58,841 nucleotides of DNA from Luminiphilus sp. (lineage in GTDB: Bacteria; Pseudomonadota; Gammaproteobacteria; Pseudomonadales; Halieaceae). The notes beneath the pieces were generated by a model. That model was not told where the DNA came from, made no database searches, and saw only the letters and a program-made list of their open reading frames with translations. Positions within the stretch are counted from its first letter, which is position 1; each line of letters starts with the position of its first letter. Made by a program: the position numbers and the translations under genes. Positions 1-58,841 of this stretch are shown piece after piece. The stretch spans positions 1 through 58,841 of the forward strand of contig JADHNP010000005.1 of the NCBI GenBank assembly GCA_016779445.1, given 5' to 3'.

Positions 1-950
1 AAGGCGCGAGGCGTTTCTTCAATGCCCGTGTAGAGTGCATCAAAACTGATGATCTGTCCCTCTGCTATCCGGCGACGAAGATCTTCGGCAATCTCGGGAA
101 ATGACTCAAAATAATCCGAAAACATAAAGCCCTCCATGCGCGCCCGTTTAGTGATGAGCTCCCAACTGTTCGTAAGCGGCTGAATCGCGCTTTCGTATTG
201 AGAAATAGCGCCACAGAGCACTAACCGTGCCTGTTCACGCAGTTGGCCCATCACAACATCCAATGCCTCTCCACCGACGTTGTCGAAGAGAATGTCAATG
301 CCTCCCGGAGCAGCAGTCTGTAAAGCAGCTGCCAAATCCGGCTGCGTCTCGCGATCAATAACGCAGTCATAGCCAACTGTTTGCTCAAGCCAATCCGCTT
401 TGGAACGGCTGCTGGTCAGTCCGATGACATAACATCCTTCAGCCTTCGCAAGCTGTCCGACAACCGTCCCCACCGCGCCACCCGCGGCACTAACCACCAC
501 CGTTTCTCCGGCCGACGGTTGCCCAATCTTAAAAAATCCAATCCACGCCGTCATACCCGTTGGACCGAGAATTCCCATGTATTGGTGAAGCGGGATATCT
601 GCTGCAACGGTCAGGGGCGAACACAGATCACTGCCATCGAGCAGACTGCTCTCCTCCCAAGCTGTTCGCGCGCTGACAAGCGTTCCTAAAGGATAATCCC
701 GGTGCTGAGACTCAACGACTTCGCCGAGAACAATACTTTGCACGGGGTCTCCGATCTGCATACCGGTCAGATAATTATCACCTGCGCCCGCTGTCATCCA
801 CTGCCGAAAGCCAGCATCGAGAGAGATCACGCGATTACGTGTGCGAAAGTAACCCTCAGAACAGGGTGCTTCGGGAATATCGATAACGTCAAAGTCGGCC
901 TCTGTCACCGGTCCCTGAGGATGCCTGCGTAGCACAACCGCGCGGGGCAT
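1..950 (-). CDS. NADP-dependent medium-chain oxidoreductase (partial, C-terminus off window)
   Basis: The minus strand is open from an ATG at 950 to the window edge, giving about 316 residues. The protein is a zinc-independent medium-chain dehydrogenase/reductase of the NADP-dependent alkenal/quinone reductase type. The Rossmann loop reads AAGGAVGTVVGQLAK and is followed by a conserved FDNVGGE motif. Full-length relatives are about 335-340 residues, so roughly 20-25 C-terminal residues are missing. The start codon shares one base with the stop of the upstream Rieske ferredoxin (TGATG), so the two are co-translated. It is a paralogue of the gene at 1414, which faces the other way. It probably reduces an enone or enoyl intermediate; the substrate is unknown. 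Confidence 0.85.
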   Translation of the reverse strand, partial: MPRAVVLRRHPQGPVTEADFDVIDIPEAPCSEGYFRTRNRVISLDAGFRQWMTAGAGDNYLTGMQIGDPVQSIVLGEVVESQHRDYPLGTLVSARTAWEESSLLDGSDLCSPLTVAADIPLHQYMGILGPTGMTAWIGFFKIGQPSAGETVVVSAAGGAVGTVVGQLAKAEGCYVIGLTSSRSKADWLEQTVGYDCVIDRETQPDLAAALQTAAPGGIDILFDNVGGEALDVVMGQLREQARLVLCGAISQYESAIQPLTNSWELITKRARMEGFMFSDYFESFPEIAEDLRRRIAEGQIISFDALYTGIEETPRA

Positions 951-1282
951 CAGATGGCCACCTCGATCGTGCCTTCCATCACGCGCACCTCGTAGGTCGG
1001 CAATGACACTCGCGTCAGCTGACCCATCGGACTGCCATCCCGCAAATCAAATCTTACGCCGTGGAGCGGACAGGAAATAAAGCAGCCACGGATGCGCCCA
1101 CCCTCCAATTCCGCTTCCTGATGCGTGCATCGATTCTCCACCGCATATAAAGTGCCGCCGGCCCGGCAAATGAGGATTCTCTGCCCATCCAGTGTAATGG
1201 CCCGGCTCTGATTATCATCCAGTTCGGCATCAGGAAAGGCTGGCTGAAACGCAGTCACAAAAATATCCTCGTTGGTATTCAA
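950..1282 (-). CDS. Rieske [2Fe-2S] ferredoxin
   Basis: This 110-residue single-domain Rieske protein has cluster ligands C52-x-H54 and C71-x2-H74. Such proteins carry electrons from a reductase to the terminal oxygenase of ring-hydroxylating systems. The first codon is TTG; a TGA lies three codons upstream and no ATG precedes the cluster motif, so TTG (or the adjacent CTG) must be used. The Shine-Dalgarno sequence is weak. It is followed by an oxidoreductase with one shared base. No flavoprotein ferredoxin reductase is encoded in the cluster, so the donor must come from elsewhere. It probably serves one or both Rieske oxygenases at 2510 and 8854. Confidence 0.9.
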   Translation of the reverse strand: MNTNEDIFVTAFQPAFPDAELDDNQSRAITLDGQRILICRAGGTLYAVENRCTHQEAELEGGRIRGCFISCPLHGVRFDLRDGSPMGQLTRVSLPTYEVRVMEGTIEVAI

Positions 1283-1337
1283 CAGACCAGCTCAATCCGG
1301 CCGGGCCCCCTGATGGTAGCACCGTGGTAAGCAAGAA

Positions 1338-1357
1338 AAAAACCATCCTGCTTGCTT
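1338..1357 (-). promoter_or_regulatory. Putative TetR operator, copy A
   Basis: On the minus strand this reads AAGCAAGCAGGATGGTTTTT. It matches copies at 4163-4182, 7099-7118 and 12155-12174: the first seven bases are identical in all four, and G11, T13, G15 and T18 are invariant. A further AAGCAAG lies at 1329-1335, so TAAGCAAG and CTTGCTTA form an 8-bp inverted repeat spaced by 15. The TTGCTT at 1352-1357 could be the -35 of a rightward promoter, with TAGGCT at 1375-1380 (17-bp spacer). It lies between the divergent ferredoxin and reductase genes. Confidence 0.65.
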
Positions 1358-1413
1358 ATTTTATACGCCATCGCTAGGCTTTCCGCTCATTCATTTTTAC
1401 TGCTGAGAACAAC

Positions 1414-2424
1414 ATGAGCCACGGTAATAAACAGCAATGGATTCTGGCGAAACGTCCCGAGGGCGTTCCGGATGCGTCTGAAGTTGTATTTCAAGAAGCC
1501 CCCATCCCCGACACAGGACCCGGGATGTTACTGGTCAAAAACCACTATATCTCTCTGGATCCGGCTATTCGCGGTTGGATGTCTGACATCCCCAACTACC
1601 TGCCCCCCATCCCCATTGGCGATCCCGTGCGGGCGACCGTGGTGGGGGAAGTGCTCGAAAGTGGCGCAGATCACATCAAACCTGGAGATTATGTCTTCGG
1701 GCTGGGGGGCTGGGAGACGCACTGCACCATACCGGTAGAATTTTGTACCAAAGTGCCAGAGGACAATGAATTTCCCCTGCACTACTTCGTGAACATGCTG
1801 GGCGCAGTGGGGCTAACACCCTACTTTGCCATTGCCGATGTAGGTGGCGCACAGGCAGGACAAACTATGCTGATGAGTGCCGCTGCAGGCGCGGTCGGCT
1901 CTATAGGTGGTCAAATCGCAAAAATTATGGGCCTCAAAGTGGTCGGTATTGCCGGTACTGACGAGAAATGTCGCTGGGTGGTTGAAGACTTAGGCTTTGA
2001 CGACTGCATCAATTATCGCACTGCAGGGGATATGGAGGCAGCGATTCGCGAAGCCTGCCCAGAAGGGGTCGACTTCTATTTCGACAACGTCGGTGGGGAG
2101 ATTCTAGACGCCGCGCTCATGAATATGAACAAGGATTCCACCCTTCTCTTTTGCGGCACGATTAGCACCTATAACGCTACGGAACCAGTGCCCGGCCCCT
2201 ACAACTATTGGCAGATACTGGCACGCACGATTACGGTCAAGGGTTACCTGGTCAGCGATCACTACCACCGTATTGAAGAGGGGCAAGCGGTACTTAGCGA
2301 GTGGCTTAAGGCAGACCAAATCAAATTCCGCGAGCACATTAACGAGGGGATCGAGAATTGCCTCGACACTTATAACTTGCTTTTCTCAGGCGGTAACAAG
2401 GGCAAATTAATGCTAAAGCTTTGA
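1414..2424 (+). CDS. NADP-dependent medium-chain oxidoreductase
   Basis: This complete 336-residue, zinc-free medium-chain reductase belongs to the same family as the partial gene at the left edge, close to prostaglandin/alkenal reductases and curcumin reductase CurA. It has an N-terminal GroES-like fold, a Rossmann motif (SAAAGAVGSIGGQIAK) and the conserved FDNVGGE. It probably reduces a C=C bond of an enone or enal with NADPH in the cytoplasm. It is transcribed alone, away from the ferredoxin, from the gap holding operator copy A. A strong bidirectional terminator follows. The ATG has only a weak Shine-Dalgarno sequence. Confidence 0.9.
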   Translation: MSHGNKQQWILAKRPEGVPDASEVVFQEAPIPDTGPGMLLVKNHYISLDPAIRGWMSDIPNYLPPIPIGDPVRATVVGEVLESGADHIKPGDYVFGLGGWETHCTIPVEFCTKVPEDNEFPLHYFVNMLGAVGLTPYFAIADVGGAQAGQTMLMSAAAGAVGSIGGQIAKIMGLKVVGIAGTDEKCRWVVEDLGFDDCINYRTAGDMEAAIREACPEGVDFYFDNVGGEILDAALMNMNKDSTLLFCGTISTYNATEPVPGPYNYWQILARTITVKGYLVSDHYHRIEEGQAVLSEWLKADQIKFREHINEGIENCLDTYNLLFSGGNKGKLMLKL

Positions 2425-2466
2425 GGAGACGATCAGCGGCACTGCATTCCGCGTTGTAAGTTGAAC

Positions 2467-2496
2467 AAAAAGGGGCGTCCACATGATGCCCCTTTT
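2467..2496. terminator. Bidirectional rho-independent terminator
   Basis: The stem GGGGCGTC / GATGCCCC has one G-U pair and a five-base loop. It is flanked by AAAAA on the left and TTTT on the right, so it can end both the plus-strand reductase and the minus-strand Rieske oxygenase that converge here. Confidence 0.85.
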
Positions 2497-2509
2497 CTTA
2501 TGTTCTCGA

Positions 2510-3691
2510 TCAGAGGTCAGGTTTGGGGGCATCAGGATCCCCACTGGTGTACCACTTCACGCAACGATGAAAATACTGATTACCGCGCTCATTTCGGCCG
2601 AACAGTACGCTCTTCATCATGCCGGTCTGCAACCCTTTCTGGAGCTGCAAGCCTACATTGTAGTCTTCATTTTGCACCACATCGCGAAGCCAATCTGCCA
2701 TCTCTACTTGTGCGGCAACATCTTCTTCGTTCTCTGGTGGCGTGGGATGCAAAAAGTGCAGAATAGTCGTGTTTTCCATAGGCCCGGGGCCAGGGATCAT
2801 TTGTGCTATCTGAGTAATTTCCGGCGCAATAAAAATAGAGACATTTGGGAAAAAAAGCCGGATAAAATCAAATCCTTTAGACTCGTGCTGCCACAAATCG
2901 TCTGGATTAACCTCATTCAGGCTCGTTACGTTCTTGGCCGCAAACCCCACCAACTGATGCGGGCCGTGCGCGTCGTATTCCATTACATTGGTAAAGGTGC
3001 GGGGTTCGATAGTTTCGGGATGCGCCGCTTTGAAATGATAGCCCTCAAGGTAACCATCATAGGCGACCTTCCAGTTCGGCCCATGAATCGCCCGGCTCCC
3101 GACGTAACTCCATTGTTCCATACCCTTTTTAGCGACGTCATCCATCATGCCGCCTAAGTACTCGCGAATATTTATATCGCTGTCGGCGCTCAATACCGCA
3201 AAAATCAATCCACCCTCTTCATGACTCGGAAATTGCACCAAGTCACGCGCACCCTCGCAAACCTCACCAAACTTTGGGGCATCAGCGATGGCTCTGAGGG
3301 AGCCATCTGACTTAAATGTCCACCCATGATAAGGACAACTGAATAACTTCTGGTTCCCACAGGGCGCTGATGCCAGCCTCATTCCTCTGTGGGTGCAGAC
3401 ATTCATGAGCACCTTGGCACCGCCATCTTTTTGCCGCGTAATCAGCAACGGTATACCCAGAATTTCCAGAGTCTTGAAATCTCCCGGCTCAGGAATTTCT
3501 TGCGACACCCCCACCAAAATCGGCAGAGATTTGAAGATATCGTCCATCTCCCGCTGCCAGATAGCAGGGTCGGTATATTCAGTGGAAGGCACCTCCATCG
3601 TATCGGCAGCCCAGTCAGTCGTGCCGTTTTGCACATGCCCCAACAACCTCGCACCCATGCGGCTGTACTGAATTTTTGTATCCACTGTCAT
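2510..3691 (-). CDS. Rieske non-haem iron oxygenase, large (alpha) subunit
   Basis: This 393-residue ring-hydroxylating oxygenase alpha subunit has Rieske ligands C99-x-H101 and C119-x2-H122. The mononuclear iron site is in NWKVAYDGYLEGYHFKAAH: H219 and H224, with D212 as the likely bridging acid and a later acid (NEDYN) as probable third ligand. No small beta subunit is encoded nearby, which fits homotrimeric oxygenases that hydroxylate or demethylate. A clear Shine-Dalgarno (GGAGAGGAAG) precedes the ATG. It lies 24 bp downstream of the ABM-domain gene in the same operon, under operator copy B. The substrate is unknown. Confidence 0.92.
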   Translation of the reverse strand: MTVDTKIQYSRMGARLLGHVQNGTTDWAADTMEVPSTEYTDPAIWQREMDDIFKSLPILVGVSQEIPEPGDFKTLEILGIPLLITRQKDGGAKVLMNVCTHRGMRLASAPCGNQKLFSCPYHGWTFKSDGSLRAIADAPKFGEVCEGARDLVQFPSHEEGGLIFAVLSADSDINIREYLGGMMDDVAKKGMEQWSYVGSRAIHGPNWKVAYDGYLEGYHFKAAHPETIEPRTFTNVMEYDAHGPHQLVGFAAKNVTSLNEVNPDDLWQHESKGFDFIRLFFPNVSIFIAPEITQIAQMIPGPGPMENTTILHFLHPTPPENEEDVAAQVEMADWLRDVVQNEDYNVGLQLQKGLQTGMMKSVLFGRNERGNQYFHRCVKWYTSGDPDAPKPDL

Positions 3692-3715
3692 TATCTTCCT
3701 CTCCTGACTTGGTCT

Positions 3716-4051
3716 CTACTCCGGCAAGACTCGCTGTTCTGGCATTATCAGATCGCCCACCGAACTGACCTCGTATCGGCGCACCTCCATATCCAGAATG
3801 TCGAGCCCAGCGCAGGCCTGCAAAAATGCACTCACATGAGGCGTTTTCAGGTGCGCATCAAGGGCAGCCTGTGAAGCCCATTGCTCACTCACCCACACAA
3901 CACAAGGGTCGGTTACGTCTGCTGCAATACCATACCACTGACACCCCTCCTCTTGCCTTGTACTCTCTACCACTGCTTTGGCAGCCTCGGCATATTTTGG
4001 CGCGCTTTCTTGGCTCAACTGAATCCGGACAATAACGCTCACTGTGCTCAT
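3716..4051 (-). CDS. ABM-domain (antibiotic biosynthesis monooxygenase-like) protein
   Basis: This 111-residue protein has the ferredoxin-like ABM fold, recognisable from an N-terminal VIVRIQLSQES strand, EGCQWYGI and a C-terminal AHLKTPHVSAFL segment. Family members are cofactor-free quinol monooxygenases or small stress proteins that act as dimers. It is the first gene of the minus-strand pair with the Rieske oxygenase, with GGGG about seven bases before its ATG. Oxidation of a quinol or dienol intermediate would suit the setting, but this is inference from context. Confidence 0.8.
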   Translation of the reverse strand: MSTVSVIVRIQLSQESAPKYAEAAKAVVESTRQEEGCQWYGIAADVTDPCVVWVSEQWASQAALDAHLKTPHVSAFLQACAGLDILDMEVRRYEVSSVGDLIMPEQRVLPE

Positions 4052-4141
4052 ACTTACCCCATTTTCGCTTTCATTTTACTTGCCGGCATATAAAATCACC
4101 GGGGTGGGCACTAGACTGGCGCCCGCGTCTTTCGCCGCGTC

Positions 4142-4205
4142 AACCTAGATTTCGAAACAGAAAAAGTCAAGCGTGCTTGCTTTTTTCTTTGCGTCTACCT
4201 AACCT
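4142..4205. promoter_or_regulatory. Divergent promoter pair around putative TetR operator, copy B
   Basis: The operator at 4163-4182 reads AAGCAAGCACGCTTGACTTT on the minus strand and contains the inverted repeat CAAGC-GT-GCTTG (4168-4179). A leftward promoter fits TTGACT (4165-4170), 17 bp and TAGGTT (4142-4147). A rightward promoter fits TTGCTT (4177-4182), 17 bp and TAACCT (4200-4205). Both -35 boxes overlap the operator, so a bound repressor would block both directions. The rest of the 210-bp gap shows nothing else. Confidence 0.65.
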
Positions 4206-4263
4206 TGATCGATTCTGAAACACCCCAACCATCGCGCCAAAGCGATATGCGCAGGAGACAGCA

Positions 4264-5046
4264 GTGGCCAACAGGCTCCAGGGAAAAGTCGCTCTTATTA
4301 CCGGTGGTACCAATGGCATAGGGCGTGCCGCAGTTTATGGTCTCAGCGAAGAAGGCGCTCAGATAGTCTTTACCGGAAACAATGCCAAAGCTGGTGCGGA
4401 GATCGCGGGGGAGACAGGGTCTGTTTTCGTGCAGCACGCGGTGCAGGACGTTGATGGCTGGACTCAAGTCAAGCAAGCCATCCTGCAGCACTATGGTCGA
4501 CTGGATATTACCTTCTCCAACGCCGGCACCAATGCGGGAGACAGTGATATCGAAACGGTCGAGATCGACGCCTGGAAGAATCTAATTGATGTCAACCTCA
4601 CGGGCATGATGTTGGCGATCAAAGCCAGTATAGAACTGATGAAAAATAATCCAGATCAGAGCGGCGGATCGATTATTCTCAACAGTTCGATTAACGGTAT
4701 TCTCGCACTCGCAGGCGATGTGACGTACTCAACGACCAAGGGCGCCTTGAGACTGCTGACAAAGTCGACGGCCGTGCATCTGGCAAAAACCCAGACGGGC
4801 ATTCGCTGCAATTCTATTCATCCCGGCGTTATCGAAACGCCCCTGATCCAAGGCGCTATAGCGGGTGCGCCAGACCCCGCTGCGGCCCGCAGCATGCTTG
4901 AGGGCATTGCGCCGCTGGGTCGGCTGGGCAGTATGGAAGAGATCGTATCGCTGTTGATTTATCTCGCCTCGGATGACGCAAAGTTTGTCACAGGCTCGGA
5001 GATAGTGATTGACGGTGGCTCAACGGCAGGGCTGCCTGGCGTTTAA
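4264..5046 (+). CDS. SDR-family oxidoreductase
   Basis: This 260-residue classical short-chain dehydrogenase/reductase has the TGGTNGIG cofactor loop near residue 14, SNAG in place of the usual NNAG, and the catalytic YxxxK as YSTTK. The C-terminus ends with the family's VIDGG segment. The GTG start at 4264 is supported by AGGAGA just upstream. It would oxidise a hydroxyl or reduce a keto group with NAD(P). It is the only gene of its rightward unit, under the promoter at operator copy B. The exact substrate cannot be told. Confidence 0.9.
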   Translation: MANRLQGKVALITGGTNGIGRAAVYGLSEEGAQIVFTGNNAKAGAEIAGETGSVFVQHAVQDVDGWTQVKQAILQHYGRLDITFSNAGTNAGDSDIETVEIDAWKNLIDVNLTGMMLAIKASIELMKNNPDQSGGSIILNSSINGILALAGDVTYSTTKGALRLLTKSTAVHLAKTQTGIRCNSIHPGVIETPLIQGAIAGAPDPAAARSMLEGIAPLGRLGSMEEIVSLLIYLASDDAKFVTGSEIVIDGGSTAGLPGV

Positions 5047-5080
5047 GCCGTCATCAAGTCAACAACAAAGCGATAGACCA

Positions 5081-5488
5081 CTATTCGCCGTGTAATACGC
5101 TGAAAACACGACGAGAAAACTTCCATTCACCCGCCACTTTCACACACTCGTCGTCATATTGGCCGCGGGGCCGAAGCTCAGTGCCATCCTGAGTCACGGC
5201 GACCTCGTCGGTATAGCTTCGCATCGTGGCACGATCGCCCTCTACCTTGATCACACCTGGCATCGCCATCATGTTGACAAAAGGAAACATCTTCATCGCC
5301 TCCAGCCACGCCGCTACGATAGTTTCGCGCCCCTTTAGGCCTTCCATATCGAGATGGGGCAACTCCCATATCGCATCCTCGGCCCAGGTAGACCCCCAAG
5401 TTTCAGCGTCGCGCTGATTAACGCCATCGCAATAACGTTCAAGCAAGGCGCGAATTGCTTGCTGCTCATCAAAACATTGATCGCCCAT
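5081..5488 (-). CDS. NTF2/SnoaL-like domain protein
   Basis: This 135-residue protein of the SnoaL-like cone fold is recognisable from the N-terminal helix (ALLERYCDGVNQRD), TWAEDAIWELP and the C-terminal ECVKVAGEWKFSRRVF. Family members include small isomerases, hydratases, cyclases and non-catalytic subunits of Rieske enzymes. GAGGAAAGGA precedes the ATG. It lies 27 bp downstream of an SDR on the same strand and is probably co-transcribed with it. A second SnoaL-like protein sits at 10350. The function is unassigned. Confidence 0.8.
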   Translation of the reverse strand: MGDQCFDEQQAIRALLERYCDGVNQRDAETWGSTWAEDAIWELPHLDMEGLKGRETIVAAWLEAMKMFPFVNMMAMPGVIKVEGDRATMRSYTDEVAVTQDGTELRPRGQYDDECVKVAGEWKFSRRVFSVLHGE

Positions 5489-5515
5489 GTGTCCTTTCCT
5501 CGTCTTCTCTAATGC

Positions 5516-6280
5516 TTATTGATTGATCAGTCCGCCGTCGATCACCATTTGCGCGCCGGTCATATAGGTCGAAAGGTCTGAAACTAGAAATAGTGCTGCA
5601 TCGGCAATCGTCTGAGGCGGGCCCATATATCCCATGGGCACAGCGGCGTTTAACTTCACATACTCCTCGGGATTGTCCACCGAAGACTGTCTTTGCATAT
5701 TGGTATCAATCAATCCGGGGTGAAGCGTGTTGCATCGAATCCCATCGGCGGCCGTCTCCGCTGCAACCGTTTTCGTGAAGCTAATAACGCCTCCTTTGGC
5801 GGCAGCGTAAGCGCTGCAAGCAGGCACACCGACCAATGCTGCCACCGAGGACATATTGACGATAGAGCCCTTGACCCCTGTTTCACGCATAAGGGCAACG
5901 CCTTTCTGGGTGCCGAGAAACACGCTGGTCATATTCACCAGCATCTGTCGGTTGTAGTCTGCCAACGAGAGTTCCGGCAGTGTTTTTAACACGGCAATCC
6001 CCGCATTGTTGATTAATGCATCCAATCTGCCGTGCTCGCTTTGAATAGCCGCCATGGTGGTATCCCACGCGGCCTCTTCCGTAACGTCCTGCTGCCACGC
6101 TTGCGCCCGACCACCGGCGGCGACAATCTCTGCCGCAGTCGTGGCTGCGCCCTCGCCGTCGATGTCAGTCACAATCACTATCGCGCCCTCATCGGCCAAC
6201 TTGTGCGCAATGGCGTGCCCTAACCCAGGATTGGATGCACCACCCGTTACCAGACACACTTTGCCATCAACCATGCTCAT
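5516..6280 (-). CDS. SDR-family oxidoreductase
   Basis: This 254-residue classical SDR has the cofactor loop TGGASNPGLG, an NNAG motif and catalytic YAAAK, and ends with VIDGG plus a short tail. The first ATG (6280) is favoured because GAGGAGA lies six bases before it. It is followed by the SnoaL-like gene and preceded on the same strand, 66 bp away, by the TetR regulator. These three could be one operon from the promoter at copy C. It probably oxidises a hydroxy intermediate of the pathway. Confidence 0.9.
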   Translation of the reverse strand: MSMVDGKVCLVTGGASNPGLGHAIAHKLADEGAIVIVTDIDGEGAATTAAEIVAAGGRAQAWQQDVTEEAAWDTTMAAIQSEHGRLDALINNAGIAVLKTLPELSLADYNRQMLVNMTSVFLGTQKGVALMRETGVKGSIVNMSSVAALVGVPACSAYAAAKGGVISFTKTVAAETAADGIRCNTLHPGLIDTNMQRQSSVDNPEEYVKLNAAVPMGYMGPPQTIADAALFLVSDLSTYMTGAQMVIDGGLINQ

Positions 6281-6346
6281 GGTCTTCTCCTCGACTTTTT
6301 GTTTTCAAATAAAGTTGCTTACTCATTTAAATCGACCCGACTCACG

Positions 6347-7051
6347 CTACGGATTGTCGGCATCTGCAAGGTAGATACGCTCGAGATGATCTGTCACTGT
6401 CTCAATCATGCGTCGGGCTCGCTGCTCGCGATGCGACGAGCGATAAGCTACGCCCATACCCTGCATCACAAACTGCACCAGATCGTGCGCTGCCTGCAAC
6501 GATTTGACCTGTTTCCAATGTGGGAATACAGATCGCACCGTCTTCAAAAATTCACGTTCAAAATCCTGCTCTACTTCACCGATAGCTTTTGCCAACTCCT
6601 GATCGGTGCGTGCCGCAGACAGTAATTCCTGATAGGCAACAAAGGACGGCAAATTGACGTACTTCCACGCCGACTCTACCGATGTTCGGATCGCATTCCG
6701 CGTCAACTTCTGATCGGGCGAATCGATGTCTGTCATCAAGGAGCGATATTCGTTGATTCGTCGAACGTGCAGATAGCCCACAACCGCATTCATCACCGCC
6801 GAGCGGGAGGGGAAATGGTGCATCATCGCGCCACGCGAGACACTCGCCTCCTCTGCAATCATGGCTGTGGTAGTGCGGCCATAGCCGTGTTCCACAAAGC
6901 AACGCACTGCAGCTTCCAAAATAGCCTGCCGCGTCAGCGCACTTTTTTCCGCTTGCCAACCCTCGCCGACCCGCGCCCCGCTGGCCGTCTTCACTGCCTG
7001 CGACTTTGCTCTCCCAGCCATTCTCTTACCGCCAGCTTTCCGTCCGCTCAT
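6347..7051 (-). CDS. TetR/AcrR-family transcriptional regulator, likely cluster repressor
   Basis: The N-terminal helix-turn-helix (TRQAILEAAVRCFVEHGYG to SVSRGAMMHHFPSRSAVM) is typical of TetR proteins; the rest is a ligand-binding helical domain. I chose the ATG at 7051 (234 residues) because AAGGG lies seven bases before it, whereas the ATG at 7066 has no ribosome site. The N-terminal tail is basic. It is divergent from the DUF35/thiolase operon, and the gap between them holds one copy of the repeated palindrome, fitting autoregulation. It is the only regulator in the cluster and the natural candidate to bind all four copies. A CoA-ester ligand is plausible but inferred. Confidence 0.88.
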   Translation of the reverse strand: MSGRKAGGKRMAGRAKSQAVKTASGARVGEGWQAEKSALTRQAILEAAVRCFVEHGYGRTTTAMIAEEASVSRGAMMHHFPSRSAVMNAVVGYLHVRRINEYRSLMTDIDSPDQKLTRNAIRTSVESAWKYVNLPSFVAYQELLSAARTDQELAKAIGEVEQDFEREFLKTVRSVFPHWKQVKSLQAAHDLVQFVMQGMGVAYRSSHREQRARRMIETVTDHLERIYLADADNP

Positions 7052-7098
7052 GGAGATCCCTTGCATCGACGAAGATTACACAGCTGGGCGCCATTTCA

Positions 7099-7142
7099 GC
7101 AAACAATCCAGCTTGCTTTTTTTATGGGCGGTATCCTAGACT
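7099..7142. promoter_or_regulatory. Putative TetR operator, copy C, with rightward promoter
   Basis: The minus strand of 7099-7118 reads AAGCAAGCTGGATTGTTTGC. TTGCTT at 7113-7118 could serve as a -35, followed by TAGACT at 7137-7142 (18-bp spacer). It sits between tetR and the DUF35/thiolase genes. Confidence 0.65.
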
Positions 7143-7224
7143 GATTTCGCAACGACAACCACCGGGGCCACACCTATAAGGCACTACTGAATTCCCGGTG
7201 TACTAACAGCTATGAGGAGTCCTG

Positions 7225-7659
7225 ATGTCTGGAGCCAAGCCGCTGCATCCCGGCCTATTCACCTGGCCTGACCAGAATCCGAGTCTTATGGGAAGTCTCT
7301 GCCTCGATTGCGGTGAACACGCGTTCCCAAGTCAGCGCTCTTGCAGAGCTTGTTCCGGACAAAATACCCAAGACGCGGAACTAGGCAATACCGGTACCCT
7401 GTGGACCTGGACTATTCAGTCGTTTATGCCTAAAACACCATATCTCACCGACGAGACCCCTGAAAGCTTTCGCCCTTATGGTGTTGGCTATGTCGAATTA
7501 CCCTGCGGACTCAAAGTGGAGAGCCGACTGAGGGAAAATACACCCGACCAGCTTCGTATTGGTATGCCAATGCAATTGGAGATTATCTCGGTGCGCGAAG
7601 ATGAGAAAGGCGATGCGCTAATGACTTTCCAATTTTGTGCGGCAAAGGAGACACATTAA
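7225..7659 (+). CDS. DUF35 zinc-ribbon/OB-fold protein
   Basis: This 144-residue protein has a rubredoxin-like zinc ribbon (C26-x2-C29, C40-x2-C43) followed by an OB fold, the DUF35 architecture. In steroid side-chain degradation such proteins are obligate partners of thiolase-like aldolases or of hydratases. Here the stop TAA shares a base with the ATG of a thiolase-like gene, which strongly suggests a complex. GAGGAG lies six bases before the ATG. It is the first gene of the rightward operon under copy C. Confidence 0.9.
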   Translation: MSGAKPLHPGLFTWPDQNPSLMGSLCLDCGEHAFPSQRSCRACSGQNTQDAELGNTGTLWTWTIQSFMPKTPYLTDETPESFRPYGVGYVELPCGLKVESRLRENTPDQLRIGMPMQLEIISVREDEKGDALMTFQFCAAKETH

Positions 7660-8801
7660 TGGATGTTGCAATCGTAGGGTTAGGTCTACACCCGTTTGGA
7701 AGAACCGCCACGATGTCGGGTCTCGAACAAGGTGCTGCCGCCGTCAGAACAGCGCTCGCAGACGCAGGTACCGATTTTAAAACCATGCAATTCGCCTTCG
7801 GCGGTAGCCAAGACGGCGGCAATGCCGACTCGCTAGTCAATCTACTCGGGCTGACGGGACTTCAGTTCACTAATGTCGCGAACGGATGCGCCACAGGGGG
7901 GAGCTCCCTTAACGCCGCCTATTCGGCAATTAAAAGCGGTCAGTACGACGTAGGCTTAGTGGTCGGCTTTGACAAACATGCTCGAGGTGCCTTCAACCCA
8001 AAACCGGCTGAATGGGGTCTAGATGATTGGTATGGTGAGACCGGGCTCATGCTTACCACACAGTACTTTGGTATGAAGATCCAGCGCTATATGCATGACT
8101 ATGGTATTTCACGGGATACGCTGATCCGTGTTGCCGAAAAAGCCTTCCGTAACGGTGCGCTCACCCCCACTGCCTGGCGCCAGACTGCGCTGTCGTGGGA
8201 GGAGATCGAAAACGCCCCGATGGTCAGTGAACCACTGAATAAATATATGTTCTGTTCGCCTGCCGAGGGTGGCTGCGCTCTGGTGGTCTGCCGCGCCGAT
8301 ATGGCACAGCAATTCCACTCCAACCCAATTTACCTAAAAACTGCGGTCGTGCGCTCGCGAAACTACGGCAGCTTCGAAGTGTTCAGTCCATCGCAGCCGC
8401 CTGAAGTAGCCGCATCGCCAACGGTGACTGCCTCGCAAACCGCGTTCGAGTTGGCCTCAGTGGGTCCCGAGGATATCGACGTCGCACAACTACAGGATAC
8501 AGAGGTAGGGGCTGAGATTATGCACATGGCTGAGAACGGATTTTGTGCCCACGGCGAGCAGGAACAGTGGCTTGCGGAGGGCGCAACGGAGATTACGGGT
8601 CGGCTGCCCGTTAATACCGATGGCGGCTGTCTCGCCAATGGTGAGCCAGTCGGCGCTTCGGGCCTGCGGCAGGTACATGAGATCTGTGTGCAGCTCCGGG
8701 GAGAAGGAGGCGCTCGACAGGTAGCTGGCCAGCCCAAAGTTGGCTATACCCACGTGTATGGCGCACCGGGCATTAGTGGTGTCAACATTCTGACTCGATA
8801 A
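7659..8801 (+). CDS. Thiolase-like (SCP2/lipid-transfer type) acyl-CoA enzyme
   Basis: This 380-residue thiolase-superfamily protein starts at the ATG overlapping the DUF35 stop, with AAAGGAGA upstream. The first-half nucleophile region reads NGCATGG (C77). Near the C-terminus the usual thiolase GHP is replaced by NGEPVGASG, so the general-base histidine is absent at that place. This is the type annotated as lipid-transfer protein or acetyl-CoA acetyltransferase in steroid and terpenoid degraders. Together with its DUF35 partner it may be a retro-aldolase that shortens a side chain, rather than a thiolase. The family call is sure and the reaction is inferred. Confidence 0.85.
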   Translation: MDVAIVGLGLHPFGRTATMSGLEQGAAAVRTALADAGTDFKTMQFAFGGSQDGGNADSLVNLLGLTGLQFTNVANGCATGGSSLNAAYSAIKSGQYDVGLVVGFDKHARGAFNPKPAEWGLDDWYGETGLMLTTQYFGMKIQRYMHDYGISRDTLIRVAEKAFRNGALTPTAWRQTALSWEEIENAPMVSEPLNKYMFCSPAEGGCALVVCRADMAQQFHSNPIYLKTAVVRSRNYGSFEVFSPSQPPEVAASPTVTASQTAFELASVGPEDIDVAQLQDTEVGAEIMHMAENGFCAHGEQEQWLAEGATEITGRLPVNTDGGCLANGEPVGASGLRQVHEICVQLRGEGGARQVAGQPKVGYTHVYGAPGISGVNILTR

Positions 8802-8853
8802 AGCCCTCGACACAGGGTCGCGGGTACCAAAGCAGCATTTAAAGGAATAGACG

Positions 8854-10233
8854 ATGGCAAATGCAGAGCACAAGCAACAAGGAGACGGAGGCCGGTTTGT
8901 CGGCACCACTTGGCAGGATTTGCTGGATCTAGAAACAGTCGACGTACCCGACTACCTCCGCGTTCAGCATAACCCCTACATGGGAGACGAGGATCTCTCG
9001 GTAGATCGCTACATCAGCCAAGAGTTCTTCAACAGAGAAAAGGAAGAAATGTGGCCGCATGTCTGGCAAATGGCCTGCCGGGAAGAAGAAATACCCGAGC
9101 CAGGTGATCACCATGTGTACTGGATAATCGACCGAAGTGTGATCGTCACGCGCACGCCATCTGGTGAGATCAAGGGGTTCATCAATTCATGCCGGCATCG
9201 GGGACGATGCTTACGCGACGAATCAGGATCCGTTGATAAATTTCGCTGCCCTTTCCATGGCGCCACGTGGGATCTGGATGGCCAGTTCAAAGGCATACCC
9301 AACGACTGGGATTTCGAACACATCGCCGAGCGGGATATGAGTCTGCCCCAAGTCAAGGTCGACACATGGGGCGGCTTCGTCTTTATCAATTTTGATCTCA
9401 ACTGCGCGCCGCTCGAAGACTACATGGAAATCCTGCCTGACCACTTCAAGCGCTTCCCACTGGAGGAGTACTTCACGGGTGTTCATGTACAGCGGGTGAT
9501 GAACTGCAACTGGAAGGTGGGTGCCGAGGCCTTTATGGAGTCCTGGCACACCGTGGAAACTCACAAGCAGATCCTGACCTTCACCGGTGATGCGAATTCG
9601 CAATACGATTGCTGGGGCGACAACGTAAGTCGTTCGGTCACACCAATGGGGGTTGCCAGTCCACACCTGAGCGACGTGAGCGAGGAGACAATTACGCGCG
9701 ACATCCTGAAGCTCTCTGGTCGCATGGCCACGGATAGCGACGAGGGCGTCGAAATGAAAGACAGCCAAAGTGCGCGCGAGTACGTCGCCGAGATGAATCG
9801 CGAGATGTTCGAGGAAGCCGCAGGAGAAGCGTTCGACGACCCCACCATGGCTGAGCTACAGGATGCCATTCTTTACAGCCTGTTCCCCAACCTTCAAGTC
9901 TGGATTGGCTACGGTGGCAATATTGTCTATCGGTTTTTACCCAATGGGAACGATCCCGACAGCTGTATCTTTGACGTCCGCATACTTTTGCGTCACCCAA
10001 AAGGCGGCGAGCGCCCCGCTACTGTCCCCTGCACGGTGATACCGCCAGATCAGCCCTTCGCATCACACGAGGCCCTAGGCTCTCTCGGGGGGGTATTTGA
10101 TCAGGACGATGCCAACCTGCCTGCAGTTCAACGAGGGATGAAAAATTCGGCCACTGGCAAAGTCATTTTGGCGAGCTATCAAGAGAGCCGGATCAGGCAC
10201 ATGCACCAAACGATCGACAAATACCTGAGCTAG
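8854..10233 (+). CDS. Rieske non-haem iron oxygenase, large (alpha) subunit
   Basis: This second Rieske oxygenase of the cluster has 459 residues. The Rieske ligands are C113-x-H115 and C132-x2-H135. The iron site is NWKVGAEAFMESWHTVETH with H232 and H237, and E225 occupies the bridging acid position. It is longer than the 393-residue paralogue and only distantly related. AAAGGAA precedes the ATG, 52 bp after the thiolase-like gene, so it is probably the third gene of the DUF35 operon. No beta subunit or dedicated reductase adjoins it. It probably hydroxylates a ring carbon; the substrate is unknown. Confidence 0.92.
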   Translation: MANAEHKQQGDGGRFVGTTWQDLLDLETVDVPDYLRVQHNPYMGDEDLSVDRYISQEFFNREKEEMWPHVWQMACREEEIPEPGDHHVYWIIDRSVIVTRTPSGEIKGFINSCRHRGRCLRDESGSVDKFRCPFHGATWDLDGQFKGIPNDWDFEHIAERDMSLPQVKVDTWGGFVFINFDLNCAPLEDYMEILPDHFKRFPLEEYFTGVHVQRVMNCNWKVGAEAFMESWHTVETHKQILTFTGDANSQYDCWGDNVSRSVTPMGVASPHLSDVSEETITRDILKLSGRMATDSDEGVEMKDSQSAREYVAEMNREMFEEAAGEAFDDPTMAELQDAILYSLFPNLQVWIGYGGNIVYRFLPNGNDPDSCIFDVRILLRHPKGGERPATVPCTVIPPDQPFASHEALGSLGGVFDQDDANLPAVQRGMKNSATGKVILASYQESRIRHMHQTIDKYLS

Positions 10234-10283
10234 GTTTTAAAGCAAAATCGGCTTCTAAACCCAGATCAAAAGCCATCGGCAAC

Positions 10284-10319
10284 GGGTCGGTTGCGGCCCA
10301 TCACATCTCGCAACGACCC
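10284..10319. terminator. Hairpin between convergent genes
   Basis: GGGTCGGTTGCG pairs with CGCAACGACCC, leaving one bulged G and a 13-base loop. There is no T-run on either side, so it is not a standard rho-independent terminator. Its place between two gene ends suggests transcript termination or 3' end protection. Confidence 0.45.
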
Positions 10320-10349
10320 AGGATGCGCCAGCATGTGCTTCAGGTGTTT

Positions 10350-10754
10350 CTATTCGCCTTGACTGTAATACGCCCACGCGTCTGAGATGGGTTTGGCGTC
10401 GAAATAATAGGGACGGATCTCGCACACTTTATCACCCCTCAAACGAAAGACTTCGGCGAGCTGTGCCGGCGCCAAATCTGGGTTCTCGAAACGGAAGGAG
10501 ATCAAATTAACAACGTAATCACCTCCAACCGTCATGCCTTCGGGCTCAAGGTCCGCCACTTTCAGCGTACCGAAAACGTGCGAGTAAAGCTCTCTAAGCG
10601 CCGTTTTACCTCGATACTCACCCGCCATCGGTAAGTCGTCGGCCTCACGAATAAAAAAATCATCCGTTAACAGTAATTCCACCGCATCAAAATCGCCCGC
10701 ACCTGATTTGGCATATAGCGACTCGACCAATGCCAGCTTTTCCTCATTTGTCAT
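10350..10754 (-). CDS. NTF2/SnoaL-like domain protein
   Basis: This 134-residue SnoaL-like cone-fold protein carries an N-terminal helix (KLALVESLYAKSGAGD), LLTDDFFIREADDLP and a C-terminal VCEIRPYYFDAKPI strand pair. GGGGAAGA precedes the ATG. It lies 80 bp downstream of an acyl-CoA dehydrogenase on the same strand, probably in one operon. Little sequence is shared with the SnoaL-like protein at 5081. Possible roles are an isomerase, a hydratase or an accessory subunit; I cannot choose between them. Confidence 0.78.
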   Translation of the reverse strand: MTNEEKLALVESLYAKSGAGDFDAVELLLTDDFFIREADDLPMAGEYRGKTALRELYSHVFGTLKVADLEPEGMTVGGDYVVNLISFRFENPDLAPAQLAEVFRLRGDKVCEIRPYYFDAKPISDAWAYYSQGE

Positions 10755-10834
10755 TGTCTTCCCCTAGTCTGCATTAAATGTTGTCCCGTTGACCCAACGC
10801 TTAGGCGACACCCACTTCGGACCGTCCTCTTTTT

Positions 10835-12061
10835 TTAGCTTTCATGGGCATAGCGCTGGATAACGCGCTTCCCCAAGGCCATCTGATGCACTTCATCCGG
10901 CCCATCCGCCTGTCGGCACCAACGCGCATAGTTAAATTGTTCCGCCATACACCAATCTTCTGTCAGTCCTCCAGCGCCATGCATTTGCATGCAGCGATCA
11001 ATCAGATTCTGAACCATCAGCGGCACGCTGATTTTAGTCGCTGAAATCAGCTCGATAGAAGGCTTCACTCCCTGTCGGTCGATATGCCAACACGTTTTAT
11101 GAACTAACAATCTCGCCATCTCTAATTCTGCATAGCTCTTGGCAATATTCTCGCGGATCGACTGATGCTGACTGAGTTTCTTACCAAAAGTCTCTCGATC
11201 CTCGACCCGCTGGCAGGCCAATTCCAATGATCGCTGGGCGGCACCAATCAGACGCATACAGTGGTGCATCCGCCCCGGCGCAAGACGACTTTGGGCAATT
11301 TCGAAGCCCCTGCCCTCACCCAGCAACAAATTATCCAGAGGCACGCGAACATCAGTGAAGATCACTTCGGCATGGCCGATAGGCGCATCGTCATAGCCCA
11401 AGGTCGTCAGCGGCCGCCTTACCGCGACTCCGGGCGTATCTTTGGGTACCAGAATTTGTGTCTGCTGCAGGTGTCGATTGGGATTTTCTGCGTCACTTTT
11501 GCCCATCACGATAAAAATCTTGCAACGCTCATAGGGTGCGCCGGTTATGAACCATTTGTGTCCGTTGAGCACCCACTCATCACCATCACGACGAATATCT
11601 AATTGGATATTGGTCGCGTCACTCGAGGCAACCTGCGGTTCAGTCATAGCATAGGAAGAACGGATTTCGCCTCCAAGCAATGGTTCGAGCCACGCTTTCT
11701 TTTGCGCCTCGGTACCGAACTTCATCAGCACCTCCATATTTCCCGTGTCGGGCGCATTACAATTAAAAACCTCGGGTGACCAGATAACGCGACCCATTTC
11801 TTCTGCCAGAGGAGCGTAATCCAGAAAGCTCATCCCGCCATGTTCACTGTGCTCGGCAAATTCGGGGGGAACAAATAGATTCCAAAGGCCCGCGCTGCGA
11901 GCTTTATCCTTTAAATCTTCTACCAGCGGCATGGACGCGAAACGATTCTCAGCACTCTGCAGCGCCTCACGGTGCGCAGTCTCTGCCGAATAGATGTGTT
12001 CTGCCATGAACGCTTTAAGCTCACCGAGAATGTTCGCGCTCTTTTCACTGGGGACGATCAT
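10835..12061 (-). CDS. Acyl-CoA dehydrogenase (ACAD10/11-like)
   Basis: This 408-residue flavoprotein has the acyl-CoA dehydrogenase signatures SYAMTEPQVASSDATN and NGHKWFITGA in the middle domain, and HGAGGLTEDW near the C-terminus. The VASSDATN form is typical of the ACAD10/11-like branch, whose members act on branched or 4-hydroxylated acyl-CoAs. AGAGG precedes the ATG. It is divergent from the CoA ligase across operator copy D and is followed by a SnoaL-like gene. It would introduce a double bond next to the thioester and pass electrons to ETF. Confidence 0.92.
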   Translation of the reverse strand: MIVPSEKSANILGELKAFMAEHIYSAETAHREALQSAENRFASMPLVEDLKDKARSAGLWNLFVPPEFAEHSEHGGMSFLDYAPLAEEMGRVIWSPEVFNCNAPDTGNMEVLMKFGTEAQKKAWLEPLLGGEIRSSYAMTEPQVASSDATNIQLDIRRDGDEWVLNGHKWFITGAPYERCKIFIVMGKSDAENPNRHLQQTQILVPKDTPGVAVRRPLTTLGYDDAPIGHAEVIFTDVRVPLDNLLLGEGRGFEIAQSRLAPGRMHHCMRLIGAAQRSLELACQRVEDRETFGKKLSQHQSIRENIAKSYAELEMARLLVHKTCWHIDRQGVKPSIELISATKISVPLMVQNLIDRCMQMHGAGGLTEDWCMAEQFNYARWCRQADGPDEVHQMALGKRVIQRYAHES

Positions 12062-12154
12062 GATCTACCTCTTTGCCACTAACAGGTTTGATGAGTTCTC
12101 TCGCGCACCGCAATCCCGAAGGCCGGACCTGACCGACCAACGAATACGATAAAC

Positions 12155-12196
12155 AAGCAAGTTGGTTTGTTTTTAGCTTTAGTCATACTATATAGT
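12155..12196 (+). promoter_or_regulatory. Putative TetR operator, copy D, with rightward promoter
   Basis: The plus strand of 12155-12174 reads AAGCAAGTTGGTTTGTTTTT, the same palindrome as copies A-C but in the other orientation. TTGTTT at 12167-12172 could be a -35 and TATAGT at 12191-12196 the -10 (18-bp spacer). The 268-bp gap between the dehydrogenase and the ligase shows nothing else recognisable. Confidence 0.65.
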
Positions 12197-12329
12197 CATC
12201 GCAAGCAGACAGAAACTCCCGAATGCCCATCGAAGCCACCGAGCTCGGCCTAGGCCACATTTATGGGACCGTTCAGCAGGGACAAAACAGAGTAAAACAC
12301 ACATATAGCGATAGCGTCGCAGGGAAACC

Positions 12330-13934
12330 ATGGACCTGATTACCGATACGACCTACCGAAACGTGACCTTGGCGCAAGTCGCCGCGGCGCGCGCAACAGA
12401 GCGCCCCAATGAGACCGCGCTGCGCTTTGACTCTGGCCACACGTTAAGCTTCGCAGAAGCGTGGCGACAAGCCAATGCGCTTGCAATTCAGATTCAGCGA
12501 CTTGGGGTAACCGCGGGCGCCACGCTTACCTTTCAATTACCCAATGTTCCCGAATCCGTCCCGGTTGCCATTGCGGCCTCCATCTGTGGGCTGGTCATAA
12601 ATCCAGTAGTCCCTATCTATCGCGGCAAAGAACTGGGATTTATCCTGAATGATGCCAAAAGCGAGATACTGTTCATTCCACACCGTATCCGTGGCTTCGA
12701 CTATGTCGATATGATCACTTCACTGAGGCCGTCACTGCCGCACCTCCGGCACGTGATCTGTTGCGGCGCAGAGGAGGACTTATCTGATGACGTCCTCAGA
12801 TATGAAACGCTTATGACAGACGCCCCATCGGATCTCGCCGCAGTCACCAATGTAGACCCGAACGACACCAAGGTAATCTTGTACACGTCAGGCACCACCG
12901 GTAATCCCAAAGCCGTCCGGCACAGCCACAACACGCTGGCAAAAGCGCTGGATAACGGCGTAGACGCGTGGCAACTGGGTGAGGATGACATGATGCTCAT
13001 GCCCTCACCTGTGACCCACGTAACAGGCTATGTGAACGGTATCGAGCTGCCTTTCTTCACCGAGTGCAAGGTCTTACTCATGGAAAGCTGGGTTGTCGAT
13101 AAAGCCATCCCATTGATAGAACGCTATCGGGCGACGAGTTGCGTGAGTGCAACCCCATTTTTACGCGAACTGGTTGATGCTTGCAGAGACCAGAGGAAAA
13201 CGCTCCCGGGATTTCGGATCTTCGCTTGTGGCGGTGCGGCTGTCCCGGCAGCACTAATTTATGAGGCCAATGAGGTGCTCGCTGATTGTCGCGCCGTGAG
13301 GGTCTATGGCTCGACAGAGGTCCCCCTGGTAACAGTGGGCTTTATAAAAGAGGACGAGACCCAACTGGCGGCTGAAACCGACGGCAAAGTCTGCAATTAC
13401 GATGTGCGGATTTGCAATGACGAGGGCGTGGATGTAGGTCTCAATACAGAGGGTGAAATTTGGGTTCGCGGACCAGCCATGATGCAGGGGTACCGAGAAA
13501 CATCGCAAAATGAAGCGGCTTTCTCCGAAGATGGCTTCTTCAAGACCGGCGATATTGGGCAGCTCTTGGACACACATGCCATCGTGATCACGGACCGCAA
13601 GAAAGACATTATCATTCGCGGGGGCGAAAACTTGTCGGCCCGCGAGATCGAAGAGGCGGTTATGCAACACCCGGATGTGATGGAGGCCGCGGCGGTATCA
13701 GCACCGCATCGTCGCCTCGGGGAAGGTGTCGCGATATTCATTACACTATACGAGGGGGGGACTGCCCCAACGCTGGAGGCCCTTGCGACACTGTGCAGCC
13801 AGCTTCAGTTGGCCAAGCAAAAGTGGCCTCAGTGGCTGGGCGTGACCCCGGAAATGCCCAAGACCCCCTCAGGTAAAATCCAAAAATCCGTGCTGCGCCA
13901 ATCGTTGCAAGATCAGGGCGTATTGCTAGGCTAG
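12330..13934 (+). CDS. Acyl-CoA synthetase, cyclohexanecarboxylate-CoA ligase-like
   Basis: This 534-residue class I adenylate-forming enzyme has its P-loop at residues 185-196 (YTSGTTGNPKAV), the YGSTE motif, the hinge region DRKKDIIIRGGENLS and the catalytic lysine in PSGKIQK. It resembles ligases for alicyclic or medium-chain acids. It would activate a free carboxylic acid with ATP and CoA and so start the pathway. AGGGA precedes the ATG. It is first in a rightward operon with two acyl-CoA dehydrogenases and an SDR, under operator copy D. Confidence 0.92.
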   Translation: MDLITDTTYRNVTLAQVAAARATERPNETALRFDSGHTLSFAEAWRQANALAIQIQRLGVTAGATLTFQLPNVPESVPVAIAASICGLVINPVVPIYRGKELGFILNDAKSEILFIPHRIRGFDYVDMITSLRPSLPHLRHVICCGAEEDLSDDVLRYETLMTDAPSDLAAVTNVDPNDTKVILYTSGTTGNPKAVRHSHNTLAKALDNGVDAWQLGEDDMMLMPSPVTHVTGYVNGIELPFFTECKVLLMESWVVDKAIPLIERYRATSCVSATPFLRELVDACRDQRKTLPGFRIFACGGAAVPAALIYEANEVLADCRAVRVYGSTEVPLVTVGFIKEDETQLAAETDGKVCNYDVRICNDEGVDVGLNTEGEIWVRGPAMMQGYRETSQNEAAFSEDGFFKTGDIGQLLDTHAIVITDRKKDIIIRGGENLSAREIEEAVMQHPDVMEAAAVSAPHRRLGEGVAIFITLYEGGTAPTLEALATLCSQLQLAKQKWPQWLGVTPEMPKTPSGKIQKSVLRQSLQDQGVLLG

Positions 13935-13959
13935 GTGCGAATCAGCGAGGACCCAAAAA

Positions 13960-15159
13960 GTGAATGCATCCAACCCCTATCCTGGCGATTACAGCGCCTT
14001 CAGAGAGTCGGTTCGCGAATTTCTCGCAGTCGGTCTCACGCCAGAGTTGGCGCGCGCAGGTGAGCGCACTACCAGCGTTTTTTCCGACTTTGAGGCCGGC
14101 CGCCAGTGGCAGAGCATTCTGCATGCAAAAGGCTGGGGTGCCCCAGAGTGGCCACTGGAGCACGGTGGGACGGGCTGGGATATTCAGCAACGTTATATTT
14201 TTCTTGAGGAATGCAGACTAGCGAATGCACCCAATCCAGTGATGATGGGCGTGCAGATGCTTGGGCCGATGCTAATGCATTTTGGAACCGAGGCTCAGAA
14301 GAGCGCCTATTTACCGGGCATCATCTCGGGAGATGACGTTTGGTGTCAGGGATATTCAGAGCCTGGATCTGGGTCAGACCTCGCCTCACTGAAGACAACG
14401 GCCGATCGTGACGGCGATGAGTACGTGGTAAATGGCACCAAAATCTGGACCAGTATGGCGCATTACGCCAACTGGATTTTTTGTCTGGTTCGCACAGACA
14501 AAAGTGTCAAACCTCAAGCCGGCATCAGTTTTTTACTGATTGATATGGCGACTCCCGGCATCACGGTAACCCCGTTTTCGAGCCTCGATGGCGAAATTGA
14601 ACAGTGCCAGGTGTTCTTTGAAGATGCCCGAGTTCCCGTCAGCAACCTGTTGGGCGAGGAAAATCAGGGCTGGACCGTCGCCAAATATCTACTTGAATTC
14701 GAACGAGGCGGGCAACACTTCACCATTGATCTCAAGAAGCAGCTTCGGAAATTACGACGTCTGATCGGCAGCGAAGCCAATGCGGCAGCAGAAGACCCCA
14801 CTTTTGTGTACCGAATAGCCGAGACCGAAATCGATGTAATGGCTCTGGAACAAACAGAGCTGCGCATTAAAGGCACCGTAGCCGCTGGCGAGCATCCGGG
14901 CGCCCTCTCCTCCCTCGTCAAAGTGTCGGGCACAGAGCTTGGCCAACAGTGTGCAGAACTACTGATAGAGGCGGCAGGTCAGGGCGCAATGCCATGGCAA
15001 AGCGAGGTGTTATCGCCGGAATACGAAGGACCCACTGCTGCACCCGAGGAGTGTGTCACCACTATGGCCGAATACATCAACAGTCGGTCAACCACGATCT
15101 ACGGCGGTACCGCAGAGATACAGCGCGGCATCATTGCCAAGCATGTTCTTGGCCTATAA
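13960..15159 (+). CDS. Acyl-CoA dehydrogenase, large subunit of a probable heteromeric pair
   Basis: This 399-residue acyl-CoA dehydrogenase shows YSEPGSGSDLASL, NGTKIWTSMAHYANW and a C-terminal IYGGTAEIQRGIIAKHVLG, the full set of FAD- and substrate-binding signatures. The GTG start at 13960 has GCGAGGA nine bases upstream; the ATG at 13964 is in another frame. A second, shorter dehydrogenase begins 15 bp after its stop. Such pairs form alpha2-beta2 enzymes in steroid side-chain and pimeloyl-CoA degradation, acting on bulky acyl-CoAs. Confidence 0.92.
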   Translation: MNASNPYPGDYSAFRESVREFLAVGLTPELARAGERTTSVFSDFEAGRQWQSILHAKGWGAPEWPLEHGGTGWDIQQRYIFLEECRLANAPNPVMMGVQMLGPMLMHFGTEAQKSAYLPGIISGDDVWCQGYSEPGSGSDLASLKTTADRDGDEYVVNGTKIWTSMAHYANWIFCLVRTDKSVKPQAGISFLLIDMATPGITVTPFSSLDGEIEQCQVFFEDARVPVSNLLGEENQGWTVAKYLLEFERGGQHFTIDLKKQLRKLRRLIGSEANAAAEDPTFVYRIAETEIDVMALEQTELRIKGTVAAGEHPGALSSLVKVSGTELGQQCAELLIEAAGQGAMPWQSEVLSPEYEGPTAAPEECVTTMAEYINSRSTTIYGGTAEIQRGIIAKHVLGL

Positions 15160-15174
15160 ACGGAATAACTGAGG

Positions 15175-16263
15175 ATGACCGAAGACCAGACCTTATTGCA
15201 CGATGCCTCTGACCGGTATCTGCGCGACAGTTATGACTTCAACGCACGGCGTGAGCGGATCGCACTGGGCGTCTACACCGACCCTCAGCATTGGCGGGCA
15301 TTCGCGGAGATGGGATGGCTTGCGCTTCCGGTACCTGAAAACTTCGATGGCTTGGGATTGGGCACCCGCGAGTGTGCGATTCTGGCTGAACTTTGCGGCC
15401 AATATCTCATCACCGAGCCGCTCATTGACGTACTCGCTGCCGTCAGCACACTGATTGCGCCAAGTCCGCATGCAGAGCGGTGGCTAGGTCAGGTGGTTGG
15501 GGGCGAACTCATCACCGTAGCGGGAATCGATGAGGGCGCCGGTCAGCGTAGCAAAAGCCCCTCCACCAAACTCACCCAAGTCGACTCCGGCTGGCGACTG
15601 ACAGGCACCAAGCAATGGATCAACGCCGGACCATCAGCGACGCATTTTATTGTTCTGGCCACGGTTGAAGAGGGGTTAGCGTGGGTGATCTGCCCTCGCG
15701 ATGCGGCGGGCGTCGATTGTGAGGATTTTCCAACCCATGATGGCCGCGGTGGTACCAACTGCGCATTCAACACCGCGATTGAGGAGAACCAGATACTGCT
15801 CTCGGGTGCGCCGGCACAATCGGCTTTGGACGCATATCGGGAACTGGCGATGATACTGAGCAGCGCAGAAACACTGGGCGCCGCCCATGCCGCGCTCGAT
15901 ACCACCGTGGAATACACCAAACAGCGTGTTCAATTTGGTCAACCACTATCGTCTTTTCAGGCCTTACAACACCGCATGGCCAATATGCTCATTCAAATAG
16001 AACTGACGCGTTCCTTGGTCTATGCCGCCTGCGACGCTGCGGATGGGGATACTCCAGATCAATCCCGCTTTGCTCGCGCTGCAAAAGTCAAAGCCAGTTC
16101 GGTAGGGCGCAAAGTGTCACAAGAGGCGATTCAGCTTCACGGCGGCATCGCCACCACGGATGAGTATATTGTTGGGCACTTTTTCAAACGCATTACTGCG
16201 CTCGATAGCTGGGTCTGCTCACGAGGCGAAGCACTTAAAGAATTTATGGCATTAAGCGGTTAA
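15175..16263 (+). CDS. Acyl-CoA dehydrogenase, small subunit of a probable heteromeric pair
   Basis: This 362-residue protein resembles the small subunit of pimeloyl-CoA dehydrogenase: an N-terminal RYLRDSYDFNARR, a mid-domain GTKQWINAGPSATHF, QRVQFGQPLSSFQALQHR and a C-terminal QLHGGIATTDEYIVGHFFKR. It is about 40 residues shorter than its upstream neighbour, as expected for the partner chain. The gene is 15 bp behind that neighbour, so translation may be coupled. I expect a heterotetramer with one active site per dimer, by analogy with FadE-type pairs. Confidence 0.9.
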   Translation: MTEDQTLLHDASDRYLRDSYDFNARRERIALGVYTDPQHWRAFAEMGWLALPVPENFDGLGLGTRECAILAELCGQYLITEPLIDVLAAVSTLIAPSPHAERWLGQVVGGELITVAGIDEGAGQRSKSPSTKLTQVDSGWRLTGTKQWINAGPSATHFIVLATVEEGLAWVICPRDAAGVDCEDFPTHDGRGGTNCAFNTAIEENQILLSGAPAQSALDAYRELAMILSSAETLGAAHAALDTTVEYTKQRVQFGQPLSSFQALQHRMANMLIQIELTRSLVYAACDAADGDTPDQSRFARAAKVKASSVGRKVSQEAIQLHGGIATTDEYIVGHFFKRITALDSWVCSRGEALKEFMALSG

Positions 16264-16312
16264 GCTTTGCCGACACCTTCGAAATATTGATGATCAACCA
16301 AGGAGAAAAATA

Positions 16313-17074
16313 ATGGATCTGCAACTCAAAGATAAAGTCGCACTGATCACCGGTTCAACCAAGGGTATTGGTCGCGCGATTGCCGAAACACTCGCCGACG
16401 AGGGATGTCATGTCGGCATTTGCGCGCGTAATCAGGCCGAAGTCGATGAGACCATTGCCGCGCTTACCGCTAAAGGTGTAAAGGCCTGTGGCAGCGTAGT
16501 AGACGTTACCGATGCCGCATCACTTGAGACGTGGATCAATCACTGTGCTGATACGCTGGGTGGTATCGATATTTTTGTGCCCAATGTTTCTGCGGGGGGG
16601 GCCGATAACTCTGAGTCGGGTTGGCGAGCCAATTTCGAAGCCGATATGTTGGCCACCTGGCGCGGTGTTGAGCTGACGCAACCGCATCTGGCGAAGTCGG
16701 GACAAGGTGCCATCGTGATCATCTCGACAACCGCTGCTGTCGAAGCGTTTGCAGGACCTAGCCCCTACGGTGCTATTAAAGCTGGCTTGCTAAATTACTC
16801 GAGCAATCTGTCCCAATCTCTGGCCGCATCCGGTATCCGCGTAAATGCCGTGAGTCCGGGCCCGATTTATTTCGAGGGTGGTGCTTGGGAACAGATCAAG
16901 ACCCACATGGCCGACTTCTATAATGCAACCGTCGCCAACATTCCGATGGGCCGAATGGGAACTAACTATGAAGTTGCTGACACTGTCGCCTTTCTGGTGA
17001 GCCCGCGCTCTGCATTCACCACCGGCACAAATGTCGTTGTGGATGGTGGTTTCACCAAGCGTGTTCAGTTCTAA
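16313..17074 (+). CDS. SDR-family oxidoreductase
   Basis: This 253-residue SDR has the cofactor loop TGSTKGIG, NVSAG in place of NNAG, and catalytic YGAIK. Its close is VVDGGFTKRVQF. AAGGAG precedes the ATG, 49 bp after the dehydrogenase pair, making it the last gene of the ligase operon. It probably acts as a beta-hydroxyacyl-CoA or alicyclic alcohol dehydrogenase. The variant NNAG motif occurs in several SDR subgroups and is not a sign of inactivity by itself. Confidence 0.9.
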   Translation: MDLQLKDKVALITGSTKGIGRAIAETLADEGCHVGICARNQAEVDETIAALTAKGVKACGSVVDVTDAASLETWINHCADTLGGIDIFVPNVSAGGADNSESGWRANFEADMLATWRGVELTQPHLAKSGQGAIVIISTTAAVEAFAGPSPYGAIKAGLLNYSSNLSQSLAASGIRVNAVSPGPIYFEGGAWEQIKTHMADFYNATVANIPMGRMGTNYEVADTVAFLVSPRSAFTTGTNVVVDGGFTKRVQF

Positions 17075-17093
17075 ACGCCGCACTGTAGCGAGC

Positions 17094-17111
17094 CCCGGCA
17101 AATACCGGGGT
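17094..17111. terminator. GC-rich hairpin between convergent genes
   Basis: CCCCGG and CCGGGG form a stem around the loop CAAATA. No T-run follows in either direction. It marks the end of the catabolic cluster, between the SDR and yqcC. Confidence 0.45.
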
Positions 17112-17122
17112 GTCCACCAGGT

Positions 17123-17458
17123 TTAGTCTGTCTGCGTTATGAGACGATCCAAATCCCGCAAGGTGGCGATCAAATTGGCGATAGGAAGCTGGCGCTTACC
17201 CAGGGTCTCCTCGGCCATCGGTGCGATGGCTGACCGATCGGGTAACGCGGCTCCCCTTTCGAGCACTTGATATAGAGTCGGTAAAAAAATGAATTGGAGC
17301 CACTGCTCGAATGCCAGCGTATCTATCGCGAATGGCTGCTCCGACTGAAGAGCGTGGAGCGCAGGTGGCTCAGCCGCCCAAAGATTGAGTTGGCGCAGGC
17401 TGGCCTCGACATCAATCAGTCGCTCTGCGATCACGCTACGCGGCGAGTCAAGCGACAT
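17123..17458 (-). CDS. yqcC: YqcC-family protein
   Basis: This 111-residue member of the YqcC (DUF446) family is recognisable from the SEQPFAIDTLAFEQWLQFIFLPTLYQVLE segment and a closing helix. The family is widespread in gammaproteobacteria, often near tRNA-modification genes, and has no settled function. It lies 67 bp downstream of dinG. The start at 17458 matches the N-terminus of relatives but has no ribosome site of its own. A strong GGAGG is 37 bp upstream, before a 13-codon reading frame that overlaps this start by 11 bp, so translation is probably coupled. Confidence 0.85.
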   Translation of the reverse strand: MSLDSPRSVIAERLIDVEASLRQLNLWAAEPPALHALQSEQPFAIDTLAFEQWLQFIFLPTLYQVLERGAALPDRSAIAPMAEETLGKRQLPIANLIATLRDLDRLITQTD

Positions 17459-17525
17459 CGCGCTGTATCGTGTGCATATCGCCGGTCATCACGACCTCCA
17501 TATCCATTGCTTGTACATCGTCGTG

Positions 17526-19622
17526 TTAGCCGCTGCCCTCTAGCTCAAAGGTAAAAGCGGGCAGGGTTTCCAGTATCGTTCGCCCATACCGCCGTGTCAG
17601 CAAACGCCTGTCGAGCAATGTGATACGCCCTTCGTCCTCTTCGGTGCGTTGCAGTCGCCCACTGGCCTGCACCAACTTTTGTGCGGCATCAGGGACACTG
17701 ATTTCCATAAAAGGATCCCGTCCCTGCGCTTGCAGTAACTCTGAATGAGATGCCGCAATCGGATCGTCCGGTACGGCGAAGGGCAACTTGGCAATCACAA
17801 CATGACGACAATAAGCGCCGGGCAGATCAATTCCCTCAAAAAAACTGGCCAACCCAAAGATGGCGGAGGGCATTCCCGCATCGATATGACCCCGATGCTG
17901 CTCCAGAAGACGGCTCTTGCTCATGTAATCCTGCACCAATGCCTCATGCGGAATCACTTCCTTAATGCCCTCGAGTACGCTTTCCATCTGCCGCCGCGAC
18001 GTAAACAACAGCAAGACACCCAAATCGTGTTGAATCAAATTTGGAATGCACTGAATCAACTCATCAGTGTGCGCATCAACCTGACCGGGATCAGATTTCA
18101 TGGCGGGCACACAGAATATCGCTCTTGAGGGGTCAAAAGGGCTGGTGACCTTTTTCCATCGCGCCGAATCGGGCACACCCGAGCGCTCCTGAAAGCGATC
18201 GAATGTACCGAGTGCCGTAAGGGTGGCGGAGGTGATTACAGCGCCCGCCACCCGCTCCCAAAGCGCCTCACGTAGCAGCTCCCCTGGCAGAATAGGACTG
18301 GCCTGGCATTCCACAGAAAGCAAGCTCCCGCGATGCTGGATCCATCTTGCCCAGCCGTCGCCCGCTTGGCCTTCTCGCGGGGCATCACTGAACGCTTTCC
18401 ACAACGCCACCTGCTGCTCCGCCCGAGCGACCAAGCCCTGCACATTGACCAAGTCAGCATCAGCATCCTGCGGCGCGGCATCGGGAGGGCTATCACGCCT
18501 GTTTTCCAAGCCCGCCTCCAGACGAGATGCCTCACGGTGAAGTTGACGCCACTGCTCGACGAGCGCTGCCGAGTACTCTCCCAGCGTTTCGGGTATTCGC
18601 CCGTACTCAAACCGATGCTCTGCTCTCTCCAGTACCCCCTCAGGAAACTGGTCCCACAACAGCTGTGTCACCTCTTCAGTGCGTTGCAGGAGGTCCTCAA
18701 GCAACGACGAAATTAGCGGCGATAACCGGCCATCTAGGCCCGCTCTCTCCCATTCCGACGCAGATTGGCAAATCCATCGATCACTGTCCCTGAGTCCCTG
18801 TAACGTTGAGCCTGCATGAAAACGCAGCGCAAAATGATTTAGGCATTTCGCTGGAAGCTGATGCCCCTCATCAAAAATATATAAACTGTCCTCTGGGTCC
18901 GGCAGTATCACACCGCCTCCGAGTCGCAGATCCGACAAGACAAGATCGTGATTTGTGATAACAATATCGGCTTCTTCAAGTCCTTCTCGCGCTTTGAAAA
19001 AAGCACACTGCCCAACGTGGGGGCAACGGCGGCCCGTACACTGGTTTTGATCCGTTGACACCACACGCTTAGTCGCGGCTTCTAACCCCCCGGGCCAATT
19101 ATCAAAATCTCCATCCCACCGCCCCGCCGTCAGAGCCGCCAACATGTCCTCGAGTATGGGTGAGATCTCTTGATAATCAGGGGTAACGAATTCATCCGGA
19201 TAGAGCGGAATCAAGGGCTCGCTAACGGATCCGGACAGCTGATGATCCAGTTTTAAAAGACAGACATAACGACCTCTGCCCTTGGCCAACGCAGCCTGAA
19301 ATTCAAGCCCACTGTGGCGCATTAGATCGGGCAGATCGCGCAGTAACAGTTGCTCCTGCAACGCAACTGTCGCCGAAGCCACCACAACCCGCTTGCCACG
19401 CGCACGTGCAATGGGGAGCGTCGCCACAAGATAGGCAATGGTCTTGCCGGTCCCCGTGCCCGCTTCGACCACTGCAATGGGGGTCTCTGCCTCGGGGTCG
19501 CCGAGCGCATTCGCGACCTCCGCAATCATCTGGCGCTGCCCCCACCTAGGTTTTAGTTCAAGCGCATCTGTAAGGTGCTGATATGCGGTACGGATGTTGT
19601 CCTGCAACATCTCCTCAATCAC
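17526..19622 (-). CDS. dinG: ATP-dependent DNA helicase DinG
   Basis: This 698-residue superfamily 2 helicase of the XPD/DinG group has Walker A EAGTGTGKT near residue 53 and a DEGH box (FDEGHQLP) as Walker B. The iron-sulphur cysteines lie near CTGRRCPHVGQC and motif VI in VQASGRLQRTEEDEGR. DinG unwinds R-loops, D-loops and forked DNA 5' to 3' during replication repair. The length and motifs match the E. coli enzyme. Its start overlaps the stop of the acyltransferase gene by 4 bp, so both are in one operon. No LexA box was recognised. Confidence 0.93.
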   Translation of the reverse strand: MIEEMLQDNIRTAYQHLTDALELKPRWGQRQMIAEVANALGDPEAETPIAVVEAGTGTGKTIAYLVATLPIARARGKRVVVASATVALQEQLLLRDLPDLMRHSGLEFQAALAKGRGRYVCLLKLDHQLSGSVSEPLIPLYPDEFVTPDYQEISPILEDMLAALTAGRWDGDFDNWPGGLEAATKRVVSTDQNQCTGRRCPHVGQCAFFKAREGLEEADIVITNHDLVLSDLRLGGGVILPDPEDSLYIFDEGHQLPAKCLNHFALRFHAGSTLQGLRDSDRWICQSASEWERAGLDGRLSPLISSLLEDLLQRTEEVTQLLWDQFPEGVLERAEHRFEYGRIPETLGEYSAALVEQWRQLHREASRLEAGLENRRDSPPDAAPQDADADLVNVQGLVARAEQQVALWKAFSDAPREGQAGDGWARWIQHRGSLLSVECQASPILPGELLREALWERVAGAVITSATLTALGTFDRFQERSGVPDSARWKKVTSPFDPSRAIFCVPAMKSDPGQVDAHTDELIQCIPNLIQHDLGVLLLFTSRRQMESVLEGIKEVIPHEALVQDYMSKSRLLEQHRGHIDAGMPSAIFGLASFFEGIDLPGAYCRHVVIAKLPFAVPDDPIAASHSELLQAQGRDPFMEISVPDAAQKLVQASGRLQRTEEDEGRITLLDRRLLTRRYGRTILETLPAFTFELEGSG

Positions 19623-20803
19623 ATTGGATTACCTGGCTTAGGGTCGACCTCTGCGTCCGGCACGGTAATATCCAGTGCGCGGCTTACCGGATTGGCATAC
19701 ATGGTGAGAAACCACTGCTGATGCTCATCTGGAATCGCATCAAATCGCGCCCGAAAATCCGTTTCGCTGATGGAACCCGCGTCATACTGAAGATCATGGG
19801 GCAGCGCAGCCCCATGAAGCCACTGCCAAGCCCAGATATTCGTTTGATATAGCCGATAGTGCTCAACCATTTGCTGATCGATTGCCTTAACTGTCTCAGC
19901 CACGCTCAGTTGCCTTTCGAGCGGCGTTCCGAAGTGCAGGTGAACGCAACCTTTTTGCCCAATGATGCCAGTAGCGATAGACGTAATATCCTCGAACTCC
20001 GATTTGGTGTAACCCACCCCTGCATTCAGTTCAGCTGCTTTCATTGCATCGCAAGGATCCAGCTCATAAGAGATAACCAAAGGCACAATTTTTAACCTGT
20101 CAAGAATCGACTCTGGCGATTCCTCGCGGTCTCTGGAGAGCGTCAACATTTTGATAACTGCAGGCTCCGTCAAATCACGGCCATCCTTTGCCCTGCCCTC
20201 TCGGTGAGCAATCCAGATAGGGTTGTCGCTGATCTCTACTGACTCTCGAATATAGGCTGACAGGAGCTTCGCTGCAGCGAGGAGTGCGCGCGGACCCGGC
20301 AGATTACGTTTGACGATAAAGCTTCTGTTCAAACGCATCAGATCTGCTATCCAGGGTTTGGAAAGCAAGTTATCGCCAATCGCGACAGAAAGTGTTCTGA
20401 CTTTAGATCTGTGCAGAGCATAGTTTGCATATGCAGGATCCATCACGATATCGCGATGATTCCCTACATAGACACGCGGCATCCGGAGATCCAGTTCAGT
20501 CATGCCACTTGCGGAGAATCGAGACGTTCTTTTGATCATGCGCGACAGATTTGGCGCGATCACATTTTGTAAGTCCTCTACGGTGCTTAGGCGCCGCGCC
20601 ACAACCAACAGCCAGATCCGCGCAAACGCGCTTGCCACGGCTAAAGATAACCGAGACAAGCGCGGGAACTTCCACAGTGCGACGGTCTCAGCAAGCCCTC
20701 CATTACGCGCCAGGCGCCGGATAACTGTAGGTGCCTCAGTATTGGAATAGGGCCTGATCTCCGAGAACGGATCCTCAATGGGAGACGACGATTCCTCTGT
20801 CAT
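19619..20803 (-). CDS. PlsC-like acyltransferase
   Basis: This 394-residue protein has a PlsC-type acyltransferase domain. The catalytic block is VGNHRDIVMDP (H116 to D122), with five residues between His and Asp instead of the usual four; this spacing recurs in a subgroup annotated as glycerol acyltransferase. A later RSFIVKRNLPGPR and WIAHREGRAKDG fit the substrate-binding and EGxR motifs. It probably acylates a lysophospholipid or similar lipid at the membrane. It is placed directly upstream of dinG with a 4-bp overlap, which is functionally unexplained. Confidence 0.82.
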   Translation of the reverse strand: MTEESSSPIEDPFSEIRPYSNTEAPTVIRRLARNGGLAETVALWKFPRLSRLSLAVASAFARIWLLVVARRLSTVEDLQNVIAPNLSRMIKRTSRFSASGMTELDLRMPRVYVGNHRDIVMDPAYANYALHRSKVRTLSVAIGDNLLSKPWIADLMRLNRSFIVKRNLPGPRALLAAAKLLSAYIRESVEISDNPIWIAHREGRAKDGRDLTEPAVIKMLTLSRDREESPESILDRLKIVPLVISYELDPCDAMKAAELNAGVGYTKSEFEDITSIATGIIGQKGCVHLHFGTPLERQLSVAETVKAIDQQMVEHYRLYQTNIWAWQWLHGAALPHDLQYDAGSISETDFRARFDAIPDEHQQWFLTMYANPVSRALDITVPDAEVDPKPGNPM

Positions 20804-20900
20804 AGGTTACTTACCTCGAGACGCCACGATATTGTGCCGCCGTCAGACGGTTTCTGGTACCCTGCGCTCGGTTGCAGAACCTACCCTTCAGAGAGGGCAA

Positions 20901-21125
20901 ATGGAAGCTTCGAGTTCATTTTTGATCACACTAGGCACCGCCTCGTTGTTGGTCAGTTGGGTGTTACTGTTGATCGTTTCGTGGAAGGAGGAATTTGCCT
21001 GGGGTATGTGCTCCCTCCTGCTACCCCCTGTGGGCTACTGTTACGCCTTTTTCCGCATGGACAAGGCGAGTTCAGTCATCGCCTTAGCCGCCGCCGGCTG
21101 GATAATGATCTGGTTGGGCTGGTAA
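20901..21125 (+). CDS. Small membrane protein
   Basis: This 74-residue protein has two to three hydrophobic segments (FLITLGTASLLVSWVLLLIVSW, SLLLPPVGYCYAFF and SSVIALAAAGWIMIWLGW). I use the ATG at 20901, preceded by AGAGAGGG, not the start at 20778, which would overlap the divergent acyltransferase. The function is unknown. It lies alone between the acyltransferase and rpsT. Confidence 0.7.
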   Translation: MEASSSFLITLGTASLLVSWVLLLIVSWKEEFAWGMCSLLLPPVGYCYAFFRMDKASSVIALAAAGWIMIWLGW

Positions 21126-21232
21126 AAAGGTAAAACACCGCAATTGCGAGTATCATCCGGCTTCGTCGGTTGACATTGATACCGGTATCCCAGATGATTC
21201 GCGACCTTTTAAAAGCCCTATGGAGCACAGCG

Positions 21233-21499
21233 GTGGCCAATTCACCCCAAGCCAGAAAGCGCGCCCGTCAAAACGACAAGCGTAGAGTACACAACGCCAG
21301 CCTGCGATCATTGGTTCGCACCAAGATCAAACAGGTAGTGGCCGCAGTCGACACAGGCAACGCAGACGATGCCAAGGCCGCCTATGAATCGGCCGTGCCG
21401 GTTATCGACAGAATGGCGAATCGCGGCATTATCAAAAAAAATAAAGCTGCTCGTCATAAAAGCCGGTTGAACGCGCGCGTCAAGGCACTTGCCAACTGA
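21233..21499 (+). CDS. rpsT: 30S ribosomal protein S20
   Basis: This 88-residue S20 begins [20 protein letters not shown], the family's conserved N-terminus after the initiator. The start is GTG at 21233, with GGAG six bases upstream; unusual starts are normal for rpsT and help its autoregulation. S20 binds 16S rRNA early in assembly of the small subunit. A TTGACA at 21170-21175 may be its -35 element. The end converges with the PHA-system gene, separated by a GGGGG/CCCCC hairpin that overlaps the latter's end. Confidence 0.95.
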
Positions 21500-21513
21500 T
21501 GATCGATCGGGGG

Positions 21514-21795
21514 TCACGCTGCCCCCAAATAGTGATCCAATACCTTTCCTATTTCCCTGCTGATGACGCCTTTTAAGGGCTTCATCATTACGCCTAGTCG
21601 CACGGACCCTTCAACGGTGCCCGCATCAAGGGCCACATGACCCCCATAACCCTTGCCCTTAAAGGTTATGCGACCCGTGCTCCGCTTCACCGTCGCGTTG
21701 AGCGTTTCCTCCAGATACTCGATCAACGCCGACATCACCACCTCTCGCTCTTCAGAAGAGAGGCTGTGAGTTCGGGACAAGCGAATATCGGACAT
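21514..21795 (-). CDS. Polyhydroxyalkanoic acid system family protein
   Basis: This 93-residue protein of the PHA_gran_rgn family is recognisable from EYLEETLNATVKRSTGRITFKG and the C-terminal GVISREIGKVLDHYL. Relatives occur beside PHA synthesis genes or alone; their fold is reminiscent of lipid- or START-like binding proteins. The biochemical role is unknown. It is divergent from hslO over a 72-bp gap. Together with the phasin- and PhaD-like genes about 8 kb away it hints that this organism stores PHA; no synthase lies in the window. Confidence 0.8.
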   Translation of the reverse strand: MSDIRLSRTHSLSSEEREVVMSALIEYLEETLNATVKRSTGRITFKGKGYGGHVALDAGTVEGSVRLGVMMKPLKGVISREIGKVLDHYLGAA

Positions 21796-21867
21796 ACAGA
21801 AAGCGAATTGGGGTTAATCCTGATTCGGGCTATCCTACACGCCCTTTTTACGCAGCGTGACCAATAA

Positions 21868-22731
21868 ATGGACCGCCCCGAAAACAGCAGTCGCCGTTTC
21901 CTTTTTGACGAAGCCGACGTTCGCGGGGAATCGGTGCAGCTCGGGGCTGCGTTGACGGACATGTTAAGTCATCAACCTTATAGCGACAGTGTTAAGCGCC
22001 TTTTGGGGGAGTTTGCCTCCGCAGTCGTGCTGATCAGCAACAATCTCAAATACGCTGGACGGATTATCCTGCAAGCTAAAAGCGACAGCGGCCTCTCACT
22101 CGCAATGGTGGAATGCTCTAGTGAGCGCCATATTCGCGGTATTGCCCGAGGTGATATCGGCAAAGAAGCGCCTGAACCCATGGATCACCTTCTCGGGGGA
22201 CAGCTCGCTATCACCATCGAACGAGAGCCTGACCAAAGATATCAAGGCATTATCAGCCTTGAAGGATATTCGCTCGCGCAGGCGTTGGAAAAGTACTTCG
22301 CTCAAAGCGAGCAACTGGGGGCACGATTTTGGCTGGCATCAAATGGCGATCAAAGTGCGGGGTTAATGCTGCAACAGCTGCCTGTTCAAGTAGAGGCGGA
22401 TACTGATCGGCATGAGCAGTGGTCGACGCTGTGCCTTCTGGCTGAAACTGTGACCGCACAAGAATTGCTTAATTCACCTCCTGAAGACCTGCTTTTCAAG
22501 CTATTTCATCAGGAGAAGGTAACGGTATACCCGCCGGCATCCATTTTGTTTAAATGTCGGTGCAGCCAGGAACGAAGCGCCAGCACTATCGCGATGCTGC
22601 CCGAAGCTGAGCAGGCAGAAATCTTGGCAGAACAGGGAAAAATCGTGCTGACGTGTGAGCTCTGTGGCGCGACTTATCAATTTGATCAGATCGTACTCAA
22701 CCCTGACAATACGAGACACACATTGCATTAA
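21868..22731 (+). CDS. hslO: Redox-regulated chaperone Hsp33
   Basis: This 287-residue Hsp33 carries its redox switch at the C-terminus: C230-x-C232 and C263-x2-C266, which bind zinc when reduced and form disulphides when oxidised, activating the holdase. The N-terminal domain shows GEFASAVVLISNNLK and LEGYSLAQALEKYFAQSEQL as in other members. It is a single gene, transcribed toward pckA. The pairing hslO-pckA is common in gammaproteobacteria. Confidence 0.94.
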   Translation: MDRPENSSRRFLFDEADVRGESVQLGAALTDMLSHQPYSDSVKRLLGEFASAVVLISNNLKYAGRIILQAKSDSGLSLAMVECSSERHIRGIARGDIGKEAPEPMDHLLGGQLAITIEREPDQRYQGIISLEGYSLAQALEKYFAQSEQLGARFWLASNGDQSAGLMLQQLPVQVEADTDRHEQWSTLCLLAETVTAQELLNSPPEDLLFKLFHQEKVTVYPPASILFKCRCSQERSASTIAMLPEAEQAEILAEQGKIVLTCELCGATYQFDQIVLNPDNTRHTLH

Positions 22732-22827
22732 ACACAAATTCAAACCGGCTAAGAACCGGAGGGCAGAAGGCAAGGCCCAACACCTAATTAAAAAAGCACA
22801 AGCAGATAACTGCACATCGCACTCACT

Positions 22828-24402
22828 ATGGACTTCAACATGAACGAAGCAGTACCTTCTAACCCCACAACACACCAAGACCTTGCACCCACTGAACTGA
22901 TTGAGATGGCCCTTGCTCGAAGAGAGGGAATCCTCTCTGACACTGGCGCCTTGAGGGTGGTAACAGGTGCCAGAACGGGCCGATCTCCAGCCGATCGCTT
23001 TGTGGTAAAAGAACCATCAAGCGAAGATGCCATTGACTGGGGCGGCGTGAATCGTCCCTTTGATGAAGATCGTTTTGACGCGCTTTGGGAGCGCGTTACG
23101 TCACACGCGAACGAATCAGAGGCCTGGATCCAACATCTTCATGTGGGTGAAGATAGCGATCATTACCTGCCGGTGAGAGTGACTACCGCTACCGCTTGGC
23201 AATCGCTGTTTGGTCGCAACATGTTCATCAGGCCGGACACCTATAACCCCGCCAAAAAACCAGAATGGAAAATATTGAACGTCGCCGATTTTGTCTGTGA
23301 TCCAGAGCGCGACGGTACGCATTCCGACGCGACGGTCATTATTCACTTTGGTCAAAGAAAAGTGTTGATAGCGGGGATGCGCTACGCGGGGGAAATGAAA
23401 AAAGCCATGTTTTCGGTACAAAACTTCCTGCTGCCTGAGAAAGACGTTATGCCAATGCACTGTTCCGCCAACATTGGTGAGGATGGCGACACCACCCTGT
23501 TTTTTGGTTTGTCAGGCACAGGAAAAACTACGCTCTCGGCCGACCCCGAGCGCTACCTTATCGGTGACGACGAGCACGGCTGGTGTAAGGGCTCGGTCTT
23601 TAATATAGAGGGTGGTTGCTATGCCAAAACGATCGACCTGAGCCAGAAAAATGAACCGGTCATCTGGAATGCCATTCGCACAGGCGCGATTGTAGAAAAT
23701 GTCATATTGAATGAGCAGGGAAAAGCTGACTATTCTGACACCCAATTGACCGAAAATGGGCGCTGTTGCTACCCCTTGGAGCATGTCGACAAGCGGTCAG
23801 CCAGCAACGCAGGCGGCGAACCCAAGTGTGTCATTTTCCTGACTTGTGATGTTTTTGGCGTCTTGCCGCCAGTCTCTATTTTGTCCAAAGAGGCCGCGGC
23901 ATTTCATTTCTTATCCGGTTACACCGCGCGAATAGGATCGACAGAAGTGGGCGCAGCAGCAGGCATAAATCCTACTTTTTCAACCTGCTTTGGTGCACCT
24001 TTCATGCCGAGGCCCGCAGGAGATTACGCCGAGCTACTCATAAAACGAATTGAAGATTTCGACAGTCAAGTCTACCTCATCAACACCGGGTGGTCCGGGG
24101 GCTCAGGAGCGCCAGGCGGCACAGGCTCTCGATTTCCGATACCGGTGACCCGCGCGGTAGTCAAAGCGGCACAAGACGGTGTCTTAATTGGCACGGAAAT
24201 GCGCTATCTGGAGCGGCTCAACCTTCACTATCCGGCTCGCATCCCCGGTGTCGATCAGCAATATGTCGATCCCAAAGCAGGCTGGGGGGATGACGAAGCC
24301 TACGAAGCACAAGCCGCACAGCTTGCCGAGCTCTTTGTGAAAAACATTAGACAATTTGAGGTGAGCGACGCCATCGTCAGCGCAGGACCCAACGTTGCGT
24401 AA
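22828..24402 (+). CDS. pckA: Phosphoenolpyruvate carboxykinase (ATP)
   Basis: This 524-residue ATP-dependent PEPCK has the kinase-1a P-loop [11 protein letters not shown], the metal-binding DDEHGW and the substrate motif [12 protein letters not shown]. The enzyme converts oxaloacetate to PEP and CO2, the first step of gluconeogenesis, as expected for a cell living on acids and lipids. No good Shine-Dalgarno lies before the ATG at 22828 or the next ATG at 22840, so the exact start is open. It converges with the RND pump genes. Confidence 0.95.
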
Positions 24403-24474
24403 CAGTGCCACCACCCTCTCTGGAACCATAATCCGCGGCGTGAGAGATCGCTGCATTGGCGGGGCGCAACACTT

Positions 24475-27400
24475 TTAAAGAGCAGGGCCCTCAAGCTCAT
24501 CTGGAAGTTGGGCACGCCCAAAAACACGCCCTCTGAGAGCGCCCACATCCTGGGCAATGAGATACAGGGTAGGGACGAGGACCAGCGTCACGCCCGTGGC
24601 GAACAAGACGCCAAAGGACAGCGATGTCACCATAGGGATCAAGAACTGCGCCTGCACACTGGTCTCAGACATAATGGGTAGCAGGCCAACAAATGTGGTC
24701 AGAGAAGTCAGAATAATCGGCCGAAAACGATCCTCTCCGGCCTGCAGGAGCGCGGAAACCAATTCCTGACCCTCATCGCGCAAGCGATTGATGCGATCAA
24801 TTAACACCAAATTGTCATTGACCACGACACCGGCGCACGCGGTGATCCCCAAAATAGAAAACAAGCTGACTTGCCACCCCAGAATCATGTGCCCAAATAT
24901 CGCCCCCATGATGCCGAAAGGCACGGCGGTAAGAACCAAAACGGGCTGCCAATATGAGCGAAAGACGACCGCCATCAAGGCATAAATAATCACCATCGCC
25001 AGCCCCATTAGTCTCAGAGTGGCCTGTCCGAATTCGATCTCTTCCTGTAACTCGCCATCCAAATTAACGAATAGATCGGGGAACTGTTGCTGCCATTTAG
25101 GAAGAAAATCCTTGAAGATCGACGCGACGATGGCTCTGGGGGCCGGGCCATCCTCCTCTACATCTGCAGCAACCTCTAGCGTGCGCAGCCGGTCCAGACG
25201 CTCCAGCTTCTGGTATCCCGGCTCGATCCGATAGGTGGCAACCGCCTCGAACGGAACTTCACCACCGCCGGGAGTACGAATATACATATCATTGAGGTTA
25301 GCAATTGCCAGGCGCTCCGATTCGGGATATCGCACCATTACCTTGACATCCTCCCTGCTACGAGGAATCCGTTGTGCCTCAGCGCCATAAAACGCTTGCC
25401 TTACCTGCCTGGCGACGTCAGCCAGCGATATCCCTAAAGTCTCGGCGGCGGGCTTCAGCTCAAGAACCAGCTCGTCTCGAGGGCTGTCAAAGCTATCAGA
25501 CACATCAAAAACCCCGGGATAGGAAAGCAGCGCCTCCCTGATATCGGTCGATATCGCCTCGAGATCCTTGACATTTCGCGACGCCAACACGAGGCGGATA
25601 GGCTTGCCAGGATCGCGAATGGTGTAATCCATCCGCACCTCCTTGGCTTGAGCCAACGCTCCGGAGTCTTTCCTGAGCTGCTTGGCAATCGCCTCGGTAT
25701 CAACTCCCTCATAGATGGTCTGAATATAAACCTCTACTGAGTTCCCATTTGCGCGACTGAAAATACCACCGACAGCAGGAATCTCCTGATACTTCGGACG
25801 CGCATTCCACTCTGTCTTGAGAGATTCAGCCGCGCCAACTACCCGCGCCATAACCCGCTCGGATGCAGCAAAAGAGCCACCCTCGGGCATCGCGATCTCG
25901 ACCTCTACGAAATCAGAATTAATGCGCGGAAAAAAAGCAGACCGCAACCAGCCTCCCCCGTACAACGCCAGACTGAAACTCAGCATCACCAAAAAGAATC
26001 CAGCTACGTAAAAATGCCGCTTCAGAGTCCATGCCAAAAAGGGACGATAACGGTGTTTGGCCACGAACATCAGCCAATCTGCGCAACGATGCCGATACGC
26101 ATCCATCTGCTTGAGAAACACCAAGTTTGCGGGCTTCTCCGGACCGAGGGTTGAGAGGTGCGCGGGCAAAATCCAGAGACACTCAATCAGCGAGAAAGTC
26201 AGGACCAATAACACGACAATGGGAATCCCTTTGGCGGCGTGAGCCCACTCACCTGGCATGAATAACATTGGCGCGAAAAACACCATTGTGCTGATCACCG
26301 CGAACAATACGGGTTTGAAAACTTCCCTGACGCCATGGAGTGCTGCGGTATTCCCCGACAGACCTGTCATTTGCGTAGTATGGATAGATTCTCCAACGAT
26401 AATGGCATCATCCACGACGATGCCAAGCACAAGCAAAAATGCGAACAGCGAAATCATGTTCAGCCCTACGCCCGCGTAGGGCAGGAGCAAGAATGCTCCA
26501 AGGAAAGCCACCGCAATGCCCACCGATACCCAAATTGCCACCGCGGGCCTCAGAAATAACACCAGAACCAAAAACACCAGCACCAGTCCACCAAAACCAT
26601 TTTTCAGCAACGTCTCTACCCGGCCCTTAAACGGTACTGCTGCATCACGCCAAAAAGTCAGTGTCGCGCCGTCTGGCAGATTCGGGGCTTGCTGAGAAAC
26701 CCAATCAGCGATCACGCGTGACGACTGCACCACATCCGGATTCGTGGTGACGTAAGCAAAGAGTGCATGACCCGGCATGCCATTAAATCGACTCAGCGTA
26801 TCGGTATCCTCAAAGGCATCTTGGATCGAGGCTATCTCCCCGAGGTAGATCTGGGTACCGTCACGTGCAGTCACCACCACAATCCGCTCAAAGTCCGCGC
26901 GGTCGTAGGCCTGCCCCCTCGTTTGGACACGAATATCCCCGTCCTGACCCTTAATCGCCCCGGCAGGCAAATTCAGCGAGGCAGATTGAATTGCCGCAAC
27001 AACGTCATCAAAAGACAGGTTGAAGCGTCTGAGGTCAGTCTCAGAGACATTGACCGAGACTTCGTAGCGGCGGGGAGATACGAGATCAACAACCGAGATC
27101 CAAGGTTGCCGCGCGAGGTCATCGCGCAGCGTCTCGCCAAGCTCCTTCAACTCCCACTCGTCCAATTCTCCCGCTAGCTGCACAATCCCCAAAAGGTGCC
27201 GGTAAACCAGCTCGGTCACCACAGGGCGCTCTGCGTCATTCGGGAAGGTGGTAATCGCGTCTACCCGGGTTTTGATCTCGTTAGTCAGACGTTGCGTCGG
27301 AAAATCAGGAAGTGCCTCGACCACGACTTGGCCCAACCCATCTGAAGCGGTAGACCGAATCTCTTTGATCCCGTCGAGATCGTGAATAGCTTCCTCCACA

Positions 27401-27609
27401 CGAACACATATTTGTTCTTCAACTTCCCTTGGACTCGCGCCGGGAAAGGGCATCGAGATACTGATGCGATCAATAACTGGGGTGGGGAAAAACTGTTTGT
27501 CTAGGCCGGGAATGCTATAGAGGCCTCCTATCACCAACACCACCATTAATAGATTGGCGGCGATCGGATTGGATACGAACCAGCCCAGCAGACCAGGTTT
27601 ATCAGCCAC
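24475..27609 (-). CDS. RND-family efflux permease (HAE1-like)
   Basis: This 1044-residue inner-membrane proton antiporter of the RND superfamily has the usual two repeats of six membrane helices, each followed by a large periplasmic loop. The N-terminus shows the FFPTPVIDRISISMPFPGAS segment and helix 4 the VVDDAIIVGESI acidic motif. It would export hydrophobic or organic substances with the adaptor encoded just upstream; the two overlap by 8 bp. No TolC-type outer-membrane gene is nearby, so an unlinked one must serve. The substrate is unknown. Confidence 0.92.
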   Translation of the reverse strand: MADKPGLLGWFVSNPIAANLLMVVLVIGGLYSIPGLDKQFFPTPVIDRISISMPFPGASPREVEEQICVRVEEAIHDLDGIKEIRSTASDGLGQVVVEALPDFPTQRLTNEIKTRVDAITTFPNDAERPVVTELVYRHLLGIVQLAGELDEWELKELGETLRDDLARQPWISVVDLVSPRRYEVSVNVSETDLRRFNLSFDDVVAAIQSASLNLPAGAIKGQDGDIRVQTRGQAYDRADFERIVVVTARDGTQIYLGEIASIQDAFEDTDTLSRFNGMPGHALFAYVTTNPDVVQSSRVIADWVSQQAPNLPDGATLTFWRDAAVPFKGRVETLLKNGFGGLVLVFLVLVLFLRPAVAIWVSVGIAVAFLGAFLLLPYAGVGLNMISLFAFLLVLGIVVDDAIIVGESIHTTQMTGLSGNTAALHGVREVFKPVLFAVISTMVFFAPMLFMPGEWAHAAKGIPIVVLLVLTFSLIECLWILPAHLSTLGPEKPANLVFLKQMDAYRHRCADWLMFVAKHRYRPFLAWTLKRHFYVAGFFLVMLSFSLALYGGGWLRSAFFPRINSDFVEVEIAMPEGGSFAASERVMARVVGAAESLKTEWNARPKYQEIPAVGGIFSRANGNSVEVYIQTIYEGVDTEAIAKQLRKDSGALAQAKEVRMDYTIRDPGKPIRLVLASRNVKDLEAISTDIREALLSYPGVFDVSDSFDSPRDELVLELKPAAETLGISLADVARQVRQAFYGAEAQRIPRSREDVKVMVRYPESERLAIANLNDMYIRTPGGGEVPFEAVATYRIEPGYQKLERLDRLRTLEVAADVEEDGPAPRAIVASIFKDFLPKWQQQFPDLFVNLDGELQEEIEFGQATLRLMGLAMVIIYALMAVVFRSYWQPVLVLTAVPFGIMGAIFGHMILGWQVSLFSILGITACAGVVVNDNLVLIDRINRLRDEGQELVSALLQAGEDRFRPIILTSLTTFVGLLPIMSETSVQAQFLIPMVTSLSFGVLFATGVTLVLVPTLYLIAQDVGALRGRVFGRAQLPDELEGPAL

Positions 27610-28795
27610 TGGTCGGCCTCAGTGCAGTCACTTCGATCGCAGAGCCGGATGCCAAAAGGCTGCTCTGTTCTGCGACGATCTGAACGCCGGCCGCAACGCC
27701 GCGTACCCACACCCGGTCTTGCTCCCGACGGAGCAACTCAACTGAGAGACGCTCCAGCCGGCTATTCTCATTTACCCAGAGCACCGTGTTATCGCCGCGC
27801 AGGGCCGTTGCAGGCAGTTCAACTGCTTGTTGAATGGGCTTGCCGCTGATACTGGCTTCCACAAACAGTCCGGGAGTCAACGGTGGCCTCCGCGATCCAC
27901 TGCTAGCAAAAGGATCGCTGACCTCCGCAATCGCGAAAGTGACCCGGCTGTCTCTATCTATGCTGGCCTCGACCCGCGCTATCTGACCCTGCCACTGCCA
28001 GCGCTCACCGCCAAACCGTGCGCTTAGCACAACCTCGGGATAAGCCTCTGAGGCGGTCTCAAAAAGTGGCAGCTCCAGCAGAGCCAGCTGTGAGTCACTG
28101 ATAGGCAAATGAATCTCTACCCGATCAGTGGCGTAGATGTGCGCCAGCACGGTGCCCGGCGCGACGAACTGCCCCAGGTCAGCCGATTTCTTCTCCAGGC
28201 GCCCGTCAAATGGCGCGCGAACAGTCGTGCGCTCTAGCGCGAGTTTGGCCGCAGCCACATCGGCTTTAGCCGCCAGCAATGATGCCTCAGCGGCCCGCAA
28301 CTGCGGCTTGCGCAGAAACAGATCGTTTGCCTCGCTGGTGCCCAAATCACGCCACTCGCGCTGCGCCTGCAAATTACGACCACGTTCCTCAGCCACCCGT
28401 TGGGCAGCGGCAGCCTCCTGCGCCTCGGCGCGCGCAATCGCGAATTGATAGTCTGCTTTTTCCAACTCAAGAAGGATGTCGCCCGCTTTAAAAAAACGAC
28501 CATCGAGAAACCGATCACTAACGGTCTCGACTTTACCGCTCACCTGGGCCACAAGAACGACACGTCGGACAGGTTCTACGGTGCCCTGAGTCCTTACCGC
28601 GATACTGTGTTCGGAGGGTTCAGCCACGATAATCTCGACCAGAGGTCGGCGGGGCTCAGGCAGTTGTGTTGGTTGAGTAGCAGGCTTACCAACCAGCACC
28701 AGAAAACAGACCGCCAAACCTCCTGTTGTAAACAACACCGAGCCAAGCAAGCGGCGGCGGGTAAAACGACTGGATTTGGCGCTCACGTCAGACAT
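27602..28795 (-). CDS. RND efflux periplasmic adaptor (membrane fusion protein)
   Basis: This 397-residue adaptor has an N-terminal membrane anchor (GSVLFTTGGLAVCFLVLVG), a lipoyl half-motif, a coiled-coil hairpin rich in Ala, Glu and Arg (FAIARAEAQEAAAAQRVAEE), the second lipoyl half (VRAPFDGRLEKKSADLGQFV) and beta-barrel domains. It bridges the permease and an outer-membrane channel. It is first in a two-gene operon, with the permease start inside its end. Confidence 0.92.
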   Translation of the reverse strand: MSDVSAKSSRFTRRRLLGSVLFTTGGLAVCFLVLVGKPATQPTQLPEPRRPLVEIIVAEPSEHSIAVRTQGTVEPVRRVVLVAQVSGKVETVSDRFLDGRFFKAGDILLELEKADYQFAIARAEAQEAAAAQRVAEERGRNLQAQREWRDLGTSEANDLFLRKPQLRAAEASLLAAKADVAAAKLALERTTVRAPFDGRLEKKSADLGQFVAPGTVLAHIYATDRVEIHLPISDSQLALLELPLFETASEAYPEVVLSARFGGERWQWQGQIARVEASIDRDSRVTFAIAEVSDPFASSGSRRPPLTPGLFVEASISGKPIQQAVELPATALRGDNTVLWVNENSRLERLSVELLRREQDRVWVRGVAAGVQIVAEQSSLLASGSAIEVTALRPTSG

Positions 28796-29211
28796 GGCTA
28801 ATTAATTACTCTCCCTGTAGACAAGGAAACTGGGGCGCTGTTGCCGTTTTTCAACACGCCAGTCGAAAAATCCACGTCAGCACTTACGTTGAGGGTGACA
28901 CGGCCCCGCACATCACGCCCCCTAAGAGGGCGGCGCAGTGTAGCGGTTTATGCTCGAAACTGGTATTTAGCCGATTGTGCAAAGCTACCAATCCACTCTG
29001 CGCAAACGCTAACAGATGCCGTCCGTCGCTTGCCGCTCAAAGAGAGGGGAAATTAGTGCATCACTTGGACAGCACAGGTGAGTAGCCGCTGGCAAAAACG
29101 GCGTGTCAGTGTGCAAAATTGCCAAGCCAACCGTCTATTCTAGAGGGCAGATTCTAATTTCTAGCCCCACACTACGCGGGTAATCAGAGCACGCTACCAA
29201 GGAGGCGCGTC
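28796..29211. other. 416-bp gene-free gap upstream of pump operon and phasin-like gene
   Basis: The gap must hold both divergent promoters. A short open frame (28841-29056, plus) has no ribosome site and a composition unlike its neighbours, so I do not call it. I see no clear palindrome or RNA gene here. Confidence 0.5.
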
Positions 29212-29715
29212 ATGGCAAAAGCCAAAACTAAAGCAATACCCAAAGCAGCGGCAAAGAAAGCGGCTAGTAAGAAAGCACCCGCCAAGGCCAAAAAGGCGCC
29301 CACTACGGCCAAAAAAGCTCCGGTGAAGAAAAAACCGGCTGCAAAAACCCAGGCCAAGGCAAGCACCAAGTCAAAGACTCGAGCACGACCCAAGGCCATC
29401 GACACTGGCCGTAATGCTCTACTCGCTGGTCTAGGCGTCTACGGTAAGGCCTACGACCAGTTACTTGAGCAGTTCTCTAGCCTGCAGGAACAGGTAGATG
29501 ACGCGCAAAGCCGACTGACTGAGCGCCGCAAGCAAGCGGAAGACCTCTACAAGTCACTGGTCAAACGCGGCACAACAGTGGAGAAAGATGCGCTGAAGGC
29601 CCTCGCTGATCTTGAGCTGGATTCTCTGGCAGATCGCTCAAAGCTCGAAGCTCAGATGAAGAAAGCCAAGTCCCGCTTTGAAAAGCTGAGAACAAAGTTC
29701 GGCAAAGCGGCTTAA
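29212..29715 (+). CDS. Phasin-like protein with N-terminal histone-H1-like tail
   Basis: This 167-residue protein has residues 1-62 almost wholly Lys, Ala and Pro with AKK and KKAP repeats, like histone H1 or the tail of PhaF/AlgP. Residues 65-165 resemble the PhaF/PhaI-type granule-associated domain: RNALLAGLGVYGKAYDQ, then a long amphipathic coiled coil. In pseudomonad PhaF the order is the reverse, phasin first and basic tail last. PhaF binds PHA granules and DNA and helps granule segregation, so this protein may do the same. GGAGG precedes the ATG. A strong terminator follows, then a PhaD-like regulator. Confidence 0.78.
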   Translation: MAKAKTKAIPKAAAKKAASKKAPAKAKKAPTTAKKAPVKKKPAAKTQAKASTKSKTRARPKAIDTGRNALLAGLGVYGKAYDQLLEQFSSLQEQVDDAQSRLTERRKQAEDLYKSLVKRGTTVEKDALKALADLELDSLADRSKLEAQMKKAKSRFEKLRTKFGKAA

Positions 29716-29742
29716 GTAACCATCCGGTCCGGATTATTTATG

Positions 29743-29766
29743 GGGGAGCTTATGCTCCCCTTTTTT
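29743..29766 (+). terminator. Rho-independent terminator of the phasin-like gene
   Basis: GGGGAGC-TTAT-GCTCCCC is a perfect 7-bp stem followed by TTTTTT. Confidence 0.93.
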
Positions 29767-29924
29767 ACGGCTTGGACTTGCTGATGATCTTGGCTATCGC
29801 GGTATCGCGCCCGGTAGAGCAGCGCTCTTCTACCCTACCTGTTACCCGAATGATCATTGCCATCACGTAAATCACCAGTTTGCACGAGAGTTCTCGACGC
29901 CTCATCGCGCTACAATCCTTAGCC

Positions 29925-30587
29925 ATGAAAACGGCACAACGTATTCTTCTGACCGCGACACGCCTGTTCAACGAGCAGGGTGAGCGAAACGTAACGGCCA
30001 ATGATATTGCGTTGGAGCTGGATATCAGCCCAGGTAACCTTTACTACCACTTTAAGGGAAAAGACGGGATCCTTTCGGCACTTTTCGCCGATTACTATAG
30101 GGAGCTGGCAAGTTTGCTGGCCGCTCCTCTCATCGACGACAGCTTTTTAGATCAGAGCAATCCACTGGAACGCGGTTGGCTTTTTTTGACCGTGCTACTA
30201 GAGGTGATGTATCAGCATCGCTTCCTGTATCTCAATCAGAGTGACCTGATGCAGCGGTACCCCGAGATAGACCGAGGTATGCGCCGTCTAATGGCTCTGA
30301 AAAAGCGTTCAGCAGCTCAGTTGGCGACAGACTTACTCGCGTCAGCCGACGCAATACCGCCAACCGCCAGGCCGGAACATATCGCCGATAGCATGGCAAT
30401 GACGCTGATGTACTGGCTGAGCTTCGAGCAATTTGCGGGCGAATCGCTGAGTGCTCAACAATCGATTCACCGGGCGGTGTTGCAGGTACTTTCGCACTGT
30501 GCCCCGTATTTGGGAGAAAAACAGGGCGATTTTTTTGCAGAATGTGAACTAATCAATACTCGATTACTCGAAAAATCGTCTTCATGA
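29925..30587 (+). CDS. PhaD-like TetR-family regulator
   Basis: This 220-residue TetR protein has an N-terminus, MKTAQRILLTATRLFNEQGE, and a recognition segment, DISPGNLYYHFKGKDGIL, that closely resemble PhaD of pseudomonads, the activator of the pha granule genes. I use the ATG at 29925, which aligns with PhaD, not the upstream start at 29880; neither has a good ribosome site. It follows the phasin-like gene by 209 bp, matching the phaD-phaF association of pseudomonads, although synthase genes are absent here. Assignment to PhaD is from memory of that family and not a computed alignment. Confidence 0.8.
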   Translation: MKTAQRILLTATRLFNEQGERNVTANDIALELDISPGNLYYHFKGKDGILSALFADYYRELASLLAAPLIDDSFLDQSNPLERGWLFLTVLLEVMYQHRFLYLNQSDLMQRYPEIDRGMRRLMALKKRSAAQLATDLLASADAIPPTARPEHIADSMAMTLMYWLSFEQFAGESLSAQQSIHRAVLQVLSHCAPYLGEKQGDFFAECELINTRLLEKSSS

Positions 30588-30682
30588 GGTACTATTCAGC
30601 TTGTATTTGCGCAGATCCTGTCTTGGCTGACGCATGTGCATACACGTGCCGATAAATCACACTGAAAAGATGGAGTGAAAAC

Positions 30683-31165
30683 ATGACTATTGCCGTAGGA
30701 GATTGCATCCCCGATTGCGCCCTGTCCGTCATGGGTAGTGAGGGTCCAGCGCCGGTTTCCACCGCAGACCTCTTCAATAACAACAAGATCCTTATGTTTG
30801 CCGTGCCTGGAGCGTTCACTCCGGGGTGTTCGATGACACATTTGCCCGGCTATGTAGTCAACGCGGACAAAATTAAGGAAATGGGTGTCGACGGAATCAT
30901 TTGCCTGTCAGTCAATGACGCCTTCGTAATGCACGCTTGGGGTGAGGCACAAAATGCCAATGGCTCTATTGTGATGCTTGCTGATGGCAACGGAGAGTTC
31001 ACTCAGGCGCTCGGCTTGGAAATGGACGCAACCGGCTTTGGTATGGCGATGCGCAGCCAACGTTACGCCTTGATCGCCGAAGATGGCAAGATCACGCACC
31101 TTAACGTCGAGGATGGGCCGGGTGTAGACGTCAGCTCCGCCGAATCGATGATGGCGCTTCTCTGA
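30683..31165 (+). CDS. Peroxiredoxin, Prx5 type
   Basis: This 160-residue peroxiredoxin of the Prx5 subfamily has its active site in PGAFTPGCSMTHLPGYV with the peroxidatic cysteine near residue 48. The length and the closing VEDGPGVDVSSAESM fit the family. It reduces hydrogen or lipid peroxides with glutathione/glutaredoxin or thioredoxin. ATGGAG precedes the ATG. An imperfect palindrome, GCATGTG and CACGTGC, lies upstream near 30630-30647 and might be an operator. It is transcribed alone. Confidence 0.9.
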   Translation: MTIAVGDCIPDCALSVMGSEGPAPVSTADLFNNNKILMFAVPGAFTPGCSMTHLPGYVVNADKIKEMGVDGIICLSVNDAFVMHAWGEAQNANGSIVMLADGNGEFTQALGLEMDATGFGMAMRSQRYALIAEDGKITHLNVEDGPGVDVSSAESMMALL

Positions 31166-31179
31166 CAAAATCTGTTTAC

Positions 31180-31213
31180 CACGCCGCAACGGGCTCCTGC
31201 TCATTGCGGCGTG
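31180..31213 (+). terminator. Hairpin after peroxiredoxin gene
   Basis: CACGCCGCAA and TTGCGGCGTG form a perfect 10-bp stem around a 14-base loop, 14 bp after the stop. No T-run follows, so intrinsic termination is uncertain; 3' end protection is also possible. Confidence 0.5.
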
Positions 31214-31295
31214 TCGCCGCCTCCAGCAACACTTATCTGACCGCGCGTTACGATGCAGACATTCTGGTCGGTGTAACCCTCTAGCTCGAGCGCAG

Positions 31296-32687
31296 TCAGG
31301 TCAGTCTAACCCACAGTGTTGTAGCGATAACCACCGCACCGATCAGATTCAGGAATAACCCCTCTCTTACCATTCTCTGAATAGGAAGCTCTCCCGTGCC
31401 GAAAGCCACAGCATTGGGAGCAGTGGCGACGGGTAGCATAAAGGCACAGCTTGCACTCATAGCGGCTGGCACCATCAACCATAACGGGTCGATCCTCACT
31501 GAAATCGCGACTGCCGCCAGTACGGGCATCAACAGTGCTGTCGTTGCCGTATTGGAGGTGGCCTCGGTGAGGAAAGTGACCACCAGCGCCATGAGCAACA
31601 TCGTCACGAAAATCGGCAGCACGGCGAGTTGCGTCAGTGCCTCTCCTACTTCAGCACTCAAGCCTGAAACAACAAAACCGCGAGCTAAGCAGATACCACC
31701 GCCAAAAAGCAACAGAACACCCCAAGGAATCGCACTGGCCTGGTGCCACTCGATCAGTGGCGCGCCCTCTTTATCGCGGACGACAAATAATGCCAGCACG
31801 GCGATTAACGCCACAGACGCGTCATTGGCAGCAGGCAAATGCAACCACTGTCGCCAACCACCAAAAGGCTCTGCTCGCGTTATCCAAGCGAGGGCTGTGA
31901 GAGCAAAAATAATGAGAACACGCCTTTCCGCGCTTCGCCAAGGACCCACCACCGGCAAGGTGACTTTGAGTTCGGCGGGAAGATCTCGAGTGACCCACCA
32001 CCATGCCGACGGCAGCAATAGTGCAATAACTGGTAGCCCCCATGACATCCACTGACCAAAGCTAATAACCTCGTTGGTCGTTGACTCGTAGACTTGGACA
32101 AAAATCAAATTGGGCGGTGTGCCAATAGGCGTTCCCAAACCACCGATACTGCAAGACCAAGCGAGCCCCAACAGTAGAGGAACTGCCAGACGCTGACGAT
32201 CAGAACAGGACGCCAATACCGCCAGCGCCACAGGCATGAGCATCAGTGCGGATGCGGTGTTGGAAATCCACATGCTCAGCGCGGCGCCCGCCAACATAAA
32301 GCCCAAAACCAAGCGGCGAGGATTGTGTCCGCCAACTAGGTGCACCACTGTCAGGGCGACGCGATGGTGCGCACCCGTGCTCTCCATCCCTCGTGACAGC
32401 AAAAAGCCACCCATCAATAAGATAATGAGCGGCGAACCCACTGACGCACCCACCTGATCAACCGTCAAGATGCCAGCAGCCGGCAAGACTGCAATGGGCA
32501 GTAACGATGTTACGGGAATCGGAATAGGCTCAAAGATCCACCACACCACACACAGCCATCCGAGCACGGCCGTGATGACAATATCCGGGCTGTAGTCAAG
32601 TGACAGGAGAATCAGGCTGAGTAAAAAGCCCGTAATCACACCCGGCCAAACCGTTCGCCTCGGATCAAGGTAGGTCATTATATTCAT
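31296..32687 (-). CDS. DASS-family (SLC13-like) anion transporter
   Basis: This 463-residue inner-membrane protein has about 12 hydrophobic segments and DASS signatures: WISNTASALMLMPVALAVLASC in the first half and LTEATSNTATTALLMPVLAAV in the second, each with the SNT motif that coordinates sodium and carboxylate. It probably imports dicarboxylates (succinate, malate or similar) with sodium; sulphate or another anion is possible. GAGGGAG lies 10 bp before the ATG. It is divergent from moaA across only 45 bp. Confidence 0.88.
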   Translation of the reverse strand: MNIMTYLDPRRTVWPGVITGFLLSLILLSLDYSPDIVITAVLGWLCVVWWIFEPIPIPVTSLLPIAVLPAAGILTVDQVGASVGSPLIILLMGGFLLSRGMESTGAHHRVALTVVHLVGGHNPRRLVLGFMLAGAALSMWISNTASALMLMPVALAVLASCSDRQRLAVPLLLGLAWSCSIGGLGTPIGTPPNLIFVQVYESTTNEVISFGQWMSWGLPVIALLLPSAWWWVTRDLPAELKVTLPVVGPWRSAERRVLIIFALTALAWITRAEPFGGWRQWLHLPAANDASVALIAVLALFVVRDKEGAPLIEWHQASAIPWGVLLLFGGGICLARGFVVSGLSAEVGEALTQLAVLPIFVTMLLMALVVTFLTEATSNTATTALLMPVLAAVAISVRIDPLWLMVPAAMSASCAFMLPVATAPNAVAFGTGELPIQRMVREGLFLNLIGAVVIATTLWVRLT

Positions 32688-32732
32688 CTACTGTATGCTC
32701 CCTCACCCTGCGCCCTTGTGTAAACTCCTCGC

Positions 32733-33737
32733 ATGTCAATAATGCCCGACTCGCAACTGATCGACGGATTCGGTCGAAAGATCTCGTATCTGCGACTGTC
32801 TATTACCGATCGATGTGATTTCCGATGCCAATACTGCATGGCGGAAACGATGCAATTTCTTCCTCGCTCAGAGGTGCTCACAATCGAGGAGTTACTGCGA
32901 GTCGCTCGCATCTTCACGGAGCTAGGTGTTCGCAAAATTCGGGTGACCGGTGGCGAACCACTGGTGCGTAAAGGTGCTGGTGATCTGTTCATGGGGCTAG
33001 GGGCGCTCCCCGGCCTCCAAACACTCGCCGTGACCACGAATGGCAGTCAGCTCCCCAGCACCGCGCAATCGCTGAAAGACGCGGGAGTGCGGTCACTGAA
33101 TATCAGTCTGGATAGTCTGCATCCGGCGCGCTTTCGAGACATTACTCGGGTAGGGGATTTACAGGTCGTATTACGAGGCATTGATGCCGCGGTGGCGGCA
33201 GGGTTCGAACGTATCCGTCTCAATGCCGTAGTGTTAGACGGCCTAAACCGGGATGAGGTGTTATCACTCACCCAATTTGCCATTGAAAAGCGCATTCATA
33301 TTGCCTTTATCGAAGAAATGCCCCTAGGTCAGGTAACAGTGGGTGGCAAAGCGTTGGCTTACGTGTCCTCGGAGACTTTGCTAGAAGAGCTGGGTAACCA
33401 CTACTCGCTGGAACCACTAGTCAGCGACGATATCGCCGGCCCCTCAAGAGACTTCCGTATCAGCGGCACAGAAACCGAACTGGGATTCATTTCTCCTCAT
33501 AGTCACAATTTCTGCAGTAGCTGTAATCGGCTGCGCATCAGCGCCGAAGGTCGTCTTCTGATGTGCCTTGGCAATGAAGAATCCATTGATTTGCGGGCCT
33601 TATTGCGATCAGGGGATTCCGATGAGCGGATCAAAAGCACTATCATTGACAGTCTCGTATTAAAACCCGAGCGGCATGTCTTCGACCGTCCTGAAGAACC
33701 GCAAATCGTTCGCTTTATGAACGCTACTGGCGGCTGA
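32733..33737 (+). CDS. moaA: GTP 3',8-cyclase MoaA
   Basis: This 334-residue radical SAM enzyme has the N-terminal cluster C28-x3-C32-x2-C35 (CDFRCQYC), the C-terminal cluster in HNFCSSCNRLRI with a third cysteine in LLMCLG, and the essential C-terminal Gly-Gly (NATGG). It makes the cyclic precursor of molybdopterin with MoaC. It is followed within 23 bp by a MoxR ATPase and then a VWA protein, so the operon joins cofactor synthesis to a likely metalloenzyme maturation pair. The other moa genes are not in the window. Confidence 0.95.
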   Translation: MSIMPDSQLIDGFGRKISYLRLSITDRCDFRCQYCMAETMQFLPRSEVLTIEELLRVARIFTELGVRKIRVTGGEPLVRKGAGDLFMGLGALPGLQTLAVTTNGSQLPSTAQSLKDAGVRSLNISLDSLHPARFRDITRVGDLQVVLRGIDAAVAAGFERIRLNAVVLDGLNRDEVLSLTQFAIEKRIHIAFIEEMPLGQVTVGGKALAYVSSETLLEELGNHYSLEPLVSDDIAGPSRDFRISGTETELGFISPHSHNFCSSCNRLRISAEGRLLMCLGNEESIDLRALLRSGDSDERIKSTIIDSLVLKPERHVFDRPEEPQIVRFMNATGG

Positions 33738-33760
33738 CGCCACGAATCTGAGAAAACACT

Positions 33761-34699
33761 GTGTCTAACTCTGATTACCCAGCCCTTGGTGACGTAGGCG
33801 CCATTCAGACTGCATTCGAGGCAGCGGGCTATATCTGTACAACGCGTATCGCCACCGTCGTCAAATTGGCGGCGGCGCTGGAGAAACCTGTTCTAATCGA
33901 GGGTCCTCCGGGTGTCGGTAAAACTGAGCTGGCCAAAACCTGCGCAGAAGTGGTAAATCGACCTCTGGTAAGACTCCAGTGCTATGAGGGACTTGACGAA
34001 AGCAAAGCGCTTTACGAATGGAAATATGGCAAGCAATTACTCTACACACAGCTTTTGAAAGAGCAGCTGGGTGATATCCTTGATGGTGCGAAGGGACTAA
34101 CAGAATCAATGAATCGTCTGCATCAATTTGGCGACGTATTTTATTCGGAAGCTTTTCTTGAGCCTCGCCCATTACTGAAGGCCATGGAAAGCGACACGGG
34201 CAGTGTCTTGCTCATCGACGAAATCGACAAAGCAGATTTTGAGTTTGAGTCACTGTTGCTCGAGGTGCTGTCTGATTTTCAGGTATCCATCCCGGAGTTG
34301 GGCACCATTAACGCACAATCTAAACCTCTCGTTTTTCTGACCAGCAACGACACACGAGATCTCTCAGATGCACTCAAGCGACGCTGCCTGCACTTACATA
34401 TTCCTTTCCCCTCGGTGGAACTTGAGGCGAGAATCGTCGCGAGTAGAGTACCGGATCTCAGTCAATCTCTGACGGATCAGCTGGTCCGCTTTGTCCATGC
34501 CATCCGTTCCCTGGATTTAAAAAAAGCGCCTGCCATATCGGAAACCATTGATTGGGCGAAAAGTCTCATACTGCTGCATGCCAACGAGCTCGAGGGCAAT
34601 TTGGTACTCGACACACTGAATGTGTTGCTCAAGTACGAGGAAGATATCAAGATCGCTGAAGGCCAGCTTCCTAAGCTGATGACGACTATCACAGCTTAG
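33761..34699 (+). CDS. MoxR-family AAA+ ATPase (CoxD-like)
   Basis: This 312-residue AAA+ ATPase of the MoxR group has Walker A GPPGVGKTELA near residue 48, Walker B VLLIDEIDKAD, sensor 1 TSNDTRDLSDALKRRC and an arginine finger region. The GTG start is at 33761. MoxR ATPases work with VWA proteins to mature or insert cofactors into enzymes; CoxD, which helps assemble the Cu-Mo site of CO dehydrogenase, is a close type. The gene stands between moaA and a CoxE-like VWA gene, supporting a role in a molybdenum enzyme. Confidence 0.9.
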   Translation: MSNSDYPALGDVGAIQTAFEAAGYICTTRIATVVKLAAALEKPVLIEGPPGVGKTELAKTCAEVVNRPLVRLQCYEGLDESKALYEWKYGKQLLYTQLLKEQLGDILDGAKGLTESMNRLHQFGDVFYSEAFLEPRPLLKAMESDTGSVLLIDEIDKADFEFESLLLEVLSDFQVSIPELGTINAQSKPLVFLTSNDTRDLSDALKRRCLHLHIPFPSVELEARIVASRVPDLSQSLTDQLVRFVHAIRSLDLKKAPAISETIDWAKSLILLHANELEGNLVLDTLNVLLKYEEDIKIAEGQLPKLMTTITA

Positions 34700-34708
34700 G
34701 CAACATCA

Positions 34709-36139
34709 GTGAGTGATCCCCATAGGCCCACTACCCCACAAAGCACCAGTAGCGACCAGTTACTGGCTTTCATGCAGTTCCTGCGTGGCAAAAATATTCC
34801 TGTCTCGCCCGCTGATACTCTCGATGCTATTGAAGCAGCGGAACTGCTCGGCTATACGGATAGAACGTTGCTCAAGAACGGTTTGGCGGCAACGCTTGCT
34901 AAATCAAGTCACGAACTCATCGCATTCGAGAGCGCATTCGACGACTACTTTAAGATAGCCTCAAACACCTCGCCCGCCGATGCCATCGCGACGGACGACC
35001 AGTCGGCGAAGCCGGTCAATGAAGGGATCCCGACACCCCCCGAAGAGATGGCAGCCCCTCATGATGCCAACGACCCACTGGAGGGTTTGCGCGGAAACGC
35101 CCTATTCGACGCGCTTGAATCAAGAGATGAGAGTGCTTTGTCCGTCGCAATTGAGACGGCAGCAGCGGACGTCAGGGTTGAGGAAATCTCTCTGTTTACC
35201 CAACGTGGGCAATATGTCAGGAAAATGCTCGACGCATTGGGTGAAGAGGCGCTTCGTGCTGCCGCGATTGAATTTGAGCAGAGTGAGCCTGCGGCATTTG
35301 AAGCAGTTCAGGCACTGCGAGAGCAGCTGCGGGAGCGCGTCAGGGACAGAGTGGAACGTGCTTATCTGATCCATGCCAGCGCACAAACGGAAGACCTCTT
35401 AGATGAGTCACTGTCCAAACTGAAGTTAGGAAACATCGATCACAGTCAAATGGCTCGTCTAAAACGCCTTATAGAGCGTATGGCGCGAAAACTGGCAGCG
35501 CGCCATGGCAGGAGAAGGCGCCGTTACCGGCGGGGCAAGCTTCACGTTGGGGAGACGGTCAGAAAATCTGTCGCTACTGACGGCATTCCTTTTCATCCCA
35601 AGTGGCGCAAAATCGAGAGAAAGCGTCCGCAAATAATGGCGATTTGCGATGTCAGTGGTTCAGTCGCCGCTTATGCCAAATTTCTGCTGATGTTCATTTA
35701 CGCATTGCAGGATGTGCTTCCTCGCACGAGAAGCTTTGCCTTTTCCGCAGCATTGGGCGAGGTGAGTGACTTGTTCAATACGCTACCCGTGGAAGAGGCA
35801 ATCGAAAAGGTCAATTTAAAGTATGGCGGGGCGACGGACTACGGTCGGGCGCTGGACGATTTCAGTGCGCTGGCGTTGGCCGAGGTGAATCACGCCACCA
35901 CGCTGATTATTCTCGGCGATGCTCGGAATAATCAGGCTGATCCTAGGCTGGATCTGCTTTCAGAAATGAAGGCAAGAGCCAAACAATTGATCTGGTTAAA
36001 CCCCGAATCTACTCGCTTGTGGGGCACCGGAGATTCGGAAATGTTGCGAGTAAGACGACACTGCCACGTCGTTAAGGAGTGCAATAACCTCAACCAACTG
36101 GCTCGCATTATTGATCAATTACTATCTGATAGACGCTAG
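34709..36139 (+). CDS. CoxE-like VWA domain protein
   Basis: This 476-residue protein has an acidic N-terminal half and a C-terminal von Willebrand A domain. The metal-ion site is DVSGSVAAYAKF (DxSxS), with a later threonine in GGATDYG and aspartate in LGDARNN. A very basic stretch near residues 265-275 (ARHGRRRRRYRRGKLH) links the halves. The GTG start is 9 bp behind the MoxR stop. VWA proteins of this type partner the MoxR ATPase, as CoxE does with CoxD. It closes the moaA operon and converges with pilU. Confidence 0.88.
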   Translation: MSDPHRPTTPQSTSSDQLLAFMQFLRGKNIPVSPADTLDAIEAAELLGYTDRTLLKNGLAATLAKSSHELIAFESAFDDYFKIASNTSPADAIATDDQSAKPVNEGIPTPPEEMAAPHDANDPLEGLRGNALFDALESRDESALSVAIETAAADVRVEEISLFTQRGQYVRKMLDALGEEALRAAAIEFEQSEPAAFEAVQALREQLRERVRDRVERAYLIHASAQTEDLLDESLSKLKLGNIDHSQMARLKRLIERMARKLAARHGRRRRRYRRGKLHVGETVRKSVATDGIPFHPKWRKIERKRPQIMAICDVSGSVAAYAKFLLMFIYALQDVLPRTRSFAFSAALGEVSDLFNTLPVEEAIEKVNLKYGGATDYGRALDDFSALALAEVNHATTLIILGDARNNQADPRLDLLSEMKARAKQLIWLNPESTRLWGTGDSEMLRVRRHCHVVKECNNLNQLARIIDQLLSDRR

Positions 36140-36173
36140 GCCCGCTACTTATCATCCTGCCCACCGAACAGCA

Positions 36174-37277
36174 TTAGTCCTCTAATTTAAACGAAGGAAC
36201 ATCCCTACCCGGCGCCGGGTCTGCCGCCAATTTCAGCTTCAAACGCAAATTGTTTTCAGAATCAGCATTGCGGAGAGCGTCCTGCTCAGAAATCACACCC
36301 GACTGACACAACTCCAACAGCGCCATATCAAAGGTCTTCATGCCGCGATCCTTTGATTTCTCCATGATTTCTTTCAAGCCATGGATATCCCCGCGCAAAA
36401 TCAACTCCTTCACAATAGGAGATCCCAGCATCACCTCAACGGCGGCGCTCCTGCCACCCTGACTATTCGGAATCAATCTCTGTGACACGAATGCCTGCAT
36501 ATTGAATGACAAATCCATGAGCAACTGTTGCCGTTTCTCCTCCGGAAAAAAATTTATAATACGGTCCAGCGCCTGATTGGCATTATTGGCATGTAATGTC
36601 GAAATGCACAGGTGACCCGTTTCAGCAAATGCGAGCGCATGCTCCATGGTTTCTCGATCCCGTATCTCGCCAATCAAAACGACATCGGGAGCCTGACGAA
36701 GTGTATTTTTCAGTGCGTTGCGCCAGTTGCGAGTATCTACACCTACCTCCCGCTGATTGATAATCGATTTCTTATGCTCGTGAACAAACTCCAGCGGATC
36801 CTCAATAGTGACGATATGTCCACTGGCCTGGCGATTACGATAGTCGACCATGGCAGCAAGCGAAGTAGATTTTCCTGAACCTGTGGCGCCGACGAAAAGG
36901 ATTAAGCCGCGTTTTTGCATGATGAGTTCCGTCAATACCTCGGGCAGCCCAAGTTCATGCCACTGCGGGATTTCAGAGACGATAAAACGCGAAACAATAC
37001 TGACTTCATTGCGTTGCCTGAAGATATTGACTCGAAATCGTCCTATCCCCGGCAAAAACAGCGCCAGATTCATTTCTAATTCTCGCGCAAATTCCTCACG
37101 CTGAGTGTCATCCATGATTTCATCAGCAATGGTAGCGACTTCACCAGGCGCCAGCACATCAGGCGCAATCGTCTTGAGCTCTCCCGCAAACTTGGCGCAT
37201 GGGGGTGCACCGGTAGCTAAAAAAAGATCAGAACCTTTGCCCTGAGCAAGAATTTTCAACCATTGATGGATTCGCAT
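36174..37277 (-). CDS. pilU: Type IV pilus retraction-type ATPase PilU
   Basis: This 367-residue member of the PilT/PilU family has Walker A GATGSGKST at residues 130-138, the Asp box near TIEDPLEFVH, Walker B VVLIGEIRDRETM and the His box STLHANNANQALDRI. The GRSAAVEVMLGSP segment and a C-terminal tail beyond the PilT end favour PilU. PilU boosts twitching retraction but depends on PilT, which is not in the window. It is divergent from gshA over 171 bp. Confidence 0.9.
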   Translation of the reverse strand: MRIHQWLKILAQGKGSDLFLATGAPPCAKFAGELKTIAPDVLAPGEVATIADEIMDDTQREEFARELEMNLALFLPGIGRFRVNIFRQRNEVSIVSRFIVSEIPQWHELGLPEVLTELIMQKRGLILFVGATGSGKSTSLAAMVDYRNRQASGHIVTIEDPLEFVHEHKKSIINQREVGVDTRNWRNALKNTLRQAPDVVLIGEIRDRETMEHALAFAETGHLCISTLHANNANQALDRIINFFPEEKRQQLLMDLSFNMQAFVSQRLIPNSQGGRSAAVEVMLGSPIVKELILRGDIHGLKEIMEKSKDRGMKTFDMALLELCQSGVISEQDALRNADSENNLRLKLKLAADPAPGRDVPSFKLED

Positions 37278-37448
37278 CGATAACGCACCTCCCTGTGCTT
37301 ACGTCGAAGGACTCTGCTGAATAATCTACAACATGTCTCGCCTCTGTACGATGCGGCATTCGCACCGTACACTCCGCATCAATTTAACCCCTGACGCAGG
37401 CTTTCGCCTAGCGCCATTGACGTCAATTCATCACATGGGAGGAAAACC

Positions 37449-39035
37449 GTGTCGGACCGTGCTTCGGCTTTCCGTCGGGTGTTGGCAGAAGAACCTTCAT
37501 TGCTTCATCAGATCCGACGCGGGGTAGAAAAGGAAAGCCTTCGTGTTACGGCAAGTCAGGCGACTCTGGCTCAAACGCAGCACCCCACTGCGCTCGGCTC
37601 TGCTCTGACACACCCGTACATCACCACAGACTATTCAGAAGCGCTGCTGGAATTCATCACGCCTGTTTCCTCCTCCATATCGGCTACTGAACAGGCGCTG
37701 GCCAATTTACACCGCTTTACCGCGCAGCAGCTTCAGGACGAGTTTCTGTGGAATGCGAGCATGCCCTGTATTGTGAACGGTGACGCCGGTATTCCTATCG
37801 CGTCTTTTGGTCACTCCAACGTCGGTCGAATGAAGCGAGTATATCGAAACGGGTTGAGCGTTCGTTATGGCCGCAGAATGCAAGCTATCGCGGGAATTCA
37901 TTACAACTTTTCATTACCTGATGCTTTCTGGGACACCGCAAGGTCGGCACTTGGGAACCGTCACGATGCCACGCAATTTCAAACCGAGGGCTACCTGAGT
38001 CTTATCCGCAATTTTTTCTCACGCGTGTGGCTTTTGCTCTACTTACTAGGGACCTCTCCTACCGTTTGTGCAAGTTTCATTCAGGGCAATCGCTCGCACC
38101 CCCTCAAACCGATGGGAGAAGATCATCATAGTTACTACTTGCCCTTTGCCACCTCGTTACGCATGGGCGATCTTGGGTACACCAGCAATGCGCAAGCGCG
38201 CATGAATGTCTGTTACAACGACCTGGACCAGTACATATCCACACTCAGAGAAGCAATCCTGACTCCCCACCCACCCTACGAATCTTTTGCTCAAATGGAA
38301 AACGGCGAGTCAGCGCAACTGAATACCTCGTTACTCCAAATTGAGAATGAATATTACAGCCCGATTCGTCCCAAACGCGTGACGAACAGCGGCGAAGCTC
38401 CTGTCGTCGCCTTAGCAGATCGCGGCGTAGAGTACGTCGAAGTGCGGTGCGTGGATATCAATCCTTTCGTGCCCTTTGGCATTGATGCAAACACCATGCG
38501 TCTATTGGATTTGTTCCTATTGGCTTGTCTGATTGACGACAGCCCACTGTGCGATGAGTCGGGGCAAAAAAGAAATGACATAAACCTGCAGCGAGTGATC
38601 AACAATGGTCGGGAGCCTGGCCTCACACTTTTATCTCAAGATGGGAGTGAAAAACCGCTTGCTAAGCTGGCACAACCCGTTATGGCGCGAATGGCAGAAA
38701 TTGCAGCCTGGTACGACGCGCTGGATGGAAAGGGAACCTATCAAGAAGTGGTTAATGACGCACAGCAAAAACTGTTAGATCCGAATCTGACGCTTTCCTC
38801 GCGCATGCTGAGGGAGATGGAAGAGACTGGGCAAAGCTTTTGGCAACTGGCGCAACGGTATTCACGTCAGTGGCATACTGAACATCTTGCGCACTCGCTT
38901 GAGCCATCTACGCTGGCGCAGTTGCGCGATGAGGCCCACAGCTCCCTGAGCCGCCAGCGGGAGATAGAGGCTTTGGATACGCACAGCTTCGAGAATTATT
39001 TGGCTGAGTTCTATCGGCAGTACACGAAAGTCTGA
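37449..39035 (+). CDS. gshA: Glutamate-cysteine ligase
   Basis: This 528-residue enzyme of the gammaproteobacterial gshA type has GVEKESLRV near residue 25, TDYSEALLEFITP, and the central MEDHHSYYL-like block (GEDHHSYYLPFATSLRMGDLGY). It makes gamma-glutamylcysteine, the first step of glutathione synthesis. The GTG start at 37449 follows GGGAGG closely. The length matches the E. coli enzyme (518). It is a single gene. Confidence 0.95.
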   Translation: MSDRASAFRRVLAEEPSLLHQIRRGVEKESLRVTASQATLAQTQHPTALGSALTHPYITTDYSEALLEFITPVSSSISATEQALANLHRFTAQQLQDEFLWNASMPCIVNGDAGIPIASFGHSNVGRMKRVYRNGLSVRYGRRMQAIAGIHYNFSLPDAFWDTARSALGNRHDATQFQTEGYLSLIRNFFSRVWLLLYLLGTSPTVCASFIQGNRSHPLKPMGEDHHSYYLPFATSLRMGDLGYTSNAQARMNVCYNDLDQYISTLREAILTPHPPYESFAQMENGESAQLNTSLLQIENEYYSPIRPKRVTNSGEAPVVALADRGVEYVEVRCVDINPFVPFGIDANTMRLLDLFLLACLIDDSPLCDESGQKRNDINLQRVINNGREPGLTLLSQDGSEKPLAKLAQPVMARMAEIAAWYDALDGKGTYQEVVNDAQQKLLDPNLTLSSRMLREMEETGQSFWQLAQRYSRQWHTEHLAHSLEPSTLAQLRDEAHSSLSRQREIEALDTHSFENYLAEFYRQYTKV

Positions 39036-39061
39036 CGCTTCCCCGAAGAACAATCAAAACT

Positions 39062-39085
39062 AAAAAAGCGCTCCTGAGAGCGCTT
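39062..39085 (-). terminator. Rho-independent terminator of the TorF-like gene
   Basis: AAGCGCTC-CTGA-GAGCGCTT is a perfect stem. Read on the minus strand it is followed by TTTTTTAG, so it ends the minus-strand porin gene. It may also slow transcripts from gshA. Confidence 0.85.
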
Positions 39086-39136
39086 CCTGTGACCACTTTG
39101 ATACTGCTCACAACGTTGTGAGCCCCTTGCGCACCT

Positions 39137-39871
39137 TCAGAGCGCGATATCTACAGCATATGAGACGACAAATTTGATCTGATCGTTGTCGTATCCACCC
39201 TCTGCAGCGCCACCTTTTACATCAGTATCGGAAATCATGAAAGTGAAGCCGCCCTTTGAGACCGTTACATTGTAATCGTAATAACCCTCGGCATTGCCGT
39301 TAAAAGCTTCAGCAAAATCGCCATCGTGATGCCCTACGTGCAGGCCAATACCGACACCGTTACCGACTTCAAAACCATAGTCCAATGAGAGGTAATAGGC
39401 TTCGCCGAACCCAAAATCCTGCCCCTCAGCCTCGTCTGCTTCGGTATTGGCCAGCACGTTAAACTTTGCACTGAAACCACCAATACCCGCGCCGACATAA
39501 ACCTCGCCAAAGTCAAAGTTGGCTTCTTTGTCGTAGTTGTAATAGAGGTAACCCACATCCCAGCTAACCGCGCCGGTATCAAAAGCAAACCCTGCGTATA
39601 CGTCGTGCTCGTAAGAGTAAACATCGGACGGGCCATAGTTCACATTGGAAGCCCAGGTGCCAATATAAAAGCCACTATCCGAGGCGTAATCAATGCCGCC
39701 CTGCACGGCCGCTTCATTTTCTGTCTGTGTAAGCCCTCGCCAGATGTAATTGCTGGTCATCGAAGCATTTGCGGACCATTCCCCTGCGTGGGTGGTCGAT
39801 GCGAATGCGCAAGCGAAAGCGGTGGGGAGCAGGATTGCGCCGAGTTTGGTGCGGGAATTGGTGTTTTTCAT
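39137..39871 (-). CDS. TorF-family putative porin
   Basis: This 244-residue outer-membrane protein has a signal peptide (TKLGAILLPTAFACAFASTTHA) and then the family's EWSANASMTSNYIWRGLTQTENEAAVQGG opening. The rest alternates short beta strands with acidic turns and ends in a hydrophobic strand. Members of this family (TIGR02001) are presumed beta-barrel porins without known substrate. The ATG at 39871 has GAGGA nine bases upstream and gives a normal signal peptide, so it is preferred to 39892. Single gene with its own terminator. Confidence 0.85.
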   Translation of the reverse strand: MKNTNSRTKLGAILLPTAFACAFASTTHAGEWSANASMTSNYIWRGLTQTENEAAVQGGIDYASDSGFYIGTWASNVNYGPSDVYSYEHDVYAGFAFDTGAVSWDVGYLYYNYDKEANFDFGEVYVGAGIGGFSAKFNVLANTEADEAEGQDFGFGEAYYLSLDYGFEVGNGVGIGLHVGHHDGDFAEAFNGNAEGYYDYNVTVSKGGFTFMISDTDVKGGAAEGGYDNDQIKFVVSYAVDIAL

Positions 39872-40239
39872 GGTAGTTCCTCGTGATGTCATAAAAGTGG
39901 ACCTGCACAGTAGATAACGGACCTGGAACCACTGTGTCGGTTAACCTTCGGTCACCCCCTACTTTGCAAAAGGCGGGCCAAAATCTATAAGCTCATGTTA
40001 TTTATGTTTTTTTTGTTTATTTCATGGTCTTAAAAATCTGAAACACGGCCTGCTAGTCACTTTAGGAGCGGCGCGCGCGCCAAATGAGTGCGCGGTCGCA
40101 CAAAGTTAGCGCAGCAGTGTTGAGCTCCACCATTTAAAGCGGCACCTAGCGGCGCAAAAGAATCATGTCGTGAACCAAATCTAATCCAGTGCACTGTCAA
40201 ACGACGTAGAGCCATGTAGATCTTAATGAGGGTATCCGC
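39872..40239. other. 368-bp gap between porin and secreted-protein genes
   Basis: The left part is AT-rich (a run of T with TTTATG repeats near 40000-40020) and probably holds the porin promoter. A 12-bp GC palindrome, GGCGCGCGCGCC, lies at 40070-40081. A short minus-strand frame (40057-40266) lacks a signal or a family and is not called. Confidence 0.4.
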
Positions 40240-40584
40240 ATGTCCCACTGTTCTTATTTGGCTCATGGCCTGGCTGTTTGTTCAGTGCTACTCGCTCCCG
40301 TTCTGTCAGCGAATACGGTGGATTGCGAAGCAATCGCCGCCGAGACGGTATTGGAACTGGAAGCAGGTGCAGCGCAGTGGTGGTCAGAAGACACCGCGCG
40401 GATGGCAGGTATGGCGGCGGCATCTGCATGCTTCAAGACACAGGCAGACATCCTTCAGTCAAACAATGGCGAGGAGCCAGAGCCTTCCGACCCCGATGAG
40501 GAGGCAGCAGCGTTTATGGGCCTAGAAGTGCGCCCCTTGAGCGGGCCGCCCAGTCGCAAACCTTACGAACGCACTCGAGACTGA
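40240..40584 (+). CDS. Small secreted protein of unknown function
   Basis: This 114-residue protein has a plausible signal peptide (YLAHGLAVCSVLLAPVLSANT, cut after LSA) and a short mature chain with two cysteines near residues 29 and 64. A Trp-Trp pair (AAQWWSEDTAR) is followed by an acidic C-terminal part (EEPEPSDPDEEAA). ATGAGGG precedes the ATG. Three frames overlap here; this one alone gives a signal peptide. I recognise no family. Confidence 0.5.
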   Translation: MSHCSYLAHGLAVCSVLLAPVLSANTVDCEAIAAETVLELEAGAAQWWSEDTARMAGMAAASACFKTQADILQSNNGEEPEPSDPDEEAAAFMGLEVRPLSGPPSRKPYERTRD

Positions 40585-40727
40585 AGTGTTTACTCGCTTC
40601 GATCGCCAATTACTGATGTCGCGACTGAGGGCCGCCGGAAGCGCATGTCATGCAAACGGGCGGTTAATAGTCTTACCGGCCGTGAAAATCTCTACCCCGG
40701 AGCAGACGCGATGACGGTTTGAAGGAC

Positions 40728-40751
40728 GGGGTGAAGCATCTGCTTCACCCC
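40728..40751. terminator. Perfect hairpin after the FKBP gene
   Basis: GGGGTGAAGCA-TC-TGCTTCACCCC is an 11-bp stem with a two-base loop, 43 bp beyond the stop of the minus-strand FKBP gene. There is no T-run on either side. A terminator or 3' end stabiliser is likely. Confidence 0.55.
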
Positions 40752-40793
40752 TAAACGAGATCACACTGGCGCGTCTTTCTACCGGCTAGGCAC

Positions 40794-41522
40794 TTAGGGC
40801 TCTTCGCTGGGCACCACTGCAATTAATTCAACATCAAAAAGCAATGTCGCATTGGGACCGATCATTTGGCCGGCCCCGCCCTCACCATAGCCGAGCTCGG
40901 GCGGAATAATAAACTTGAACTTCGCGCCAGGTTTCATCAGTTGCAAGCCTTCTGTCCAACCCGGAATCACCTGGGTGAGGCCAAAAGTCACGGTTTGGCC
41001 GCGCTCGAAACTACTATCAAACACCGTGCCGTCAATCAGACGCCCTTCGTAGTGCACTTCCACTGAATCGGCGGCGACTGGGCTTTCGCCCTCTCCCGTC
41101 TCCAAAACGATGTACTGCAAGCCAGATTCGGTAGTTTGCACTTCGCCTTTTGCACTCAAGTCTTCCATATACGCTCTTCCCGCCTCCAGATTGGACTGTG
41201 CTACCGCAGTGCGCTCTGCCTCCGCTTCTGCCTGACGGCGCTCCTGAAAAGCGGTCATCTCTGCATTAATTTCTTCCTCGGTAAGCTTGGGTTCGACGCC
41301 AGTCATGGCATCCTCCAAACCCGCAGCGTAAGCTGCGACATCTATCGTCATCGCATCGGCAGCCATTCTCTCGCCCATGCGCAGTCCGATACCGTAACTC
41401 AGTCGCGCATCAGTGGACTCAAGCGATACGGCTTCGGCCTCTGTCTCGGCGCCGCAGCCCAGAATTGTCGTAAAAGCCAATGCGGCCACAGTCAGGCCCG
41501 TCTTGGTCATGGGAGTGCTCAT
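40794..41522 (-). CDS. FKBP-type peptidyl-prolyl isomerase, lipoprotein
   Basis: This 242-residue protein begins with a lipoprotein signal (ALAFTTILGC, lipidation at C23), then an FKBP N-terminal dimerisation domain (DARLSYGIGLRMGER) and the FKBP fold from about residue 140 (VEVHYEGRLIDGTVFDSSFERGQ to IPPELGYGEGGAG). It resembles FkpA/Mip, periplasmic foldases. Long acidic helices rich in Glu and Ala link the domains. GAGAG is upstream of the ATG. It shares a direction with the TIGR02444 gene, 42 bp away. Confidence 0.92.
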   Translation of the reverse strand: MSTPMTKTGLTVAALAFTTILGCGAETEAEAVSLESTDARLSYGIGLRMGERMAADAMTIDVAAYAAGLEDAMTGVEPKLTEEEINAEMTAFQERRQAEAEAERTAVAQSNLEAGRAYMEDLSAKGEVQTTESGLQYIVLETGEGESPVAADSVEVHYEGRLIDGTVFDSSFERGQTVTFGLTQVIPGWTEGLQLMKPGAKFKFIIPPELGYGEGGAGQMIGPNATLLFDVELIAVVPSEEP

Positions 41523-41564
41523 ATTACGTGCTCTCTATCTATCTGATGTGTGGGACCGCGGATG

Positions 41565-42059
41565 TTACGTGGCTTGATCGAGCAGTACCACCATCTGCGT
41601 GCGTTCCGAGACATATTCACCGTCGCGAAAAAGAGGTATACGACCCACATTAACCGTCATCAATTCTGCCGTCGCTATTTCGGGCCGGTACACCACATCA
41701 GTCGTAACGTCACTGGATCCCATTACCGCATCCCAGATCAACTCCGCCAGATGGCGCTCTGCCTGAACCTCCAAGGTCAGGAGGTGCTCACGCGCAGTTT
41801 GCAGAGTCGGGTCAGACCGCCATCGAACCCGTGTTTCCCTGAGAGGCGAAACGACCGCCTCCAACCAACGTTGGGTAGCCTTACCTAGACGATCAGCTGC
41901 ACCCTCTCCCCACTCGCGATGTCGACTGCCCAGCCACATGGCAAAGAGCGCCTCGAGCACAACCAAATCCAATTCGGCCTGCAGAGTAAGGAGGTAATCT
42001 CTTGTCGGTTGATCGCTATAACGCGCTAATGACCAATCCCAAAATTCATCTACCGTCAT
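41565..42059 (-). CDS. TIGR02444-family protein
   Basis: This protein of about 164 residues is recognisable from the opening [13 protein letters not shown] and VVLEALFAMWLGSRHREWG. The family is short, gammaproteobacterial and of unknown function. The ATG at 42059 places the family motif at the N-terminus; the longer reading from 42083 adds eight residues. Either start lies before the end of the GIY-YIG gene (42046), so the two genes overlap and are probably co-translated. Confidence 0.8.
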   Translation of the reverse strand: MTVDEFWDWSLARYSDQPTRDYLLTLQAELDLVVLEALFAMWLGSRHREWGEGAADRLGKATQRWLEAVVSPLRETRVRWRSDPTLQTAREHLLTLEVQAERHLAELIWDAVMGSSDVTTDVVYRPEIATAELMTVNVGRIPLFRDGEYVSERTQMVVLLDQAT

Positions 42060-42390
42060 GCGGAATCTCTCGTCCAAATGCATTGACTAATGTCAATTTT
42101 TGCTCGCGACTAAGGCGGCGCAATGAGGCTTCTTCCTGCTGCGCTGCGGATCGGTTTAAACACTTTCTCCACCACACCAAACGCACCGGGCGCCGGGCTC
42201 GTGTGTATCGAGCTCCGCCCGCCAATTCACCATTGTGCTGACACAAACGCCTTTGCAGGTCCGTGGTCACGCCTGTGTAGAGCGTGCTGTCAGCACACAG
42301 CAGCATATAAACATGCCACTCATTCTGCGCGGATCGATCACAAGAGGTTGCCGGTTGGTTAGCAGTACGATATTTTCTAGCCTGCGTCAT
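42046..42390 (-). CDS. GIY-YIG nuclease-superfamily protein (UPF0213-like)
   Basis: This 114-residue protein starts at the ATG at 42390; longer readings would run into trxA on the other strand. The domain begins [24 protein letters not shown], where YML and YTG stand for GIY and YIG and the arginine is in place. The acidic catalytic residue lies in [11 protein letters not shown]. Relatives such as E. coli YhbQ have nuclease activity in vitro. It is divergent from trxA over 54 bp. Confidence 0.83.
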
Positions 42391-42444
42391 CCAACTTTCC
42401 CTAGGAAGCGGCCGTCGGCCGCCCCCCCAACCACTGGAGCCATT

Positions 42445-42771
42445 ATGAGTGCCGATATTCTGCATGTGACCGACGACAACTTTGACGCGGAGGTGCTCTC
42501 CAGCGATCTGCCTGTTCTGGTCGACTTTTGGGCCGAATGGTGTGGTCCGTGCAAAATGATTGCCCCGATTCTCGAGGAGATTGCTACAGAATACGCCGGA
42601 AAGGTCAAAGTGTGTAAGGTCGACGTTGATGCAAACCCCGATATGCCCGGGAAACTTAATATTCGAGGAATACCTACCCTGATCATGTTCAAGGCAGGTA
42701 ACGCGGTGGATACCAAAGTGGGCGCCCTCTCCAAAAGTCAACTGGGTGAATTTATTGATTCCGTGATTTGA
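42445..42771 (+). CDS. trxA: Thioredoxin 1
   Basis: This 108-residue thioredoxin has active site WCGPC (C33 and C36), the buried aspartate in VLVDFWAEW and the cis-proline in [10 protein letters not shown] use the ATG at 42445, with TGGAG six bases upstream, which matches the family's exact length. It reduces disulphides in the cytoplasm and serves ribonucleotide reductase and peroxiredoxins. The order trxA-rho is conserved in gammaproteobacteria. Confidence 0.96.
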
Positions 42772-42840
42772 CGGTCTGGGGGGCGGAAAAAGCCGATTAG
42801 ATTTTGCTGGACGTCCCTTTCTGCCGATGCTAACGTCTCA

Positions 42841-42864
42841 GCTCGGAGTTCATTGAACCCGAGC
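42841..42864 (+). promoter_or_regulatory. Hairpin in the rho leader
   Basis: GCTCGG-A-GTTC-ATT-GAAC-CCGAGC forms a 10-bp stem with one bulged A in the 279-bp gap between trxA and rho. It is followed by a pyrimidine-rich stretch (42871-42896) with several TTTT runs. It may end trxA transcripts or belong to a rho leader that allows autoregulation, as E. coli rho has; the sequence alone does not decide. Confidence 0.5.
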
Positions 42865-43050
42865 AATGCCTCTCTTTTCTTCCTTTTGATCCCCCGTCAC
42901 GGTAAGCATTACCGGCTCAGGTAAACATCAAATCGTTGGGGAGGGCAGGCATACCGTCGCCGTCCCAGCCGCATCAGCACAAAAAAGCAAAAAGCAAAAC
43001 CGGACGGAATTCGTTCCCCTTAATGACATTCAAGCAGCCGGAAATTACTC

Positions 43051-44625
43051 GTGGAAGAACAAACCAACGCCAACGCAGAAGAGTTGGACACCCAAAGCGG
43101 TGAACAAACTGTGCTCAGCAGCCCAGACATTCAAACGGAAGAGGCGGAGAAGAAGAGTGCGCGTACGCTAAAAATGAAAGCGACGGAGGCTGGAGACAAA
43201 GTGATCTCGGAAGAGCCCACACCCGCCGCCGCAATAGAAAGCAGTCCTCCCCCTGAAGCAGGCGCCAGCGGAGAGGGAGAAGGCCAGCAGGGCCGTTCCC
43301 GGAGGGGACGCCAGCGACGTCCCAAGCGGGATCCGAATACGCCCAGCGCCAACCCCTTGAGCCTCACTGAACTTAAAAATAAGTCGACCCAAGACCTCAT
43401 CGACATGGCCCGGGAAATGGGCATTGAGAACATGGGGCGCTCGCGCAAACAGGATATTATTTTTGCCTTGCTCAAGCGTCATGCAAAAAGTGGTGAGGAC
43501 ATTTGGGGTGATGGCGTTCTGGAAATTCTTCAGGACGGATTTGGATTCCTGCGATCGGCAGACAGCTCGTTTTTGGCGGGGCCCGATGATATTTATGTCA
43601 GTCCAAGCCAGATCAGGCGATTTAACTTGCGAACCGGCGACACCGTGACCGGCATGATCCGTCCTCCGAAGGATTCGGAGAGATACTTTGCGCTACTCAA
43701 AGTCAAAGACGTCAACTTTGAGTCCCCCGAAAGCGCGAAAAGCAAAATCCTGTTCGAAAACCTTACGCCGCTGTTTCCCAACGAGCGATTGACCCTTGAG
43801 AAGGGCAACGGCTCCACCGAGGATCTCACGGGGCGCATCATTGACCTGGTCGCGCCAATCGGAAAAGGCCAGAGAGGGCTATTGGTCGCGCCACCCAAAG
43901 CCGGCAAGACCATAATGATGCAGAGCATTGCACAGGCGATTATTTCGAACAATCCCGAGTGCTACGTCATTGTATTGCTGATAGACGAGCGCCCGGAAGA
44001 AGTAACAGAGATGCAGCGTTCTGTTGGCGCTCGCGGGGCAGAAGTCGTGGCATCTACTTTTGATGAGCCCCCCTCCCGCCATGTGCAGGTCGCCGATATG
44101 GTGATCGAAAAAGCCAAGCGATTGGTAGAGCACAAACGTGACGTCGTCATTTTGCTGGATTCCATTACCCGTCTGGCCCGCGCGTATAACACGGTCATTC
44201 CGAGCTCCGGCAAGGTACTTACCGGCGGTGTAGATGCCCACGCCCTCGAGCGCCCCAAGCGTTTCTTTGGTGCTGCACGCAACATAGAAGAAGGAGGCAG
44301 TCTCTCGATTATTGCAACGGCTCTGATCGACACCGGCTCGAAAATGGACGAGGTGATCTACGAGGAGTTCAAAGGAACCGGCAACATGGAACTGCATCTC
44401 GATCGCAAGATTGCGGAAAAGCGTGTCTACCCAGCGATCAATATACGCCGCTCAGGTACGCGTCGTGAGGAACTTCTCACCGGTGATGAGGAGCTGCAGA
44501 GAATGTGGATTCTCAGAAAGCTCCTGCACGGGATGGAAGACCTCGCCGCTGTGGAATTCCAACTCGATAAGCTCAGGGACACCAAATCTAACGAAGAATT
44601 CTTCAAATCTATGAAGCGTAAGTAA
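43051..44625 (+). CDS. rho: Transcription termination factor Rho with N-terminal extension
   Basis: This 524-residue protein is about 105 residues longer than E. coli Rho (419). From about residue 103 ([14 protein letters not shown]) it follows the standard order: RNA-binding domain with [17 protein letters not shown], then the ATPase with APPKAGKT and [13 protein letters not shown]. Residues 1-102 are low complexity, rich in Glu, Ala, Ser and Pro, ending in a basic [11 protein letters not shown]. The GTG start at 43051 is uncertain; an internal Met at 42 would still leave about 60 extra residues. A two-residue insertion (GARG) follows EMQRSV. It is followed 9 bp later by ubiD. Confidence 0.95.
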
Positions 44626-44634
44626 AGCGTCGCC

Positions 44635-46131
44635 ATGCCGAGCTTTGTGGACCTGCGGGGATTTATTGCCGAGCTCGAAAAGCGGGGAGATCTCGTCAGA
44701 ATTACTGCAGAGGTCGACCCCAAACTGGAAATGACAGAAATAGCTGACCGCACCCTTCGAGGGCGCGGGCCCGCCTTGCTCTTCGAAAACCCCAAAGGAG
44801 CCCAGATTCCCGTTTTGGCGAATCTTTTCGGCACAGAAGAACGTGTTGCCTTGGGTATGGGTGAAGAATCAGTCGAATCACTGCGTGATGTGGGCGAGTT
44901 ATTGGCTTACCTCAGACAACCTGACCCGCCCAAGGGCTTCCGCGATCTGGTCGATAAAGCGCCACTGCTAAAAAAGATTCTGACCATGGGGCCCAATGTG
45001 GTCAAAAATGCCCCCTGCCAGCAGGTGATCTCCTCCGGAGAGGAGGTGGATCTCAACCGTTTACCGATTCAAACCTGCTGGCCGGGAGATGTCGCTCCAT
45101 TGGTTACCTGGCCGCTGGTTATTACCCGAGGTCCTGAAAAAGAGCGCATGAATCTCGGCATCTACCGCATGCAATTGCTGGGTCGAAACAAACTCATTAT
45201 GCGCTGGCTCTCCCATCGTGGCGGCGCTCTGGATTTTAGAGACTGGCAGTTAAAGCGGCCCGGCGAGCCCTACCCGGTAGCCATTGCATTGGGCGCTGAT
45301 CCAGCCACCACCCTCGGTGCGGTTACGCCAGTACCCGATACACTATCGGAGTACGCTTTCGCCGGTTTACTCAGAGGCAAGAAAACTGATCTAGCACAGT
45401 GCATATCAGAGCATTGCAGAAACAATGATCTGATGGTCCCTGCCCACAGTGAGATCATTCTTGAGGGGTATATTGATCCGGACGAGCAAGCCGAAGAAGG
45501 CCCATTTGGTGACCATACCGGCTATTACAACGAGGTCGAATCTTTTCCAGTATTTACCGTAGAGACCATCACAACCCGGCGCGATCCGATCTACCACAGT
45601 ACCTACACCGGCCGACCTCCCGACGAGCCTGCCATATTGGGCGTGGCACTCAACGAGGTTTTCGTTCCACTACTGAAAAAGCAATTTCCTGAAATCACGG
45701 ACTTCTATCTTCCACCAGAAGGGTGTTCGTACCGGATGGCTGTTGTCACGATGCGTAAAGAATATCCAGGCCATGCCAAACGGGTTATGTTCGGCGTATG
45801 GTCTTTCCTCCGACAATTTATGTATACGAAATTCATTATCGTGACAGACGATGATGTAAACGCCAGATCATGGAAAGACGTCATCTGGGCAATGACCACT
45901 CGTATGGATCCCGCCAGAGACTGCACCATCGTCGAGAACACCCCCATCGACTACCTTGACTTTGCCTCACCGATAGCTGGACTGGGCTCTAAAATCGGCA
46001 TGGATGCGACCCACAAATGGGAGGGTGAAACGCAACGAGAATGGGGTCGCGTCATTGCCATGGACGAGTCTACTAAAACCCGCATTGATGCGATGTGGGA
46101 CTCACTCGGTATCACATTACCGAGACACTAA
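44635..46131 (+). CDS. ubiD: 4-hydroxy-3-polyprenylbenzoate decarboxylase UbiD
   Basis: This 498-residue UbiD decarboxylase shows [30 protein letters not shown] with the catalytic acid, and [10 protein letters not shown] near the end. It uses prenylated FMN, made by UbiX, to decarboxylate the ubiquinone precursor. The length matches E. coli UbiD (497). It is co-transcribed with rho (9-bp gap), the order also known from pseudomonads. It converges with hemY. Confidence 0.94.
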
Positions 46132-46167
46132 TCAGCCTTGCTACATCGCCGTGCTGGGGCGCAGTGA

Positions 46168-47349
46168 CTACGGTGCTTTCAGCTGGCAAAGCGCTTCCTG
46201 CTCTATCACTCCGGCTCGCGCCTCATCGCCTTCTTGCCTCAGCCAGCGCGACCACTGCATAGCGAAACGAGGTAGTTTTCCTAGAGAGTAGGCCTGCTGC
46301 CATAGCGCGCCCGCCTCCTCGGTTCTACCATCCTGCTCTGCAATGTAAGCCAGAGCGGCATGACACTGACCATCAAGATCCTTATCGAGCCACCGGCGAA
46401 GTGCTTTTTGTAATTTTGCGCCCTGTCGATCAGGAAAGGCGTGAACCGCGTCCATAGACGCCGTGTCGTAATAGTCTTTCAGCCGTTCGATCAGCCCCTT
46501 CTGTAATAAATCCCATTCTGCACGGCTCACTAGGTTGCGGGTGACGATAGCCCATGCCTCGCTTCCTTCCTCCTTTAAGACCGCTGGCACCTGACGCCAT
46601 AGGGTGAGCAGCTCTTTGGCAGATCGCGACTCATCTGATAGTAGCGCGCAGTAGGCTTCACGCTCCCAAATGTCGAGCAGCATTTCGGGCAATTGATGCC
46701 CGCCCCGCAAATCCGTCGTCAAGCCAATCAGTTCCACCCACTGTTTTTGCGCATAAGCCACTTGAGCGAGTAGTTTTTTACTCCGAGGTAGCGCCTGCTC
46801 GGAGCCAGTCAAGCCACCAAGCGCTTGTCTGGCCTGATCATAAGCTTCCATTGCCAAATGGCACTCGGCTCGCGCCATCAATACAAGATGTTTCGGCGTG
46901 TCACCGCCCGCCTCTGCGCTGCTCAGCAACGCTTTAGCTTGATCATGCTGCCCCTTTCGATAAGCAGCAATAGCGGTATATAAGGGATGCAACAGGGTTC
47001 TCGTTTCCGATGGATGAACCTTGCGCAGCGCGCTCTCCGCCACATCCCATCTACCCTCGAAAAAAGCCGCCAAACCCTTATCAGTTCGCCGCTGAGCGCC
47101 TCGAGCGGAACGGAGACCAAGCCAATGCCGAAGCCGCATGGGAATAAGAAGCGTCGACCGACAAAATCTCCACAGGAGCGTCAGCGAAACGACGAGTGAT
47201 AAGAGCAAGCCCATCGCTAACCAAATGGAGGTCTCAAGCTGCCAGCCTCGCCAGCGAAGCAGCACATATCCAGAGTCTTCCGCAATCAGAATGGCCAATA
47301 TTGCACCGAAAAGAAGGCCTATAACGAGATAGAGGTTGAAGCGGGTCAT
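46168..47349 (-). CDS. hemY: Haem biosynthesis-associated TPR protein HemY
   Basis: This 393-residue protein has two membrane helices at the N-terminus (YLVIGLLFGAILAILI and WLAMGLLLSLVVSLTLLW) and then TPR-like helical repeats (FFEGRWDVAESALRKV, AIAAYRKGQHDQAKALL). This is gammaproteobacterial HemY, not protoporphyrinogen oxidase. Its role is thought to be organising late haem enzymes. It is the last gene of the hemC-hemD-hemX-hemY operon, 2 bp after hemX. Confidence 0.92.
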   Translation of the reverse strand: MTRFNLYLVIGLLFGAILAILIAEDSGYVLLRWRGWQLETSIWLAMGLLLSLVVSLTLLWRFCRSTLLIPMRLRHWLGLRSARGAQRRTDKGLAAFFEGRWDVAESALRKVHPSETRTLLHPLYTAIAAYRKGQHDQAKALLSSAEAGGDTPKHLVLMARAECHLAMEAYDQARQALGGLTGSEQALPRSKKLLAQVAYAQKQWVELIGLTTDLRGGHQLPEMLLDIWEREAYCALLSDESRSAKELLTLWRQVPAVLKEEGSEAWAIVTRNLVSRAEWDLLQKGLIERLKDYYDTASMDAVHAFPDRQGAKLQKALRRWLDKDLDGQCHAALAYIAEQDGRTEEAGALWQQAYSLGKLPRFAMQWSRWLRQEGDEARAGVIEQEALCQLKAP

Positions 47350-47351
47350 CT

Positions 47352-48509
47352 TCAGGGCGCCATCTGCTTGCCGAGTCTCTCAAGCTCGGAGTCCAATAAG
47401 CTCCGCGCTAACACCATGTCGGGTAACTGGGGGGCAATGTCGAAGTGTTGCAGTGCCTGAACCTCTCCCCGGATACGCTGCACTCGGTCCGGATCGTACT
47501 GGGCGAACAGGCTCGTAAAGCGCTCGGATCGCTGCAATGACTGCTGATATAGGCTGGCGTTGGCGGTCAGCATCGCGATCTGAGACTGCTCCAGCAGCAT
47601 CCGCAAATTTTGCCGTGCCAGCGCAGCCCATTCAGGGGTCATGAGCGCCGCGATTTCCTCGTTGCTTCGGCGAATCACCAGATAGGTCGAGAGCTTACTT
47701 ATTGCCTTATGCCAGCTTGATTCAAGACTATCCGATCCATTTTGAGTGACAACTTCCTGATCCCATAGCGCTTGATCCTCCATGGCAGAAGCCGGTCGCT
47801 CATACGCGAGTTGCAACTGCTCTACCTGATCGATCAACGCCGCCAATCGCGCATAAAGGCCCACCTCATCAACCTTAGGGATTGCTGCTAGGTTTGCATG
47901 ATCCTGTGCTATAGCCATTCGCACAGCTTCGTAAATGGGCGCATCAGTCGCACGGAGCAGCTCGTCAGCTTGCGCCAACAGGGCCATGGCTGCGTCAATA
48001 TCGCGTGCCACCAACAGTCGCTGATTCGCAAGGCGCAGCAGAAAGGCAGCCTCGTGGCCCAGCCAGGCGCGACGATCCACTGCCAGTAAGCGATCTACCT
48101 GTTGCTCGAGTCTTCCAACTCGCAACGCCGATTGGCTCTGCGCAGCGGCCAATTCAGCGTCAATCTCGTCTCGCAGCTGCATCAGCGTCTGCTCCCAATC
48201 GCGCCGCTCAGCGTCCAGCATTGATCGCATTCGGGTCTCCGAAGCCGCACTCGTTGATACCGAGACTTCGGGGTGCTGCTTAACCACTGCTCTGATCTCT
48301 TCCAACTGGCGCTCAAGATCTGTGAAGCGATGCCACTGCTTTGTTATATATGGCCAGCCTAAGTAATAGCTACCCGTGCCCGCAGCGACGGAGATCACCA
48401 AGGTGATGATCGCCAGTCCGACAAAACCTTTTTTGGGCCTCGAGGACGCTTTCGCTGCCATTGTCTGAGAGGTTTCTGGAGGCATCTCCGGTTCTTCGGT
48501 CATCTTCAC
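47352..48509 (-). CDS. hemX: HemX-type membrane protein
   Basis: This 385-residue protein has a basic cytoplasmic N-terminus, one membrane helix (GFVGLAIITLVISVAAGTGSYY) and a long coiled-coil helical part (DLERQLEEIRAVVKQHPEV and onward). It is often annotated as uroporphyrinogen-III C-methyltransferase, but it lacks that enzyme's motifs, so I do not assign that activity. It overlaps the end of hemD by 4 bp. Confidence 0.9.
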   Translation of the reverse strand: MKMTEEPEMPPETSQTMAAKASSRPKKGFVGLAIITLVISVAAGTGSYYLGWPYITKQWHRFTDLERQLEEIRAVVKQHPEVSVSTSAASETRMRSMLDAERRDWEQTLMQLRDEIDAELAAAQSQSALRVGRLEQQVDRLLAVDRRAWLGHEAAFLLRLANQRLLVARDIDAAMALLAQADELLRATDAPIYEAVRMAIAQDHANLAAIPKVDEVGLYARLAALIDQVEQLQLAYERPASAMEDQALWDQEVVTQNGSDSLESSWHKAISKLSTYLVIRRSNEEIAALMTPEWAALARQNLRMLLEQSQIAMLTANASLYQQSLQRSERFTSLFAQYDPDRVQRIRGEVQALQHFDIAPQLPDMVLARSLLDSELERLGKQMAP

Positions 48510-49237
48510 GCCTTATTGCCAGTCCAATGGTGCAGAGCCCGGATGACCGACTGATCGCTGGCATCGTCAGCAACAAGAACATGGCGCCATCCCAAACGAT
48601 CAGCGATCAACGCCACCCGCTCTGAGGGCACCACCACGGGGAATCGGAACAGATCCTGTTTGTCTTCTGCAACCAGCAGTGTCGTCAGGCGCGACAGAGT
48701 CTCGCCGCTACTGGCTTGGAATATCCACTCGCCAGATGTGCCTGTCAGGGCCGAAAGATCCACATCTGGCCAACACCGCCGGTAACAGGGAAATTCGGTA
48801 ACAGAAACGCCTCGCTTGACCAGTTCATTGACCAGCATGTCACGGCCCCCTTCGCCTTTTACGATCATAACGCGCCCAATCCTGCCGCGATTGAGTTCAG
48901 GCATCGCCAAAAGCCCCGCTGAGTCCTGCCGATCAGGCACTCGAGATTCGATGTCATGCTGGCTGAGTGTTTCCCGAGTCTTTGTCCCGACAGCAATAAC
49001 GATTGGCGCTTCGCGGTCCCGCAGTAAAGGAGCAAGCACTGGCAGACCAAACTTCACTGCATTTGCACTGATGAAGATCCAAATCTCACTGGCTTCGGGC
49101 AACTCAGGTCGCTCAGCAGGTGTCAATGGAACAATGGTCATGAGGGGTAAGCAGTGCGTATCGAACCCCTCTCCGGCGAGAAGGCCGGCCAATCGCTGGC
49201 TATCCGACGCGGGTCGGGTCAGGACAACCGTCATCAT
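48506..49237 (-). CDS. hemD: Uroporphyrinogen-III synthase
   Basis: This 243-residue protein has the two-lobe HemD fold: [21 protein letters not shown] at the start, [25 protein letters not shown] and, in the second lobe, [15 protein letters not shown]. It closes hydroxymethylbilane with inversion of ring D. The gene overlaps hemC by 4 bp upstream and hemX by 4 bp downstream. The sequence is divergent, as is usual for HemD. Confidence 0.92.
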
Positions 49238-50145
49238 CCTCTGACGGCGCGAATCAAATCCTTTGCACCCTGAGAGAGCAACATATCTGCCACTCCAAGA
49301 CCCAGTTGCTCGGGGTCAACGCCGCGCGCCTCCGCCACTAGAAGTTGAGCACCATCTGCTGCCCCAACACGGGCGCGCAACCAGATGGTGTCGCGCTCCC
49401 ATTCAGCATAGGCTGCAATCGGCACATCACAGCCGCCATCTAGTCGGCGAACCACCGCGCGCTCAGCACGAACACGCGTCGCCGTCATGTCATGATGCAG
49501 TGGCGCCAATAATTCCGCGACGCGGGCATCATCCTCTCGAAATTCAATTCCCACCGCACCCTGCCCTGCTGCAGGCAAAGACAGGTGAGGATCTATCGCT
49601 TCACCAATGCGCTCCTCGAAACCCAACCGAATCAACCCGGCGCAAGCAAGAATAATTGCATCAAAATCGCCCCTATCGAGCTTTGCCAGTCGGGTATTGA
49701 CGTTGCCTCTCAAAAAGCCGATCTCAAGATCTGGGCGATGCCGGGCAATCTGACAACTGCGCCGCAGGCTGGAGGTTCCCAAGCGGGCACCCGAGGTCAA
49801 TTCATCAAAGCTGTTAACACCCACCAGCGCATCCCGCGGATCCTCTCGTTCACAAATCACCCCCAGAGTCAGTCCCTCGGGCAACGCCATCGGGACATCC
49901 TTCATGGAATGAACAGCGATATCGGCGCGACCATCAAGGAGCGCTGTCTCGAGTTCTTTGACAAAAAGTCCTTTGCCACCCACCTTGTAAAGTGGCTGCT
50001 CCAGCAACTGATCTCCACGAGATGTCATCCCCAATAAGCTGACCTCAAGCGCGGGATACTCAGCCTCAAGCCGGGCCTTTACATGCTCTGCTTGCCACAA
50101 TGCGAGTGGGCTCTCGCGCGTAGCAATAACAATCGAGTCTGACAC
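49234..50145 (-). CDS. hemC: Porphobilinogen deaminase
   Basis: This 303-residue HemC has [10 protein letters not shown] around residue 80, the substrate-binding [13 protein letters not shown], the [15 protein letters not shown] loop and the dipyrromethane cysteine in [14 protein letters not shown]. It polymerises four porphobilinogens into hydroxymethylbilane. It is first in the haem operon and divergent from argH across 120 bp. Confidence 0.96.
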
Positions 50146-50265
50146 ACTATTCCCCCCGTTTACTCTTCAAAGTCTATCACGGGGCGACATTTCACCGCTC
50201 TCTGGTGACGTCCTCCCGCGGATCCACTGTTAGAATCGACAGATAGATGCAAGGAACACTGCGCT

Positions 50266-51669
50266 ATGAGCGATCCAGAATCAAAAACAGGACAGGAAAT
50301 GTGGGGAGGCCGGTTCGACGAGCCCACTGACACCTTTGTTCAACGCTTTACCGCCTCGGAAGCTTTTGACCGACGACTTGCTGCCTGCGACATTCAGGGC
50401 TCCAGAGCGCATGCCAACATGCTACAAAAGACCGGGGTGCTCACGCAGGACGAAAATGCCGCTATTCAAGATGGACTCAGTACCGTTCTTAGTGAAATAG
50501 ATGCGGGGCAGTTCCAATGGCTTGTCGAACGCGAAGATGTCCACATGAACATTGAGGCACGGCTGACAGAACTGATCGGAGACACCGGCAAAAAATTACA
50601 CACTGGACGGTCAAGAAATGATCAGGTGGCGACTGATCTTCGCTTGTACTTGCGTGGCGAAATCGATAACGCCTGTGGCGAAATATCGCGACTTCAGACC
50701 GCTCTAGTGATGCAGGCAGAGCGTCACGCAGACACCATAATGCCCGGTTTCACGCACCTGCAGGTCGCGCAGCCCGTTACCTTTGGGCACCACTTGATGG
50801 CATGGTACGAAATGTTAGATCGAGACTACCTGCGGCTGTTGGATTGCAGAGCTAGACTGAACGTGTGCCCCCTAGGCGCCGCTGCATTGGCGGGCACAAC
50901 CTTCCCAATAGACCGATCTGCGACCGCGACTGCAATGGGGTTTGATAGCCCAACGCGTAATTCTCTGGACAGTGTTGCCGATCGAGACTTCGCTATAGAG
51001 TTTTGTGCTGCCGCGGCGTTGGTCTTAAATCATCTCTCCCGAATGTCCGAAGAACTGGTGCTGTGGACGTCGGCTCAGTTTGGCTTTGTAGCCCTACCAG
51101 ACCGCTTTTGTACGGGCTCCTCGATTATGCCCCAGAAGAAAAATCCAGATGTCCCCGAGTTGGTCAGGGGCAAGTCAGGTCGTGCCACGGGCAATCTGGT
51201 GGCATTACTCACACTGATGAAATCGCAACCTTTAGCCTACAACAAAGACAATCAAGAGGATAAAGAAACCCTGTTTGACAGTATCGACACCCTAAACGAT
51301 TGTCTCAAGGCGTTCGCGGACATGATTCCCGCCATCGAAGCGATTCCGTCAAGGATGCGCGAAGCGGCGCTTCAAGGCTTTTCAACTGCGACCGACCTTG
51401 CCGATTACCTTGTTCGCAATGGTATGCCCTTCAGAGATGCACATGAGGTTGTTGGGCATGTGGTAGCTCATTGCATCAAGGCCGATTGCGATCTGGCGAC
51501 GCTGCCTTTGGAGACACTCAAAAGCTTCCACGCGGAAATTGAAGAGGACGTATTCGAAGTGCTGACGCTGGACGGTTCGGTCGCCGCTCGAAATCACATA
51601 GGTGGCACCGCACCTGCTCAGGTACGCACAGCGATCAGTATGGCCAAAGCGGCATTGGCGTCGCGTTAA
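50266..51669 (+). CDS. argH: Argininosuccinate lyase
   Basis: This 467-residue lyase has the superfamily signature [12 protein letters not shown], the N-terminal [20 protein letters not shown] and [19 protein letters not shown]. It splits argininosuccinate into arginine and fumarate. AAGGA precedes the ATG. Its stop and the stop of the convergent DUF3187 gene lie in one TTAA at 51666-51669. Confidence 0.96.
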
Positions 51670-52649
51670 GGGTCCAGCGCAACGCGCACGTTCAGCAAAA
51701 AATTAATATCGGGGGCAGTCTCCACCACCACATCTTCGCTGAATCCAAAGTCGACAGACCATTTCTCTGAAGCGCGCCACCTCAGCCCCATACTCAGCAT
51801 CCCAGCGGTTTGGTCCAGCGGCGCCAAATGACTACGAGATATACCGCTGTGGGCGTCATATTGGAGCAGTGCTGACCACGCAGAAGTCAGGGACCATTCA
51901 ACTGAAAGGCCGGTAAACCACAATGTCCTGCGCTGCGCATCACCCAATAGCGGGCTCTCCCCCGCCCATGTGGTACCAATCTGGCCATGCCAATACAGTG
52001 GCCCGTCGTCAGGGTAACGCCCGCTGAAACGCAATAACGCAAAAATGTCAGTCGTACCGCTACCCAGCCATTGCTGAGTACTGCCCGTCGCGCTTTTCAT
52101 TCCGATACTCACCGCGAGATGAGCGGAGTCTGAGCCCAACAGCTCGCGACTAAGCGCCACCTCAATATCGCCCAGTCCTTGTGTCGATCGCTCCAGACGG
52201 GACACCTGACCTTGCCCATTTAGCTCATAACGTAGATGATTTTTCGGATAGCGATCGCGATCTCCATTGGGCAACCCAAATACCTTATGCCATCGCTCAA
52301 TGCCGGCATCAGTAAAGCCACCAGAGTGATGCAACCACGGTAGCGTCAACTCGATGTCCCAGTCATTGGCAAAACCATAGCGAAGAGACAATGCCAGTCG
52401 ATCGGTCTGACCATCGAGGTAAAGCATTTCTGCCGCAGCCGATTGGATAACAAAGTGATTCGCAATCATGCCTGAGAGTTCCCACTGCAAACCAACCGGA
52501 GCCTGGGCTGTTCGCTGTTCCGGCAGCGCTCTCAGTAGTGAAAATGGTGATAGATTGGATACGGCCAAAGGTGCCGTTGCCGCACACACAACAGTGCTGC
52601 AGATAAGAGCAGATCCACCGACAACCCAAATCTTAAGGAAGCGAATCAC
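51666..52649 (-). CDS. DUF3187-family protein, probably outer membrane
   Basis: This protein has about 327 residues from the GTG at 52649. The frame is open up to 52748, but that would overlap cyaY by over 100 bp and put residues before the signal peptide ([20 protein letters not shown]). The mature part alternates aromatic strands ([43 protein letters not shown]), fitting a beta barrel. The family has no known function. The GTG overlaps the end of cyaY by 17 bp, so the two may be coupled. The start is uncertain. Confidence 0.75.
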
Positions 52650-52968
52650 CGCCAAGATCGCAGTCCAGAGCCAAACCCGTGTGCTCGGCGAGTTCTCTCT
52701 CCAAAACAGCCTGAAATATCTCGCCGCTCTTGGTATCGGTCCAATCACCCTCCCGCCATTCGTAGTGAAAACCGCCGCCAGGAGTGGCGAGCCACAGCTG
52801 CTCGGTAGGAGGTTGTCGGCTCAAAACAAAAACGACACCGTTTTCAAATGTCACATTAATCACACCCTCGGCACTGCGAATATCAATATCGTCGGGAAGT
52901 GCCTCCAGTGCATTTTCCACCTGTTCAAAAGTGGTCTCTATTAGTTCGTAATAGTGGTTCGCTGCCAT
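52633..52968 (-). CDS. cyaY: Iron-sulphur cluster protein CyaY (frataxin)
   Basis: This 111-residue frataxin homologue has an acidic first helix (YYELIETTFEQVENALEALPDDIDI), INVTFENGVVFVLSRQPPTEQLWLAT and a closing helix. It binds iron and tunes IscS-dependent cluster assembly. I use the ATG at 52968, with GGGA upstream, which gives the family's length; the frame extends 11 codons further. It is divergent from lptM-lysA, as in other gammaproteobacteria. Confidence 0.93.
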   Translation of the reverse strand: MAANHYYELIETTFEQVENALEALPDDIDIRSAEGVINVTFENGVVFVLSRQPPTEQLWLATPGGGFHYEWREGDWTDTKSGEIFQAVLERELAEHTGLALDCDLGGDSLP

Positions 52969-53084
52969 GCATACATTCCCTATACTTTTTTCAGATGCCA
53001 ACTTTCAAGCATTGCGATCAAACTCGCTTGCCATGAGTCTCTCGCACCGCACTGTTATACTGCCAGTTTTTCTGAGGTCAAACC

Positions 53085-53192
53085 GTGAAGGTCATTTTTG
53101 TTGTCCTGATGTGTCTGTTCATGTGTGGCTGCGGCCAACAAGGGCCGTTGCGTCCCGCTGATACAGAAGAAGATGCGACAGTAGCAGCCTGA
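53085..53192 (+). CDS. lptM: LPS assembly lipoprotein LptM
   Basis: This tiny gene of 35 residues begins with GTG at 53085: KVIFVVLMCLFMCGCGQQG, then PLRP. The lipobox MCGC and the following GQQGPLRP are the hallmark of LptM (YifL), which helps the outer-membrane LptD mature. A TATACT at 53056-53061 may be its -10. The stop TGA shares its last base with the lysA start (TGATG). The place between cyaY and lysA-dapF is conserved in gammaproteobacteria. Confidence 0.9.
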   Translation: MKVIFVVLMCLFMCGCGQQGPLRPADTEEDATVAA

Positions 53193-54445
53193 TGTCTCAA
53201 TTCACCCTCCAAAGCGGATCACTCTACTGCGAAGACGTCTCCCTAGCGGATATCGCTGCAAAACATGGCACACCCACATATGTCTATTCGGCGGCGAGCA
53301 TCGATGCCGCGTTTCGGGAATACCAAACTGCTCTGTATGGTCGGCCTCATCTTATCTGCTACGCGGTAAAGGCCAACTCCAATCTTGCCATATTGAATCG
53401 CTTGGCCCGACTCGGCGCAGGATTTGATGTCGTATCGGGGGGTGAGCTGGAGAGGGTGATACGAGCGGGTGGCGATGCCGGAAAAGTCGTGTTTTCCGGT
53501 GTGGGAAAAACACGTTCGGAGCTCGCACTCGCGTTGGATAGGGGTATTCGCTGTTTCAATATTGAATCTGAGTCTGAACTCAGACAATTGGCGGATATTG
53601 CAGGCGAGCTGGGGAAAACGGCACCGGTGTCTATTCGCATCAATCCCGATGTTGATGCTGGCACCCATCCGTATATTTCAACCGGGCTAAGAGAGAACAA
53701 GTTTGGTGTTGACGCATCAACCGCTCGACGCTTGTACATGATGGCGCGAGACTCGGATGCCCTTAACCCCATGGGATTAGACTGCCACATTGGCAGCCAG
53801 ATCTTGGACATTAACCCTTTTTTAGAATCAGTCGATTTCTTAACGGCCGTGATTAACGATCTGTCAAAAGAAGGCATCAAACTCTCTCATTTGGACGTTG
53901 GTGGTGGTCTGGGTGTGAGCTACGAGACGCCCGCCCCCAAAATCGATGACTACATTGCCGCGCTGCTTGATCGCCTCTCAACCATGGACCTGGAGCTTAT
54001 CCTTGAACCGGGACGATCGATTGTCGCGATGGCGGGCGCACTGCTGACAAAGGTCGAATACTTAAAACCCACCTCGCAACGCCATTTCGCGATTGTCGAC
54101 GCCGCCATGAATGACCTTTTGCGACCCGCTCTCTACGGCGCCTGGCAAGAAATTTGTCCTGTAAAACCACGCTCGGGTGAGGTTCTGGAGTGGGATGTGG
54201 TGGGTCCCGTTTGTGAAACGGCCGACTTCCTTGGCAAAGCGCGGCCTCTGTCGCTGTCAGAGGGTGACTTGCTATCAATAATGGGAGCAGGCGCCTACGG
54301 CTATTCGATGACCTCGAACTACAACAGCCGACCGAGAGCTGCGGAGGTACTGGTGGAAGGCGCTACGACACATTTGATCAGCGAAAGGGAGTCTGTCGAC
54401 GCTTTATGGCAGAGAGAATCCATCCCGCCGGAGGGATCATTGTGA
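53192..54445 (+). CDS. lysA: Diaminopimelate decarboxylase
   Basis: This 417-residue PLP enzyme of fold III has its PLP lysine in CYAVKANSN near residue 55, HIGSQI, the glycine-rich DVGGGLGV and EPGRSIVAMAG. It makes lysine from meso-diaminopimelate. Translation is coupled to lptM upstream, and its TGA overlaps the dapF start by 4 bp (GTGA). The neighbour dapF makes its substrate. Confidence 0.96.
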   Translation: MSQFTLQSGSLYCEDVSLADIAAKHGTPTYVYSAASIDAAFREYQTALYGRPHLICYAVKANSNLAILNRLARLGAGFDVVSGGELERVIRAGGDAGKVVFSGVGKTRSELALALDRGIRCFNIESESELRQLADIAGELGKTAPVSIRINPDVDAGTHPYISTGLRENKFGVDASTARRLYMMARDSDALNPMGLDCHIGSQILDINPFLESVDFLTAVINDLSKEGIKLSHLDVGGGLGVSYETPAPKIDDYIAALLDRLSTMDLELILEPGRSIVAMAGALLTKVEYLKPTSQRHFAIVDAAMNDLLRPALYGAWQEICPVKPRSGEVLEWDVVGPVCETADFLGKARPLSLSEGDLLSIMGAGAYGYSMTSNYNSRPRAAEVLVEGATTHLISERESVDALWQRESIPPEGSL

Positions 54446-55278
54446 AGGTCGAATTTACCAAGATGCACGGAGCGGGCAATGATTTTGTCCTACTGGACGG
54501 CGTCTCCCGGTCACTCAACATCACAGAGTCAACGATAAGACATCTGGCCGATAGACATCGAGGCATTGGTTGCGATCAGGTATTACTGGTCACTCCTCCC
54601 GATGACCCCGAAGCGGATTTTCGCTATACCATTTTCAACGCAGATGGCTCCCGAGCAGGTCAATGTGGCAACGGCGCGCGGTGCGTCGGTCGTTTTCTCA
54701 GGGAAAAAAGGCTGACACGGAAACGGGAACTGGCGCTACTCACAGATGGAGAGCCTCTACACCTCTCGCTACATGAAGATGGGCGCATTTTTGCCGGACT
54801 AGCAGCACCGCAGTTGGCGCCCGAGAAGATACCGTTCACGGCCGATCAGGCCCGTCATCAATATCGCATAGAGGTACAGGGACAAGCGCTTTCCATCGGG
54901 GCTGTCTCCATGGGCAACCCGCATGCGGTGCTGGTTGTGGATGACGCGCAGCGCGCTCCAGTGCAGGTCTTAGGGCCCTTGCTTGAGTCTCATGAACGGT
55001 TTCCAGCCCGTGCCAATGTTAGCTTCATGCAAATACTCTCCCGCTCAGAGATACAGCTCCGCGTCTATGAGCGGGGTGTGGGTGAAACCCAAGCATGTGG
55101 ATCAGGAGCCTGTGCCGCTGTAGTTCACGGCATACACGCGGGTCTGTTAAGTTCGGAGGTATCCGTTCACCTTCCTGGAGGAGAGCTCTCGGTCGCCTGG
55201 AAAGGAGGTCAAGAACGAGTCTGGCTGGGGGGACCCACAAGCACAGTTTTTGAGGGTACCATCCATATGAACAACTAG
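54442..55278 (+). CDS. dapF: Diaminopimelate epimerase
   Basis: This 278-residue DapF has both catalytic cysteines in their motifs: QCGNGARC in the first half and ACGSGACAA in the second. It converts LL- to meso-diaminopimelate for lysine and peptidoglycan. The start is GTG at 54442 (VKVEFTKMHGAGNDF), with GGAGGG upstream and a 4-bp overlap with lysA; an ATG at 54406 in the same frame is inside lysA and less likely. Confidence 0.95.
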   Translation: MKVEFTKMHGAGNDFVLLDGVSRSLNITESTIRHLADRHRGIGCDQVLLVTPPDDPEADFRYTIFNADGSRAGQCGNGARCVGRFLREKRLTRKRELALLTDGEPLHLSLHEDGRIFAGLAAPQLAPEKIPFTADQARHQYRIEVQGQALSIGAVSMGNPHAVLVVDDAQRAPVQVLGPLLESHERFPARANVSFMQILSRSEIQLRVYERGVGETQACGSGACAAVVHGIHAGLLSSEVSVHLPGGELSVAWKGGQERVWLGGPTSTVFEGTIHMNN

Positions 55279-55378
55279 GTGATACATTCAACTGACTACG
55301 TCTTGGCTCCTACCAAGCTAGCCTGCGGTGACCGAATGCATCACTTATTATCTTTCACACCAATACAGCGATGACTAT

Positions 55379-56011
55379 ATGAACTCAGCAATCAATCCGG
55401 AGGATGTGGAGCAGTTTCTTAGGGAAAATCCTGACTTTCTTCAAAATCGGCCCGCTTTACTGGCAGCATTAAATTTGCCGCACGGCGGGGAAGGCGCGGT
55501 GTCGCTGGTCGAGCGGCAGGTGGCGATTTTGCGAGAGCGCAACATTACCTCCAGACAAAAGCTGGTCGAGCTATCAGAGATTGGTCGGGAAAATGACCGT
55601 CTGCTCGAAGCCGCAAGACAAACAATATTGGCGCTCTTGAATGCCGTCGACAGGGGCCATGCCACCCTTATCTGGAGTGAACAGGCTTGCAGTACCTTCG
55701 GGGCAGAAATGGGAACGCTGGTCTGGTTTGGCAGCGCACCCAAAGGCGAAGGGCCTGAGTCGGTGGTGCATCAGCTCACTCAGGAGACGAGTGCTTTTTC
55801 GGGACCGGTTTCAGCACAGGATATGGAGACGCTATTTGGGCGAGGCGCAATTACAGGCTCGGTCGCGGTATCCTGTGTCCGCAAGGGAGAAGAAGCTATC
55901 GGAGCACTGGCAGTGGGTGCCTCAGATGCAGGGCGGTACCGACGCGAAGATGGCACCTTGTTTTTAGACTATATCGCTGAGGTGATTGGTCAGCTTCCGG
56001 CTTGCCAGTAA
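55379..56011 (+). CDS. DUF484-family protein
   Basis: This protein of about 210 residues is recognisable from INPEDVEQFLRENPDFLQNRPALLAALNLPH and LVERQVAILRERN, followed by a GAF-like part. The family usually lies between dapF and xerC. The ATG at 55379 is the start that fits the family; the frame opens earlier at a GTG (55328), and neither has a strong ribosome site. Here a HAD hydrolase follows directly, without xerC. Confidence 0.88.
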   Translation: MNSAINPEDVEQFLRENPDFLQNRPALLAALNLPHGGEGAVSLVERQVAILRERNITSRQKLVELSEIGRENDRLLEAARQTILALLNAVDRGHATLIWSEQACSTFGAEMGTLVWFGSAPKGEGPESVVHQLTQETSAFSGPVSAQDMETLFGRGAITGSVAVSCVRKGEEAIGALAVGASDAGRYRREDGTLFLDYIAEVIGQLPACQ

Positions 56012-56032
56012 ATCCATAAGAAGGGGCTAGCT

Positions 56033-56755
56033 GTGCCGGCTAACGGGGCTTCATCAATTCGGCTTATCAGCTTTGACCTTGACGACACCCTTTGGGATGT
56101 CAAACCCGCTCTCGAGGCGGCAGAGGCGGCGCAATGGCGGTATCTTGAACAGCGTTTTCCCGCTCTCACGCTGCACCTCACGTCAGATCAAGAGAAAGGA
56201 ATCATTAGAAAGCAGCTGCTGAGCGAGCAACCTGCAATTGCGCATCGAATCAGTCAGTTCAGGGAAGCGTTTATTGGCCGCTTGCTGCAATCTAAAGGCG
56301 TGGCTCGCGCCGAGGCCAAAGAAGCCGCCTCGCAGGCGTTTGCAGCGTTTTATTCGGAGCGACACAAGGTGTCAGTCTATGCAGATGCTCGCGCGGTACT
56401 TGAAAACCTTAAGCGAGACTTTCTGCTGGGCGCCTTGACCAATGGCAACGCAGACGTCAATCGAACGTCGATTGGCTCCTGCTTTGACTACGCCTGGAGG
56501 GCTGAGCAATTCGGCGTCAGCAAACCCGACCCAGAGCTATTCAAACGGGCTTTTCAAGCAGCAGGTGTGACGCCTCAAGAGGTCATCCACGTGGGTGATT
56601 GCCATGACAATGACGTATCAGGGGCGGCCAATGCGGGAGCACAAGCGATTTGGTACAACCCCATTGGAGGGAGTAGTGCTATCGCCAATGCCGTAGTTAG
56701 GCAGCTGCGCGACTTACCCGATGCGATCTGTGATCTCGTCAAATCGCTTGGCTAG
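56033..56755 (+). CDS. HAD-family hydrolase (YigB-like)
   Basis: This 240-residue haloacid dehalogenase-type phosphatase has motif I FDLDDTLWDV with both aspartates, motif II in GALTNGNAD, the lysine in VSKPDPELF and motif III HVGDCHDNDVSGA. The E. coli YigB relative dephosphorylates FMN. The GTG start at 56033 has AAGGGG upstream. It is 21 bp after the DUF484 gene and converges with glnK. Confidence 0.87.
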   Translation: MPANGASSIRLISFDLDDTLWDVKPALEAAEAAQWRYLEQRFPALTLHLTSDQEKGIIRKQLLSEQPAIAHRISQFREAFIGRLLQSKGVARAEAKEAASQAFAAFYSERHKVSVYADARAVLENLKRDFLLGALTNGNADVNRTSIGSCFDYAWRAEQFGVSKPDPELFKRAFQAAGVTPQEVIHVGDCHDNDVSGAANAGAQAIWYNPIGGSSAIANAVVRQLRDLPDAICDLVKSLG

Positions 56756-56763
56756 GTGAGTGA

Positions 56764-57111
<348 letters not shown>

Positions 57112-57127
57112 TCAGAAAATTGAGCCT

Positions 57128-57157
57128 ATATTATGATCCCCAAAAACTTTTTCGCAA
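57128..57157 (-). promoter_or_regulatory. Sigma-70-like promoter of glnK
   Basis: On the minus strand TTGCGA and CATAAT (or ATAATA) are 16-17 bp apart, ending 25 bp before the glnK ATG. I looked for a sigma-54 GG-N10-GC element and found only a near miss with spacing 11-12. Confidence 0.55.
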
Positions 57158-57357
57158 TGCTTGAGGCCCAGTTTGTGGCGCTCGGCTTTTTCGACACGTT
57201 TAAAACATCAGTTCGTCTGGCGGATTACAATCCTGACCCGCGGAGCCGTGCTCCTCGGCACTCCGAATTGGCCACTGCGTTTTGGGGGCCATGTGATTCA
57301 AGTGGTCGTTAAAAGTAAGTGGATCTAAGTTTTCTAGCGCCCAATAGGCGGATTCGG

Positions 57358-57381
57358 AAAAAAAAGGGCCCCGTGGGGCCC
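57358..57381 (-). terminator. Rho-independent terminator of amtB
   Basis: On the minus strand GGGCCC-CACG-GGGCCC is followed by TTTTTTTT. It ends the P-II/amtB unit. The rest of the 305-bp gap holds only the glnK promoter. Confidence 0.93.
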
Positions 57382-57407
57382 AAGTCTGCCATGAGAGGAC
57401 AGAGTAA

Positions 57408-58646
57408 TTAACGGGTCGTAGCGAACTCTGGATAGGCCTCCATACCGCACTCGCTAAGGTCGGAGCCTTCATATTCCTCTTCCTCCGATACCCGCAGGCC
57501 CATGACCATCTTGATAACGAAGAAGGTGATGAGGGACGTGACAAATACCCACCCGAAGATCGTCAGCGCACCGATAATTTGACCAGAGAAGCTCGCGTCG
57601 CCGTTGGTGAGAGGTACCAGAATGAGCCCCAAGAGACCCACAACACCGTGGACCGAAATAGCCCCTACCGGATCGTCAATCTTTAACTTATCGAGGGTTG
57701 TGATAGAGAAGACAACCAACAACCCGCCCAAGGCGCCGAATATTGTGGCTTGCAAGGCAGATGGCGTATCGGGGCCCGCTGTAATTGCGACCAAACCCGC
57801 CAGACAGCCGTTCAGTGCCATGGTCAAATCAGCCTTGCCAAACATCAGTTTGGCGAGAATGAGTGCACCAATGCAGCCACCCGCAGCAGCTAAATTAGTA
57901 TTCATAAAGACCACTGCAACGGCATTGGCAGAATCTACTGAAGCTGTCGCTAATACCGACCCGCCGTTGAAGCCGAACCATCCCAACCACAGGATAAAGG
58001 TGCCGAGGGTTGCCAAAGGCAAATTGGCACCAGGAATCGCATTGACCTCTCCATTAGGTCCATATTTGCCCTTACGCGCACCCACCAGCAAGACGCCCGC
58101 CAGCGCGGCGGCAGCGCCTGCCATGTGAACAATGCCGCTACCAGCAAAATCCAGGAACCCAAGGTCGCCAAGGGTGTACATGCCAAACACTGGGTTTCCA
58201 CCCCATGTCCAACTTCCCTCCATCGGATAGATGAAACCTGTCATCACCACCGCAAACGCCAGAAAGGCGAACAGCTTCATTCGCTCAGCCACCGCGCCGG
58301 ATACAATAGACATGGCCGTGGCGACAAACACCACCTGAAAAAAGAAATCCGCTGAGGGCGCATAAGTCGCATTTTCTTCACCGCCCTCTACCACCCCGGA
58401 ACCGGTGATTGAGCTGAGAAAAATGTCGCCGCCGTACATGATGCTGTAACCGACCACCATGTACATGATGCATGCTACTGCAAACAGCGTAACGTTCTTG
58501 GTCAAAATCTCGACCGTGTTCTTGCTTCGCACCAAGCCTGCCTCGAGCATTGCAAACCCCGCGGCCATCCACATGACCAACGCGCCGCATACAAGGAAGT
58601 AAAAAGTGTCCAGCGCGTACTGCAACTGAAAAATATCGTTTTCCAT
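57408..58646 (-). CDS. amtB: Ammonium transporter AmtB
   Basis: This protein has about 412 residues from the ATG at 58646, with GGAG nine bases before it; the frame extends to a TTG at 58661 that overlaps this ribosome site. Eleven membrane helices are expected. The pore histidines lie in GSGIVHMAGA and ISVHGVVGLLG, and the C-terminal tail EEYEGSDLSECGMEAYPEF binds P-II. It is preceded on the same strand by a P-II gene, the usual glnK-amtB pair, and ends at a strong terminator. Confidence 0.94.
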   Translation of the reverse strand: MENDIFQLQYALDTFYFLVCGALVMWMAAGFAMLEAGLVRSKNTVEILTKNVTLFAVACIMYMVVGYSIMYGGDIFLSSITGSGVVEGGEENATYAPSADFFFQVVFVATAMSIVSGAVAERMKLFAFLAFAVVMTGFIYPMEGSWTWGGNPVFGMYTLGDLGFLDFAGSGIVHMAGAAAALAGVLLVGARKGKYGPNGEVNAIPGANLPLATLGTFILWLGWFGFNGGSVLATASVDSANAVAVVFMNTNLAAAGGCIGALILAKLMFGKADLTMALNGCLAGLVAITAGPDTPSALQATIFGALGGLLVVFSITTLDKLKIDDPVGAISVHGVVGLLGLILVPLTNGDASFSGQIIGALTIFGWVFVTSLITFFVIKMVMGLRVSEEEEYEGSDLSECGMEAYPEFATTR

Positions 58647-58670
58647 GAGAGTGATCTCCAAGTCTCAGGT

Positions 58671-58841
58671 TTACAACGCTTCTTCGCCGGTCTCGCCGGT
58701 TCGAATGCGGGTGACATGTTCGAGGCTGGAGACAAAGATCTTGCCATCCCCGATTTTGTCGGTTTGTGCGGCCTTTGTTATGGCCTCGATGGTCTGATCC
58801 ACCACGCCGTCTGCAACGGCAATTTCGATCTTGACCTTGGG
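58671..58841 (-). CDS. P-II protein, C-terminal part (cut by window edge)
   Basis: The last 56 residues of a second P-II protein: [20 protein letters not shown], then [30 protein letters not shown]. The ATP-binding KIGDGKIF is intact. The gene ends 24 bp before the amtB start and is surely co-transcribed with it. It differs from the P-II at 56764 in many positions, so it is a paralogue and not a recent copy. Confidence 0.93.

Follow-up and report, generated by a model that had tools for sequence, protein, structure and literature searches.

The four divergent gaps of a catabolic gene cluster in Luminiphilus sp. (Halieaceae) each hold a copy of one 18-bp dyad, and we consider it highly probable from sequence comparison that these copies serve as operators for the TetR-family repressor encoded in the cluster, which would act by promoter occlusion, control its own gene and be released by a ligand from the pathway. 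The DNA comes from assembly GCA_016779445.1, contig JADHNP010000005.1; the window is the whole stretch analysed, positions 1-58,841 of the forward strand (58,841 nucleotides).

The motif-bearing gaps A-D all separate divergently transcribed genes, and that of tetR itself is among them. Gap A lies between a Rieske ferredoxin gene (950..1282, minus strand), followed in the leftward run by a gene for an MDR-family reductase (3-950), and MDR1, encoding an MDR-family reductase (1414..2424, plus strand). The leftward run from gap B (2510..4051, minus strand) comprises the genes for an ABM monooxygenase (3716-4051) and a Rieske oxygenase alpha subunit (2510-3691), and the rightward gene encodes the short-chain dehydrogenase SDR1 (4264..5046, plus strand). 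From gap C, tetR (PF00440; 6347..7051, minus strand, with a possible alternative in-frame ATG at 7066), the gene of the proposed binder, runs leftward with the genes for a SnoaL-like protein and SDR2 at its 3' side (5081..6280, minus strand), while the genes for a ChsH2-like OB-fold protein, a thiolase and a second Rieske oxygenase run rightward (7225..10233, plus strand). Gap D is bounded by acyl-CoA dehydrogenase 1, in a leftward run with a SnoaL-like protein (10350..12061, minus strand), and by a rightward run encoding a CoA ligase, two acyl-CoA dehydrogenases and SDR3 (12330..17074, plus strand). The cluster is known here almost only from metagenome assemblies.

The putative operator is an 8-2-8 dyad, composed of a AAACAATC-type half-site, a 2-bp centre and a GCTTGCTT-type half-site. 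Its copies are operator A, AAACCATCCTGCTTGCTT (1340..1357); operator B, AGTCAAGCGTGCTTGCTT (4165..4182); operator C, AAACAATCCAGCTTGCTT (7101..7118), putatively autoregulatory; and operator D, AAACAAGCAAGTTGGTTT (12151..12168, corrected register). The best 18-mer score over the four gaps was 46, compared with a mean of 36.0 (sd 0.93) and a maximum of 39 in 500 dinucleotide shuffles; the likeness of the four sites is far above chance.

An earlier note on this DNA had described four copies in divergent gaps, sharing AAGCAAG plus G11, T13, G15 and T18, and all of this was borne out at the coordinates it gave (1338-1357, 4163-4182, 7099-7118 and 12155-12174). The strand that it assigned to each copy has no meaning, because the motif is a dyad, and its register for copy D (12155-12174) was wrong: relatives conserve AAACAAGC-NN-G[CT]TGGTTT in gap D at window positions 12151-12168, 4 bp further left, which rules the former register out. 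AAGCAAG is absent at the former position in L063, L066, L067, L068, L071 and L073. The 12155-12174 register scores one point above the corrected one in the window and in relatives sharing its sequence; it is the remaining relatives that carry the correction. It had also been stated that AAGCAAG occurs elsewhere in the window only inside genes; one occurrence (1329-1335) sits in gap A outside copy A, and was not seen in the aligned relatives.

Predicted promoters overlap the sites. Reading rightward (plus strand), the sequence offers a -35 box TTGCTT at 1352-1357 in gap A (spacer 17, -10 TAGGCT at 1375..1380), at 4177-4182 in gap B (spacer 17, -10 TAACCT at 4200..4205) and at 7113-7118 in gap C (spacer 18, -10 TAGACT at 7137..7142). 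The proposal that TTGCTT or TTGTTT stands 17-18 bp before a -10-like box thus holds for A, B and C; in gap D, in the corrected register, the -35-like element is instead TGGTTT (12163-12168), 17 bp before a predicted -10 TACTAT (12186..12191, plus strand). In all four gaps the predicted rightward -35 box is the right half of the dyad. As had been suggested, copy B also fits a leftward promoter (minus strand), predicted as TTGACT (4165-4170), spacer 17, TAGGTT (4142..4147), with the left half of the dyad as its -35 box; a similar -10 box recurs in aligned relatives, as judged by eye. No leftward promoter was identified in gaps A, C or D. None of the four predicted promoters was picked up by a generic sigma-70 scan; support for the boxes comes from their position and conservation.

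Wherever a divergent gap could be extracted from relatives (16 named loci plus 6 other genomes), the site was retained, giving 77 sites including the window's own. With aligned sites chosen as the best match to the gap consensus, conservation was 0.90 for operator A against 0.50 for the rest of its gap (rank 1 of 114 windows; 15 relatives), 0.98 against 0.35 for B (rank 3 of 195; 21 relatives), 0.94 against 0.45 for C (rank 1 of 156; 21 relatives) and, leaving out L147-L149, 0.91 against 0.44 for D (rank 4 of 251; 13 relatives). Rows are missing where the locus ends (gap A: L060, L064, L065, L067, L069, L071, L150; gap B: L065), where genes are inserted (gap C: L075, whose site is known from another scan) and, for gap D, where the gene lies outside the piece (L062, L075, L146, L150) or the locus end cuts the acyl-CoA dehydrogenase gene and so leaves no true gap (L064, L065). 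Gap D is one-sided in L068, L069, L071-L074, L148 and L149, where no adjoining CoA ligase was found, and gap B in L146-L151, where no ABM match was found, was taken from RHO1 to SDR1.

Across congeneric genomes the site and tetR occur together. Operator-plus-promoter sites were present in 26/26 genomes with tetR and in 3/31 without it (n=57; Fisher p 3e-13, ignoring kinship, with cluster and gene travelling together), and a reversed control pattern had no match in the 57 genomes. The three site-bearing genomes without tetR (G012, G071, G076) contain cluster pieces on contigs that break before tetR.

Within the window, a scan for sites matching a symmetric half-site at 15/16 or better returned the four operators only, C together with an overlapping match shifted by 4 bp, a result that is partly circular since the half-site was built from the sites themselves. 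In the genome to which the window belongs, a pattern derived solely from the diverged subclade had three exact matches: B, C and a place on another contig, upstream of a TonB receptor gene. Allowing up to two mismatches gave 23 and 17 places for this pattern versus 9 and 13 for the reversed control, and 40 versus 8 for another pattern. A loose pattern (up to three mismatches) gave 294 and 305 versus 207 and 201, so that loose matches are mostly noise. These scans indicate that the motif is not randomly scattered. When ten own-genome places were inspected, drawn from the 40 and from listed matches of the loose pattern, eight fell within ORFs 100 aa or longer (the one at L011 being short, 121 aa), leaving C63 and C46:2089. 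The latter precedes an SDR gene, shows by eye no clear -10 at a distance of 17-18 bp, and was not counted as a regulon member. At the former, G000:C63:583-600, a near-perfect copy lies 108 bp ahead of the TonB receptor gene start; this gene is cut by the contig end. None of six close orthologs of this receptor (86-96%; L101-L104 scored, L153 and L154 read in the alignment) has a matching site, and we regard it as a candidate only; the nearest (G058, L153) has a partial dyad, 14/16 by eye, and the other five have nothing comparable.

The regulator carries an N-terminal TetR_N helix-turn-helix (PF00440, E 1.2e-15, 57.4 bits against a cut-off of 24), and its AlphaFold2 model (pLDDT 78.3, ten helices) shows an all-helical fold with a ligand domain. 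A Foldseek search, with EthR2, GusR and Rv0078 as best matches (E 1e-6 to 1e-5), recovered the general TetR fold and no hint of a ligand. In a diverged subclade the site persists with a TetR only 59-62% identical overall, yet 12/13 residues are kept in the recognition-helix region (68-80, bounds set by us), an identity of 92% versus 57-59% in the ligand domain. TetR orthologs of 53-58% identity in three other families have the dyad upstream of tetR in 4/6 genomes, four of the six orthologs belonging to one genus. Their best sites score 16, 15, 15, 14, 13 and 13 of 16 (only 13/16 in L163 and L164), against a background of one place at 14/16 or better in the 40,824 positions of window 18001-58841; L176 has three intergenic sites of at least 15/16 and none in ORFs. 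Among more distant relatives (38-40%), L046, L168 and L169 lack the site (11/16) and L167 has 14/16. The occurrence of the dyad upstream of orthologous tetR genes beside different neighbours points to this TetR as the binder.

Could the sites be real operators of another regulator, global or a second TetR-type protein, that also controls the cluster? Such a regulator would predict the same co-occurrence with the cluster, a second TetR-family gene is present at 29880-30587, and the near-perfect copy at the TonB receptor gene lies on another contig. We nevertheless find this unlikely: the dyad follows tetR into other families with different neighbours, the strict pattern is absent in 19/21 congeneric genomes without tetR in a 58-genome sample (the exceptions, G012 and G033, contain cluster pieces cut before tetR), and no site of at least 14/16 lies near 29880. 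It is more doubtful still that the conserved elements are mere shared promoter sequence, in which the -35 and -10 boxes are conserved, the spacer is T-rich and there is no operator. The right half GCTTGCTT does hold the -35 box in A, B and C, but the left half, upstream of that box, is conserved too (AGTCAAGC in B is identical in 22/22 rows, and AAAC is kept in 16/16 rows of A, 22/22 of C and 17/17 of D), gap D keeps the dyad despite a different -35, and a perfect dyad stands upstream of tetR in L161/L174; we give this reading the least credence of all.

TetR might also bind these sites as an activator or a non-regulatory partner, since a few members of the family, AtrA among them, are activators (PMC3511530). 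We think this improbable, because overlap with the -35 box, and in gap B with both -35 boxes, fits occlusion, and because in the same source 5/5 tested TetR-family proteins with a divergent neighbour closer than 200 bp were repressors; the distance from tetR to its divergent neighbour, 173 bp, fits that 200-bp rule.

Repression by the cluster's own TetR is thus the reading that we favour. A palindrome is found both in the divergent gap of tetR and at co-clustered promoters, the arrangement of a local autoregulated TetR regulon. The idea of a local regulon, already put forward in the earlier note, draws support from the sites in four gaps, co-occurrence, persistence in the diverged subclade and the orthologs in other families. 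A TetR dimer would bind the 18-bp dyad and cover the rightward -35 box in every gap, and in gap B at least the leftward one as well, barring access to RNA polymerase; at gap C it would also limit expression of tetR itself. By analogy with KstR2, a compound of the pathway, either a substrate or a CoA-linked intermediate, may free TetR from the DNA, whereupon the divergent cluster transcripts would be switched on together.

More tentatively, one TetR lineage and one operator may have been kept across several families of the order while the target set was rebuilt, with operator and promoter merged in Luminiphilus. If so, the targets would be local divergent catabolic promoters in Luminiphilus, perhaps with a TonB receptor for substrate uptake here, and other operons elsewhere. 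The Luminiphilus half-site doubling as the predicted -35 box is GCTTGCTT, whereas the dyad can be perfect, AAACAATC-NN-GATTGTTT, where tetR has other neighbours. The asymmetry of the half-sites would then be a trace of two selections acting on one stretch of DNA.

Looking forward, the analysis provides a catabolic cluster that is conserved in marine Halieaceae (Luminiphilus and its kin) with a putative operator and regulon that are specific and cheap to test. It also offers a handle on the substrate, as the compound that releases TetR is likely to come from the pathway, and it illustrates how an operator register based on a single genome can be corrected with the help of relatives.

No paper on this operator or cluster was found in a search of titles and abstract starts of the open-licence literature, in which matching of sequence strings was noisy. 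Among the TetR matches, judged by name, no KstR2-named entry appeared among all 21 of one set, the best 60 of 97 or the first 50 of 953. The KstR2 regulon of mycobacteria and rhodococci (PMC3068626) is a close parallel: a TetR-type repressor encoded inside a catabolic cluster, whose palindrome, of half-site CAAG, occurs close to its gene in three divergent intergenic regions, among them its own, and which represses both divergent genes at the other sites. The Luminiphilus system likewise has an in-cluster TetR, a palindrome in divergent gaps including its own and a CAAG half-site. It differs in its gammaproteobacterial host, in having four gaps rather than three, in the left halves of A and C, which lack CAAG, and in spacing, with 4 bp between CAAG and CTTG in copy B compared with 2 bp in the KstR2 motif AnCAAGnnCTTGnT; compared by eye, the sites do not match this 14-bp motif, and we do not assign them to the KstR2 regulon. 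EdcR of Caenibius tardaugens is a TetR-type repressor of a Gram-negative steroid cluster that, similarly, has putative operator copies in several promoters of one cluster (PMC8700777). Its operator TnnCnnTACnAnTnGTAnnGnnA overlaps the -10, whereas the Luminiphilus dyad overlaps the -35, and since sequence and position both differ by eye, membership of the EdcR regulon was rejected as well. Genes for divergent TetR-family autoregulators in general (PMC3511530) are separated by less than 200 bp from an enzyme gene that points the other way, and the operator sits between the two. The cluster's tetR shares this arrangement, and differs in that the site recurs in three more gaps of its cluster. The kind of gene switch is common; the operator appears to be new.

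The earlier note had reported an imperfect 20-bp palindrome occurring four times, in divergent gaps (A-D) of a cluster that has a single TetR gene, and the sequence bears out both the copies and the bases said to be common to all. For the best 18-mer over the four gaps, matches in the three remaining gaps summed to 46, against a mean of 36.0 (sd 0.93, maximum 39) in 500 dinucleotide shuffles. AAGCAAG by itself carries no signal, because its 15 occurrences in the window compare with 9.7 expected and at least 15 were reached in 7 of 100 shuffles; nor is it elsewhere confined to genes, as had been supposed, since one occurrence (1329-1335) lies within gap A but outside copy A.

Operators A, B and C occupy 1340-1357, 4165-4182 and 7101-7118. 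Relatives keep AAACAAGC-NN-G[CT]TGGTTT in gap D and therefore operator D is 12151-12168, replacing the former register (12155-12174); with this correction all four operators end at a predicted -35 hexamer. The predicted promoters, all rightward, are TTGCTT-17-TAGGCT (A), TTGCTT-17-TAACCT (B), TTGCTT-18-TAGACT (C) and TGGTTT-17-TACTAT (D), so that the proposed TTGCTT or TTGTTT 17-18 bp before a -10-like box holds for A, B and C (TTGCTT), D having the -35-like TGGTTT at 17 bp. Copy B also fits a leftward promoter, as had been suggested, its left half reading TTGACT on the opposite strand, 17 bp from TAGGTT. Neither the A-D promoters nor the leftward one of B was called by a generic promoter scan, and the case for the predicted boxes thus comes from their position and conservation.

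The assembly of this genome comprises 132 contigs totalling 2.47 Mb and is 86.8% complete. Using tblastn with the window's genes, the cluster was placed in all 16 loci from relatives found by name (MAGs whose titles read Halieaceae, Luminiphilus or simply Gammaproteobacteria), either complete or truncated where the locus stops. Around the gaps lie genes for two Rieske oxygenases, a Rieske ferredoxin, an ABM protein and SnoaL-like proteins, along with MDR and SDR dehydrogenases, acyl-CoA dehydrogenases and a CoA ligase; they are also flanked by a thiolase gene together with that of a ChsH2-like OB-fold protein. We infer that the cluster degrades a cyclic acid as its CoA thioester. A terminator-like hairpin of 12 pairs (2468-2496) lies where MDR1 and the Rieske oxygenase gene converge. 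In a diverged subclade (L146-L150; TetR 59-62% identical overall), ABM was not found at E 1e-8 beside the Rieske oxygenase alpha gene, and an additional SDR sits between tetR and SDR2.

The site is kept in each extractable divergent gap of the 16 named loci. Six further genomes brought the set, including the window's four, to 77 sites (A 16, B 22, C 22, D 17), each chosen as the best match to its gap consensus, and operator positions 1, 4, 8, 11, 15, 17 and 18 are invariant in 77/77. Mean identity of relatives to the window was 0.90 (A, n=15), 0.98 (B, n=21), 0.94 (C, n=21) and 0.91 (D, n=13) for the operator versus 0.50, 0.35, 0.45 and 0.44 for the rest of the gap. By conservation the operator ranked 1/114, 3/195, 1/156 and 4/251 among gap windows; those ranked higher overlap the operator in gap B and sit on the -10 region in gap D. 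The best conserved stretch of gap D (12184-12201, 0.96), comprising CATACTATATAGTCATC and the perfect dyad ACTATATAGT, may be an extended -10 element or, alternatively, a second site.

A strict operator pattern matched 14/58 genomes: all 11 congeneric genomes with a TetR of at least 71% identity (own genome included), 2/21 congeneric genomes without TetR (G012, G033) and 1/21 from other genera (G052, also matched by the reversed control). Its 0/5 among genomes with a TetR of 58-61% is a fault of the pattern, because the left halves of A and C there are AAACAAAC. A composite of operator and -10 occurred at 57 places in 29/57 congeneric genomes, and its reversed control gave no match in the same 57. 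Each of the 57 places looks like an A-, B- or C-type site, the mapping being confined to fetched loci; with a spacer of 18, copy C of the window is itself not captured by the composite. TetR was detected at E 1e-30 or better in 26/57 congeneric genomes, all 26 among the 29 composite-positive (Fisher p 3e-13, kinship ignored). The composite-positive genomes without TetR are G012, G071 and G076; in these and in G033 the cluster pieces reach a contig end before tetR, one G012 contig beginning at thiolase and another ending in SDR1, and the others ending in thiolase (G033), SDR1 (G071) and ABM (G076).

In the single-contig genome G084, one of the 26 TetR-positive genomes, a tetR ortholog with one in-frame TGA (C1:653155-653796, in L172) is accompanied by operators B and C and an A-like site. 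Two contigs of the MAG G058 carry the same A-type site (C42, in L131, and C60:105-122); the adjacent MDR1 is 83% identical on C42 and 87% in L060, which may reflect a duplicated cluster end or a mixed assembly.

Random scatter through the genome was not seen. With a pattern built from the diverged subclade's sites alone, exact matches in the own genome were B, C and one copy on contig C63, and one-mismatch matches were A and D plus three other places. The C63 copy (L001 583-600), a near-perfect operator preceding a TonB receptor gene that the contig end truncates, is not conserved in six close orthologs.

The tetR gene (6347-7051, minus strand) faces gap C. TetR matches at E 1e-25 or better occur in 21/293 genomes of the order (own genome and G016 included), and upstream regions were scored for 10 of the 19 outside the genus. 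Six orthologs of 53-58% identity in three families have best upstream sites matching 16, 15, 15, 14, 13 and 13 of 16 half-site positions, the first a perfect dyad, AAACAATCGTGATTGTTT; four relatives of 38-40% reach 14, 11, 11 and 11. As background, 1/40,824 positions of window 18001-58841 reaches 14/16, in a genome different from those of the orthologs. Gene neighbours differ: tetR lies within a one-way gene run in L174 and L175 and faces a different operon in L176, where three intergenic sites, and none in ORFs, score at least 15/16. At 14/16 each of these loci also has two in-ORF matches. Since tetR is common to these otherwise differing places, its product is the likely binder of the dyad. 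The recognition-helix region in the diverged subclade is 92% identical, versus 57-59% for the ligand domain. The protein has a plain TetR fold (structure model, pLDDT 78.3), EthR2 (~22% identity) being nearest among the PDB matches listed. A second near-palindrome, AAACAGACATG[CT]ATGTTT, separates tetR from the adjoining SDR gene in L174 (8160) and L175 (8033), which belong to another family.

Conserved sites, geometry and tetR co-occurrence give good support to the local regulon that the earlier note proposed, in which binding, repression and a ligand are presumed. Bound to the dyad, a TetR dimer would mask the -35 boxes, and a pathway compound removing it would open all gaps at once, that of tetR itself included. 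The four sites are real and the regulon is well supported; it is of an ordinary kind, a new example of a local TetR regulon whose operator register has been corrected.

The main text of a study of Halieaceae genomes (PMC10100682) lacks the terms Rieske, steroid and aromatic. The EdcR operator, as presented in PMC8700777, is unlike the window's in sequence and position; the same paper gives HIP-CoA as the KstR2 effector. The window's operator differs in spacing and left half from the KstR2 motif AnCAAGnnCTTGnT and is therefore not filed as KstR2. As PMC3068626 describes it, KstR2 works alike, its motif standing in three divergent gaps near kstR2, the regulator's own gene.
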